Shown: one piece after another, positions 1 through 64,000 of the stretch
Numbering within the stretch: position 1 is the stretch's first letter
Layout: every line of letters starts with the position of its first letter
Assembly: GCF_029873635.1 (NCBI RefSeq)
Contig: NC_080422.1
Coordinates: forward strand, 13,733,936-13,797,935
Direction of reading: 5' to 3'
Length of the DNA stretch: 64,000 nt
From: Malania oleifera
Lineage: Eukaryota > Streptophyta > Magnoliopsida > Santalales > Ximeniaceae
Made by a program: the position numbers and the translations under genes
The notes under the pieces: generated by a model
What the model saw: only the letters and a program-made list of their open reading frames with translations
The model's database searches: none
What the model was told of the DNA's origin: nothing

Positions 1-1069
1 AAATCAGAGTTCATGGAACTCAATTCTTTTTTCTTTTTTCTTTTTTTTCTGGATGATTCCTTGTACACTAGTCTTTGTTTTTTATTTGCTAGCCTAGAGG
101 TGACTTCTAGTGGTGAGATAGAAATCTAGGTCTTGTAGCCTACTCAAGATGTGAAGGCTGAGCCACCCCTAGAGACAGACTTAGTTCATGGACCACTATT
201 CGAACTCAATTCCCGTTGATGGTATGAAGATAACAAATGAAGTGTAATGATTGTCTTAATTGTTCAAGAAAAGGCAGAAAAATAAAGAATGAGTAGAAGA
301 AACGATAAGAAATAAAAATGCGCGTGAAATGAAATGCTAATGTCTGCTCCACAGAAATATCACAAAAAGTCAAGGACACAACACATGTTCTCTACGTACG
401 AAGATTCTTCAACCAGTCAATGTCTCATATGTGTTCACAACAAGTTTGTGAATAAGTTGATCTAGGGTGGTCTCGGTTGGATGTGGCGAGTAGGTGAGAA
501 TATGCTAGGGTGAAGGACCCGACACCTCATAGATAGGCTAGATCCTTTCCAAATTAGTCCACTCCATATACTTAGCGTTGTTCCTTTTAATATGTGGGAT
601 GTTTGATCGCGACACTCCTCCTCACATATGATGAGTGAACCCATTTTCTTTGAGTGTTCTTGAGGGTATATCAGTTAGGCCGAGTCAAAGCGACCGTTCT
701 GTAGGTATCCACTGGCGTCCTAGGTGTACTGAGTCACACACATCAAACACACCTCGAGAGTTTACCTGTTTATACTCGAACTTATATGATTGCATTAACT
801 CTGAATGTGCCACTGATTAACTTTATGTGAGTATACTACTCTCAAATCACATATAAACGATGAAACTTACATGAGTGACGTGCTTTGGAGTCGTGTGCAT
901 TGAATATGAACAAACTTGTGTGAAATTCAGTTATGTTCTTGTATGTGAAGTGGTATAATATTGTCGCATGTGCATTGATTTCATGATTCCTGGAGTAAGT
1001 AGTTGTAGATACCACCTTGAGATTCATTCACGTCATTTGCTAGAGACTAGCAAAACGTTAGTTGGGGGG
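1..1069 (+). other. Non-coding tail upstream of a gypsy-type 3' LTR
   Basis: No convincing protein is seen here; the open frames are short and unrelated to known domains. The stretch ends in a purine run (GTTGGGGGG, about 1061-1069) placed exactly as the polypurine tract of a Ty3/gypsy element would be, directly before a TG that opens the next feature. I infer that this is the internal 3' untranslated tail of the same element. Confidence 0.4.
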
Positions 1070-1665
1070 TGTGATTACGCGTCAAAACTGCGTAATTGAG
1101 CATCTTAACCCAGACTTTACGGTTTATATTTTTAATTAAATGTCTAAAATTGTTCAATATTTTAATAAAGTGCTAAAATTATCATTCTTGAGCTTTATTG
1201 TACTATTTATGAAGTTTTGGTAATTTTTTGTCGTAGGAAAAATCTCAGAAACCAAAACCGACACCTGTTCGTATTTCATGCATAACTTTTCCGTACAAGC
1301 TCCGATCGAAACGATTCAAATTTCTGGAGAAAGAGGAAAGGATTATCTACAACTTTGTGTTTTTAGTTTTGTGAGAAACGGGCTCCAGAAGAGTCAGATT
1401 TGTGGTGAACAGAGAACAAAAAAATGAAAAAGAAAAAAAAGAAAAAATATATATTAAATGGGCTTTGATTTGACCCGGCCATACAGCCGGGTCGGGTCTA
1501 GCGATTAGGTCTTAGGGCTGTGTTTCCCCTCTCTCCTTTTTATTCTTTTTTTTTCTTTTCTCTTCCCTGTTGGGCGCTGCCCCAGCCGCATCCTTCTCTT
1601 CTTTTTCTTGTTCTTCTTCTTCTTCTTCTTGCTTCTCTCCTCTTCGCATCTTTCCCCTGCCCTCT

Positions 1666-1744
<79 letters not shown>

Positions 1745-3114
1745 TCAGCTCTGTTTTCCCTTATCCCCTTGCTGCTGCACCTCCAGAAACACCAGTCCCA
1801 GCCTCTCCTCTTCCCTGCTGCACAGCTCCGGCCACCCTGCAACTCTCTAGATCTGCAGCAGCTTCTCCACAGCAGGCCAGCCCTGTTCCAACAACAAGAG
1901 CAGCAGCTCCAGCCGATTTCCTCTGCTGTGCTCCACTCCAGACTCCCTCCAGCCTCTGGAACTTCTCCGGCTAGCCATTCCAGCAGACCCAAGCAGAGTA
2001 CAGCAGCTCCAGCAACCCGAGCAGAGCACAACAACCTCCTGCACAACCACAACAGACCCGAGCACTCTTCCAGGCTCCTCTATTCTCTTTCTCTATCTCT
2101 TTTTTTTTTTTTTCCTATCTCTTTCTTTTATTTATTTACTTTTTTTGTATTGAAAGTTGGACACGGATAAATTAGTATTAAGGTTTATTTTAGATTTTAA
2201 ATAATTGTTAAGTTGTTTTTGCCTTTGGAAAATTAAATTAGTTGTGATTTTTTTGTTCAAGATTTATTCTTATTTTTTTGTTGAAACTCAATTTAGATTA
2301 GGTTTGGTTTTATCAAAGTTTGTATTTTTCTTATGGTCTTTCGTTTTATTGATGCAATAAGCCACTATGGAATTAATTTAACCCGAAAAGTGTGTATTGT
2401 AAGCATGAGTGGCTAAGTTCGATAACTCGGATTGTGGGTCAAAGTCGTTTGCTTTCCATGGTTTGTTAGTTTCCCTAAAATATTATTGTTAAACTTTTAT
2501 TTGGTTGAAACCGAAAATTTAAGGCATTGTTGATAAATTGCTGGCTCTTATTTCTTGTTTTGTTGTTGACGTTAGGCACATCAAAACCTTGATTTAATCT
2601 AGAATTTTAATCAACTTATTTTTACATAAAATTCGGTTGATGCTTAATGAGAGTTTATATTTTCTTCCATTTGGATGTGGCAAATTTACTCGAGCTTAGT
2701 AATAAAATTTCATCTTATTAATGCCTTGATTGGATTAATAAGAAAAGGAGTAAGGCCTAGGGAATTAGTAAACGATGGAAGTAAGCAGACATTGAACCCG
2801 TAACCCGAGTATTTGGTAAAATTGTTTCAGTTAATCTGTTTAGTTTTGGTTGCATTATTAGATTTACATTTTTGGAAAATTGATAAAATTTTAGTTTCAT
2901 TTTGATAGTTTACTCAAGCTTCTCTCACTTTGTTTACTGTTTTCAAAATCGTAAAAGACCAAAAAGATTTTCAAACCTCATTTTTCAACAACAGGATTTC
3001 ACTAAACTTGTATAAATATTTTGATACTCAGTGGTCCCTGTGGAATACGATCCTGGACTCATCCTTGATACAACTTGACACTTCTGCACTTGGAAGCACA
3101 ACTCAGAACGAGTC
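1070..3114 (+). mobile_element. LTR of a Tat/Athila-like Ty3/gypsy element
   Basis: The segment starts TGTGATTACGCG straight after a polypurine tract and ends in ...GAGTCA about 2.05 kb later. The last 120 bases contain GTGGTCCCTGTGGAATACGA, a phrase typical of the 3' end of Tat/Athila-class LTRs. A leader-like (CT)n block lies in the middle. The 216-residue frame at 1520-2170 is the translation of this CT-rich leader and is not a gene. Family and start are fairly secure; the exact 3' edge is approximate. Confidence 0.55.
1669..1741. repeat. (CT)n microsatellite
   Basis: About 73 bases of uninterrupted CT dinucleotide inside a CT-rich LTR leader. Confidence 0.95.
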
Positions 3115-3415
3115 ACTAGAATAGTTGCCCAAAAAATCAGCCCTACTTATGAATAAGTGTGAGAAATTGTCTAACTAAAGGGTTGATTCCTTGTACATAG
3201 ATGAACTAATCCATGCTAGGGTTTACAAATATGCAAACTAATGCATAAATAGGCTACCTACAACATAGTTCCTACATTTATTATATTAATTTTTTTTTCT
3301 TGTTATCTTAAAAGGGATATCCTAATTATGACTTGAGACTTCGAACTTTCATGTTAAAGGTCTTAACTAATAGTATGAATATTTTGTTATTGACTATGAA
3401 TGTTTGATTTGCTAG
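3115..3415. other. Intergenic stretch, nothing recognised
   Basis: AT-rich sequence between the LTR and the PP2C exon. Its last 20 bases serve as a polypyrimidine/AG splice acceptor for the next feature. Confidence 0.4.
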
Positions 3416-3479
3416 CATGCTGCATATCCTGATCTGAATGCTTCCATTTTATTCTTTGGAGTTTATGATGGACATGGAG
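3416..3479 (+). pseudogene. Orphan exon of a PP2C protein phosphatase
   Basis: One exon-sized piece translates to HAAYPDLNASILFFGVYDGH followed by GG. This is the first metal-binding block of plant type 2C protein phosphatases, whose signature is FFGVYDGHGG; the Asp of DGHGG binds the catalytic metal. It is preceded by a ...TTTGCTAG acceptor and followed by a GTAAGA donor, so splice signals survive. No other PP2C exon is visible within several kilobases on either side; the next 450 bases form a long inverted repeat. I read it as a gene fragment, perhaps captured by the neighbouring DNA transposon, rather than a working gene. The family call is strong; status as a fragment is inferred. Confidence 0.7.
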
Positions 3480-3511
3480 GTAAGAATCGGGAGGTTCAGG
3501 TACTCTTATAG

Positions 3512-3926
3512 TGGAGTGGATCATGGTGGCTGCATCAATGATTCTTTATCTAGTTTACGCGGAGTTTCAAAATTGATTTGAAATGCGATAAGTCTGCCCA
3601 TGTAGACAAAATGAATTGTAGTCTTTCATCTGATAGGTTGTCGCTTATAGTTAAGGTATGATTTAAATATTAGTTTTATTTCGCATGAATCTTGATGCCC
3701 TTCTCGCAGTCATTAATATTGCATCCACAAGAAGGGCATCAAGATTCAAGAGAAATAAAATTAATATTTAAATCATACCTTAACTATAAGCGACAACATA
3801 TCAGATGAAAGGCTAAAATTCTTTTTATCTACACAGGCAGGCTTATCGCATTTCAAATCAATTTTGAAAAGAAACTCTAGGTAAACTAGATAAAGAATCG
3901 TTGATGCAGCCACCACCATCCACATC
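3512..3926. repeat. Long near-perfect inverted repeat (hairpin)
   Basis: The left arm (about 3512-3707) reads as the reverse complement of the right arm (about 3731-3926), with a spacer of only about 20 bases. Landmarks pair throughout: GTGGCTGCATCAAYGATTC with its complement near 3900, TGTCGCTTATAGTTAAGG with CCTTAACTATAAGCGACA, and CTTGATGCCCTTCT with AGAAGGGCATCAAG at the tip. By eye the arms agree at roughly 90 percent. A transcript would fold into a stem of about 195 base pairs. Confidence 0.85.
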
Positions 3927-4164
3927 CTCATCGTCCTTCTCTGTCATCCGAGACCTCAGTGTCCTTCATCACCCTCCATGACCTCCTCGTCTGCTCCATC
4001 ACCATCAAGGTCGAGGATTCTGAAGTTGGGCCCTAGATTACAGATTGAGCCTTATTGTTCGAGAACTTCACCCTCGAGGATGACACTGCAGCAAGCCATA
4101 GCTGCCCATGCTGCCATGGTCTCTCACTGTCGAAGCTCGCATCACCATCACTACTAATTGTCCA
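3927..4164. other. Unidentified GC-richer stretch
   Basis: This block differs in composition from the AT-rich DNA around it and looks exon-like, but no frame stays open and no domain is recognised. It may be another captured gene piece next to the PP2C exon. Confidence 0.25.
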
Positions 4165-4375
4165 ATTTAAATTTGAATTTATATAATATATTTGTATTTG
4201 AATTTGAATTTGTATAAGATATTTGTATTTTTATTTAAATTTGAATTTGAATTTTGAATTTGTATAATGTATTTGTATTTAAATTTGAATTTGTATAATA
4301 TATTTGTATTTGAATTTAAATTTGAATAATATATTTGTATTTTTATTTAAATTTGAATTTAAATTTTGAATAATT
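4165..4375. repeat. AT-rich imperfect tandem repeat
   Basis: Variants of ATTTGAATTTGTATAATATA repeat several times with irregular spacing and no coding potential. Confidence 0.7.
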
Positions 4376-4479
4376 TATGAATTTTTTAGCATTTATGGTT
4401 TAATGTTACGTATACGAAAAATGTAATTATAGATTTTTATAGAAATTAATAATTGGAAAAAAATTAATTTAAAATTATT

Positions 4480-5052
4480 AGTGATAATTTTAAAACCGTC
4501 ACTACTAATTGTCCAATTTAAGTATTAGTGAAGGTTTCAAAACCGTCACTAATAATTGTTTTTTTTTTAAAAGAGTTTTAGTGAAGGTTTTCAAACCGTC
4601 ACTAATAACCGTCACTAATAATATAGTATTAGTGACGGTTTGAAAACCGTCACTAATAGTTGCCTGTGAGCAATAGTGAAGATTTTCAAACCGTCACTAA
4701 TAATAGAGCATTAGTGACGATTTTCAAACCGTCACTAATAATATAGCATTAGTGACGAATTTAAAACCGTCACTAATACTATGGCTTTAGTGACGATTTT
4801 GATGGAGCTGGTGTAGAATTTATAGTGACGGACTTAGGTGTTTTAGTGACAGTTTAAAACCGTCACTAATACTCTATTATTAGTGACGATTTCAAAAATT
4901 CGTCACTAATAAGTATTAGTAATTACAAATATAGGGACTAGTTCAAAACTGTCACTAATACTCATAAAACCATCACTAATACTATTAGTGACGATTTTGT
5001 GATTATTAGTGATAGTTTTGAATCGTCACTAATAACCTTATTTTTTGTAGTG
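4480..5052 (+). mobile_element. CACTA transposon end with subterminal palindromes
   Basis: The stretch contains many copies of palindromes such as TTAGTGACGGTTT and its complement AAACCGTCACTAATA, the typical subterminal repeat structure of plant CACTA (En/Spm) transposons. It closes with AACCTTATTTTTTGTAGTG (ending 5052), the reverse complement of a CACTACAAAAAATAAGG terminal inverted repeat. The opposite CACTA end was not found nearby, so the element is truncated or its other end has diverged. No transposase is present, so it can only have been moved by a transposase encoded elsewhere. Confidence 0.75.
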
Positions 5053-5231
5053 ACAATTAAAATTATAAGAGACAATGTTGTTTGATATATTCTAATGAGG
5101 CATTGAACAGTAACACAAGAAACAAAATTCATATAAACAAACAAATTCATCTGAAAATCTTTTGAGAGTCCAATGCCTGAAATGAGATATGGGATTGAGA
5201 AAAATGAAAACGATTTCTAGGTAACAAAACT

Positions 5232-5771
<540 letters not shown>

Positions 5772-6066
5772 TTTTGTTGGTTCACTGAATAGCTATTCCT
5801 ACGAATAGGACGGAATACAAGAAGATATCTAGGAATAGAGATAATAGCCATTTCAGATTTATTCATCATTCTTCCACTCAACATGGAATATGGAAGGTAT
5901 ATCTATGATGAAATTATAGTCATTCCTTGTCTACTCTTTACTATGATTGATAAGAAATTATAAATTTTCACTTGTGCATTATAATACATTTTTAATGCAA
6001 ATTATCAAGTTCTTCTATTACAACTATCTTTATTCCTAGGAATAAGCATTCTACAAACTAAAGATA
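5772..6066. mobile_element. MITE-like element (about 295 bp)
   Basis: Both ends carry an imperfect inverted repeat: left GAATAGCTATTCCTACGAAT, right (reverse-complemented) GAATGCTTATTCCTAGGAAT. The interior is AT-rich and non-coding. The end sequence, with its ATTCCTAGGAAT core, is a common plant MITE pattern. Target-site duplication was not resolved. Confidence 0.5.
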
Positions 6067-6349
6067 GTCCAAGGGATTTATAGTATTCACTCAACAGCTG
6101 TAAAGCCACTAGATCATGGCAATTTTTTTTTTTTTTGCTCAGACATGTTAAATGTTTTTACTCATCCTTTCAAAAATATTTTAACATTAAACTAAGCCTA
6201 TCTTTTTTTTTTTTTTGTTTGGAAAAATTTTAATGCAATTTCGGCAGCATGTCGTCTGTAAATTAGACGTTTTCCCATAAAACCTGCACCTGATAGGTTC
6301 AAATAGATCATTTATAAGAAGTTGAAGGCACACGAGAACTTCTGAGATA

Positions 6350-6541
6350 GTAAAAATAATTATGGTAAAGTAACAATAATAATAATACTTATATTGCTAA
6401 TAATAATAATAATAATAATAAAAATAACAACAATATATTAATGACAATAATAGTAATGTACTAATAATAATAAACAGAAATAGTAAAAATAATTATGGTA
6501 AAGTAACAATAATAATAATGATGATGATAATAAAAATATTA

Positions 6542-6586
<45 letters not shown>

Positions 6587-6607
6587 GTAATAATAATAAT
6601 ATATGAA

Positions 6608-6640
<33 letters not shown>

Positions 6641-6721
6641 GTAATAATAATATATGAAAATAATAATAATAATAATATAGTAATGATAATTTTTGGCCCG
6701 AGTAAAAATAGGGTGTCTACA
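6350..6721 (-). mobile_element. 5' end of a Tat-type LTR with (AAT)n
   Basis: Read on the minus strand the segment opens TGTAGACACCCTATTTTTAC and runs into a long interrupted (ATT)n array. The same opening occurs at 12414 (minus), 12693 (plus, diverged) and 31912 (minus), so this is one LTR family. Only the first few hundred bases are recognisable here. The short asparagine-rich frames in it are translated microsatellite. Confidence 0.5.
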
Positions 6722-6892
6722 AAATCTGAAGCTCTCCAGCTATTCTTTTATATCATCAAAATCCCTTCTCAAAATTCTCAATAAACAATTTATTTACTCT
6801 TCCTCGATCTCAGTTTCTAACTCTGTGTGTTTGTGTCCTTTTACCTTTCTAGATCTCAGTTCGGTCAACTTTACTAGAATGTTTGTAGAGAA

Positions 6893-6946
6893 AAACCGTC
6901 ACTAGTCATCTAATATTAGTGACGGTTTTAGAGTGCTTCTTGATGC
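6893..6946. mobile_element. CACTA subterminal fragment
   Basis: Short remnant with AACCGTCACTAGTC and ATATTAGTGACGGTTTT, the same palindromic motif as at 4480-5052. The solo LTR that follows is inserted just after it. Confidence 0.55.
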
Positions 6947-6951
6947 GACTA

Positions 6952-7132
6952 TGTAAAAACCCCAAAAAGAGATATAAAATATTAGTAGAATGATTTCAAA
7001 AAAAAATTTAAAATTAAAATTAAAAAAATTATTAATTAATTAATTAATTAAACGAATTTAAAAAAAAATAATAATAATTAAAATTAATTTTTATTTTATT
7101 AATAAAATATACTATTATTAATATTAATTAAA

Positions 7133-7163
<31 letters not shown>

Positions 7164-9707
7164 AACAATCATTCCTGAAGCTTACTGAAACTTCATTATG
7201 ATTTTGGAAATCTAGAAGCCGCCCCCCATCTTCTTCTCCTTCTTCTTTCTTTATTTTATTTTATTTTCTTTTCTTTTAACTTGCAGCTCTACAAGTTTTC
7301 TCTCTCTCCTCACGTTCTTTCTCCCTCTCTCCTTGATTTCGTGACGGATTTTCGCCCAATCGAAAATTCAAAGATACCGCTGGACTCCATTCGCTGCTGC
7401 CGTCATTTCTATTGGAGCGGATCGGTGGTAGGAGCGGCGTAGGTGTATTCCCTAGGGTAAGCCATTTTTCCCTTTGTCTTTAATTTCTTACAAAATATAA
7501 GCTCAATCGACGAACGAATACCACCACGAGAATCTAGGGATGATTCTCTACAAGTCTAGCGGGACGGAATTCTCGAGGGGGTGTCGGGCCAAAATCCCAA
7601 ATTTGGGGTACTTATTAAGGGGCTTATTTTTAATTAATTAGCATTAATTTAGAAATGCTAAAATATTGAGCATCTGGGACTAAAGTGGGATTTCTGGAAT
7701 TTAGGGACCGAGTGAGTGCCGCAAGTGTAATTTTGGGATTGCAAGCAAAATTCATAAAATTAAGTGGGGGTGTTAAATAATAGTTTAAATATTAATTTGA
7801 GGTATATGGAACCTAGGAAAGGTTAGATGAGTATTATTTTGGAGAAATATATTAATTAATCTGGGAAAAATGTAAATTGCAGGAGTTAAATTTCGAGTGC
7901 CAAGGGCGTGAGATTTTGGGATTCTAGCGAGACTCTCAGTAAGTCAGGTAAGGGGAATAAATTATAACAGTTTTTTTTTTATAAAAATTATGGATTGAGA
8001 AATATGTGTTATTTTACCTGAAATTTATTATGATATAAATATCAAATGAAATTTATGTGGCATGTGATTTATATTAAGAAATGTCTAAACTGAGTTAAAT
8101 GATTTACCCTGTGAAATATGTGATATTGAAATGTGTTTTGATATGAGAATTGAAATGTGGGAAATGATGAAAGTAAAATGTGTAAGAAATGTATTTTCTA
8201 AGAAAATGAAGAAAGGTGAAATATGGAAATGTGTTTTGAGAAATATTGAGTAATTGTGAAATAATATATGTATATGATAGTATAAGATGAGATGAATTAT
8301 GAACTGAGAAAATATCATTTAAATGATGAAATGTGTTGAGAATACTGATATTGAAATGTGAGTATGTGAAATGAAAATATTGTAATGTTAATTCTGCAAT
8401 ATGAAAATGAGAAATGTGAAAATTCGTGAAATATGAATGATAAAATGTCAATACCGCATAATGATTACGGGTATGTGGTAGTAAACCCTATTGGATGGTT
8501 ATGATATTGAGCACGGTACTGTAGCTAGTGGTGTTAGTGCAACCACACGGACTCTTGGAGCATGTGGCGTGACAGTCGACTGTGCCATTTTGTAGGGTTG
8601 TTGGGCCTCCTGAGTCCGGATCAGGGTTATAGGTCGGCCAGTCATACTACAGACACGATATGTGATATGATATTTGATCTAATCGAGTCGGCCAACCGCG
8701 GTTAGATCCAGCCTTTGGGTCACACAACCTTGACCATGGGGGGAAGCATGACGTGTATAGAAAGATCCTTAGGGTGGCCATGAGTTACAGACGCGATGTT
8801 GGTATTTGAAACCGAGGATACTCATGAGCCGGAAAGTAAAGTGGAAATGAAAAGTGAAATAATGATAAAATTGACTAAAATGAGAAATGAAAGAAAGAAT
8901 GGAAATTGAGAAATAAAGAATGATAAGATTGAGAAATGGAACAGTGTGAGTTAATAATATAAATAATTAAGGCGAAGTGAAACTCTCCGCCTAAGGGCTT
9001 ACTGAGTAAGGTGAGTGCCCTGAAGGGTATCAGATGTGGCCATACCGGACTGCATAACGTGTTAGGGCAGAGGGAAGCTACCTATATGGGCGAGTAATCT
9101 TCCCTATTCTCAGGAACTTCGCGGGTAAATATGTGTTGGAAATCATTGAATTTGATAAATGATTTTAAAGCTTATAAAAGTTTGTTTTGTATATCTATAT
9201 GATTATGTGTATATGAATATCAGTGTATTTTCTCAGATAAAATGGTGATTTGAAAAGTAAAGTGTATTATAATTCTACTCATATGGTCACACACTGTGAA
9301 TAATTTATTCCTTTTTACTAAGATGTGTCTTACCCAAATTATCTAAATTTTTCAGGGGACAAAGATAGGCCAGATGATAGAGCTCCGTGATCATAGGGAG
9401 TTGGGACCCTGAGATACAAGCTGAGTTTGGATTAGGGAGGTGTGATTTCCTAGGGTTGTATTATTTTTGGGTATGAGATAGTATTGTGTATTTATGTACG
9501 TTGATACTCTGGGTAGTGTATTCTGACTGATGTGTATATACTGTCTTCCGCTGTTAGGTTGTATAATAAAATATTTTTTACCCGGTACCCAATGCGGGTC
9601 GGGTCGTGTGAATGATAGTAGGATTGTTGACGTGGCCGATTAGTGGATTTATAACGTGATTATTTATTTATTATTAAAAAAAATTGTATGAAAATCGGGG
9701 CGTCACA
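6952..9707 (+). mobile_element. Solo LTR, Ty3/gypsy (Tekay-like), 2.76 kb
   Basis: The segment runs from TGTAAAAACCCC to ATCGGGGCGTCACA and is flanked by the 5-bp duplication GACTA (6947-6951 and 9708-9712), so both ends are firm. It contains no gag-pol. Internal marks shared with the LTRs at 21898 and 28545 include a leader phrase GATTCTCTACAA and a late block with TGTGTCTTACCC and a CAGGGGACA-like motif, typical of large Tekay/Del-type chromovirus LTRs. The frames inside are short and not genes. It is the product of recombination between the two LTRs of one element. Confidence 0.85.
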
Positions 9708-9712
9708 GACTA

Positions 9713-10854
9713 GGTCATGACAACTGTTTTCACCCTTTTCAGGTGGAACCATGGGTACTAATTTTGATTTCACATTAATTTCACTTGCATCACTGGGTTA
9801 ACGTTGAACCTCCGTATCTGGAGGAAAATCGTCCTCCTCAGTGCTCCATTCACTTACCATCTCTACCTTGATCTTGAAAGGTCCTTCACTAGGATTGCTA
9901 GGATTCCTCAATGCAGAGGAATCGCAACCTTCCCTGTGCATTCTTGCTTGATCAGATGGTAAAGTCCTAGGATTACTCATCTTCATAAACACATACTTCA
10001 TTACAATTTTCTCAATTCAACATATAATTCTTCCACCAGTTGTAATAATATTAGTAATAATAGGCATACCTAAATAATACAATATCTGCCTTAATATTAA
10101 CATGCGATTAATGATGATATATACCTTATGAAAATAATTAATGAAAGTAAAGCAACAAATCAATCTCACAATTAACATGTAAACTATACAATATGGAAAC
10201 AAATCAATTCTAGAATTAGTATATAGATATGCAAAGATAAGTATGATAACAAATTAACCTTAACATTAATATGAAATAATATACAACGCGATTAATAATA
10301 ATAATTATAGTATGTTAATAATATTCAAAATTAACTGATCAAGAACCCTACTTAAATGTAAATAATAGATATGAATAATATAACAACAATAAGACAAACC
10401 TAATGATGTGAATACAATAAATTAAAAACCCTAAATATATTACCAGTACAATGACAATAAATCTAAAACCCATACATGCAATGAACATGATAAAAAACTT
10501 AAACTTACACAATAACAATAATCTATACAATAAACCGGAATTTACAATCGTAAATAATAATGTATGACCAAAATATTAAATATAAACACCTTAAGTATTA
10601 GAATAACACAATAAATCAAAACATGAAGAACAATACCCTAAAATTCATGACAACATAAAAATAATCTGAAAAAAGAAAACCTAAATAAACATAAGCAATT
10701 AATATGCACAAAACGACAATAAATCATATGTAAATAATAAACAAATATATAAACCAATGATGTGCCAACTAAGTACGTGTGTGCGTTGTGTAGTGTGTGT
10801 TTACTGTCTGTGGGTGTGTTCACTGGTCGTGGGCTCCGTGAGTGTGCGTGTGTG
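9713..10854. other. AT-rich region with one small unidentified frame
   Basis: A 67-codon minus-strand frame (9798-10001) with an acidic end (STEEDDFPPDTE) stands out from the surrounding AT-rich DNA, but I recognise no family and see no splice or start context to support it. The rest, to about 10750, is AT-rich and empty. Confidence 0.25.
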
Positions 10855-10975
10855 TGAGTGTGTGCTCTGTTGTGTGTTCTGCTCTATGTAAAAGTGTGTG
10901 CTTTGGTGTGTGTTGGTGTGTGTTCTGCTGTGAGTAAAAGTGTGTGCTTTGGTGTGTGTTCTGCTATGTGTGCAG
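10855..10975. repeat. GT-rich tandem repeat
   Basis: About three imperfect units of a roughly 45-base segment containing GTGTGTTCTGCT and AAAAGTGTGTGCTTTGGTG. Confidence 0.7.
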
Positions 10976-11752
10976 GGGGATCTCGCAGGGAGCAGGAGCT
11001 GGTGTGGCAGCGATGACGACGGCGAGAGTTAGGGGGCGACGGCGAAGGCAAGGACGGTGACGGAGCTCCTGAGTTGCTGTGCGTGGCCGGAAGCTGGCGT
11101 GATGGTGGCGGCAATGGTGTCGAGAGTCAACGGCGTGGCTGTGCCGTGAAGCCGTATGACTGCTGCCCTGCATGAAAGGTAAAGAGTTAGAGAACGGACA
11201 GAGATATGAGGGGAGTGATGCAGTGTGCGTCGAATGTGTTGCCGTTTGCCGGAGAAGATGGCCGTGAAGTGGTGTGGCAATGGGGGACGACGAAGAAGAC
11301 CGGCCGGAGGATTGCCGAAGGAGCTGGATCTCGGCTGTGGCGGTTGTTGCAGCAGGGTGGTCGGGACCTGATCTGGTCTGGTCCTAGGATGAAGTGGCTG
11401 GAGTTGTAGAGGATGGCCGGAGGAGCTGTGGAGGCTGGCCGAGGAAGATGGTGGTCTGTGGAGGCTGGAGTAGAGATGATGATGGTGTCTGTGGACGAGG
11501 GAAGAAGAAGAAGACGAAGAAGAAGAAGCAGCCGAGAAGATGGAAAGAAATTTTTTTATTTTTATTTTTATTTTTTGCTTTTCTTGGGCGCTGCGCCCCC
11601 CGTTTGCTATGCGCTGCCTCCCTCCTTTTAAAAAAAAATTTGGAAAACCTTAACTCCTCTCATTTTCCTTTTTTTTTTTTTTTTAATTTTTTAATTTTTC
11701 TTCTTTATACCTTTATGGTAATAAAATATATGGGAATACTAATAATACTAAA

Positions 11753-11796
<44 letters not shown>

Positions 11797-11953
11797 CAGA
11801 TTTGGAAATAATAATAATACTAATAAAAATAGCAAAAATAATTATAGTAATAATAAGAATGATAAAAAAAATAATGAAAATAGTAATAATAAAGTAACAA
11901 TAAAATAATAATAACAATGAAAATACTAAAAATAATAATTACAATAATAATAA

Positions 11954-11993
<40 letters not shown>

Positions 11994-12063
11994 GTGGTAA
12001 TAATAAGAATAATACTAAAAATGATAATAGTGAAATAGTAATAATAATAATAATTATATTTAC

Positions 12064-12116
<53 letters not shown>

Positions 12117-12190
12117 GTGGTAATAATAAGAATAATACTAAAAATGATAATAGTAAATAGTAATAATAATAATTATATTTACAGTTAAAG

Positions 12191-12240
<50 letters not shown>

Positions 12241-12414
12241 TGTGGTAATAATAAGAATAATACTAAAAATAATAATAATAATAGTAATAATAATAACAAT
12301 AATAATAATAAAAGAGTAATAAATAGTGATAATAGTAATAATAATAAAATAATAAAAATAATGGTAATATCAATAATCATAAAAATTTTGTTATATTGGG
12401 TCTGAGAAAAAATA
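10976..12414 (-). mobile_element. Tat-type LTR, minus orientation
   Basis: Read on the minus strand it opens TGTAGACACCCTATTTTTTC at 12414 and passes through a long (ATT)n compound repeat (to about 11757), a TTTTAAAAGG TATA-like box (about 11627), then GC-rich leader DNA. The left end is not resolved. Glycine- and arginine-rich frames in the leader (11029-11631) lack known domains and are not called as genes. Confidence 0.5.
11757..12370. repeat. Compound (AAT)n array with 120-bp higher-order unit
   Basis: Runs of AAT are separated by a repeated non-AAT block beginning GGTGGTAATAATAAGAATAA and ending near TATATTTACAGTTAA. The block recurs near 11993, 12115 and 12241, giving a period of about 122-126 bases. 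This is a minisatellite built on a microsatellite. Confidence 0.8.
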
Positions 12415-12692
12415 GGGTGTCTACACTATTCTAAGCAATAAATAGAATGAGCTACATAATTTTTTTCATCTAAATTTATTTATTTGTCATTGTGTTTGAA
12501 TTAGTTTTATTCGTAATTGGTCTGAGTCTACCAAAGAAGAATTGTCCTGACATTTGCATAATGTGCTGTGTGTGGTGTCCTCATTCCACTGTTCATTAGG
12601 TTGATGAAATACTATCAAGACTCAAGCAACCTTCAGACATAAGAAACCTTTACCTAACAATATTATACTTAAAAAAAATTTTCAAAACTAAT
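12415..12692. other. Spacer between two divergent LTRs
   Basis: About 280 bases of AT-rich DNA between the minus LTR opening at 12414 and the plus LTR opening at 12693. No gene is seen. Confidence 0.4.
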
Positions 12693-12772
12693 AGTAGACA
12701 TCCTATTTTTATCCGAGCCAAAATTTATCATTATTATCATTGCAACATTATTATTATTTATTATTTTTTTTA

Positions 12773-12803
<31 letters not shown>

Positions 12804-12961
12804 ATTATTACTTTACTATTATTACTTTACTATTATTATTTCTATTTTTTATTATTATTAGTGTTATCATTATTTTTAAATATTTATATTATTACATTAC
12901 TATTATTATTATTATTATTATTATTAGGGTTTTAGATTCACACACAACACCCCGGCGCCCC

Positions 12962-12987
12962 GGGGGGGGGGGGGGGGGGGGGGGGGG
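12962..12987. repeat. Poly-G tract (26 G)
   Basis: An uninterrupted run of 26 G, followed by more G-rich sequence, inside the LTR leader. The exact length could be a sequencing or assembly effect. Confidence 0.85.
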
Positions 12988-13913
12988 TGGGGGTGGGGCG
13001 CGGCGAGGAACCTAAAGACAAAAAAAAACCTAACCTTGGGCGGCATCTACCCAGCCACCACGGTTCCTCCCTAATTCTCCCTCTCTTCTCTCTTTCTCTC
13101 CGGCAACTCCTCTTCTTTTCTCTCCCTGTCTCTCAGCCACCCTCTTCCTAGCCACTCCTCCAGCTTCCCAGGCTTGCCCAACTCCAGCAGCCGTGAGCAT
13201 AAGCGCTAGCCCTGTCCGTTCGAAGCCCCCAACCGTTGCAACACCATTCTAGCTGCAGCCGAGCACGAACCAACCAGCAACCAGCCCCTCCGACGGCCAG
13301 ACCCATCCTCCCTTACCACCCACCGTCATCCTCACCGGCAGATGACGGCCACCACCCGTCACCGCAATAAACCTCTGCAGATTCAGAACCGATCGCCCAC
13401 ACTGCTGTAGACAAGAAAGTTGCAGCACCGTCGCCATATTCTCCAGCAGCCGAGCACACCCCCTGCTCCAGCAGCAGCCGATCACAAATCACCCGTGACC
13501 AACCTTCAAGACCTCCACGACATCACCTGTACAACCCCACTGCTTCTCGGCAACTCCAGCCAACTCCAAAACCAGACCAGCCGGCTGCCCCCTCTGTTCC
13601 AACTGCTCCAAGCCTAGCACCACCAGCAAACCTCCACCACAGCAGTCGTGCCCAGTTCTTCACGTGCCCTTATTTAACCACCTTCAACTCCGGCAATCTC
13701 CCACGCACGGCACCACCCTCCTCAGCAGTTTCCAGTTCCTGCAATATTAGACATTCATACTGTGAGCACTCAAACACACATAAAACACACACATGCACGT
13801 AGAGTTTTTTTTTTATTATTCCTTTCTTTCTGTTTCCTATTTTGATTATTTTACTGTTTTGATCTAATGTTGGGTCTTCATTGTATATGCAAGTAAGATA
13901 TACAGATTGTATT

Positions 13914-13918
<5 letters not shown>

Positions 13919-13952
<34 letters not shown>
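13919..13952. repeat. (TA)n microsatellite
   Basis: About 34 bases of TA dinucleotide in the LTR. Confidence 0.95.
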
Positions 13953-13953
<1 letters not shown>

Positions 13954-14394
13954 GTGTGTGTATGTATACATTAAATAATTACCTTTCATCTTGCAAGTTT
14001 CTTTGTATTTATTTTAATATTTGATATTCATGGCAAGTTTTTTATTGTATTTGTTATATAGGTTAATTGTTTTATTATCATTGTTGTGTGTATTTAGGGT
14101 TTTTGGTTATTATTGTACTTATTTTATGTTTAATATTTATATAGTTAGGGTTGTGTAATAATTTTGGTGGCCATATTAAATAGGTAGATATTTATTTTAG
14201 AAATTAACTTGTTTCCATAAGCTCATTATCTTCTTGCCCTTTTCATTGGTTTCCATATTTTAATCCTAAGATCAGTTTGTTTCTTTAATTAATTATTTAC
14301 ATATGTGTGTCTTGTACATATCTTTAACAGTGAGTTAATATTAAGATAAATATAATATTATTAAAATATGTATATTATCTTTATTATTAGTTAA

Positions 14395-14489
14395 CAATAT
14401 TTATTATTATTACTATTAATATCATTATTATCATTACTGTTATTGTTATTTATTATTATTATTATTATTATTGGTACCATTATGGTATC

Positions 14490-14547
<58 letters not shown>
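14395..14547. repeat. (ATT)n microsatellite, copia insertion site
   Basis: Interrupted ATT array. The copia at 14553 entered at the end of this array and the array resumes on its far side at 19995-20170. Confidence 0.9.
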
Positions 14548-14548
<1 letters not shown>

Positions 14549-14552
14549 CATT

Positions 14553-14923
14553 TGATGGGTGGAGAGGAACACTCAGTCACTGGATGTGACTGAAACTGAG
14601 TGAGGATAAATACCAAACAAATATATTTCAATCTGGAAAATAATACAGAGGAATTCAAAAGCAAAATCTCTCGCTCACTCACTGACTTTCCACTCTCAAC
14701 ACACCACACTATCACAATTCATACACACACCTATTTATAGTAAAACATACAAAAATATAATCAACAATGGTGGGAATTAGATTTCAACAATTGTGGCTAG
14801 TTTGGTAAGGTTGGTGGCCAAATCTTGCTTAACTTCAATGGAGGTGGGCTGCCGGTTGATGAAGCTACTGTAGTCAATTTTTTTTGCTGCCACTATCCCA
14901 TTGTTCAAGTTTAATCTTCAACA
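14553..14923 (-). repeat. 3' LTR of the copia element
   Basis: 371 bp, TG...CA on the plus strand, matched to 19619-19989 at about 96 percent. The polypurine tract lies at 14924-14933. Confidence 0.92.
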
Positions 14924-14933
14924 TCCCCCCTTA

Positions 14934-16704
14934 AACTTGACTCTCCTAACTTTGTCATTCCGAGCATTGTCTTCAGTCTTGCAAAAATATCATGCCTGAA
15001 TGGTTTTGTGAAAATGTCAGCAATCTGATCATACGTTCTGCAAGATATCAATTTCACTTCTTTATTTTTGACATGCTCCCTGATAAAATGATACCGAGTA
15101 TCAATATGTTTGCTTCTTTCATGGTAAACTGGATTTTTCGCAAGTGCAATAGCTGATCGGTTGTCGATGTAGACTTCTGTGGGGTTATCTTGAAGAAATC
15201 CCAGATACTTCAGTACATTCCTAATCCATATATCATGACAAATAGCCGAGCTGGCAGCAACATACTCAGCTTCACATGATGACAACGTTACGATGGGTTG
15301 CTTCTTTGAAGACCATGTAAACACTGTATCTCCCATAAAAAATGTGAATCCCGTCGTACTTTTTCTTTCATCAAGATCTCTTCCCCAATCGCTATCTGAA
15401 TAGCCGATAAGTTTGCAATCACCTCTTAATGAATAGAACATACCATCGGTGATGGTACCCTTGACATATCGGAGTATCCTTTTTGCTGCATTCAGGTGGG
15501 ACTGGTCAAGAGTCTCCATGTACCTGCTGACAAGTCCAACTCCGTAGAGTATATTTGGTCTGGTACATGTCAAATACCTCAAACTTCCAACCAGACTCTT
15601 AAAATATGTGGGGTCAACATCTCCTTGCTCATTCTTTCTCAACTCCAATCCCATTTCAACTAGAGTTGTTATTGGGTTCCATTTATCCATCCCAAACTTC
15701 TTCAATACTTCTTTTGCATAGTGGCTCTGAGAGATGAAAATTCCTTTCTCGTTTTGCACGACTTCTATGCCAAGGAAGTGAACCATCTGGCCAATATCCG
15801 TCATTTTGAATTCTTTGACCATGCTCCTCTTGAAAGCGACAAATATATCTGGATTGTTGCCGGTGAAGATCAGATCATCAACATATAGGCAAGCTATCAG
15901 CATGCTTCCATCTGTCTCCATCTTTATGTATAGCGTATGCTCGTAGGGACACTTCTCAAATCCATTCTTTTGGAAGTAGTCATCAATCCTCATATTCCAC
16001 GCACGAGGTGCTTGCTTCAAGTCATAGAGTGCTTTCTTTAACTTGTACACTCTGTCTTCTTTGCCCTTCTTTACATATCCAGGTGGTTGATCGATATAAA
16101 TCTCTTCTTCCAGAAAATCGTTCAGAAATGCTGATTTCACGTCCAGCTGGTAAATCTTCCATCCATTTTGTGCTGAAAGTGAAATTAGTAATCTGATGGT
16201 TTCAAGCCTGGCAACCGAGGCAAAGATTTCTCCATAATCAATCCCTTCTTTTTGCTTGTAGCCTTTGGCGACAAGTCTTGCTTTATATCTCTGAACTTCT
16301 CCTTGAGCATTCTTTTTGGTCTTGTAGACCCATTTCACACCAATGGTTTTGTGGCCCTTCGGGAGATTTGTCAACTCCCAAGTTTTGTTCTTCTCGATGG
16401 ATTGAATCTCCTCATCCATCGCTTTTCTCCATTTGTCTTCTTCGTTAGCTTCCTCAAAGCTAATCGGGTCGCTAGTTAACAATAGACAGTAAAGAGTAAC
16501 ATACTCTTCAATTGGTTCTGTAGTTTCATACAGGTCGGCTAGATTTCGAGCTCCTCTAGGTCTCATGTCTGAGATTTCATGCTCTATTGGTGATGGAGCT
16601 TCATTCCTCTGTGGTGAACCATGTGGAGGTGTCTGTAGCTCAGGAATTTGTGGCTCGATAGCCACTTCTCTTGTCTGTGTAGGTTCTTCTCCTTTAAGTG
16701 TCAA
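14934..16704 (-). mobile_element. Copia reverse transcriptase and RNase H part
   Basis: A long minus-strand frame carries the copia RT region ([19 protein letters not shown] early, the YVDDLIF active site with its two Asp residues, then FLGIEV) followed by RNase H with the [12 protein letters not shown] motif and DIFTKPF at the end. This is the best-preserved part of the fossil. Confidence 0.93.
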
Positions 16705-16740
16705 TTCCGCATCTTTGGAACATTCAGCCTAATCCCATTT

Positions 16741-17820
16741 TCAGGATTCATTTTCTTCAAAGATGACATCCCGGCTGTGAAAGACTTTCTTGTTGATGGG
16801 ATTGTAGAGTCGATATCCCATGGTGCTGTCACCGTATCCAACAAGGATACACTTCTCTCCTTTATCATCCAACTTTGTCCTTCTTGCTTCTGGGATCTTG
16901 GCGTAGGCTATAGAGCCAAACACTCTCAGATGACTCACACTGGGCTTGTGAGTACTCCAGGCTTCATATGATGTCTTTGTATCAAGACTCTTCGTCGGAC
17001 ACCTATTGAGCAGATAGACTGCACATAAAACTACTTCTGCCCAAAAACTCTTGGGCACATTTTTATCCTTTAACATGCTTCTAGCCATGTTAAGGATTGT
17101 GCGGTTCTTCCTTTTGGCTACACCATTCAACTGGGGAGTGTATGATGGTGTGAACTATTTCTAAATCCCTTGTTGTCTAAGGAATTCTAGGAAAGCCTCG
17201 TCTTTGTATTCTCCTCCTTGGTCTGATCAGAGTGACTTGATGCGGTAGCCACTCTGTTTCTCCACAAGAGTTTTGAACTCTTTGAACTTATCAAATACCT
17301 CTGACTTCCTTTTCAAGAAGTAGACTCAGGTCTTCCTGCTGTAGTTGTCGATGAAGGTGAGGAAGTATCGATTCTGTCCATTCGAAAATGGTCTTAGTGG
17401 ACCACACACATCTGTGTGTATTACTTGGAGCAGCATGGTTGATCTCCAGTCGGCTTGCTTTCCAAAGCTGTTTCTATGTTGCTTACTCAAAATACAGCTT
17501 TCACATATTACATTTGGATAATGGATATTGGGTAAGCCCTTCACCATCTTCTTGCTTCCCAATTGTTTCAAACTTTCAAAGTTTAGATGCCCATACCTTA
17601 GATGCCATAGCCAGTCTTTGTCGCTAATGATAGCGCTCAAACACCTTGGCATATCATGTTGGATGGCGAGCAGAAACATTTGATTCTTTGCCATTTGAAC
17701 TCGAGTAACAAGCTTTCCTTGAGCATCTATTATCACCATCTGCTTATCACTGAGGCTAATTCGATAGCCTCTCTCCACGAGCTGTCCGAGACTAAGTATA
17801 TTAGTCTTCATGGCTGGCAC
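16741..17820 (-). mobile_element. Copia integrase part
   Basis: Two pieces are recognisable: the GAG-pre-integrase zinc region with HLRYGHLN (about residues 70-80 of the upstream piece) leading into the integrase core HTDVCGPL, and the downstream part with [19 protein letters not shown] and the RVFGS end. Parts of a broken element. Confidence 0.9.
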
Positions 17821-17859
17821 ATAGTAGACATTGGAGATGTAAGCATGATCTCCAAACTT

Positions 17860-19062
17860 CTATTTGATCAAAACATCTCCTCTCCCTTGGACTGGGATTT
17901 TAGAATTATCGCCGAAAGAGATCTCCCCCTGAACTTTCTCATTAAGTTCAAAGAATAAGTTCTTTCTGCCAGTCATATGGTTGCTGGCTCCAGAATCAAG
18001 GTACCAAACACTTTGGTCCTGGGGAGTTGAATTGTGTGCCATTTGCATCAACGACTCTCCATCTGCATGATCAGTTTTGGCAAGGTTGGCCTCCTCGCTA
18101 ACCTTTTCTTGTTGTCGCCCCCAACATTCATTGCTATAGTGTCCATACTTGTGACAATTGTAGCATTGAATGTTTCTTTTGTCTACATTCGAGCGATTAT
18201 TGTATCCTCCTCTTCTTCCTTGTCCTCTGCCTTGTGGGACATAGCTCTGTTGATTTCGTCCTCCTCTAGTGGGACCTCTTCTGCCTTTGCCACCTTCTCT
18301 GGAGTTAAAATTTTCAAAATTTCTTCCACGAGATCCTCGGTCTCGTCTTCTTCCTTGTTGTGACATCCCCCCTTTGTCGTATCTATCTATAGTTAGGGAC
18401 AACTTCGTTTGGAGAGCTTGCTCCAGTGCTTTATCATCACTTCTTCTATTGACTTTTTGCTCGTGGGCTTGGAGTGAGCCCACAAGTTCTTCTACAGACA
18501 TTGTTTCCAAGTCTTTTGTTTCTTCTAGGGTCACAGCTATATAATCATATTTTGGATCTAAAGATCGCAAAATTTTTTCACAAATTCTCTCGTCATTGAG
18601 AATCTCTCCATTTCTTCTCATTTGATTTGATACTATCATTACTCGTGTATAGTAGTCTGCAATGGATTCAGTAGACTTCATTTTTAGAGATTCGAACTCA
18701 CCTCGCAATGTCTGAAGACGAATCTTTTTTACTTTATCTGCACCTTTGTGTGTTCGATGGAGAGAGTCTCAGACTTCTTTGGATGTCTTAGCGGAGGCGA
18801 TGATTTCGAACGTGGCCTCATCAAGGCCTTGGTAGATTATGGATTTTGCCTTGCAATCTTTCTTTCGATGGGCTCGCAAGGTCGTTCTTTGAGCATCGGG
18901 CATAGCTGCTTCGGCTTCTTTTGATCGGCTTTCTCTATACCCATCTTCAACGATGTCCATGACATCCTGAGCACCTAGAAGGACTCTCATTTGAATCGAC
19001 CAGTTGTCATAATTCTCTCGGGTCAATTTTGGAATGACCTATTGCGTAGTACCGTTAGCCAT
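17860..19062 (-). mobile_element. Copia gag and protease part
   Basis: The N-terminal gag piece reads TRENYDNWSIQMRVLLGAQD. The later piece has the UBN2-type gag core, an Arg/Gly-rich basic stretch, a CCHC zinc knuckle CYNCHKYGHYSNEC and the aspartic protease motif WYLDSGASNHM. Parts of a broken element. Confidence 0.9.
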
Positions 19063-19618
19063 CGAATTCAATATATAAAAACAGAGAGATGGGGGTTGAT
19101 TTTGGTAAATCTAATGCCACCAATAAATTCAAAAGATTGAAAAACCCTAGGAACCGGTTTTGGTTTGCAAAGAACTAGTCCAAAAATTATTGAACCGGCT
19201 ATAGGAAATTCTGGTGAATTTTTAAACTAACCGGTTTAACTTAACGGCCGTTTAACGGCGTTAATGATCCCGTTATGCCACGTGGCGTCTCTGTGAGTGC
19301 CGCATATCCACTGCTGGGAGCGGGTCAGATGCGGGTCAAAGCTCGGGTACGGATCCGGCTTGCGGGTCGCGGATCCGGGTGGCAAATGGGGCGAAGAAGA
19401 CGCGTGCGGGAGCTTGATCTTCGTGGGAGGCGCGTGGGAGCACGTGCAGAGCCTCTCGGTGTCCATTTGAAACGTGGTTTTCACCATTAGAATCGACTCG
19501 AGTCGAATTTCAAAATGGTATGCTCAATTTGGAATTTTGAGCAAATTCAAAACTAGGAGAAAATCGGATTTTTTCTTTGTTTGGCGTATTTCGGCGTTCC
19601 TGGAGGCTCTAATATCAC

Positions 19619-19989
19619 TGATGGGTGGAGAGGAACACTCAGTCACTAGATGTGACTGAAACTCAGTGAGGATAAATACCAAACAAATATATTTCAATCT
19701 GGAAAATAATACAGAGGAATTCAAAAACAAAATCTCTCGCTCACTCATTGGCTTTCCACTCTCAACACACCACACTATCACAATACATACACACACCTAT
19801 TTATAGTAAAACATACAACAATATAATCAACAATGGTGGGAATTAGATTTCAACAATAGTGGCTAGTTTGGTAAGGTTGGTGGCCAAATCTTGCTTAACT
19901 TCAATGGAGGTGGGCTACCAGTTGATGAAGCTGCTGCAGTCAAATTTTTTTGCTGCCACTGTCCCATTGTTCAAGTTTAATCTTCAACA
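19619..19989 (-). repeat. 5' LTR of the copia element
   Basis: 371 bp, partner of 14553-14923. The primer-binding site, a TGATATTAGAGCC sequence on the minus strand, adjoins it at about 19605-19618. Confidence 0.92.
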
Positions 19990-20613
19990 TCATTTACCAT
20001 CACTATTAATATTAGTATTATTATTACTATTATTGTTATTTATTAATATTATCATCATCATCATTATTAATGTTATTATCGTATTTGTTTTCAGTATTAT
20101 TATTATTATTACTCTCATTATTATTATCATTACTATCATTATTATTATTGTATATTATTATTTATTTTTATGATTAGTTTTAATTTTTTATCCCTATGAT
20201 TTTAATGAGAGGGTATGAGCTTTTGGGCTTCACGTACCTTTAGTTCTAAGGGAATATATATATTACATACATTTTTGTATGATTTATTTATTTTGCATGT
20301 GTATTTGTAAATTCACAAAATGAATAACCTAAAAGACTTTTTAAATTTACTTAGGGATAATTTCATAATTAATTAGGTACCATTCGTAAGAACGGATGCG
20401 TAGGGGGTGCTCGTACCTTCCCCTCGCGTAACCGAACTCTCGATCCTAACTTTGGTAACGCAGACCAATTCTACCCTAGACTGGGTAGTGATTATGTGTT
20501 CTAACCATACTAAAAGGTTAGTGGCTACTCTGATATTCTTATTTTTCCTGAAAATTTAAACCATATTTTTATTTTGCCACCTCAGGGCACCCGGGCACTG
20601 GGACGTTGCAACA

Positions 20614-21897
20614 ACAGCATTTAATTTTAGATAAATATGTTTATTGTAGAATTATGTTAGAAATAATGTTGTTAGTCAGAAATATGATTAAAACCTATTT
20701 TTTGTGGCATGAGCAAAATTTACTATGGAAAACTGTAATGATGGAATATTATGTTTACAAAATAAGTATGTTTTTACTGCTTCAGGAAATTGTTAAAATG
20801 ATACAGGTGTTTTCAAACTAAGGAATTTTATATGATATATCGACGTAGGGGCCGAGGTTTTTATATGATATATCGGCGTATGAGCCGAGGTTTTTATATG
20901 ATATATCGGCGTACGGGCCGAGGATTTTATATGATATGTAATACCGACGTACGGGCCTTGATTTATAAAATATAAAATGTCAGCATAAGGGCTGAAGATT
21001 TTTATGATATGTTATGCAAAATTATATGAAAATATTAACATGACAGATATGATTATGTATAGTCATGTATCATTATATGGAAGTATGTTACATGTTATCA
21101 AAACCTGGTTGGTTTGGTTTATGCTTTCACGAAACATGGTACCGTAGCTGTATGATCACGATCATGATTATGTTAGTGATACTGCTTGCCATATGGGGCA
21201 GTGGGAGATTGGCACTCGATGTGGTTTATTGTAGCGCAAGCGTCCCTCTGGTGTCCAGACTAGGAGGGGCAAGCCCATCGTATTTACAGATTTTTTATTT
21301 GACTCGGCAGTGGTTGGCCAGCCATTGTCGGGTCCCGCCTTCAGGTCGTACAACCCAATCATGTGGGGGGTAAGACATGACACTAGCCAGCTAACCATCT
21401 AGGATGTTTTCTATGTACAGTTATATGAGATGATTTATACGTATGGAAATTTAGTATGTTATTCCATGTTGTGATTATATATGTTTTCCCAGATATGATA
21501 CAGACAGTTTTATCAAGTATGTTTATGTACTGTTATATGTATAACACAAAAATACTCATATTTCCACACACTAATATTAGTTTATTTCCCTTACTGAGAG
21601 GTGTCTCACCCCAAATTATATAAACATTTCAGGAGCTCCAGATAGAAAAGTGGATAAAGCTCCGCAGCGCTAGAGTTCAATAGTCCTACCCTACCTGAAG
21701 GGTAAGTCATTTTGCTAGGGTCAGATGGATTTTGGGTGACGACCCTAGGACTTGTTTTTGGTTATTTTGGGCTATGTATGGTGGGTGTAATAAACTTTTG
21801 TATTGCGTTGAATGGTAATTTGATATGTATATGATTTCACGTTTCCTGCTACTTAGGTATTGGTATTGTATTTTAGGTTTACCCATGGTACCCCTGG
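20614..21897 (+). mobile_element. Gypsy-type LTR piece, left of the chromovirus insertion
   Basis: This stretch has the late-LTR signature of Tekay-like elements (GAGAGGTGTCTCACCCC, a CAGGAGCTCCAGAT phrase and ATAAAGCTCCGCAGCG), as in the LTRs at 6952 and 21898. It has no gag-pol. It carries a 33-bp tandem repeat. The chromovirus at 21898 entered it at CCTGG, and sequence continues at 30808. Confidence 0.5.
20825..21000. repeat. 33-bp tandem repeat in an LTR
   Basis: Four to five units of ATATGATATATCGGCGTACG plus GGCCGAGG, with gradual decay to the right. Confidence 0.85.
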
Positions 21898-22062
21898 TGT
21901 AAGAACCTGAACCCTGATAATGGGTTTATATATATAAAGAGAGGGACATTTTGGTAAAAGAGCATATTCATCGATTAAGGCACCATTTCGTCGACAAATT
22001 GGGCCGAGTCAAAGGGTTATAAAAGGAAATTTTCATTACTTCTTCATTAAGAAATCTCAATC

Positions 22063-22100
<38 letters not shown>

Positions 22101-23549
22101 CTCTCTCTAGATTTCTTTGCTGATCGTTGATGGAATCTGAAATCTGAAGTTACCACGAGGATCGTGGAAGAATTCTCTACAATTTCTACAGATCGGAATC
22201 TCGTTTCGGAGATTTTTGGGTTTTGGCGTAAAATCGAGGTAAGACTCGGTTTTCATTTCTGATCAGGTAGTTTTGTAGGAAACTGTGTTGTGAGTATATT
22301 CTGTACTGTTGATTGTAGGTTTTGGAAATCGGTTCGCTGTTTAGGGGCCTTGGAGTTCAAGATTTGTTATCTGGGGAAAGATAAAGGGAACTATGTTTAT
22401 ATTGGTTATTTTTGAAATCGGACTCGGTGGAATTGTGGTCCACAATCCTGTGTGTGTGAATCTCGGGTTTTATTGAAAACTATGGGTTTTTCATTATTAC
22501 AGTTTTGGGAAAAAGGGAGCGACAGACTGAATCTCGGGTTTTGTTGAAAACCGAGTATATGTGTGATTTATACTATGATATTGGGATGGTCGTGCCTTGA
22601 CTTTGTTTAAATTGTATTTTTTTGGAAAACCATGATTTAGATTACCAAATGGGTGTAGTTTGTTTGGTTATATGAGCATACATGTGTGTGTGATATGTTG
22701 AAATGCTAGTAGGAATTGGGTTCCGAAATTGTTCCAAGTACTGAGAGTGTCTGGCTCTATATCCGAGGGCGTGTGTTTATCGCTTGCCACGTAGGCAAGA
22801 GTGCCCAGCTCTATATCCAAGGGCGTGAGCCTATATTGGCAGATCAGGCCGAAGGGTGTGGATCCACCAGTTAGCGCCGGTATGATGCCATGAGAGTCTA
22901 GGACTAGCCATGTGCTGGTGGCGCCGTGCTTTGTGGGTTGGCTGGGCCAACGCCAGATTGTCTCGGACGGCTTCGAGCCGAAGGGTGTGACGATACCGGG
23001 ATTGCTGATCATGTGTGTGTGTGCGTGTATGCATTGTGTAAACTAGTACTGGAATGCATTTAACTTCATGTATGTTGTATCATGATAACACTCAAATGTC
23101 ACACACCGATATAAATTGTGTCCTTCCTTACCGAGAGGTGTCTCACCCCTGTTGTACGTACATTTTTATAGGTCCTTCGAGTAATCGGAATTAGCATTCT
23201 GGTGTAGGGAGCGTAGTGGCCGGTGTACTGCGTTTAGCGCTTGGGTAAGTGTTAGGACTTTATTTTTAATAGGTTGCCATTTTGAGATGTTTTGGCGACC
23301 CGTTTGTACGTTTTGATAAAGCCATGTTCTGCTCTTGTATAAACTCTGGTATGGTATTGTATATGTGTATATAGATGACCTTTTTCCACTGCGTACATGA
23401 TTATGATTGGATGTGTTTAGGGTGCCTAGGAACCCCACGGGGTCGGACCCTCATCCACTGTACTATATCTTTGGATGTTTATTAGGTACAGGGACAGGTC
23501 AGGTTACATTCTCACCCCCAGGTCCCATTTTCGGGTTCGGAGCCTGACA
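21898..23549 (+). repeat. 5' LTR of the chromovirus
   Basis: 1.65 kb from TGTAAGAACC to GAGCCTGACA. It has a TATA box TTATAAAAGG (about 22017-22026), a (CT)n block (22066-22108) and the leader phrase GAATTCTCTACAA. An internal near-duplicate contains GCTCTATATCCRAGGGCGTG twice (about 22750-22830). Confidence 0.92.
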
Positions 23550-23873
23550 GCTTGGTATCAGAGCTAACCAGGTTACTAGATCTTGTAAACTTGGTTAGGC
23601 TTAGTTGTGAGTACATACCAGAGTATAAGATGTGGACATGGGTAGAGTTGGTTGAGGGTTATTCGGTTGCTAGATCGAGAATTGTTGACGGTATTCCGTG
23701 TTTTTCCTAGGATGACGATTCCAGTAAAAGCAGGGTAGATCATTGATGACTTTTGTGTCAATGTGATAGGACAGACCTAGACCTGGCAGGGAGTAGTTAA
23801 CACGAGTAGTGTAGATCATTGTGTTAATTGTATGTGTTGTAGGGATACTAATAGATTCCTATTGTGTTGCAGC

Positions 23874-25350
23874 ATGGAGCCCAAGGGTAATAACCTGGGA
23901 AGTGGCTTCGAGGAGACTGCGAATGATGAGTCTCCCTTTGTGCCTCGAGGTTTGACGAGGCAAGTATTACATGAGATCGGGTGGAGTGTGAGGAGACGCG
24001 AGCGCTCTCATATTGTTACGGGGTGCACCATCGAGAGGTTCACATGCATGCGTCCTCCAAAATTCTCTAAAAGACCTGACTCGACGATGGCAGAGGATTG
24101 GGTGGAAAAGACTAAGAGGATCTTGGAGGTCCTACATTGCACGGATAGGCAGTGAGTCCTTTATACCACCTTCTAGTTGTCTGGGGAGGCGGGTCGATGG
24201 TGGACTGCAGTGAGTCTGCTGGAGAAGCAGAGAGTTGGTTCTAAGGAGATGATGTGGAGCCGATTCAAGGAGGTGTTCTTTGACAGATACTTCCTGACTT
24301 CAGTACGTGATGTGAAGGCAGATGAGTTTTCTGCTCTAACTTAGGGGAGTTTGACGGTGCAGGGGTATGCGGCTCGATACATAGAGTTGTCCCACTTTGC
24401 ACCATGTATGATCTTGAGCGAGTATGAAAAGACTCGGAGGTTTGAGAAGGGTTTGAGGAAGGATATCCACAAATTGGTGGGTATGCTTTAGATCCGCGAG
24501 TTCTCGGTTTTGGTGGATAAGGCCACGGTAATTGAGACTAGTATTCGAGAGGATGAGGTGGATCAGGAATCGAGGAAGAGGACAGTACCTTCTGGTTCTC
24601 AGATAGGATCTTGTCAGGGATCGTGGAAGAAAAGGAGCAAGGGCTTGGGTTATCGTTAGAATACCGAGCGCCAGGATTCTCAGGGGAGCCAGACCAGTGG
24701 TCATTGTACCAGATGCCACAGAAAGCTCGAGGGTGAGTGTTGGCCTTTTGATGGTAATTGCTACAACTATGGTCGACCTGGTCTCATGGCTCGTGATTGT
24801 TGTGCACCGAGGCAAGATGTCCCTACATTTAGTGGGGACCGAGGAAGCAATCAGATACCTCAGGGAACCGTTCAGGCGAATACAGCTCCGGCTAGAGTAT
24901 ACTCTCTTACTCCAGCGGACGTTGAGCTTGCAGGTAACGTGGTGACAGGTACCTTATTATTGCTTTCAAATAAAGCTTCTTTTTTTTTTTGATTCGGGTG
25001 CACCCCATTCTTTTGTGTTTGTGAATTTTGTGGGACGATGTGGTGTTGAGACTCGGGACATGAATGAGGTGTTATCTGTTACTACACCATCTGGGAGTGT
25101 ATCTTTTTGTAGGAAGATGTTGGTAGATTGCCCAGTAGAAATTCAGGGAAAGCTGCTACCGGTAAATTTTTTTGTATATGACATGTCGGGGTTCGATGTC
25201 ATTCTAGGGATGAATTGGTTATTCTCCAGTTATGTCGTGATCGACTATCGTAGGAAGGTGGTAGTTTTCGGACCTCCTGGGGAGCAGGAGTTCGAATTCG
25301 TGGGATCGTGTGTATGTCCAGCGCCACAGATTCTGTCGGCACTATAGGCG
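23874..25350 (+). mobile_element. Chromovirus gag and protease part
   Basis: Gag begins near MEPKGNNLGSGFEET. A retropepsin-like piece with DSGAPHSF and NWLFSSY lies at about 24990-25300. Fossil pieces only. Confidence 0.8.
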
Positions 25351-25419
25351 AGGAGGCTACTCTTGGACGGATGTCATGGGTACCTAGCTTGTATGAAGAA
25401 ACCGCTGTGAGATGAGTTA

Positions 25420-26760
25420 ATACTTGAGGACATTCGGGTAGTCAGCGAGTTCCCGGATGTGTTTCCAGATGATTAACCCGATTTACCTCTGGATCGTGAG
25501 GTGGAGTTTGTGATAGAGTTGCTTCCCGGTAAGGCACTGATCTCTAAAGCTCTGTACCGGATAGCTCTCGCAGAACTTTGGGAGTTGAAGGAGTAGTTGT
25601 AGGAATTACTAAACAAGGGATTCATTCAACCTAGTGTTTCGCCCTGGGGAGCTCCAATACTGTTTTAACAAGGTAACTGTGAAAAATCGCTATCCTTTAC
25701 CTCGTATAGATAATCTTTTTGACCAGTTGCAGGGGACGCAAGTCTTTTCGAAGATCGAATTGCGATCAAGATATCATCAGGTGAGGGTTAGAGCGGAGGA
25801 CGTAGCGAAGATAGCTTTCTGAACCAGATATGGCCACTATGAGTTTTTAGTCATACCTTTTGGGTTGACAAATGCTCTGGAGGTGTTCATGGTTTTGATG
25901 AACAGGGTTTTCCATTAGTACCTAGATCGATTCATAGTGGTATTCATTGACGACATTCTAGTATACTCAAGGAGTACGGAAAAGCACGTGGAACATTTCA
26001 TGTTAGTGTTACAGATTTTGCGGGCGAAGAAGTTGTATGCTAAACTGAAGAAGTGTGAGTTCTGGTTAAGTCAGATTGCGTTCTTAGGCCAAGTGGTTAC
26101 TATGGATGGTATATCAGTTGATCTTAGAAAAATTGAAGCTGTGGCCAACTGGGTAAGGTCGAAGAATGTGCAGGAGGTTCAAAGTTTTATGAGACTGGCG
26201 AGTTACTATCGTCGATTCGTGGAGGGTTTCTTTAAATTATCTGGGCCTCTGACTCGATTAACTAGAAAGGGAGTCTAGTTTGAGTGGACTAGTGATTGCC
26301 AGCAGTGCTTTCAGGAGTTGAAGCACCAGTTGATTACTGCTCCAGTGTTAACCATTCCTTCGGGGGATGGTGGGTTTGTGATTTATAGCGACGCATCTCT
26401 GAAAGGTCTGGGATGTGTGCTTATGCAGCAGGGTAAGGTAGTAGCTTATGTCTCTCAGCAACTGAAGGAATATGAGAAGAACTACCCTACGCATGATCTG
26501 TAATTGGCTGCTATGGTATATGCACTGAAGATCTGGCGACATTATCTGTACGGGGTGTAGTGTGAGATCTTCACTGACCATAAGAGCCTCGGGTATTTCT
26601 TCACACAGAAGGAATTGAACATGAGACAGAGGTAGTGGCTAGAGTTGATTAAAGATTATGATTGCACGATCAGTTTTCACCTAAGGAAAGCTAATGTGGT
26701 GGCTGATGCATTGAGTCGAAAGTCAGGGCCTACGGCTGTATCTGCGGTTGTAACTCAGTG
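25420..26760 (+). mobile_element. Chromovirus reverse transcriptase and RNase H part
   Basis: RT motifs visible are [33 protein letters not shown] and the active site [12 protein letters not shown]. RNase H follows with [15 protein letters not shown] and ends near ADALSRK. Fossil pieces only. Confidence 0.9.
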
Positions 26761-26791
26761 TCACATCAGATAAGATTTAGAGAGCTCGGGT

Positions 26792-27760
26792 ATGGAGTTT
26801 GTGTCTGGTGATCATCAGGCTTTCATCGCTAGTTTGGTGATCCAACTGACGTTGTTTGAGCGTATAAAAGCAGCGCAGGCTAGTGATGCAGAGTTGATAG
26901 AGGTTATGGAAAAGGTACAGCAGGAACTGGCTACAGAGTTTAACATCTCTGAAGGAGGTGTGTTGAGGTTTGGGACAAGACTGTGTGTTCCGAATGATGA
27001 TGAGATCAGGAGGATGATTCTAGAGGAAGCGCATCGTTCTATGTATATGGTACATCCTGATAATACGAAGATGTATCGGGACTTGCTCGAGACCTTCTGG
27101 TGTTCTGGTATGAAGAGGTAGATTACTCAGTTCGTGGAGCAATGTCTGACTTGTCAGCAGGTGAAAGCTGAACATTAGATGCCGGCAGGGCCGTTGCAGC
27201 CTTTGCCTATTCCAGTGTGGAAATATGAGCATATTTCCATGGACTTTGTGATCGGATTGCCACCAGCGCTTCACGGGCAGAATGCTATTTGGGTGATCTT
27301 GGATAGATTGATGAAATCTACACATTTCATACCGATGAAAGTTGGTTATTCTTTGAGTAGGCTAGCAAATTTGTATGTGCATGAGATTGTGAGAATGCAC
27401 GGAGTACCAGTGTTCAAAGTATCGGATCGGGATCCGAGGTTCACTTCTCGATTATGGATGAGCTTGCAAGAGGCATTGGGGATGAAGCTTACTTTCAGTA
27501 CAACATTCCACCCCCATACTGATGGACAGTCGAAGAGGACAATTCAGATATTAGAAGATATGTTGCGATCTTGTGTCTTAGACTTCGGTGGTAGCTGGAT
27601 ATAGTTTATGTCACTTGTGGAATTCGCTTATAATAACAGCTTCTAGTCTAGTATAGGGATGGCACCATTCGAGGATTTGTATGGTTGGAGGTATCGATCA
27701 CCTTTGTGTTGGGATGAGGTTGGTGAACGTCAGGTGTTAGGGCCGGAACTTATGCAATAG
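26792..27760 (+). mobile_element. Chromovirus integrase part
   Basis: Integrase core pieces are recognisable: WKYEHISMDFVIGLPP, DRLMKSTHF, SDRDPRFTSRLW and FHPHTDGQSKRTIQILEDML. Fossil. Confidence 0.9.
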
Positions 27761-27772
27761 GCGTCTGAGAAG

Positions 27773-28318
27773 GTGGGTTTGATCTGGGAGAGGATTAGAT
27801 CAACTCAGAGTCAGCAGAAGAGTTACACAGATGTTCGCCGCCTTGATTTAGAGTTTGAAGTGGGAAGTAAGGTATTTCTACCTATTGCTCCAATGAAAAG
27901 GGTGATGAGATTTGGGAGGAAGGGCAAGCTGAGCCCGAGGTATATCGGACCATTTGAGGTACTTGAGCGAGTGGGTCCAGTAGCCTACAGGATTGCATTA
28001 CCTCCAGTACTTTCGAGGGTCCATGATGTGTTTCACGTATCCATGTTAAGGAGGTACGTGTTGGATCCTTCACATGTTATTAGTTATGATGAGTTGGAAA
28101 TTGGGGATACTTTAGCGTATGAGGAAATACCTGTTCAGGTTCTGGACCGTAAAGTTCAGAAGTTTCATACCAAAGAGATACCGTTAGTGAAGGTATTGTG
28201 GCGGAACCACGAGTTTGAGGAAGCCTCTTGGGAACTAGAAACGAAAATATGCCGGAATATCCGCAGTTGTTTTAAGCGCTTGTACATGATCCTACTGTGG
28301 GTTGGGATAGGTGGTTAG
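27773..28318 (+). mobile_element. Chromovirus integrase tail and chromodomain
   Basis: The GPF/Y-type module (LSPRYIGPFEVLERVGPVAY, then VFHVSMLRRYV) is followed by a chromodomain with VKVLWRNHEFEEASWELE. This last domain directs integration of such elements to particular chromatin and defines the chromovirus assignment. Confidence 0.9.
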
Positions 28319-28609
28319 TCGTCGGGAGTGTGTGTGTATTGTGAACTCCTGAGACCGTTGTATATGTAAGCACGGTATTCCTCCTCCATAAGTGAGGGTA
28401 TGTATGTGTATGTGTATGATGGGACTGCGCTGTGGTGATCGCCAATTTGCTCTTGAGTTGTGTCTATGTGTTCGATTGTATGTAGGAATCTGGGAAAAAG
28501 AGATGGCAAATTTCAAGGACGAAATTTTTGTAAGGAGAGGAGATTGTAAGAACCCGAACCGTGATAATGGGTTTATATATATAAAGAGAGGGACATTTTG
28601 GTAAAAGAG

Positions 28610-28809
28610 CAGATTCGTCGACAAAGCCAGATTTCGTCAACAAAGCCTTTGTTCTTCTCGTCGATGAAATTCAAAGACTCGCCGATGAGGAGAAGCCGAG
28701 GAGTCTCGGGAAAATCGGAGATCCCAGATTCGTTGACGAGGCCATTGATTCATCGACGAAGGAACCATTTCGTCGACGAATTGGGCCGGGTCAAAGGGCT
28801 ATAAAAGGA
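28610..28809 (+). promoter_or_regulatory. GTCGAC palindrome array and TATA box in the 3' LTR
   Basis: About seven variants of TCGTCGACGA (for example TTCGTCGACAAA, CTCGTCGATGAA, TTCGTTGACGAG, TTCGTCGACGAA) lie between 28615 and 28780, followed by the TATA box CTATAAAAGG at 28800-28809. That is the position of an LTR promoter's upstream control region; a regulatory role is inferred. Confidence 0.55.
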
Positions 28810-29321
28810 AATTTTCATTACTTCTTCATTAAGAAATCTCAATCTTATCTCTCTCTCTCTCTCTCTAAAACTCTCTCTACTCTCTTTCTCTCTCTAGATT
28901 TCTTCATCGATCGTTGATGGAATCGAAAATCTGAAGTTACCGCAAGGATCGTGGAAGGATTCTTTACAATTTCTACAGATCGAAATTTCATTTCAGAGAT
29001 TTTTGAGTTTTGGCGTAAAATCGAGGTAAGGCTCGGTTTTCATTTCTGATCAAGTAGTTTTATAGGAAACTGTGTTGTGAGTATATTCTATACTATTGAT
29101 TGTAGATTTTGGAAATCGGTTCACTGTTTAGGGGCCTTGGAGTTTGCGATTTGTTATCCGGGGAAAGGTAAAGGGAACTATGTTTATATTGGTTATTTTT
29201 GAAATCGGACTTGGTGGAATTGTGGTCCACGATCTTGTGTGTGTTTTGACTACTCATTTGGGGGGATCTAACGAGGAAAACTATGGGTTTTTCATTATTA
29301 TAGTTTTGGGAAAAAGGGAGC

Positions 29322-29766
29322 TGTTAGGAATATACGAACAAATTCCCGAAACTTGTGAGAAACAAATAGAGATAGAATAACGCCAAAGAAAAATTCAATC
29401 ACACGCACAAGACAATATTTACGTGGTTCGGCAATTTTGCCTACGTCCACGGAGTTGAAGGGATTTCAATATTATCAGGAAAAAAGCACAGAGAGTGCGG
29501 CGATACAATTCTCTCACTCTCGTTTTCTCTCGCGGATACAACCACACAAACCCTAATCACCCGAAAGCACCCTTTTTATATGTTGCGCCTAGGGTTCCGT
29601 TCCGAATGGGCTCCAAAAATTTTCCCCGAGGGCGTTGACCCCCGGACCCCCTCGCAGCCTAAGCCTTCGCTCCATGGACTAAACCTTAGGATAGAAATCT
29701 CTAATTAAACAGAGGTCGGGTCGTCATCCAAATTAAGATACAACTAGGCTCCACAAAAGTCCAACA
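29322..29766. mobile_element. Solo LTR nested in the chromovirus 3' LTR
   Basis: 445 bp from TGTTAGGAAT to GTCCAACA, absent from the otherwise matching position of the 5' LTR (about 22513), which shows the empty site. The flanks GGAGC and AGAGT look like an imperfect 5-bp duplication. It contains ACGTGGTTCGGCAATTTTGC, a phrase common in small plant LTR elements, and a related phrase is at 48015. Confidence 0.8.
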
Positions 29767-30807
29767 AGAGTGACGGGCTGAATCCCGGGTTTTGTTGAAA
29801 ACCGAGTATATGTGTGATTTATACTGTGATATTGGGATGGTCGTGCCTTGACTTTGTTTAAACTGTATTTGTTTGGAAAACCATGATTTAGATTACCAAA
29901 TGGGTGTGGTTTGTTTGGTTATATGAGCATGCATGTGTGTGTGATATGTTGAAATGCTAGTAGGAATTAGGTTCCGAAATTGTTCCAGGTACTGAGAGTG
30001 TTCGGCTCTATATCCGAGGGCATGTGTTTATCGCCTGCCACATAGGCAAGAGTGTCCGGCTCTATATCTAAGGGCGTGATCCTATACCAGCAGATCAGGT
30101 CGAAGGGAGTGGATCCACTAGTTAGCGCCGGTACGATGCCATGGGAGTCTGGGACTAGCCATGTGCCGGTGACGCCGTGCTTCACGGATTGGCTGGGCCA
30201 AAGCTGGATCTTCGCGAACCGGCTTCGGGGCGAAGGGTGTGACGACACTGGGATTGCTGATCATGTGTGTGTGTGCGTGTTTGCACTATGTAAACTAGTA
30301 CTGGAATGCATTTAACTGCGTGTATGTTGTATCATGATAACACTTAAATGCCACACACCGATATAAACCGTGTTCTTCCTTACTAAGAGGTGTATCATCC
30401 CCACTGTACGTACATTTTTACAGGTCCTTCGAGTAACCAGAACTAGCGTCCTAATGTAAGGAGCGTAGTGGCCAGTGTACTGCGTTTAGCGCTTGGGTAA
30501 GTGCTAGGGCTGTATTTTTAATGAGTTGCCATTTTGAGATGTTTTGGGCACCCATTTGTATGTTTTGATAGAGTCATGTTCTACTCTTGTATAGACTCTA
30601 GTATTGTACTGTATATGTGTATATAGATGACCTTTTTTCACTGCATATATGATTATGATTGGATGTGTTTAGGGTACCTAGGAACCCCATTGGGTTGGAC
30701 CCTTATCCACTATACTGTATCTTTGGATGTTTATCAGTTACAAGGACATGTTAGGTTACATTCTCACCCCCCGGGTCCCATTTTCGGGTTTGGGGCGTGA
30801 CACCTGG

Positions 30808-31912
30808 GTCCAGGTGGATTATGATTTATTGGGTTAATTATGATTTTACAGGACTTTTATATGGAGACTATTATTATGGGAAAAAATTATATAGGAAAAT
30901 AAGCAAGTTATTGGGCTTGTTTCTAAGCAGGGCTTGCGAGTGTAGGTTAGCATGTGGGTCTAGGGGCTTGAGGGTTAGGTTGGTCAGTAGGCTTTGCGTG
31001 TCTGCTTGCTTGGGATATGCTCCTTTCCTTTTTCTGACTGAGTACCTGTAATATATGACAACTATGGAAGAAGAAAGACAAAAGTAGCCATACTAACCTT
31101 GTGTCTTCTACTCCTTTGGGTCTTCTTACCCCTACGTTCTCCTCTTTCTATGCTCTTACTCCTATGCTTGGGGCGTTCTATGGGCTAGAATTATGTTCCC
31201 TTTGGTTGGTAGGGGAGCCTTCTGGTTATAGGGCAATGAGCCTCGCAACTTTCTTCTATGAGAATGGTAGGATGTTGCCCACCTCTCTTTTCTTTAGGAT
31301 TTTACCCTCGAAACTTCACCAGCAAACCCTTTTACTTATGATCATATCTCTCAATTATTTTCCCTCTGATTTCTCTCTTTCTTGGTGTGTCATCTACCCT
31401 CTGCAAAGGCCCTTATTTATAGGGTAGGGGCCTCAGCCAAGACAGGCAACAAATAAAACCTTCCTTTTCTAGCACTTTCCTTGTGTTCAATTTTCGCACG
31501 TGCTTTCCTTCCTATAGTAAGAAATCTCATCCTTCTTGTGATTTGGTCGATTCTCTTTATTTATGGGTCATTGGCCTAAGAGTGGGTTGAGATACATGTC
31601 AATCTTGAGATTTTCTCCAATTAATTACAGAATTACTCAAATTTTGCTCCCTTTACTGCTTGATTTCTTTCTGTTTTTGGATGTAGGTACTCGTGAAGAT
31701 GCTTTTGGATATTTTGTGCATTATGCGGAATTTTTGTCCCCCCCCCCCCCTAACTGTGTTTTATGTATTTTTGTATTTCCTTGTGATGTATTTCTTTATA
31801 TTTTCTTTATTATTGATGTATTTCCTTGTATTCTGTATTTCATGTATTTGTACAAAAAATGAATAAAATATGTTATTTTAAAAAGGCTCGGTTAAAATTG
31901 GGTGTCTACATC
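30808..31912 (-). mobile_element. Tat-type LTR, minus orientation
   Basis: Read on the minus strand it opens TGTAGACACCCAATTTTAAC at 31912 and has a clear TATA box CTATAAATAAGG near 31410-31422. The low-coordinate edge is uncertain; part of 30808-31000 may instead continue the LTR split by the chromovirus. Small plus-strand frames here are not genes. Confidence 0.5.
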
Positions 31913-31944
31913 AGTGAGATCAAAATGATGTCCTATATGTCATT

Positions 31945-31947
<3 letters not shown>

Positions 31948-32014
<67 letters not shown>
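31948..32014. repeat. (AT)n microsatellite
   Basis: About 66 bases of uninterrupted AT dinucleotide. Confidence 0.95.
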
Positions 32015-32016
<2 letters not shown>

Positions 32017-32109
32017 GAGTGGCAAACTCTATTCCTCAGAAGAAAAGTATCACAAGAAAAATCATTTGTGATATAGAATCGCATGAATTTGTTAGAATTT
32101 ATTGAGTGA

Positions 32110-32335
32110 TAAAAAGTTAACTAATTCCTCCAAATGATAGGATGACACATGACCTAGATTTTTTTTCATGTGATGATTTTCTTGTAATGATAAATTTAAT
32201 TCCATTTTGTCCGATTCCATTCACTTCATGTTTAGTATGTAGGAATGGAATGATATCAAGCATAATAGAATTAAATTTTCATTTCATTCATTTCCTACCC
32301 CTATTCTATTTCATAAATCAAACATGACAAATTCA
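32110..32335. mobile_element. MITE-like fragment
   Basis: AT-rich and non-coding, with GGAATGGAATGATATC and an end TTCTATTTCATAAATCAAAC, which on the other strand is a common plant MITE terminus. Ends are approximate. Confidence 0.35.
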
Positions 32336-32559
32336 TTCGCACCAAAGATACTATTATCCTATCTTTGGGAAAGATCTTGAGTTTGAATTTGTTGTAAATT
32401 TAGACAAAAAATAATATAAAATAATATTAAAATTTGTCCAAATCCAAATTTAAGGCCCGAAATTCATGCTCCTAAATATTGCCTTAGTATTTTCAAGTTT
32501 ACCAACAATCTTGTTTATTGTGAAATTCATCCCACTTTTTTTTTTCTATCTCAAGGGCA

Positions 32560-32960
32560 AGATTCAAGGAAAGCTCCATTTCAATGAAAAGTCAGAAGAT
32601 TTCTTCTCATTGTTGCATTTGCTTATGTCTAGTTTAGATTATTCTATGCCTCTTAATTTAAAATCAAAAGCATATATATAATCTGCCTTGGGGCAGGGAG
32701 GGGTGTATAACACATTATTCCCTCTTTTGTTTTGTTTTCCTTTATTTTATTTTATTTTATTTTCTTGAGTCTATTGGAGGTTTGTTTGAGTTATACAATA
32801 GAAGAAAGTTCATTTTCTATATAAGCAATAATTGCACGTCCACCTAACCTAATTTCCTAAACTTCAAAGATCTTTAAGACCATATGAGTCTATGATATTA
32901 TGGGCTTAAGTGGTTGCAGAAGATAGGAGAAAATGGATTTTGGGCCTCATGCACCTAAAT
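32560..32960 (+). repeat. Duplicated flank upstream of CPS copy A
   Basis: The stretch matches 63390-64000 over several blocks, including ATCTGCCTTGGGGCAGGGAG, GAGTCTATTGGAGGTTTGTT, TTGCACGTCCACCTAACCTA and CATGGGCTTAAGTGGT-like sequence. It is part of the unit that was duplicated together with the CPS genes. Confidence 0.8.
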
Positions 32961-33171
32961 CTCTCGTGACTGTAATATATATATATTACTCAAAATTGAA
33001 CCATTGCCACCAATTTTATCAACCTCATATATCAATAAAATTTTTACTACTAGTTTTAGTTTTATATATCAATTTTTGTACTTCCATATACATGGGCCAG
33101 TATTAATATTTGTGCAAGTACATTTTTAGGTCAAATATGCTATTTTCTAATAAAAGAAGTGTTGAGCCTCA

Positions 33172-33172
<1 letters not shown>

Positions 33173-33234
<62 letters not shown>
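33173..33234. repeat. (CT)n microsatellite before CPS copy A
   Basis: About 60 bases of CT, ending next to sequence homologous to the 5' leader of copy B. Confidence 0.95.
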
Positions 33235-33236
<2 letters not shown>

Positions 33237-33643
33237 CCTTATAAGCAAGCTCTTCAATTCCTTCCCCCCAGCAGGAAAGCAAAAGAGCATGTGCTTTCTT
33301 ACTAATATTAGCTTCATTAAATGTGTATGACTGCCTCATTGTTTATTCATGCTCTCTATCTATTAGTCATTTAAGATATAAATATACACGCACGTCTACA
33401 GAAATAATCCACTCTCATGTTGAGATTTCAAACCTATTAGTATGGTTTTCTATTAGGAACAGTTCCTTCATACAAAATTTAAAATCTATTAAATTATAAA
33501 ATATTACCAACTCAAACAAACCATAAAAATACTTTGATTTGAATTTTATTAAAATAATTTCATACCTTTTTAACTTTACTACTTTACTTCATGCTTAATG
33601 TTTGTCCATTTTTAATAATAATAATAATAATAAATGTGGGTGG

Positions 33644-33867
33644 GTGTTGGACAGGATACCAAACGACATAATGCATCTACTGCCCACAACACTGCTGTAT
33701 AGCTGCAGTGCTCAGATGGGGAAAAACTCCTAAACCTAAAAATAAATGTGGGTGGGTGTTGGATATGATACCAAAGGACACAATGCATCTAGTGCCCACA
33801 ACACTGCTGTATAGCTGCAGTGCTCAGATGGGTCTTTCCTCTTCTCGCCATCCTCCACTGCCTTTGC
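33644..33867 (+). repeat. 112-bp tandem duplication within a CPS copy A exon
   Basis: GGGTGTTGGACAGGATACC (33642) and GGGTGTTGGATATGATACC (33754) start two copies of the exon encoding IPxDxMHxxPTTLLYS. In both, LLYS runs directly into the CSAQM frame because the bases encoding the following EGM...LDWEKL segment (present in copy B at about 49880-49925) are missing. Confidence 0.8.
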
Positions 33868-34663
33868 CCTCGTCCACAAACCAAAAACCCTAAGTGCCTT
33901 GCTTATCTCAGCAATGCTGCTAAAAAATTTAATGGTGGAGGTAATTAATCAATATTATTTCATTAATTATGAATGCATTTTATTATTCCTGCCCTTGCTT
34001 TTAATTCAATTCAATTCAATTAATTTGTCTTAGTTAATTGATTTCTAACTAATTAAGTTTACTAATGCTTTATTCAACTGAATAGTACCAAATGTTTATC
34101 TAGTGGACTTGTTTGAACGTATTTAGTGTTAGATTACCACTTTACCTAAAAGCTTAAGCTATTAGGTTGTGGGTCAACAATGTATATCAAGTTTTAACAA
34201 TTGGGTCGTGCATCCGTTGGAATGCCTCGGGATTTCTCAATATTTCTAACCGGAGACTACAACATGTGCTCGTTATGTTCATAGATACTTTGTTAATGTG
34301 CTACTATATTCAACACAACTCTTATTACATTTGAATGGAATAAAATAAAATAAAACGTATATAATGAATATGTAAATTAATTAGCAATCAATTTCATTTC
34401 TTTTCTATGTATCGAATACTATCATCAATGTGCCCTTGAATAATAAATTTAGATATTGGACTAAACGAGAAATTTATTGGGCAAGAAATACACCAGTTCA
34501 TGACATAGATGACACAGCCATAGGATTCAAGCTTTTCAGACTACAAGGCTCGATGTCTCCACAGGTAATTTCATTATTTTAAGGGAAAATTAAGTTTGTG
34601 TTCTAAAAATATCTTGAATTTATGTGTGCTCGGGATAATTTTGACGATCAAGAAAGTTGTTAT

Positions 34664-36874
34664 TGTAGAGACCCGAAGAATTATAGTAATTAAAAAATAA
34701 AATAAAAGAGAGAAAAAGAAAATTTTCAAAAGAGGACTCACAAGGTCTCACCAATGAACGCAGGGCGCTCGTCGACGAGCATCCTTCCTGAGTTCGTCAA
34801 CGTGGACACGTGTCTCGTCGATGAGAACTTACCGAGCGGGCTGATTTCGGGGCCTGAAACTCGTCGACGAGGGTTAGATGTTCATCGACGAACTCCCTTC
34901 TGGACTTGTCGATGAGGTGACGTGGCTCGTTGACGAGGCCACGTGGTCAGTCATCTATAAATATGCAAACGATGATTTTTGACGAAAACTTCAGTCTCCC
35001 TTTCCTTTCTCTCTCTAGATTTCGGATTCTCTGCCTTCTCTCTACCATTCCAGCTCCGATTCTCCCCAGTTTGACAATCAAAAGCCACCACAGTGATCCT
35101 ACACCGATTCTCCCCAGTTCGACAACCTAACCAGAGCAGAAATTCGATTTGGGAAATTTGAGAACCATCCCAAAATCAGGGTAAGTGAATTTTTAGGTAT
35201 TTCTAGTATTACCAATTTTATCTGAACTTGAATTTTGTGTTGTGAGGATATATACTGGTGTTTTGTGGAATAAAATTAGGGTATTATATTTTTAGGGTTA
35301 TGGTGTTTTTAGGATCCTGTAGGCATGGTTGAGAAGCCCAACAGATATATTTTCAGAAGCTCAGGTATATTAAAGTTTAAGAAATTGTGAATAGGCAGGT
35401 TCAGAAAATATGAGTGGATAATTTTCTAGGGAAATTCAATGATTCACCAAGGAATTTGCATAAATTATTGCAAGATTTTGAGATTGGTATGCCGAGAGCA
35501 TGAGGGTAGAGTTGGAGGCGAGCCTCCCAGCCAGATAGGTAAGGGAAATATGTTATACTAGGAAATTCAGGAATCTTGACAGCAAAATATGGTATTTGTT
35601 TAACAAGGTGTAGAATATTAATTATATAGTTTTATGGATTTCAGAGCATGTGTTTTATTAGTTATGTGGCCTGAATAGATATTTGTTCAATATAGAGTTT
35701 ATACAAATTTTTTTTCAGAATACCATAACTTATCAGAATTTATGCACAGAGTATGTATTATCAGATTTTACAGAATTATAAATTATAGTGTGTGTGTATA
35801 TATATATATATGGACAGATTATTTATAAAAATATATTTTATAGACATATATTTTGCAACATTTACAGAATTTCATGATTTCCAAAACCATAACACTCATA
35901 CATTACAAATTATTCAATTAGATATTACAGATTATTCAGTCACATATTTCCATTAGATATTACAGTTATTTCAGTCAGATATTTCAATATTTCAGATCAG
36001 ATTTATAGTGTTATGGTTATTTTGAAATCATGATGAGATAGCAAGATAATACATATTTACAGTATTAGACCCTCATGAATTGGATCATTTATCAACAGAG
36101 CATGGTACTGTTGTAATTTTAGATCATTTTTCCAACTACCGTGTCATGGAGTTTGTGTCAGGGCCAGGCTGAGGATTGGTGGTGTGTAGTTCACTAGCTA
36201 CTGTGCCATGGAATTTGTGTCAGGGTCGAGCTGAGGAGGGGTAAAGGTTAAATCATGATATACAGTTTTCTAGGGTATTATCACAGTTACTTCTATGTTT
36301 ATAGATTTACAAAACAGTAGTAGATATTCTATAATACTAGAATTATGAATAAATAGTACTTAGAGATGTTAGTGGTATTTTAAACTATATGAGACGTTTT
36401 TCCACTTAAATTTAGTTTCAGTTATTTGTCAGTATAATATGTTTGTAAGCTCAGTTACAACACACACTAGTACTAGCATATTTCCTCTTATTGAGCATTG
36501 TCTCATCCCAGTGATTTAATATTTTTCAGGTGAACAAGTTAGGCGGGTTGATCAGACTCGCAGATAGAAAGGGCGAGTACACTATCCTATTTGTAGGGTA
36601 GGTTTTAATATATGGTTCTATTGTTGGGTAGCAACCAAGAGTTTTGGGATATATGATACTGGGATGAGGTGTAATTATGTAATTTTGTTTTGGGGAAAAA
36701 CTAGATTCTAGTATTGTAAATATGGATGTACGTTTTTATGTTTCCACTGTTTAGGTATGTAATATCAGAAAGGTTTCCTCTGTGCTCACTCGGGGCCTGG
36801 GAGGTTATAACAGATAATTCAAAGGTATCAAAGTAAATAGGTTAAAAAAATGGTATAATTTTTGGGTCGTTACA
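34664..36874 (+). mobile_element. Solo LTR in a CPS copy A intron
   Basis: 2.2 kb from TGTAGAGACCCGAAG to TTTGGGTCGTTACA, flanked by GTTAT on both sides (34659-34663 and 36875-36879). The intron sequence on each side matches the uninterrupted intron of copy B (50573-50758), which is the empty site. No coding domains remain. The LTR at 41590-43613 is of the same family but opposite orientation. Confidence 0.88.
34765..34964 (+). promoter_or_regulatory. GTCGAC palindrome array and TATA box in the solo LTR
   Basis: Seven variants lie at 34771-34942 (GCTCGTCGACGAGC, TCTCGTCGATGAGA, ACTCGTCGACGAGG, TTCATCGACGAA, CTTGTCGATGAGG, GCTCGTTGACGAGG and one more), followed at once by the TATA box CTATAAATAT (34955-34964). 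Confidence 0.55.
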
Positions 36875-36899
36875 GTTATTTTCATTGTTTAAACTATAA

Positions 36900-36936
<37 letters not shown>

Positions 36937-37020
36937 TTAGTGAAGAGCATATGTATGGTAATTAATTCCATTAATTATCTTTCTAATGATTATCTTTTAT
37001 GCACTTTTGTGATTAGACGT

Positions 37021-37394
37021 CAAAATAAGAGAAGTAGTAAATTGCAAGAAACAAAGAAGGAAAGAATGCAGAATTTTGGAGAGAAAAATTGAAACTCTCA
37101 CTTGTATTATTTCTTACATACAATGTACATCAACTAACTTTGTATATATACACACAAAAATGATAACAGATTAACCAAATAATTTCTAGTTAACAAGAAA
37201 ATAACTCAACAGACTGGCAAACCGTCGATGGTTTCAAGCAAAGAGCAAACTGTCGATAAATTAATTCGTAACTATCGATGGTTTGTGAGACGGTTTTAGG
37301 CAGAGAGCGAACCGTCGATAAATTCATTCATAATAGTTGATGGTTTGTGTCCTGAAGCTGACTTCACCATCTTGGAGTAAATTTAATGCTGCCC
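37021..37394 (-). repeat. 3' LTR of the outer copia
   Basis: It shares with 44960-45165 an ordered set of phrases (AAACCGTCGATGGTTT, TTTGTGAGACGGTTTT, ACCATCTTGGAGT). On the minus strand the polypurine-like GAGGGGCAGC follows at about 37392-37402. The GTCGAC-type motifs (five, 37218-37345) again lie upstream of a TATA-like GTATATATAC in the element's own orientation. Confidence 0.65.
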
Positions 37395-37690
37395 CTCAAA
37401 ATGGAGTGTAAATATTTATAACACCCATCTTGGAAAGAATATTATAGAAAATATTGTAACCGAGGGGCTTAGTCAAAATATCAGCTAATTGAGCAATAGA
37501 AGAAACATGTAATGTTTTCAAAGTGTCTGCCAATAATTTTTCTCTAACAATATGACAATCAATGTCAATATGTTTTGTATGTTCATGAAAAACTAGATTG
37601 GCGGCTATGTGCTAGGCAGCCTCATTGTCATAGAAAAAAAAAAGCACAACTGGTTTATAATGGGTGACAAGTAAATCGTTCAACAAATGT
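37395..37690 (-). mobile_element. Copia RNase H end fragment
   Basis: The minus strand shows typical C-terminal copia RNase H sequence (HTKHIDID, HVSSIAQLADILTKPLG, SKMGVINIYT) running up to the outer 3' LTR. Fossil. Confidence 0.8.
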
Positions 37691-37696
37691 TGTAAC

Positions 37697-37977
37697 TGTA
37701 GAGACCCAGGAAATTTAAATAATAAGAAAATAGGAAAATGAGGAAATTCAGTTTGGTGAAGACCAAACCGTCGATGATTTGGAGAGGGGCATAGAAAATC
37801 GTCGACGGTTTTGTATTTACCGCGAGCCGGTTACAAAAAAAGGGTAAAACGGGCAAGTTAAAAACCCAAACCGTCAACGGTTTTGTAAAGGGTGTAGAAA
37901 ACTGTTGACTGTTTTGTCTGCACTGCTGATTTTAAAAGGAAGTCTCGCGAGCTTCATTTGTTAAATCAAAACAAAAT

Positions 37978-38012
<35 letters not shown>

Positions 38013-39768
38013 AACCCTACAACCCTAATCCCCTTCTCTCTTCATTTTTTGATCCGATTATAGCCTGTTTTGACGATCAAAATCTACCATAAGGTTCGTG
38101 GGGTGATTCTCTACAAATTAACCGGAGCGAATCGTTGAGTTTGGGTTCCAAGGTACTACTCCAAAACGAGGCTAAGTAAGGTATTTTAGGGTTTAATTGT
38201 TAATTTGGAATATATGGGGCCTAGGAAATGCTAAATGAGAAATATTCTAGGGGTTAAGCTGATTAATTTGGGGAAAATATAATTTCAGGGTTTTGAACTT
38301 CGAACGCCGTGGGGTGTGGATTTAGGGTTGTTAGCAGGCCTCTCAGTAAGCCAGGTAAGGGGATAGATTAAGTTAGGTAATTTAGAAATTTATATATGAT
38401 TTAGTATAGTTTTTGGGAATACTAATGTTGAACTAAGGAAACTTTGAAAACAGATTTAATATTATTTTGTCAACAAAATATGTTTTCTCAGGCCAAATAA
38501 TTTATTACAGAGTAGTACTCACTTGTGTGTGGCATGAGTATAAATTTTACTGTAAATAATGATATGTCGGAATATTTTATGAATTCACAGTACAAGCATG
38601 AATTGATGACAGTTTTTAGAAAAACTATAAATAGTACAGAAATTATATTTTCAGTATATTATGATATTTAGCCGGTACAGATGTCGTGATTATTCAATCG
38701 GCCCAGATACCGTGATTATTCAATCGGCCCAGATGCCATGATTATTTAGACGGCATAGATGTCGTAATTATTTAGCCGGCCCAGATGTCGTGAACATATT
38801 TATATATATAACAGTTTATTCAGAAATTATGGTATGACAAATTTTATGCAGAAATATGAAATGAGATATGTTTTAATTATATATTATATGTGTATGTTGG
38901 TTATAGTAAAACTTTGGTATTGTATATAAGGTTAAATAAATCATGGTTTCTACTGCATAGTTGTCATGTATGTATGGATAGGTATATCCCGGGTTTCCTC
39001 TGGGGTCTAGGTTGATTTAGTGTATGTTTTATGGTATCAGAGTTATTATTATTATGTAGTAAAAAAAATATAGCAAAATTTTTTGGGCATTACAATTGTC
39101 GTATCAGAGCCTAGGTTGTTAGGTTCTGTAGACTTTAGTCTACAGCGAAAACAATACCAGAGTATAGGAATAGATTTTGGAGAAAAGAGTTAATGGGGTA
39201 GATCAGGATTTTAGTAAGTCAATGCTGGGAAGTTAAGATGAGCATTTAGGGTTTTGTTCCGCATGCTAGAAGTAGGATTTTTGTGGTGGTTTCCGTGTCT
39301 TTCCTAGGGTGACGATTTTAGGAAGGTCATAGTAAATTATTGTTGGGTTGTGTTTCTAAATTGCTGGACTGAATCTTAAATTGAGAATAAGGACGTCAAG
39401 TTAATTGATGATATGAGATTATAGTTAAATAAATATATTAATTATGCTATGAAGATAGGGTCATCAGATTATGTTTATTTTCGTTTCAGGATGGACCTTG
39501 GGGGTAGCAGTGCTCACGTCAGTGGTTATGATGGTACAAGGCCCTCTCATATGAGCAATGGTGATTCAGACGCAGTTCTACGCAATGTAGCTCAGTAGGT
39601 TATGGCTGAGATTGCGCGGAGTTCTAGGGAGCAGGGAGGCCCTTTAGCAAATCAGGGTTGTACTATAGAGTGGCTCACCAAAATGAAGCCTCCGGCTTTT
39701 TCAAGGAGTACTAACTTGATTGCGGCAGAGAACTAGGTGCAAGAAATGGAAAAGATACTGAAAAAACA
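37697..39768 (+). mobile_element. Truncated gypsy: 5' LTR plus start of gag
   Basis: The LTR (37697-39094) runs from TGTAGAGACCCAGG to GGGCATTACA. A primer-site-like GTCGTATCAGAGCC follows at 39099-39112, then a gag beginning near 39492 with the Tekay-like phrase WLTKMKPPAFSRS. It stops at about 39768 with no pol or 3' LTR. The LTR has a (CT)n block (37980-38012), a 29-bp tandem repeat and four GTCGAC-type motifs (37765-37915) ahead of TTTTAAAAGG. Confidence 0.75.
38668..38795. repeat. 29-bp tandem repeat in an LTR
   Basis: About five units of CGGCCCAGATGCCGTGATTA with small changes. It lies at the same relative place as the 33-bp repeat at 20825 in another LTR. Confidence 0.85.
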
Positions 39769-39779
39769 AACAAACCTTG

Positions 39780-41403
39780 CATAACTCTTAACAATGATAA
39801 CTGTGGGTTAATATATAATAAAATGAGGATAAGCATAGGTAAATGAGGGTCTAAAATCATATATTTCGGGGACTCGTCATAAAAAATCATAATCACTAGT
39901 AGGCTTTCGAGACCATACCTTATAGGGTGTTTTTCCCCCTATTGTAGATGACGGTGGACGGTTGATGAGATGATACGCATATTTAACAACCTCAGGCCAA
40001 AACCTTTTGTCCAACCCAATATTAGACAACATACATCGAACTTTCTCTAGTAAATTCTAATTCATGCGCTTTGCCACCCCAACTAATTTTTTCCACTTAA
40101 GAAAAATATCATGCACTTCATTTTTATGTTTCATAGAATACATCCAAACTCTTCTGGAAAAATCATCAACAAAAGTGACAAAATAATGCATACCACCCAA
40201 TGAAGCAGTTTTAGTAGGTCCCCATACATCTGTGTAAATGTAGTCTAAAATACCTTCAGTCTAGTAGATTGCAGTGTCAAATTTCACTCTAGTCTGTTTC
40301 CCCAGAATATAATGCTCATAAAATTCAAGTTTACATACCTTTGCACCCTTCAACAAGCCTTGCTTAGCCAATTGTTGCAAAGGTTCTTCACCTACATGTG
40401 TCAACCGCATATGTCATAACCTGATTGTATTTGAAATTACATTTTTCTCATAAACAACAGCTTCTAGGTCAATCACTGTACTACCTTGTAAATAATACAA
40501 GTTATTTTTTCTTAAACCTTTCATCACCACAAGCGCACATGATTTAATCTTTAAGGTTCCATTCTTCAAAGTAGTAAACCCTTTAAATTCTAAAGCACTC
40601 AATGAAATTAGATTTTTATTTAGGCTTGGAACATACCTAACATTAGTCAAGGTTTTAATAGTTCTATCTTTACATTTCAACTGTATTGATCCTATTCTAG
40701 TTGTTTTACAGGTATTATCATTTCCCATAAAAACAACCCCACCATCTATTTCTTTAAAATTAGAAAATCATTCCCTATTGGGACACATGTGATAGGAACA
40801 ACCAGAATCCAAAATCCGCTCACCAAAATAGTGTAACGAAGATGTTCCAACAAGAGAATAATCTAACTCACTTCCATCATGCTTGGCTATATTGGCATTA
40901 GAATGTACTTTGCTCTTATTCTTCTGCTGCAATTTAGGGCAATCTTTCTTCCAATGCCCTTTCTCATGACAAAATACGCATTCATCTTTAGCATGTCTCC
41001 TATGAGATTTACTTCTCCTTCTAGGTTTGTGATTCTGAGAACGTACCCTTATTGTTAGTGCTTCTATTTTTTCCTTATGGACCCTCTGATCCTTCTTTTT
41101 GTATTCAGTACTAATCAATGTAGTACAAACAGCATCAAAAGTAACTTTATCTTTCCCATACAATAAAGTGGTAATCAGATGTTCATAATCACCAGGGAAA
41201 GAATTTAGTAACAATATGGTTTTATCCTCATCTTTCACATTTTCATCCAAATTTAACAAATCAGCCAAAATTTTATTGAAAGCATTTATGTGGTCATTTA
41301 TCGAAATACATGGTTGATACTGGAAGCAAAACAATTTCTTTTTCAAATAGAGCCTATTTTTCAAACTCTTCATCATAAATGTATCTTCCAATGTTTTCCA
41401 CAA
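39780..41403 (-). mobile_element. Copia gag, protease and integrase fragment
   Basis: The minus-strand gag has LYLKKKLFCFQYQ and a CCHC knuckle CVFCHEKGHWKKDC. The protease active site appears as ILDSGCSYHMC. The integrase part includes IYTDVWGPTKTAS and the HYFVTFVDDFSR core at about 40170-40240. The gag resembles Tnt1/Tork-type elements. Fossil with several breaks. Confidence 0.85.
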
Positions 41404-41589
41404 TTTTTTTTATAGATATCTCCCTCATAACACAATATTTCTAATTTTTAGTGAGACATAGACGAATTGTACCACATGACTAACAATTGATCTTTACCCA
41501 ATCTCTGTCACCCATATCCACTGGTTTATCATCCAAAGCAATATCTAATTCTTGCTAATATAGGATGTCGATCATCTTACATTGCCATA

Positions 41590-42132
41590 TGTAACGACCT
41601 GCTATTTAATTGGGTTTTTTTTATTTTTTATACTATAACATTTAAAATGTTCTGATACCACACTAGATTAAACCCAATCATCAACCTAAGCAGCGAGAAG
41701 CAGAAATCAAATAAACATAACCATATGTAATTATATAAAATATCAGAGTGCTAAAATGTTTCCTAATATATACATATATAACTGTTCCCCAAAATACCCA
41801 CGACTAGCTAGGGCTATACAAAAATACTCCAAAACAATTACTCACTCTCTATTGACAGGGCAGTACTAAAACCCCTCTACCTGCGAGCCTGATCTGCTTG
41901 TCTACCTGGATCACCTGAAAAATGTTAAATTAATTGGGATGAGCCAACGCTTAGTAAGAAGAAATATGCTATTGGTAGTGTGTGGCAAATGAGTTACAAT
42001 ACTGTGAAAATCTATTACTATATAATCATGTATCACTGAATATGTAAAGTACAATACCAGTAATATAAATCATCATCTTTTATCTGTTGCTTAACTTTTT
42101 TATACTTTAGGCTTCTACTGAAAATACTTCTA

Positions 42133-42164
<32 letters not shown>

Positions 42165-43613
42165 TCTGTCTCTATAAATCTATATAAACATAGTAATAAC
42201 TGAAATCTTCCCTGTGAATAATTGTGTCATGATTTAACCCCTCATGACAGGGTTGTGCGGCCCGTAGGCGGGATCTACCCTGGCTGGCCAACTAGGAATA
42301 GAGCACTATACTCCATAGGTCTGATCAGCCCTCCTCTACCCATATCTGATGGGGAGTCTGTCCACTTGTGGGCTCTATGCGATCGACCTTTATACCGCGT
42401 ATTATCTGAATATGTGGTTGCACTCTATATACTGTATGTAGCTACGGTACCGTGCTCTGTAACTGTATGGTCCAACAGAGTCTGATACTATATAATACAT
42501 CTCTATATACAACTATTTGTTTTACCATGATTCTGTAATAACTGTATAAACCATAACGCTGTAGAAAACTGTATCTATATTAACCGTGTTTCTGTAATTA
42601 ACTGTAAATTTGTATGTCATGGTACTGTAAAACTGTATAATCATGGTATTTCTGTAATTGCTGTAAAATACATTCACTGTCTGCATATTCTGTAAAACAC
42701 ATCTCAGAAAAATACTGTAAAGCATGTTTCTATACTATATCTATATTCTCAAGTCACACAGTAATTTTAAAACATATTAATCATATTTGACAAATTGTAT
42801 AAATCTCTGTTGTGAATAATACTCTGGTAGAATATATATAAATTTATACTAAAATCATACTCGAATAACCTAGCATAGCCTATTTCCCTTACCGAATTTT
42901 TGCTAAAACCCTCCTACTGTAACGGGTCCTACACTCGCAGGGTTCTCCACTCAACACCCTGAAAACCATAAATCTTAGAACAAAACATTACTATTTCTAC
43001 GTCTATTACATTTCTTACAACTGTTGAAAACCCAAATTCCAAATAAAAGAACTTACCCTAGATTTGGGATGAATTTCGACTTCGTTCCACCAACGATCCA
43101 CTCCGGCAGACTTGAAGAGAACTCCGTAAAGAGTGTCATGGTAGCCTCAGATCGTCGATCTGAAAAACAACGGGGCCGAAATCGAAGAGAGAAGAGGGAG
43201 AGGTCGTAAGAGAGAAGAGTGAGAGAGTCTGCGCTGAAATTCTGCGTCAAAACTTTGTTTAAGCACTATTTATACTGCGGGATTCGTCAACGAGCCACGT
43301 CACCTCGTCGACGAGTCCTATAGGAAGTTAATCGACGAACCTGCACCTTCATCGATGAATTTCAGACTTCTCAAAAATCCTCTCGGTATCTTCTCACCAA
43401 CAAAATGGGACCTCATCGACAAGATCCCAAAGTACCCTCGTCGACAAAATACCTATGTTCGTTGACGAGGCCTGGAAAATTTTCTTGGAAATTTTTCCTC
43501 CAAAATGCAATGTCGTCGACGAAGTCAGCTGCCTCCTTCTATTACTATTTCCATTTCTCTCCCTCGTTATTATTTAAATACTATTGTTCTTCGAGTCACT
43601 ACACTATACCAAA
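41590..43613 (-). mobile_element. Solo LTR (same family as 34664), minus orientation
   Basis: On the minus strand it runs from TGTAGTGACTCGAAGAA (43613) to GGTCGTTACA (41590), flanked by CCATA (41585-41589) and CTATA (43614-43618), a near-perfect 5-bp duplication. It contains no coding domains. An (AT)n block is at 42135-42165. Confidence 0.8.
43262..43530 (-). promoter_or_regulatory. GTCGAC palindrome array and TATA box (minus)
   Basis: Eight variants (CCTCGTCGACGAGT, GTTCGTTGACGAGG, GTCGTCGACGAAGT, ATTCGTCAACGAGC and others) at 43272-43528 are followed, on the minus strand, by AGTATAAATAG (about 43265-43275). The arrangement is the same as at 34765-34964. Confidence 0.55.
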
Positions 43614-43997
43614 ATTATTGGTACCATCAAATTTCTCCACCTCAAACCAAGTATTAGCTATCGTCTTTGACAATGATGTTGAAGTTGTTGGGGTTGGAGT
43701 TCATGTGGACAATGTTTTTTCTACTACTGCACTAGTTTCTGTCATCTTCTATATATTCGATAGCAAACAACAAAGCAAAAGGCCTAGAATGAATAGTATG
43801 CACCAACTGTGTCTACTCTGTTTTATCCTATGAAATTCTACTTTGACTAGGCCAACCTCCAAGGAGCGACTGAGTCGCAATGGTCTCTAAGCACTCTCTA
43901 ATACAAGGTCTTTCTTAGGCATCAAACATGGAATCAAGGATCCTAACGGAAACATTTCCGTATCGATACTATTCAACTTAGCTCTGATACCAACTAT

Positions 43998-44388
43998 TGT
44001 TCCTAGCACCCCACTTGTGCCAAACACCAATACTATAACTAATTTTATTGAATATAAAAAAAAAAACTAAAGTAATGCAGAAACTAATAATAAAATATGA
44101 CAATAAAGAACAAGACAAGAATTTACGAGGTTCAGTACAAAATTATGTACGTCCTTGAGCGTCGACAATCAATCCACTATTTCCAAGTAAATTACAACTT
44201 CAAGGTGTGATTTACAAATGGAGAGGTGAGCTCTTTATATGGCTTCAACCTTGAGTCCAAAATATATTTCCCGCCAATGTGGGACAAGCAAAAAACTTCA
44301 AAACAACTTTCCCAGCAATGTGGGATAAACAAAAACCAACAAATCTCTACCTTGACGATAAATTCAACAAATTTTTTAGTCACCAACA
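43998..44388 (-). repeat. Copia LTR with primer site
   Basis: 391 bp, minus-strand TGTTGGTGACTAAA to GGTGCTAGGAACA, followed within a few bases by TTGGTATCAGAGC (43981-43993), the tRNA-Met primer site, and then by the sequence leading to the gag at 41403. It would therefore be a 5' LTR, yet it is also preceded by an RNase H end. Confidence 0.75.
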
Positions 44389-44399
44389 CTCTCTAGAGT

Positions 44400-44925
44400 T
44401 CCACATCATCGGTGCCTTCCAAAAATATTCAGACTTGCAGGATATTGAATAAGTTCAAACAATGTTTGAACTTGATTGTTGTCACAATCTTGGTCAACAT
44501 ATCAACGGGATTTTCAGCTGTAGCAATCTTCTAAAGGAGTATTTTGCCTTCATCAATTATATCCCATATAAAGTGAAATTAAACATTGATGTGTTTCATT
44601 TGTGCAAGATACACTTAGTTCTTTGTCAAATGAATAGTACTCTGACTATCACAGAACACAACAATGTGCTTCTGAACAACTCTCAAATTTTCAAGTAACT
44701 CTTGCAACCAAATAGCTTCCTTAACAACCTCTGAAGCTATCATATACTTTGTTTCTATTGCAGACAAAGTAATGGTAGATTGTAAGATAGACCTTCAACT
44801 CACTGAACCATTAGAAAATGTAAAAACATATCCAATAGTTGATCGACGTTTATCTAGCAACACATTGATCAATAGAATTATTTTTCTCAAATACTATACC
44901 AATATCAATAGTATTCATAATGTAT
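44400..44925 (-). mobile_element. Copia RNase H end fragment
   Basis: The minus strand shows the RNase H region (RRSTIGYVFTF, LSAIETKYM, MKHINVYFHFIWDII, TTIKFKHCLNL). It ends right before the LTR at 43998-44388. The upstream RT part is missing. Fossil. Confidence 0.8.
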
Positions 44926-44959
44926 CATAAAATCCATTTCACAGCTTTCCAATGTCCTT

Positions 44960-45165
44960 TACAGGGTAAATCGTAAACGATTTCAGGCATAGAGCAAACC
45001 GTCGACAATTTCTAACAAAGAGCAAATCGTCAATAAATCCATTCGTAACCATCGACAGTTTGTGAGACGGTTTTCGACAAAGAGCAAACCGTTGATAAAT
45101 TCATTCATAACCATCAACGGTTTGTATTCTAAAGCTGACATCACCATCTTGGAGTGTAAATTTAA
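44960..45165 (-). repeat. Remnant of the outer copia 5' LTR
   Basis: Matches 37200-37394 in order, including five GTCGAC-type motifs. It adjoins CPS copy A exon sequence at 45166. Confidence 0.65.
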
Positions 45166-45394
45166 TAGTCGTGTTTGTACATTTTGAGAGCGATGGGGAC
45201 TTCTTCTGCTTCGCAGAGCAGTCAACACAGGCGGTCACCAGAATGTTTAACTTGTATAAAGCTTCTCAATTGGTGTTTTCGGGAGGGAAGATACTTGAGG
45301 ATGCCAATAATTTCTCATGCAAATTTTTAAAGAAAAACAAGTTACCAAACAGCTCCTTGATAAGTGAATTATAATCAAAGACTTACCTGGGGAG
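45166..45394 (+). pseudogene. CPS copy A exon after the DIDDTA exon
   Basis: It encodes VHFESDGDFFCFAEQSTQAV, then TRMFNLYKASQLVFSGGKIL, ending before a GTATGT donor (45395). It corresponds to the block containing FFCFAGQS..AVTGMFNLYRA in CPS enzymes. Near 45335 the frame is lost, so the LLDKWIIIKDLPGE segment seen in copy B is out of frame here. This is the last surviving piece of copy A; the homologous intron continues for only about 50 bases. Confidence 0.85.
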
Positions 45395-45409
45395 GTATGT
45401 GTGTATATA

Positions 45410-45436
45410 AACACACACACACACACACACACACCC
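45410..45436. repeat. (CA)n microsatellite
   Basis: About 27 bases of CA in the intron after the last exon of copy A. Copy B has a shorter CA stretch at the same place (about 51010). Confidence 0.95.
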
Positions 45437-46069
45437 AAAGAGATACTTTAAAATATTATTACAATATTTCTTATTATGGTTAAAAAATAAAGAAAAATCA
45501 ACTCTTAATAATGTGTTAAATTAATTATAACCAAATGCAGAAAAAAAAAATATCAGTGTTGCCAAATTGAAACATTGTAAAATGCCCATGTAATTTTTTT
45601 TTAATCAAACAAAGGTTAGATGGTAGGTATGACATAAGTAAACGGGTATAGTATATAAGACAATAAATGGTTGAAACATATGATTTTAGGAGGGATTATT
45701 CGCCTAGTTTTTGATACAAAAAGGAAAATTTTTGCACTCTTTATTGTGTTTGTTTGTGCTTGTGTCCAAACATTTGGTTGATCTCTTCAGCCTATTAATT
45801 CTAATTTCATTTAAGTTCGTTCAAGGAATTTTTTTTAGCAAAAAAAAATTATGCGATCATTTTTCTACCCAAAAAAAAAAAAATAGGATCTAATTTTTTA
45901 TATAAAGTAATTGGAAAGTATCAAAGTTGATTTGAATGCCTCGAGCGCTCGTCAAAGCTAAAAACTAAAATGCATTTACGCATATTAAATACACTAACAA
46001 ACTAATTTTTACTCTACCTAATACCTATATTCAATTCCTTCCCCCTGAAGAAATGCAAAAGAGCAAAAC
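45437..46069 (+). other. Region upstream of CPS copy B
   Basis: AT-rich, with no gene. 45880-46020 resembles 60735-60840 (shared TTGATTTGAATGCCTMGAGC and GCATATTAAATA), and 46020-46069 resembles 33240-33285. This is the likely promoter region of copy B, but no clear TATA box could be assigned. Confidence 0.45.
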
Positions 46070-46896
46070 ATGTCTTCCAAAGCATCCACCCTCCCCTTTG
46101 GCCTCTCTCCAACATCTCCCAGCCTCCAAACATTCCCCAAAATCTTTCACTGGTAAGCATGTGCTTTCTTACTAATATATATGTATGACTGCCTCATTCT
46201 TTATCCATGCCCTTTATCTACTAGTCATTTAAGATACAAATGCAGAAATAATCCACTCTCAATATGAAATTTCAAACCTATTAATTACACGATCTAACTT
46301 AAAAGGAACGATTCTTTCCTACAAAATTTAAAATCTGTCAAATTATACTCATACAAATGAGAAAAATACTTTAATGTGAATATTATTAATATAATTTCAC
46401 ACCATTTTAACTAATAGATTCAGGCATTAAAATAACATTTTGTAATTAGTAGGTTTAAATTTCTTATAAAAGAACCGTTACTTTTAAGTATACTGTATAC
46501 ACCGCTTTGCATGTTAATTTCTTAATGTTTGTCCTTTTTTAATTCAAAAGTAATACAAAACTTTTGACATATTCACATTACGTGAGTTTTGACATATTTT
46601 TTTATATTCAAAAGTGTATATTCACATTCATATTTAAGTATGCACAAAAATTGATTGTGCATGCAGAAAACAATGGGATACAGTGGCAGGAGATTGTGGA
46701 GGATGACATAGAAGGGAAAGCTCCAAAGGTAATTTTAATTTCACCATTTGACTCATTTTATTTTACTCTCTGTGAGCAATGGAAGCTCCTAATGAGTATA
46801 TAAACAGTCTTAGCCGATGAGTAAATTGCATTTGTTGATCTTCAAAAACGAAGAATTCATTTCTAGTAAGCGTGAGCAGTCATTGATTATGCCCAA

Positions 46897-46952
<56 letters not shown>

Positions 46953-47069
46953 GATTTTGATTATGTCTTTGGGTTGAAATGAATGATTAAGGTTTATGAA
47001 TCGAATGATGAGATAAAGGAACGCGTTGATAGAATAAGATCAATGTTGGGATCCATGGGAGATGGAGAC
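46070..47069 (+). pseudogene. CPS copy B, exons 1-3
   Basis: Exon 1 from ATG at 46070 gives MSSKASTLPFGLSPTSPSLQ, Ser/Thr-rich as expected of a plastid transit peptide, ending at GTAAGC (46153). Exon 2 has NNGIQWQEIVEDDIEGKAPK; exon 3 has YESNDEIKERVDRIRSMLGS then MGDGD, the region before ISVSAYDTAW in CPS. With the 46070 start, exons 1 and 2 do not join in frame; an ATG at 46053 would join in frame but gives a less transit-like start, so either the true start or an indel is uncertain. Exon 3 breaks off at a SINE. Confidence 0.75.
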
Positions 47070-47235
47070 TTGTGACTTTGGTAACCCTAAAGCCATGAGT
47101 TCGATTCCCCCTTGAGAGTTTACTCCAGTGAATTATCAGGGGTGCGTCAATGGGCAAGTGGCTTCGACCCTTATGTTTGGTGCCGCATCATAATGTCCAA
47201 AGTGACGCAATGATGGCTGGAGTTCCGAATTATCA
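47070..47235 (+). mobile_element. SINE (tRNA-related) in CPS copy B exon 3
   Basis: It shares its order of phrases with 61321-61540 (minus): TTGTGACTTTGG, an RNA polymerase III B box GAGTTCGATTCCCCC, GGGGTGCGTCAATG, TTTGGTGC.GCA and a TGATGGCTGGAG end. The 5' part with the A box is missing; it starts exactly where exon 3 stops. Confidence 0.7.
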
Positions 47236-49736
47236 AAAACAGAAAGATGAAAAAGTCTCATTTAAACAAATTGATATCCTATTATTATGTGATAGATGTT
47301 TAAACATATGAAGTATTGATGTTATGCACTATACATGTATAGTAGAGGAGTTAAAACCTGAGGCTATGCAATGATTTTGTGAAATTAGGAATAGCTTCCC
47401 AAGAGGGGGGGTGAATTGGCTTTTAAAATTTTCTTTTAACTCCTTTTTAGAATTCTTAAACTTATTTTATTTCTTTTAACCAATTTGTGACTTATTTGTT
47501 TAATTTGTTAAGCACTCAAGAAGTTAGTTTCTTTATTTAATCATTAACCATACAAACATCCAATCATTCAACCAAACCAATCAACTATAATTAGAAAGCA
47601 AACAAACAAGTCAATACACAACACTTATGTAATATAAAAACTCAAAATGGTTGTTTGTTGATATTAGCCAAATTTGTACCAAGCCCTGTAGTGAATGAGA
47701 ATTTATGCTTGCTGATATAAAGCCCTGTATAAATGAATTCAATCACTATTTCCAAATATTTAAAATTCAAATAAACTCTTGGTAAATTTATCTTTGGGAT
47801 GTTAACCAAGTAACGCACTCCAGTATGGTTTCCGTAAGATATGGTGTAACCAACGTACTCCCTTTCGGTTTCTGCAACCCAAATCAAAATTGGACTCTAA
47901 GTTTACTTGATTTCCAAATATGCGTAGTATGTATAATTTAGATATTTAAAACATCCACGCAGTTGTATATGAACTGAAAATAAAGAATAGGGAAAGAGAG
48001 AGTGAGACGGGAATTTTTACGAGGTTCGGCTTATACCCAGCCTACGTCCTCGCCTTTAGCAAACCACCAAAGGATTCACTAAACCTGTTCCATTGACGGG
48101 TGGAACAAAACCTTTACAAGTGATACCCCACACTCAAACACTCCTTCACTAGGCTAGAGTGTCTCTCCAAACGATGTCCCCTCGTTCGGTCACCCCTTTA
48201 GGCTAGAGCCCACCTCTCTAAGCAATATCCCCTTACTTAGCTAACGATCCAAACAATCCTTGGAACGTCAAAGAACTATAAGAAACAAGATATAATATGC
48301 ATACAAATCTACTCTCTCAAAGAGCAAGTTAGTACAATTTCAGCACTATATATTTCAATGTAAAATATCAATATGAAATACAATGAAACTTAAGTGTAGA
48401 ATTCACCAATATCCTTCTTAGATGAGGATTAGCAGTAGGAATTCAGAGAAGGAAGGATTAGCACTTCAGAATATCTTAACAAAAGAGTTTTGCAATGAGT
48501 GAGTAAGAGAACTTGTAAGAACAAGAGTGCTTTTAGCTTCACAAACAGATTTTTCAATTCTTAGTGTGTTTTGATTTGCAAAACCATGTATTTATAGGCT
48601 TTCAAACAAGTTTCCTTATTGCAAGAGTTTCCTTAGAGAGTTTCCCAAGTTGTTAGAAAATTTGGTGCCCAAATGGCTATTTTTTAAATATTAGATTTTA
48701 AAAACAATTTGCCCGTTGAACAGTGTTCAGCTGACTAAAGAGTCGAGTTCAGTCATCTAAAGTTCCTGAAACCCTTTAAAAAATGAACTAAACATAGGGT
48801 TAGATGATTGAAGTAGGATTCAGACGTCTAAGGTGGTTCTGTATACTATTCAATCAGCTGAAGTTCCTTCCATGAACAGTGTTCGGTTGGCTAACAACTG
48901 TGACCCCATTTTTTTTTTTGGCCATAACTTTTTCTGTATAACTCCAAATTAGGTGTTCTTGGCGTCAAAAGAAAGCTAAGAGAAAATTCTACAACTTTTA
49001 TGTTATATACATTTTAAAATAAGGAGATTTTGATAGATAAAAATTCACCTCAATATGGATGTATAAAAACTGATAGCATTTGGAAAAACTCTTTTTGGTG
49101 CTTTTAATTCCAAAAATGATTCTAACATTTTTAAAATAATTTTTAACCTTATAAAAATATTTTCCAAGTATGTTAAAAGGTATCTAGGTTCAAGAAGTTA
49201 ACTTAAAAGTTTCAAAATATTTCAAACGATATTTTAAACATTAAAGCACTTACATGAGACTTCTAAGACATTAACATTCTAAACGCTCAAGTCTTCATGC
49301 TTGCTTTGGCCCTTTCTTGGTCTTCATGCTTGCTTTGGCCCTTTCTTGGTCTTCAAGTTTGAATATTCTTTGAGTTCTATCACTTTGCTTTTCTTTGACT
49401 CTTTTGACTTTAAACATTCATTGGCTTTCAACAAATCATGTATGACTTCATATTTTTCAAGATTTAATATATCATCTTTAAATCCATGGTTTGACTCATT
49501 TAAACTTCATTTGATCCTTGTGAGCACTTTCACCTTACTTTCTCATATTTGAACCCTGAAATAACATTACTCACACAAATATGTTAAATTCCACTTGTTT
49601 GTTAGCATTAAAACAAGATAATAGGATTTTAAATCTATTATGACCAACATTTTGTTTCCTCGGTTTCGTGTTGTCTATCTAGGTCCAAAGGACTTGTTCA
49701 AGTAAGAGTTTCAAGTAGTAGTAGTACTAATAATAA
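47236..49736. other. Probable small LTR-element sequence in CPS copy B
   Basis: No gene is supported. 47370-49660 has phrases found in plant LTR elements: CCCAAGAGGGGGGGTGAATT (47400), TACGAGGTTCGGCTTATACC (48017, related to 29421) and repeated GTTCRGYTG.CTAA motifs (48720-48900). Ends were not resolved. It occupies the place where the missing CPS exons should be. Confidence 0.4.
49292..49349. repeat. 29-bp direct tandem duplication
   Basis: Two perfect adjacent copies of a 29-base segment starting TCTTCATGCTTGCTTTGG. Confidence 0.9.
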
Positions 49737-49737
49737 T

Positions 49738-49811
<74 letters not shown>
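49737..49811. repeat. Compound (AT)n(AC)n(AT)n microsatellite
   Basis: It sits immediately before the next CPS copy B exon. In copy A an (AAT)n sits at the same place. Confidence 0.9.
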
Positions 49812-49817
49812 GGTGGG

Positions 49818-50572
49818 TGTTGGATAGAATACCTAAAGACATAATGCATCAAGTGCCCACAACACCGCTGTATAGCTTGAAGGCATGGCACTGGCAGGGC
49901 TCGACTGGGAAAAGCTTCTAAAGCTGCAGTGCTCAGATGGATCTTTCCTCTTCTCTCCATCCTCCACTGCCTTTGCCCTCATCCACACCAAAAACCCTAG
50001 TTGCCTTGCTTATCTCAACGTTGCTGTTCAAAAATTTAATGGTGGAGGTAATTAATCAACATTATTTCATTAATTATTAATGCATTTTATTGTTCCTGCC
50101 CTAGCTTTTAATTCAAGTCAATTCAATTAATTTGTCTTAGTTAATTGATTTCTAGCTAATTAAGTTTATTAATGCTTTATTCAACTTAACAGTACCAAAT
50201 GTTTATCCAGTGGACTTGTTTGAACGTATTTGGGTCGTGGATCGATTGGAACGTCTTGGGATTTCTCGGTATTTCCAATCCGAGACTACAAAATGCACCC
50301 GTTATGTCCATAGGTACTTTGTTAATGTGCTACTATACATTTGAATGGAATAAAATAAAAAAAGTATACAACGAATATGTAAATTAATTAGCAATCAATT
50401 TCATATCTTTTCTATGTATCGAACACTATCATCAATGTGCACTTGAATAATAAATTTAGATATTGGACTGAATGGGGAATTTGCTGGGCAAGAAATGCAC
50501 CGGTTCATGACATAGATGACACAGCCATGGGATTCAAGCTTCTCAGGTTACATGGCTTTGATGTCTCCGCAG
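49818..50572 (+). pseudogene. CPS copy B, central exons with DIDDTAM
   Basis: Three exons. The first (to 50047) has [19 protein letters not shown], then after a one-base deletion [40 protein letters not shown] and FNGGG. The second (50193-50313) has [20 protein letters not shown] then LGISRYF. The third (50460-50572) has RYWTEWGICWARNAPVHDID then DTAMGFKLLRLHGFDVSA, with the catalytic DxDD at 50509-50520. Phases between the three match and GT/AG sites are present. These are among the most conserved blocks of CPS enzymes. Confidence 0.93.
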
Positions 50573-50656
50573 GTAATTTCATTATTTTCAATGAAAATTA
50601 AGATTGTGTCCTAAAAATACATCAAATTTATTATTATTTTCATCATTTAAACTATG

Positions 50657-50695
<39 letters not shown>

Positions 50696-50758
50696 AATGA
50701 AGAGTATCTGTATGGTAATTAATTCCATTAATTATCTTTCATGCACTTTTGTGATCAC

Positions 50759-53700
50759 ACGTGTTTGGACATTTTGAGAGCGACAGGGAGTTCTTCGCCT
50801 TCGCAGGGCAGTCAACGTAGGCTGTCACAGGAATGTTTAACTTGTACAGAGTTTCTCAGTTGGTGTTTCTGGGAGAGAAGATTCTTGAGGTTGCCAAGAA
50901 TTTCTCATGCAAATTTCTTAGAGAAAAACAAGCTACCAAACAGCTCCTTGATAAGTGGATTATAATCAAAGACTTACCTGGGGAGGTATGTCATATGTGC
51001 GTATATAAACACACATACACCCAAAGAGATACTTTAATAAAAAGTGATTCAACTATATTTGAAACAAAGAATTTCTTTAAGAAAAGTGTGTATATATAAA
51101 TTTTTCTTTTTAATGATAGGTGGGGTATGTACTAGAGGTTCCATGGTATGCAAGCTTACCTCGAGTGGAAGCTAGATTTTATGTAGAACAATATGGTGGT
51201 GACAACGATGTTTGGGTTGGCAAGACCCTTTATAGGTACTTTCTTTATTATTTATTTGGTTTTTATTAAGAGTGATTTGACATTTGAACTTGATCAAGTT
51301 ATTTGAACTAGTCAAATTTCATTCAATTTTTTACTTTTGTCATTTTATTATTATAACTTTTATACATTTCATATTTCTATATATTTTTTATGAAACAAAG
51401 AGGTGAATTAAACAGCTATTAATTTCATCACTTAATTAAACAAGAGTTTAAAATTATGTTGTGCTTACAATCATCATCATGAAATAAAATAAATTAATAA
51501 ATGTCTCTCAAAATAATTAATTAGGTTTAACAATTTTCTTTAAGACACTCTAAAATGTGATAAATCGACTTTGTGTTAATTTAGATTTACACATTTTAAC
51601 TTGTCATGTTTAACGTTGATTTCAGGATGCCTTATGTGAACAACAACAACTATCTTGAATTAGCCAAACTAGACTACAACAGCTGTCAAGCACTGCATCA
51701 ATTTGAATGGGCTAGTTTTCAAAAGTAAGTGACCAAATGTACTTCAATCTTATAGGTTCCCACAAATAAAAATAAATAAATAAATGGCTTTTCGGCCTAC
51801 CAAATATCAATATTTTTAAGATAAATATTCCAAACCGTATGTCCCAAATAATATATGGGTTGGGCACATGATGTACTTCTAACTTATAGGTACCCTACAA
51901 ATAAAAAAAGAAATGGCTTTTTGGACTACCAAATATCAAAATATTCAAGATAAATATCTCAATCATATGTCTCAAATAGTATACGAGTCGGACATATGCA
52001 TAGAGCCTCACCTCAGATGAGTTTCACTGTCACGTATCTAGTCAGAATACTGCTCGTAATAAATGTGAACATTAAATATTTTTATAACTATATTTTAAAA
52101 AATGATCCATGCGAACGAACAAAAACATAGGTGGTATGCAAAATACAATCTTGGAGAGTTAGGGGTGAGCCTAAAGACACTTCTCCTGGCATATTTTGAA
52201 GCAGCAGCCAGTATATTTGAACTAGAAAGGTTTAAGTGGCGATTGGCATGGGCTAAAACTACAATAATGGTGGACATTATTTCATCTTATTTCAACCATG
52301 AGGAAACTACAAGGGAGCAGAGGAGAGCCTTCATCCAAGAATTCAAAAGTACTTTTGGCAATACAAACTATACAAATGACAAAAGGTATGTGGTTAACTA
52401 GTTCTCTTTGTGAGATAATTATTTAGACCTATCAAACTTTTCGCATCACTTCTCTCTATATTGACTTATCCAAATTTTTAAATTTTATTGTGTTTGAGGA
52501 CACAAATTTGAAGCTTTATATTTAAATTTGTTTAAATTTAGATAAAATTCAACATAGCCTAAACTTTAGTCGTAACTGATGTGTAGATTCTCACTCCTTC
52601 CAAATTTTTTTTTAAGTAAAAATAGAGAAATGAATCTCATTTTCTTTCTAATGTATCAAAAGTAACTTTCTAAATCAGTGACAAGATGAGTTCATTGGAG
52701 ATAAATGATATATTAAGAACAATTTTTTATTCATGTTAGGCAATTCTTGGCTTACTTCATATATGTAAAATGTACATTTGTCCTTGTTTTGTTAATTCAT
52801 TAATTAATTAAAAAAATAAATAAAGAAAGAACACTCATTCATGAGTATTATTGAAAAAAAAAATTATTTAACTAGCAAAAATAATAACAAAAAAGAAATA
52901 CAATAGACAACATTATATTAGAACGATTACTTATATGCATCAACATTATATGGTTTGTTTTTTAGTTTAATAGTATTGAAAATTTTTTTAATTAGATGAT
53001 ATTGAAAGATGATGAAGGTAGGAACTCTAAGAGAGTATCTATGTATATGTAGTACAAAGCAACATAGAGTATTTAGTTCCCTAATAATGCTAAAAATAAT
53101 GGTGCTTGCCTATGCTAACATTAGTAATAAGGTACTATTGGGAAGCCTAAGGGGAGAGATGAGGATCAAAATCATTTCCTAAAGGTTACACACTGCATAT
53201 GCATTGGTTATCTTTTGGTATACTAAAATACATTTGAAAGTACCAAAAAGCAACGCCGCATTCTAGCTTCTTTAATATAAAGAGCGTAATTCTTATCATA
53301 AAAATACATTTGGAAGTTACTAAAGTATGATATGTGTTGCAGGTGGTCCATGAAGGATTCTAATAAGACAGCACAAAGTTCTCTTAGGACCCTAATTGAA
53401 ACCCTAAACCATCTTTCAGTAGAGGCAATGGTGGCACACAAAAGAAATATCTGCCCTCATTTATGTCATGCCGTGAGTTTTACACTACACATCTACAAGT
53501 TTATATTTACTTATTGATCTATTCTTCTTCCTTTTTTTTTTTTTTTCTTTTTTTGAAACGATGGTATTTGAGGCCTTTTGTACACTCGTCTAATCCACCG
53601 AGATTATGGGCCCGCCCTTCTACCATTTTTTACTTAAATACCAAAGTATTATTTCAATGGAAAGTTGTAACCCCCAAGACTCATTGGTCATTTAACTAGA

Positions 53701-54126
53701 AGAGTCTTGAGTTTACCACTCGAGCGACTCTTGGGGGGCATTTATCTTAATAAGCATGATCTTTGAGTCCCCTTAGAATTTGACTAATTCTCTAAGTGAC
53801 AACATCCCCATATTTCCTAATACTTCTGTCAAGTAATAAGAAGGACTCAAACCCTTCATTTTTTTTTTTAAATAGGTAAATATTCATTAGTAGATAAAAA
53901 TTGATTGCTACAATAAAAGTTAGTTATTGAAGACTTCTCCAAAGATGATTTCTAAATGAAGATTATGCTTTTAAACTCAACTATTGCATGATATCTTAGA
54001 AATAATTACAACTTAAATCAATTATTAATCTTCGCTGATGATATATCATTCAAAACTTAAAAAAATGAAAATAGGTGACCTTCTATTTTGATTTTTCCTA
54101 TCTTAGACATTATTTTAAAATATATG

Positions 54127-54157
<31 letters not shown>

Positions 54158-55386
54158 GATATGTATCTATATATATATATCTGTGTGTGTGTGTGTGTGT
54201 GCACGCGCGCGCGCGCGTGTCATACACATGCATATGTCTGTGTATAAAACACTAAATAAAGAATTTATGCACCACTTGCTAACTGATTAGCAACATGCTT
54301 CTTATATGTCTCATCAATGAGTGATTTTGACATTTGTGTTTTTGCGGCAAAATTTGTAGTGGGAAATGCGGATGCTATCGTGGCTAGAGGAAGGAGCCAG
54401 TATAAAGGAACAAGGTGAAGCAGAGCTTGTTGTGCATACAGTAAATTTGAGTTTTGGGCATTGGGTATCAAAGGAGCTATTGTCTCATCCTCGTTACAAA
54501 AGCTTGTCCATCCTCACCACTAGAGTTTGTCACCAACTTCATCATTTGAAGAAGAAAAGGGTTAGACCCTCTATATGACAAAAGTCTGCTAACTTTTTTT
54601 TTTTTGGGGGAAAAAAAAAGAAGAGGTTGAAAATCTATACTAGGTTTCAATTGCGTTACAAAAGCTCATTTATCATCTATTCCATAACCTTTCACATCTC
54701 ACATGTCCTACAATTCTAACTTGAGAAATCTTTCAATTTTTGACCGTAGAATTGTCTCCCTAGGGATGCTTACTAGCTAATTTACGTCTTGAAAGAAAAA
54801 AGAACAAACACCTAATATTTAAGAATATCTTTAGCTCAATTAATTGGAGGAGGGAGTAGCACCAAACCCCTACCCCGAAAAAATGGATTCCTTATTTTCA
54901 TCGTTAGAAGTTTCTAAGTAGAAAATTTTCAAACAATTACAACATTGTTATATAGAAATTTTATCCATCCAATTAATCCATTTTCTTTGCAATAATTTGT
55001 GATTTGTATGTGGCTCTATATAGCTCATAAATTTTACTCACCCATCAAAATTAATGAAATGAAAAATAGTCTACATCATTGGTAATAGTCTTGGTTGATT
55101 TACTTGGATAATCACTAATTTTAATATTCTTAATTTATTGTTCTTTTGATTTTATCAGGTACATGATAATGACAACAACAATAGAAGCAACATGACAACC
55201 CCTCAAATCGAATTAGACATGCAAAAACTTGTGCAGATAGTGCTTCAAAACTCCTCAGATGATAACGATCCCAACATTAAGCAGACCTTCCTAATAGTAG
55301 CAAAGAGTTTTTACTACACAACCTATTGTAATCCCGAAGTTATTGATCAACACATTACTCAAGTGCTCTTTCAACGAGTAATTTGA
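50759..55386 (+). pseudogene. CPS copy B, 3' run of seven exons
   Basis: The exons encode, in order: HFESDREFFAFAGQST..., [66 protein letters not shown]...ERFKWRLAWAKT; WSMKDSNKTAQSSLRTLIET; WEMRMLSWLEEGASIKEQGE, AELVVHT; and the C-terminal exon ending DQHITQVLFQRVI and TGA. From 51120 onward all frames are open, all phases agree and all introns have GT/AG. The first exon lacks an AG acceptor (CAC where copy A has TAG) and has one stop. The last donor (54561, GTTAGA) is weak but valid. Confidence 0.93.
54127..54225. repeat. Self-complementary (CA)n-(TA)n-(TG)n-(CG)n repeat
   Basis: A CA run, GATATGTATCTATATATATA, then TATCTG and a TG run, ending in GCACGCGCGCGCGCGCG. The CA and TG arms pair around the TA core, so the block can form a cruciform, and the CG stretch is a Z-DNA candidate. 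It lies in the CPS copy B intron before the 54360 exon. Confidence 0.85.
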
Positions 55387-56012
55387 GCTTGATCTGTGCA
55401 TTTAAAACAAATTTAAGTCACATTATTTATGCTTATTTATGATGAAATAATATATTTTGTTAAGTTCCAAAAATGTCAAGTTAAACGGTGTTACTCATGA
55501 GAAAAAGATTAAAGAATGCACATAGTACAAAATTTTATTACACATTACAATTGCTAAAATTATTTAGTAGCAAGCTAGCATGATAGGTTACTAATAAAGT
55601 ACCCAACATCTTTAAGGTTCAATTTGTGCAAATTTAGTTAGTGGATCTATATGAGAAGCTCGTTAGAATGGTCTAAGAAAGAACATGAAGTGATTTTAAC
55701 CTTATTTGTTATAATATAAAGGTTTTCCCCCTCACCCTGCATGTATCCCAAAAATCACCAACAGTTTAAAGGAGCACATAACAAGAAAGTTTGTTTAGTC
55801 TCAACGTGAAATGGAGATTTAGCAATCCTCTCATTTGGCTAGGCACCAAATATCTAGACCTTATAAGAGAGATAAATCCCATATTTTTTTTATCGAAAAT
55901 CATATTTAGATTGCAAAATATAAGTCCTTTATTAGGAGTTGACTAGGCTTCTACATCTAGATTTGGCAAGCAAACATGCTTATGTAGAAGTTCCAACAAT
56001 TAGCCAATCTCA
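55387..56012. other. 3' flank of CPS copy B
   Basis: AT-rich. No gene, clear polyadenylation signal or repeat was recognised. Confidence 0.4.
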
Positions 56013-56333
56013 TGGGAAAATGTGAATGCTATGGCGGCTCAAGGAAGGAGCAATGTTATTCTTATCATTTAAAGTCTCTAACTAGAAATTTTTAGATAAT
56101 TAGCAATCATATCATATGGAAATGTTAATTCCCTCTAATCAATTGATTTCCTTCGCAATGCTTAAATAGCGAACAATTTTCACACACTATTCAAAGTCTT
56201 ATAAAATGACCAATAATCTATATCATCTAAATAGACTTGGTCAATTTACTTTGACTTGTCTTTAGCCTTATTTTCTTTAATTTATATCATTTGATTTTAT
56301 CAAGCACATGACAATGTCAACCAACATAATAAC
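56013..56333 (+). pseudogene. CPS fragment D: penultimate exon start, intron, last exon start
   Basis: GGGAAAATGTGAATGCTATG and GCGGCTCAAGGAAGGAGC match the start of the copy B exon at 54360 (WEMRMLSWLEEGA) with changes that break it. The following DNA tracks the copy B intron (TAGACTTGGTCAATTTACTT versus the same region near 55092), including the TTTGATTTTATCAAG acceptor area, now AAG followed by CACATGACAATG where copy B has AGGTACATGATAATG. Similarity stops at 56333, exactly where an LTR begins. Most of the penultimate exon has been deleted. This is a third CPS 3' end in the cluster. Confidence 0.7.
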
Positions 56334-57193
56334 TGTCGTCACCCCAATTTTAACCATCCACCCTAAGAAAACCTAACAAAACAAGAGTCGACTTTAAGCC
56401 CCAAATGACCTCGAGATCTGAAATTAAGGTTGAGTCGCACCGATGACCGATCCGAATATTGTTTGGTTCTCAAGCCAAGCATTAGGTTTTTGTTGTTGGC
56501 AATTCCTTTCAGTTGGCACCTTTAGGGAATTGAGGGTTTAAAATTTTGAGGATCGTTGACCCCGTTGAAAGTCAAGTACCTTTAATTAGTCGATTTCAAA
56601 AACAACTTTCTTTAATTAGAGTCCCCTAAGTTTCTCAAATTCATGGTGGTTTAGCCTTGAGGTGGAAGGTTCTTTGCTCCGTCGCTCAGAATCCTGAGGT
56701 TGAATTGTAGCTCTTCGTGCTCTGACCTCTTCACAGAGCCCCCTCCCTCTCTCTCTCATTGGCTTTCTGAACTTTCTTTGCTCTCCCTTTTTAAATAGGC
56801 AAGACCTCTCTACTCTTAATTACTCTCTTTTCTCTTCTCAATTTTTGCAGGGTTTTGCTCCATTTCTTTCCTCTTAGTTTTTTTTTTTTTTTTTTTTATA
56901 ATTTTTGCAAAGCATTTCTATGCTCTCCGGCCCTTTCTCAATCTCAGCAGGGTTTCTCCACTCACCCTATTCTAATTTTCGCAAAGTGCTCTTATCTTCC
57001 CCGCCCTTTTTTTTTTGCTACAGTGATGGGGGCATGCTCATTCACGTACCAAAGCAAACAGGGTATTCATAATTATTCATGTATATGCAACAAAATTTGT
57101 ACGAAAACGAAAGGGAGTAATCAAGAAGGCTTATTTAGATTTGAGACTGGGATAATGCTCAATTAATCACTGGCTCAACTCTCAAGCTCCCTA
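56334..57193 (+). mobile_element. Start of a Tat-class LTR (plus) inserted in CPS fragment D
   Basis: It opens TGTCGTCACCCCAATTTTAA, close to the TGTAGACACCCAATTTTAAC opening at 31912, and has a TATA-like TTTTTAAATAGG near 56789-56800. The 3' limit is not resolved; the next feature reads in the other direction. No coding domain. Confidence 0.45.
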
Positions 57194-58100
57194 GCGGAGT
57201 CGCCAAGCTTTCGTGAAGTCTCGGACGGAATCGGCCCTGGAGAGAACCGCTCTCTCGGCGCAAAATATGGGTGCGGCTATGAACTGGGAAAATGGATATG
57301 TGATTTTGAAAATGTAATTTTCCTAGAAAAATAATGTGTGATGGAGTCGCCACTAACCTTTTGAAATGCGGTTAGAACACTTGATTGCTACCCCAGTAGT
57401 GGTAGAATCGGTCTACGTAAGAAGAGTCAGGTTTGGGAGTATGATTACGCGAGGGGAAGGTATTAGCAACCCCTACGCGTCTGTTCTTACGAACAGTACT
57501 AGATTAATAAAAAACTGTCCCAAAACAAATCTGATAAGCCTTTCAAAACTACCTTTCAAAAATCAAAAAAATGAAAATATTATATAGGTATTCCCTTAAA
57601 ACCGGGGCAATCCGATACTCCGAAGAGTCAATACCCTTGGTTGCAATCATCGGGAAGAAAAATTGAAAATAGGATACAAAATAAACTCCCGGGGGTTTTG
57701 AAATCTGTAGATTTTTCTAAGTAAGAAAATACAATTCCGGGAAGTTTTCGAAGTTTGTTCGGGATGAAAATGATTTTTTGTGCCTGAGAAATATTTTTGT
57801 GATTTTTCCGAACTTCAAAATTACACAAATAAAATCAAAGGAAATCAGAGTGTGAAAATATTTTTTGGAATTTTTGAGAATTTTTGTCATTTTTGTGAAT
57901 TTTTTAGATATAATAATAGCACAAGCGAAATGGAGAGAACCGGTCCCGAGAGTGGTGAACCGGTCAAACGTTGACCAGTGTGGGGGAAAACTAGTTTAAG
58001 GTCTTGGTCGAAACCATGCTTTTAGGATTTTTCAACATTCTTCCAAAAAAAATTTGAGGCGAAAGCCATGAAAGTCAGAGTTTGAAAATATGACTGGGAA
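57194..58100 (-). mobile_element. Tat/Ogre-class LTR end and primer site (minus)
   Basis: On the minus strand an LTR end with GACTTCACGA is followed by AGCTTGGCGACTCCGC (57194-57209), the primer-site region of Tat-type elements. 57330-57480 (GAGTCGCCACTAACCTTTTG, TACGCGAGGGGAAGGTATTA) is the inverted counterpart of 20370-20540. Upper limit approximate. Confidence 0.5.
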
Positions 58101-58577
58101 TTTAAAACATATTTTTGAAATTTTGAATGTAAGGAAACAATCCTAACTTCAAAAAATGTTTTGGAAACTTTTCTTGGTATACCCACGCTTTCCCTTACTA
58201 GGATTAGAAAGAAGTGTAATAGTGTCAATTCCCATGTGGCATGGCCTATGGGGACCCACGAACCACTTTGCTCTGTGCGAGCTTTGTCCGGACCTCTGTA
58301 AGGGAGGATGAAGTTTCAATTTAGGGACCTTTTCCAAATAGGGGTTAGAGCTTAACCACACATGATTGACCTTAATTCCTTGCCTAGGATGAAGCCTCAG
58401 GAAACCCTGTTTATATACTTACCCGGGATTGGGACAGAGGTTCCATCCTTCTCCTTATGATTTTATATGTCTATAACTTGAGCTTTAAGATGTGTTGCAT
58501 GCTTACTAACATCCTGCATTTCATACTAGGTATTCCCATATACTTGGCCAAAGTTCTGTTTAAAATTCGACTCATTC

Positions 58578-58872
58578 ATGGAGAGCACAGTAGTCCATTA
58601 TGAAACCGAACCAGTAGTGCAACTGTACTCCGTAAGTCAACAAGAGAAGAGGGGTGACAACGCGAGTAAGGGATCTGTGCTTGAGATACTGGGCAGGGTT
58701 GACATCAATACTTAATCTAATTCCCTGAAGGAGCTTAAAGATATTTGGAAGGGGTGGACGCCTCAGGGACGTTTGACATTTTCTCAGATATACGGACACA
58801 TTGACTTTCTCTTGCATGTTTCTGTAGACTCTTACATGATTGAAGCATTGGTGGAATTCTGGAATCCGACAC
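58578..58872 (+). mobile_element. Tat/Ogre gag-like remnant (DUF7745-like)
   Basis: The plus-strand frame includes LKELKDIWKGWTPQGRLTFS, then QIYGHIDFLLHVSVDSYMIE and ALVEFWNP. This matches the pattern of the plant DUF7745 domain of Tat/Ogre gag-like proteins (L..IW..W....R..F...YG.I..L..V.VD...I.ALV.FW.P). It starts at an ATG. Broken; fossil. Its plus orientation disagrees with the minus LTR next to it, so at least two Tat pieces are mixed here. Confidence 0.55.
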
Positions 58873-58918
58873 TCACATCAATTTTTTTGTAGTGACTGTG
58901 TTCTCAGGAGGCATGACA

Positions 58919-58955
58919 ACTTCTTCTTCTTCTTCTTCTTCTTCTTTTTCTTCTT
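58919..58955. repeat. (TTC)n microsatellite
   Basis: About 36 bases of TTC with one interruption. Confidence 0.9.
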
Positions 58956-59233
58956 CTTATAACAATTGATGGAACCGTTTTAAAGTCTAGTATATACATA
59001 ACTCCAGCTAAACTTTTGTCATGCCTACACTCAGTTGATTGTCATGGTTCATCATAAAAACTGCATCCCACATTGAATCCTTGCAAATTAGCCTCTTCGC
59101 ATTCAAACTCTGTTGACACAAATTCTTGCTGGAACGATGTGCTTGGGACATTAATCAAATCAAAAGTTGTCATCACCTATGAAAGGTGATCAAATAGCCT
59201 ATTCGTCTCAGCAGTATCATATTCATTATATGA

Positions 59234-59650
59234 TTAAGGATGAAAAAATGCTTCCCTCTGCACATTTGAAGCTCCACCCATACTCTTGCTTCGAGGGATG
59301 CATTTAACAAGAATTTCAACTATATACACATTAGGACAAGAACTTTGCGGGTCCAATGCAATTAGCACATCTGCATCATCCTTTATTAGGACTTCGATAT
59401 ACACTACATTTCCACCACTCCATTGATGCAGATATTTCGAACTTAATTCTAACATGTAATCATTTGATTCAATATCTAATCCTTCATTTATTTTTCGTTT
59501 GAAACTTTCTAACTTCATCCTTTTTCTAACTTGAATCCTCTTTGTTGACCCTCTGTTGTACTTAATACCAGTCGATCCATGTATAATCTCACCATCAACG
59601 TATAATAAAACCGTAACTTTGTTTGCTGATGAACTTGATGTTATTCTAAA
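59234..59650 (-). mobile_element. MULE transposon N-terminal fragment
   Basis: The minus-strand frame reads VYVDGEIIHGSTGIKY (near 59590), then MKLESFKRKINEGLDIESND and VVYIEVLIKDDADVLIALDP. The order (LY.DGEI..G, K...I, D.DV) is that of the N-terminal domain of plant Mutator-like transposases. The zinc-finger and DDE catalytic parts, expected at lower coordinates, are absent, so it could not encode an active transposase. Confidence 0.5.
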
Positions 59651-60189
59651 TTTTCAACATAAATTAAGAAATATAAATTTTCAACTAAGGTAATATTTCT
59701 TTTCTCAAAAAATCGACAAATTAAATTAACCTCATGTAGTTATTCTTTTATTACAAAAATAGAGTTTAACTGCAACATAAAAAAATTTCAACACAATATA
59801 AATATTATGATTAAATCACAGCAATTTCGAACAAATCTTATTTCATATATATAAACCATTATCTCACAAAAATATATATTAATATAAATATATCATAATC
59901 ATAAACGTACCTCAATATCAAATGAAATGAATGTACAAAATCAAAGCAAAAACAAGAAATTAGTGAATGTCACTGACAACATCGTCACTAACCCTTTTGA
60001 AAGAGAGCAGTTACAAGAGTAAATATGCAAAACGTTCACTCAGCAATTGAAGGTGGTGAGGGATGCTGGAGGAGAAAGGAAGAAGAAGGAAAAGAAAGAA
60101 GCAAGGAGAAAGGATGAACGACAAGTGGGAGGGTGAAGGAGAATAAATAGAACGCTAGGGTGGGGGCGAGGGAGCACGCGAGGAGGCAA
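59651..60189. other. AT-rich spacer and purine-rich stretch
   Basis: 59651-60020 is AT-rich and empty. 60040-60190 is purine-rich (GGAGGAGAAAGGAAGAAG), and small frames on either strand there are low-complexity artefacts. Confidence 0.4.
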
Positions 60190-60620
60190 GGGGAGGGGGT
60201 TAGGAAAGGGAGTGCATGGGGGTTTCCCCACGTTATTTGCAAGTCAAAACTGGCTTTCCAAAAGTCAGTTTTTACTCCTTTATTTATTTATTTATTTTCA
60301 ACAGAGTGGCCTCAGAAAGGAGCAGTCATGTCAGTCAAGGGGAGGCAGGGAGGAGGGGACTAGGGAAGGGAGTGCACGGGGGCTTCCCACATAACCTGCA
60401 TGTCAAAATCGACTTTTCAAAAGTCGAATTTGACTCCTTCATTTTTTTTCCCCCCGTAGTGTGGCATCGGGAAGGAGCCAGAAGGAGAAGGGGGAGTGGT
60501 TCTGTCAGTCAGAATCAACTTCTGGAAAGTTGGTTATGCTACATTTTGTATTTTTTTTTTTTTCATACTCAAAACCGACTTTTAGAAAGTCAATTGAGTT
60601 CAAAACTGTAAATATACCCC
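60190..60620. repeat. Imperfect tandem repeats with short palindromes
   Basis: Four decaying units each contain a short hairpin: AAAACTGGCTTTCCAAAAGTC with its AGTTTT partner, AAAATCGACTTTTCAAAAGT, AATCAACTTCTGGAAAGTTG, and AAAACCGACTTTTAGAAAGT. The first two units also share GGGAAGGGAGTGCACGGGGG-like sequence and GGAAGGAGC ends, with a period of about 165 bases. Confidence 0.75.
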
Positions 60621-60734
60621 CACCCACCCTATATTTGTGTGTTTTTTTTTTTAAATATTTTCATAAAAAACTCTAACCTAAAGTATGTGTTTAATTATTT
60701 ATTTGGGGGGGAAGGCCTTCCTTAAATATATATA

Positions 60735-60840
60735 AAAGAGGATCTAATTTTTTATTGGAAAGTGTCAAGATTGATTTGAATGCCTAGAGCCCATACTTAA
60801 ATGTACCTTTGCATATTAAATATAGTTTCTACTCACACCA
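60735..60840 (+). repeat. Duplicate of the CPS copy B upstream region
   Basis: Resembles 45880-46020: shared GGATCTAATTTTTTAT, GGAAAGTRTCAA, TTGATTTGAATGCCT and GCATATTAAATA. It suggests another duplicated CPS-locus segment here, without exons. Confidence 0.6.
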
Positions 60841-61320
60841 CACAAAATAGTTGGGGCACAGATCAATTAGTGCTGATATTTTTGGGTTGCTCAAGATACA
60901 TGTACGTACTCTTTTATGACTCATAAAGTGGAGAAGTGGGGCCCCAGAGTTAAGACCTTCCCTTGAAAGAGTGGATGGAAAAACTTTATAAGTTTGTTCG
61001 CCAAATAAATATGAATGCATGTAATAATTATTATGCATTTTAAATATATTTGACATTCATATAAATACAACACACTTCCTTGTACTCGCGGAGAGGATAT
61101 ATTCAAGATGAGAAGGAAAGGAAAAACATCTCCAGAAAATCACATCAAAGGTACGATACTGTATTCATATCCATTATTGTTTTTTTTCCCCCTTCATTCA
61201 TATTTTATGTAGAATGATAATTTAAAATAAAGCTTATCAAATTATGTAACATGTTTATGTCATAATAAAAACTGCAAAAGAAATAATAAAATTCAGTTAT
61301 TCCATATTATTATTATTATT
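60841..61320. other. No gene recognised
   Basis: Ordinary AT-rich DNA. A short minus-strand frame at 60829-61056 has no known domain. Confidence 0.4.
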
Positions 61321-61540
61321 TTATAACTCGGGGTCTCCAGCCACCATCGTGCTACATTGGATATTTTGGTGCAGCACCAAACCCGACGGGTGAAAGCTGC
61401 TTATTCATTGACGCACCTCTGGTAATTTACTAGCGTAATGTCTCAAGGGGGAATCAAACATGTGACCTTAGAGTCTCCAAAGTCATAAGTTCGCCCTTAT
61501 CACTTGAGTTTACCTGTTTGAGCCATTCCACATTGTAACA
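61321..61540 (-). mobile_element. SINE (tRNA-related), minus strand
   Basis: Read on the minus strand it has an A-box-like TGGCTCAAACAGG / CTCAAGTGATAAGG stretch, TTATGACTTTGG, a B-box-like TGTTTGATTCCCCC, GAGGTGCGTCAATG and GATGGTGGCTGGAG. It is the longer partner of the copy at 47070-47235 and includes the 5' end missing there. Confidence 0.7.
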
Positions 61541-62111
61541 AACAGTTTTGCACATGGCATTAGTTGGAACAAGTTTCGTGCTTGCATTTGTATTTTTCAT
61601 TTGAAAAAATCCGCTCAAATCAAGAGATCAAACATTTGTTATGAACAAACCTAAAAAATAGAACCCATATTTATAAACAAAGAAAATGCTAAGTGTTGTT
61701 CATATAAAGTTTCGAGGGTTTATACCAAAAAACTAGATATCAAATATTCACCTTGAGTAAGATCTATGAAAAGTTACATGATCCGTGAAATAGAACTCTC
61801 CGATATTGTAGTTCTTAACTTTTTTTTATTGATATGGACAAATAAGAAAAAATTAGTTCGAAGAGAAAATAAAGAGAGGTCAAGTCTTTTGTGAGAAGTA
61901 TGCATCAATTTTCTTTCTCAATATATATTTTCTAATTTAAATTTTACGTTCTATTTTTCACACATTTAATGTCAAAATTCTACATAATTGAAATAGCTTG
62001 TATAGTATTTTTAAGAATTTATGGCCCCTGGCCACCTTATTGTACCCAACACAATAGATTATCATGTAATAAATTGCTATATATGCTAAAATAAATTTTC
62101 TTTTCTGAAGT
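61541..62111. other. No gene recognised
   Basis: AT-rich DNA without long frames, RNA genes or clear repeats. Confidence 0.4.
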
Positions 62112-62653
62112 GCTTACAAAGGGTGAGCATTAATCAGGTTTGACCGAATTAACCAATCGAATTTGGTTAGTTCGGTTCGGTTCGGTTATAGATTTCAATA
62201 ATTTCGGGTATTCGATTTTCAATTCGAGTATGAGAAATTTTAATTCAATTAATTGAATTACCCAAATTACTAATTAATCAAAAAATTAAATATAAATTAG
62301 TTATGTTAAATATAACTAATATATTACATAATATATAATTGTTCGATTTTCTTAGTTTATTTATTGAATCAATGTCATTCTCCTAATTCAGCTCACACAC
62401 TTAAAAGAAATGGTAAACATCAATTTTATAATTAATTTTAAAATTTGCAATCATATTTTGTTTTTATAATTAATTTTAAATTATTTCGGTCAAATTCGAT
62501 TAACTGAATTACCTGAAAAGTTGGTTCGGTTGGGTACGGTGTGGTTATAACAACTAATTTAATCAGTTCAGTTAGAGATTATTGTTAATCGAAAATTTCA
62601 GTTAATTCGGTTAATTAACTGAATTTAGCCAAATCGACCGTTCGTATACCCCT
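62112..62653. mobile_element. AT-rich MITE-like element with TTCGGTT repeats
   Basis: The left end AGGGTGAGCATTAATCAGG pairs loosely with the right end (reverse complement AGGGGTATACGAACGGTCG). Next to both ends are dense TTCGGTT / ACCGAA motifs (GTTCGGTTCGGTTCGGTTAT near 62170; TTCAGTTAATTCGGTTAATT near 62600). The interior is AT-rich and non-coding. This is a common plant non-autonomous element pattern. Confidence 0.45.
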
Positions 62654-63389
62654 AAGTGCGTACTATCTCAAAGAGTTAGTGTTCACTATCTTGGAATAGC
62701 CAACGAAAATGATTTTACCTTCCCGTTCACTTTTATTGATGAAAATCAATTTGTCTATAAAAATTTGATGCTAAAGAGGAGTTATTTTGTAGTTTATTAT
62801 TATGATGGAGTCCTTGTCTAATGAATCTATATGATGCATGAAAAATAATATTGTAATTATTATAAATCGACCTTTGAAAAATGTCTATAACCAAGTAGAT
62901 AGCAAATAAAAATAATATTATTACTAATATCAGTCGATCTTATGAGAAATGCTTATAACCAATTAGGTAAAAAATGGTGATATGTAAAATTTTTATGAGC
63001 AAAAAATTTCTACAAAAGAGGTAAAGTTAGGATGACATTTTAGTGATCAACGAGTTCTTCACATTTTTTTCCTTCCATTCTACTGTGCGACAAAGTCTTT
63101 GCCCTAATTAATAAACAACTTGACAATCGCTTTACTTTATGTCTTTCTTACTTAAAATAAAATATTAATATCAACATTTTTTATTCTCTTTGCTCATTTA
63201 TTTTTAAATTTTAATGTTTTTTTTAACAACATTTTTCTTGCAATAAATTCTCCTCTCACGACTTAATTTTAAAAATATGAAATTAACTAATTGCACATTA
63301 TCATAGTTAGTTTAAGGTAAATCTTTTGTTCAATAATTATAACTATATTAAAAGAAAACATCAATTCTTTATTTCAGATTTGAGAAAAT
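62654..63389. other. AT-rich DNA, nothing recognised
   Basis: No gene, RNA or repeat unit could be supported. Confidence 0.4.
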
Positions 63390-64000
63390 TTCATTAAAAG
63401 ATTTCTTCTCATTGTTACATTTGCCTATTTCTAGTTTCAATTGTTCTTGATTTAAAATAAAAAGTATATATATAATCTGCCTTGGGGCAGGGAGGGGTGT
63501 ATAATAAATTCTTCTCTCTTTTGGTTTTTTTATTTTTTTTTATTTTTTGTATGAGTCTATTGGAGGTTTGTTTGTATTGTACAATAGAAGAAAGTTCATT
63601 TTCCATACCACACCCTTTTTTAATTCCTTTCAAATTTTAAATTTGAGATAGTTCATTTTTCATACCACGCCCTTTCTCAATTCCTCTAAAAATTTAAACT
63701 TGATACTTTCAACATAAAGTTTCGAAGTCTAATCAGGGACGTCTTAACTCTTTTTTTTTTTACTTTCTGTTATCTGGAATGTGTACATAAGCGGTTGCTA
63801 ATACACCTCTATATGTAAAGAGCGCACTAATTGCACGTCCACCTAACCTAATTTAGAGCAATAACTGCTCGTTCACCTAACCTAATTCAGAGCAATAACT
63901 GCATGTTCACCTAATCTAATTTCCTAAACATGAAAAATGTTTAAGATCAAATAGATATGTGTATCATGGGCTTAAGTGGTAGAGGAGAAAAGGGGTTTTG
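63390..64000 (+). repeat. Second copy of the CPS upstream flank (window edge)
   Basis: Collinear with 32560-32960: AGATTTCTTCTCATTGTT, ATCTGCCTTGGGGCAGGGAG, GAGTCTATTGGAGGTTTGTT, TTGCACGTCCACCTAACCTA, TCATGGGCTTAAGTGG. Inside it a 38-base segment ending in CACCTAACCTAATT is itself repeated about three times (63830-63930). In the first copy this flank lies about 300 bases before CPS sequence, so another CPS copy may start just past the window. Confidence 0.75.

Follow-up and report, generated by a model that had tools for sequence, protein, structure and literature searches.

In a stretch of 64,000 nucleotides of the Malania oleifera genome, here called the window, LTRs of both gypsy and copia retrotransposons carry arrays of short palindromes. 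How did elements of different superfamilies come to have such arrays, and what might the arrays do? An earlier note on this DNA had proposed that one palindrome recurs, just before the TATA box and in the element's own orientation, in LTRs that otherwise differ, and that it is either a binding site of a shared host factor or a module that moved between elements.

Three class I arrays were found in the window, all in gypsy or gypsy-type LTRs (Table 1). Each has seven core sites and precedes a TATA box in the orientation of its element, as had been claimed. With up to two mismatches allowed, the window holds 36 sites, and 26 of them lie inside the LTRs named in the note. The palindromes of the LTR starting at 34664 are spaced by 25, 21, 46, 21, 24 and 21 bp. 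The minus-strand LTR runs from about 43604 to about 41592, both ends being read by eye. The partner 5' LTR of the element whose 3' LTR starts at 28545 has lost most of its array, and one near-exact palindrome remains at 21988; in the self-blast, positions 21898-21998 match 28545-28644 and positions 21966-22520 match 28748-29321.

Table 1. Arrays, TATA boxes and associated features in the window
Feature	Positions	Strand	Support
Class I array, 7 TCGTCGACGA-like palindromes, gypsy 3' LTR starting at 28545	28615..28779	+	
TATA box of the 28545 LTR	28800..28807	+	
Partner 5' LTR of the same element	21898..22520	+	self-blast
C-terminal integrase piece of gypsy element, upstream of the 28545 LTR	27773..28318	+	Pfam SH3_Tf2-1, 3e-26
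Class I array, 7 palindromes, gypsy LTR starting at 34664	34769..34936	+	
TATAAATA of the 34664 LTR	34956..34963	+	
Class I array, 7 core sites, gypsy-type LTR (43604)	43284..43522	-	
TATAAATA of the 43604 LTR	43267..43274	-	
Class II array (AAACCGTCGACGGTTT type), 4 copies, gypsy-type LTR starting at 37697	37765..37915	+	
Class II array, copia LTR (37021)	37217..37350	-	
TATATATA box of the copia LTR, downstream of the array	37142..37151	-	
Copia LTR fragment (44960) with array, without TATA box	44994..45166	-	

The palindrome is not the same in all of these LTRs. The 37697 LTR and the two copia pieces mainly carry the AAACCGTCGACGGTTT type, yet one site of the former reads TCGTCGACGG; its array is followed by a weak TATA-like TTTTAAAAGG. 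The end of a copia RNase H lies directly upstream of the 37021 LTR. The piece at 44960, listed in the note as a further LTR with an array before TATA, is a fragment 83% identical to positions 37217-37387 of the 37021 LTR; it adjoins copia pol debris, and no TATAWA was observed within 120 bp of it.

The class I palindrome TCGTCGACGA has 132,361 exact copies in the genome (1.49 Gb), whereas the control palindrome TCGACGTCGA, of identical composition and CpG content, has 433, that is, about 300 times fewer. The 14-bp core of class II, AACCGTCGACGGTT, occurs 2,630 times (reversed control, 4). A third flavour, class IV (CGGTCGACCG), fills Sirevirus-type LTRs and occurs 37,462 times (reversed control, 256). 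All three flavours have the core GTCGAC; the bases beside the core vary by flavour, being TCG..CGA, AACC..GGTT or CGG..CCG. When 176 palindromic 8-mers with at least four G+C were scanned for clusters over 234 kb, the GTCGAC-centred words CGTCGACG and GGTCGACC came out on top, with nine and eight clusters, respectively. The next word, TCGATCGA, has three clusters, within the GGTCGACC arrays themselves; four further words have two each, and no core other than GTCGAC exceeds three. An array contains 5-9 sites in class I (21 arrays), 6-13 in class IV (7 arrays), and often about four in class II. The expected decay of sites at CpG was confirmed in the sampled arrays, where 56 of 62 one-mismatch sites differ by C-to-T or G-to-A at CpG. 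Site spacings in sampled class I arrays cluster at 19-21, 24-25 and 44-47 bp. Only part of these fit two helical turns, and exact helical phasing was rejected.

The position relative to the TATA box is strongly biased in class I. Genome-wide, TCGTCGACGA stands 4-34 bp before TATAAATA 18,091 times, a TATA box behind two exact sites being counted twice, and the opposite order occurs 90 times, an approximately 200-fold difference. In class II the bias is in the same direction but weaker, 244 against 65 (3.8-fold). Thus the claim that arrays precede the TATA box holds genome-wide for class I and less sharply for class II, but not for the 44960 piece. TATAWA is absent within 60 bp on both sides of 5 of the 21 class I arrays. 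Among six class IV arrays inspected, TATATATA was seen at 132, 128 and 123 bp in L011, L018 (5685) and L020, respectively, and at 131 bp on one strand of L013, and TATATATT at 108 bp in L018 (2228); in L015 TATA words lie 69-78 bp away on both sides, so there is no clear orientation.

Could the arrays result from chance, base composition or a preference of elements to insert at palindromes? LTR retrotransposons do slightly prefer palindromes for insertion, according to the available text of PMC6911290; however, what is reported there is a weak preference for short palindromes at the target site, whereas the arrays hold a fixed place within LTRs, before the TATA box, and show a roughly 300-fold excess over a matched palindrome. 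This explanation is extremely improbable, and as a full explanation chance or composition is ruled out by the matched-palindrome control together with the array-TATA order.

Contrary to the earlier note, the gypsy LTRs have sequence in common beyond the palindromes. In the alignment, those at 28545, 34664 and 43604 (minus strand) begin alike and have the same non-palindromic words within the array. The alignment covers 17 of 26 listed arrays, picked because their LTR start could be read, and the common start is therefore in part a product of this choice. Its 14 class I rows have a common spacer word and array layout and, mostly, a common TATA spacing. In these 14 rows, the three class II rows being set aside, identity is 82% in palindrome columns against 54% in spacers, a comparison that is somewhat circular because palindrome columns were picked partly by core match. 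Repeat turnover could likewise keep palindrome copies alike. Judged from the alignment, the class I gypsy arrays in the window are a single homologous U3 segment inherited by descent. The note had named such homology as one outcome that would speak against its idea, and a lack of enrichment before TATA as another; the former was found for class I gypsy arrays, and the enrichment held genome-wide.

The carriers belong to different lineages. The integrase C-terminus in class I carriers is of the gypsy type, as SH3_Tf2-1 is matched both in the window (Table 1) and in L018 (7.9e-24). For the window piece Pfam Chromo gave 0.047, which falls short of its cut-off; a chromodomain-like tail was seen by eye in the class II carrier L037, which overlaps L031 and forms a single locus with it, and gypsy integrase tails were seen by eye upstream of the L036 and L037 LTRs. 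The gypsy lineage with arrays is probably that of chromoviruses. On the other hand, copia RNase H ends, identified by eye in translations of window positions 37381-37720 (minus strand) and of L055 positions 1-420, lie just upstream of class II LTRs, in L055 about 100 bp before the LTR with no long linker. The class II flavour is common to gypsy and copia LTRs. Marks of Sirevirus carriers, in the available text of PMC2829016, are a copia RT, the junction CA-ATTGG-TATCAGAGC and a C-rich signal near the LTR end. The class IV carrier L011 fits these, with an RVT_2 match and, behind a C run, 15 of the 16 letters of the junction. The class II copia-type LTR L047, related to L055, also has 15 of 16 letters, but no C run, and thus the junction alone is not Sirevirus-specific.

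To compare the LTRs outside the palindromes, 34 U3 pieces were masked; L039, L040, L041, L050, L052, the 44960 fragment and a number of class I arrays that were truncated or lacked a start stood outside this set. At E 1e-3 no match was found in 150 pairs of gypsy-type with copia-labelled pieces, nor in 93 pairs that set class IV against the remaining pieces. Between class I and class II gypsy pieces, 9 of 90 pairs match. The sensitivity of this masked comparison is low: it linked only 29 of 105 class I pairs that are homologous by alignment and missed the two window copia pieces, 83% identical when unmasked; thus the lack of a match is weak evidence against exchange. In a grouping of 22 pieces, the window copia piece at 37 kb joined the gypsy group only via a 300-bp overlap of window slices. 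Array copy number and spacing vary between families. As far as this insensitive comparison goes, the GTCGAC core appears to recur with other flanks in gypsy, classic copia and Sirevirus-type LTRs that have no detected homology outside the palindromes.

Several explanations of this recurrence were weighed. Common descent alone would mean that one gypsy group spread its inherited LTR segment and that the likeness to copia is incidental. This stands for the class I gypsy arrays, where the spacer word, layout and mostly the TATA spacing are common to 14 rows, spacings recur at about 20-21, 24-25 and 46 bp, and some masked U3s even match class II gypsy ones. As an explanation of all arrays it is unlikely, since the class II classic copia LTRs, supported by coding sequence, and the class IV LTRs did not resemble the gypsy ones in the insensitive masked test, and GTCGAC is the recurring core. 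Alternatively, recombination, nested insertion or template switching may have carried a short palindrome cluster from one element to another, after which it spread. The occurrence of class II in both superfamilies is in line with such a transfer, as is nesting: a Sirevirus-type LTR appears to interrupt the class I array of L018. Moreover, the available text of PMC10760457 reports one maize palindrome, shared by Copia elements, as the commonest structured motif in Helitrons, which is a precedent for sharing between element types. However, the spacers of gypsy and copia LTRs gave no match in the insensitive test, and families differ in copy number and spacing; we consider such copying improbable as well.

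The palindromes could also act at the RNA level, as hairpins at the 3' end of the element RNA, functioning there or feeding small-RNA silencing, as proposed for maize Sireviruses, at whose palindromes small-RNA hotspots are described (available text of PMC5311732 and PMC10760457). Indeed, all 16 class I arrays, 7 of 8 class II arrays and all four class IV arrays tested fold with a z-score below -2, compared to 4 of 30 random 200-mers; separate folds gave z-scores of -4.79 and -3.24. However, such folding is expected of any palindrome under every model, and pairing alone needs no common GTCGAC core across families. Compensatory changes in decayed palindromes are not in excess: mirror-pair changes were seen in 4 of 29 doubly decayed sites against about 5.8 expected by chance, most changes reflecting decay after insertion. 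An RNA-level role as the main explanation is quite improbable.

With somewhat better than even confidence, we infer from sequence that the arrays are U3 enhancers to which a dimeric host factor, or a family of such factors, would bind, and that several lineages gained them independently. They would act as upstream promoter elements, each palindrome most likely being a site for a homodimeric DNA-binding protein or a few paralogues. The putative factor would recognise the GTCGAC core, with differing preference for the next 2-5 bases per side, and with several sites shortly before the TATA box, retrotransposon transcription could be activated cooperatively. Elements of the gypsy, classic copia and Sirevirus-type copia lineages would have gained sites independently, using the same host factor; in the gypsy group the array would later have been inherited by descent, with one branch switching the flavour at every site. 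The arrays also give strong RNA hairpins, a feature for which this model has no need and which counts against it. Of the two possibilities raised at the outset, that of a shared host factor survives in altered form, through the GTCGAC core, and the class I gypsy arrays are explained by descent. A broader proposal is more tentative, and we hold it at somewhat less than even confidence: one GTCGAC-core host protein family would have drawn promoters in three or more retrotransposon lineages (gypsy, classic copia and Sirevirus-type copia) towards one kind of palindromic array, the flanks following the preferences of the paralogues, in this plant and, at least where the Sirevirus flavour is concerned, in grapevine too. 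A literature search for CGTCGACG and DAP-seq matched no known plant factor. Being present in both gypsy and classic copia LTRs, and in more than 130,000 exact copies for one flavour, the core offers a precise DNA bait for finding such a factor, and the arrays bear on whether a single host regulator can control much of the retrotransposon transcription in a large plant genome.

Palindromic LTR boxes were previously best known from one family, being presented as a Sirevirus trait in the available text of Bousios et al. 2010 (PMC2829016). There, the repeated-motif (RM) boxes are palindromic, CpG-rich and multi-copy in the LTR upstream of TATA; the criterion is dyad symmetry with at least eight copies per element, linker counted. 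They are called Sirevirus-specific, and all but one of 13 motifs, the exception being that of Tnd-1, have a CGG-CCG signature. The authors were unable to name a common binding factor. The present palindromes similarly have dyad symmetry, and in class I they lie just upstream of TATA; their site numbers given above are per array, whereas those of the RM boxes are per element. The class IV word CGGTCGACCG is identical to the Vitis Sirevirus RM motif (Table 3 of that paper). The CGG-CCG signature is present in class IV and absent from both window classes, TCGTCGACGA and AACCGTCGACGGTT. Unlike RM boxes, the arrays also occur in gypsy LTRs, the class I carrier being gypsy by its integrase C-terminus, and in classic copia LTRs, with TCG..CGA or AACC..GGTT flanks around GTCGAC. 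Among the matches listed in literature searches, no title pointed to palindrome arrays in gypsy LTRs, and of the 33 papers containing the exact word TCGTCGACGA none of the 20 listed concerned LTRs by its title.

In maize Sireviruses (Bousios et al. 2016, as cited in the available text of PMC5311732 and PMC10760457) palindromes are clustered in the LTR cis-region and have strong predicted secondary structure, as do the arrays described here. However, the maize motif CACCGGACNNNGTCCGGTG lacks the GTCGAC core, and gypsy LTR arrays are not among the features described in that text. Tnt1 box I is another short repeated cis-element of a plant LTR; in the available text of PMC2829016 arrays of this type consist of two or three motifs, with no sharing between superfamilies described. 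They resemble the present arrays in being repeated or palindromic U3 activator sites, activation being a prediction in our case.

The class I palindrome TCGTCGACGA has 5 exact sites in the window (C6:13733936-13797935), 17 at no more than one mismatch and 36 at no more than two; 26 of these 36 fall within the LTRs named in the earlier note. That note had ascribed a single palindrome to all of these LTRs. This holds for the gypsy LTRs starting at 28545, 34664 and near 43604 (minus), whereas the gypsy-type 37697 LTR and the window copia pieces mainly carry the class II palindrome AAACCGTCGACGGTTT. In the plant genome (1.49 Gb, 13 large contigs) exact TCGTCGACGA occurs 132,361 times, against 1,383 copies of the reversed word and 433 of the best control, TCGACGTCGA, a palindrome with the same ten letters and the same three CpGs. 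One exact TCGTCGACGA is found inside gypsy integrase coding sequence (sampled loci L031 / L037, contig C1, ~311.2 kb), where it reads ADTRRRALEF, so the genome count includes some coding copies.

Class I arrays of the window and class II groups (L numbers denote loci sampled elsewhere in the genome)
Feature	Position or members	Strand	Remarks
class I array	28615-28779	+	7 core sites; TATA box just downstream, in the element's own orientation
class I array	34769-34936	+	7 core sites; TATA box just downstream, in the element's own orientation
class I array	43284-43522	-	7 core sites; TATA box just downstream, in the element's own orientation
class II, gypsy-type group	37697, L030, L036, L037, L040, L051, L053		masked comparison
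class II, superfamily uncertain	L046, L048, L054		masked comparison; L045 similar by eye, unlinked
class II, copia-type group	L047, L049, L055		masked comparison
class II, pair	L044, L050		masked comparison
class II, singletons	six		masked comparison

The location of class I arrays just before a TATA box, pointed out in the earlier note, is borne out genome-wide: TCGTCGACGA-N4..34-TATAAATA occurs 9,684 times on one strand and 8,407 on the other, against 49 and 41 for the opposite order, TATAAATA before TCGTCGACGA, all being counts of pairs in which a single TATA box may be counted twice. These counts are a firmer test than the 21 sampled arrays of at least four sites, since the loci of the latter were partly picked for holding the exact word. 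There, TATAWA lies within 60 bp on one side only in 14 arrays, on both sides in 2 and on neither in 5; random places have it on exactly one side in 17%. The last palindrome is 9 bp from the TATA box in 8 of the 21 arrays and 19-21 bp in 5. These sampled arrays contain 46 exact sites and 62 that differ at a single base, in 56 cases by a CpG transition, which confirms the CpG decay proposed in the earlier note.

The alignment used 17 of 26 U3 segments, selected because their LTR start was readable. A related spacer word follows one palindrome in all 14 class I rows (GATACCGAGAGG in the 43604 LTR), so the claim that the rest of the LTRs differs fails for class I gypsy LTRs. The bZIP-like word RGTGACGTGK lies between the last two palindromes in 9 of the 14, and palindrome spacings recur at ~20-21, 24-25 and 46 bp. 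Identity between class I LTRs is 82% in palindrome columns, chosen partly by motif match, and 54% in spacers. It follows that the TCGTCGACGA arrays are a single inherited segment. The ACGT-core bZIP-like word GGTGACGTGG recurs between the last two palindromes at 34916-34946 of the window and in other class I LTRs; the 34664 LTR also has CACGTGG ahead of TATA.

Those class I carriers whose coding sequence was examined belong to Ty3/gypsy, with Pfam SH3_Tf2-1 at 27773-28318 (3e-26) and in L018 (7.9e-24). They are only probably chromoviruses, because the chromodomain match is weak (Pfam Chromo 0.047, below cut-off). In the 28545 element, the 5' LTR (21898-22520) has lost about 100 bp of array between two palindromes that the 3' LTR (compared over 28545-29321) retains; thus arrays can shrink by deletion between repeats. 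An insertion at ~29322-29767, starting TGTTAGGAATATACGAAC, interrupts this 3' LTR, whose matches to the 5' LTR end at 29321 and restart at 29768.

The 14-bp core of AAACCGTCGACGGTTT has 2,630 genome copies versus 4 reversed. Class II precedes TATAAA in 244 places versus 65 in the opposite order, several of which coincide in coordinates with some of the 244; the bias is weaker than in class I. A sample of 18 loci (covering the first 20 listed C1 places) and four window or sample pieces fell, after palindrome masking, into 10 groups, a number inflated because masking splits the window copia pieces, 83% identical unmasked. By eye, the L036 and L037 LTRs are preceded by gypsy integrase tails, and the L055 LTR and the window 37-kb LTR directly by copia RNase H ends. 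L039 has class II palindromes with no obvious LTR start nearby; one site is followed by TATAAA.

A third flavour, class IV, emerged in a palindrome survey of 234 kb (17 preset 10-kb stretches and the window). GTCGAC has the top ratio among 64 palindromic hexamers (82 versus 11 expected), and the most enriched of 256 palindromic 8-mers are CGTCGACG (22 versus 0.11) and GGTCGACC (20 versus 0.53). Seven GGTCGACC-like arrays have 6 to 13 sites each. The word CGGTCGACCG has 37,462 genome copies versus 256 reversed. Table 3 of PMC2829016 assigns it to a Vitis Sirevirus as the repeated motif, and the text of that paper describes such motifs as Sirevirus-specific. The L011 carrier is copia by Pfam (RVT_2, gag_pre-integrs) and matches the Sirevirus LTR/PBS junction, as defined in that paper, in 15/16 letters with a C run before it. 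The class II copia-type LTR of L047 also scores 15/16, without the C run, and thus the junction alone is not diagnostic. TATATATA follows the class IV array by 132 bp in L011, 128 bp in L018 (5685) and 123 bp in L020, and lies 131 bp from it on one strand in L013; TATATATT follows by 108 bp in L018 (2228). L015 has TATA words 69-78 bp from the array on both sides. At L018 ~5215-7480, the TCGTCGACGA array of a gypsy LTR apparently contains a nested Sirevirus-type LTR, which has a GGTCGACC array of its own; in L001 the two kinds lie side by side.

A comparison of 34 U3 pieces, in which every GTCGAC-like site was masked, included 25 gypsy-type (4 of uncertain superfamily) and 6 copia-labelled (L038 and L044 by LTR look only). 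Matches were seen in 0/150 gypsy-type versus copia-labelled pairs, 0/93 pairs of class IV with other classes and 9/90 pairs of class I with class II gypsy pieces, the test being insensitive, as only 29/105 class I pairs match. The main evidence that the families have the GTCGAC core in common, and not palindromy in general, is how palindromic 8-mers cluster in these 234 kb, where 176 such words containing four or more G+C were scanned. Of the 9 clusters that CGTCGACG forms, 3 lie in the window; GGTCGACC forms 8, none in the window and some arrays counted twice. Next are TCGATCGA with 3, within the same GGTCGACC arrays, and four words with 2 each. Shuffled non-palindromic words average 0.13 clusters, and their highest scorers (6 and 5) contain GTCGAC.

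The best-supported reading is that the arrays are a U3 enhancer, which would be read as DNA by a putative host protein that would bind as a dimer and have GTCGAC as its core. The small-RNA model of maize Sireviruses (as cited in PMC5311732 and PMC10760457) may apply as a second consequence. RNA folding gives z < -2 in 16/16 class I, 7/8 class II and 4/4 class IV arrays versus 4/30 random pieces. However, strong folding is inherent to palindromes and therefore does not separate the rival readings. Mirror changes at doubly decayed sites are not in excess (4/29 versus ~5.8).

The closest known system to the proposed enhancer is the Sirevirus repeated motif as presented in PMC2829016. The window arrays match it in place and form, but have no CGG-CCG signature, and their carrier is not a Sirevirus. 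No report of palindrome arrays in gypsy LTRs was found in titles and abstract openings of the openly licensed literature, which covers few subscription journals. The maize palindrome described in PMC10760457 as common to Copia elements and Helitrons is a precedent for sharing across element types.

A window copia element has end repeats at 14545-14925 and 19612-19991 (96% identical) with long open frames between; the site and cluster scans showed no GTCGAC array within this element. Possible further flavours of GTCGAC palindromes occur in other repeats, at L022 ~9943 and L027 ~359-606 (ACTAGTCGAC- and ACTTGTCGAC-like).
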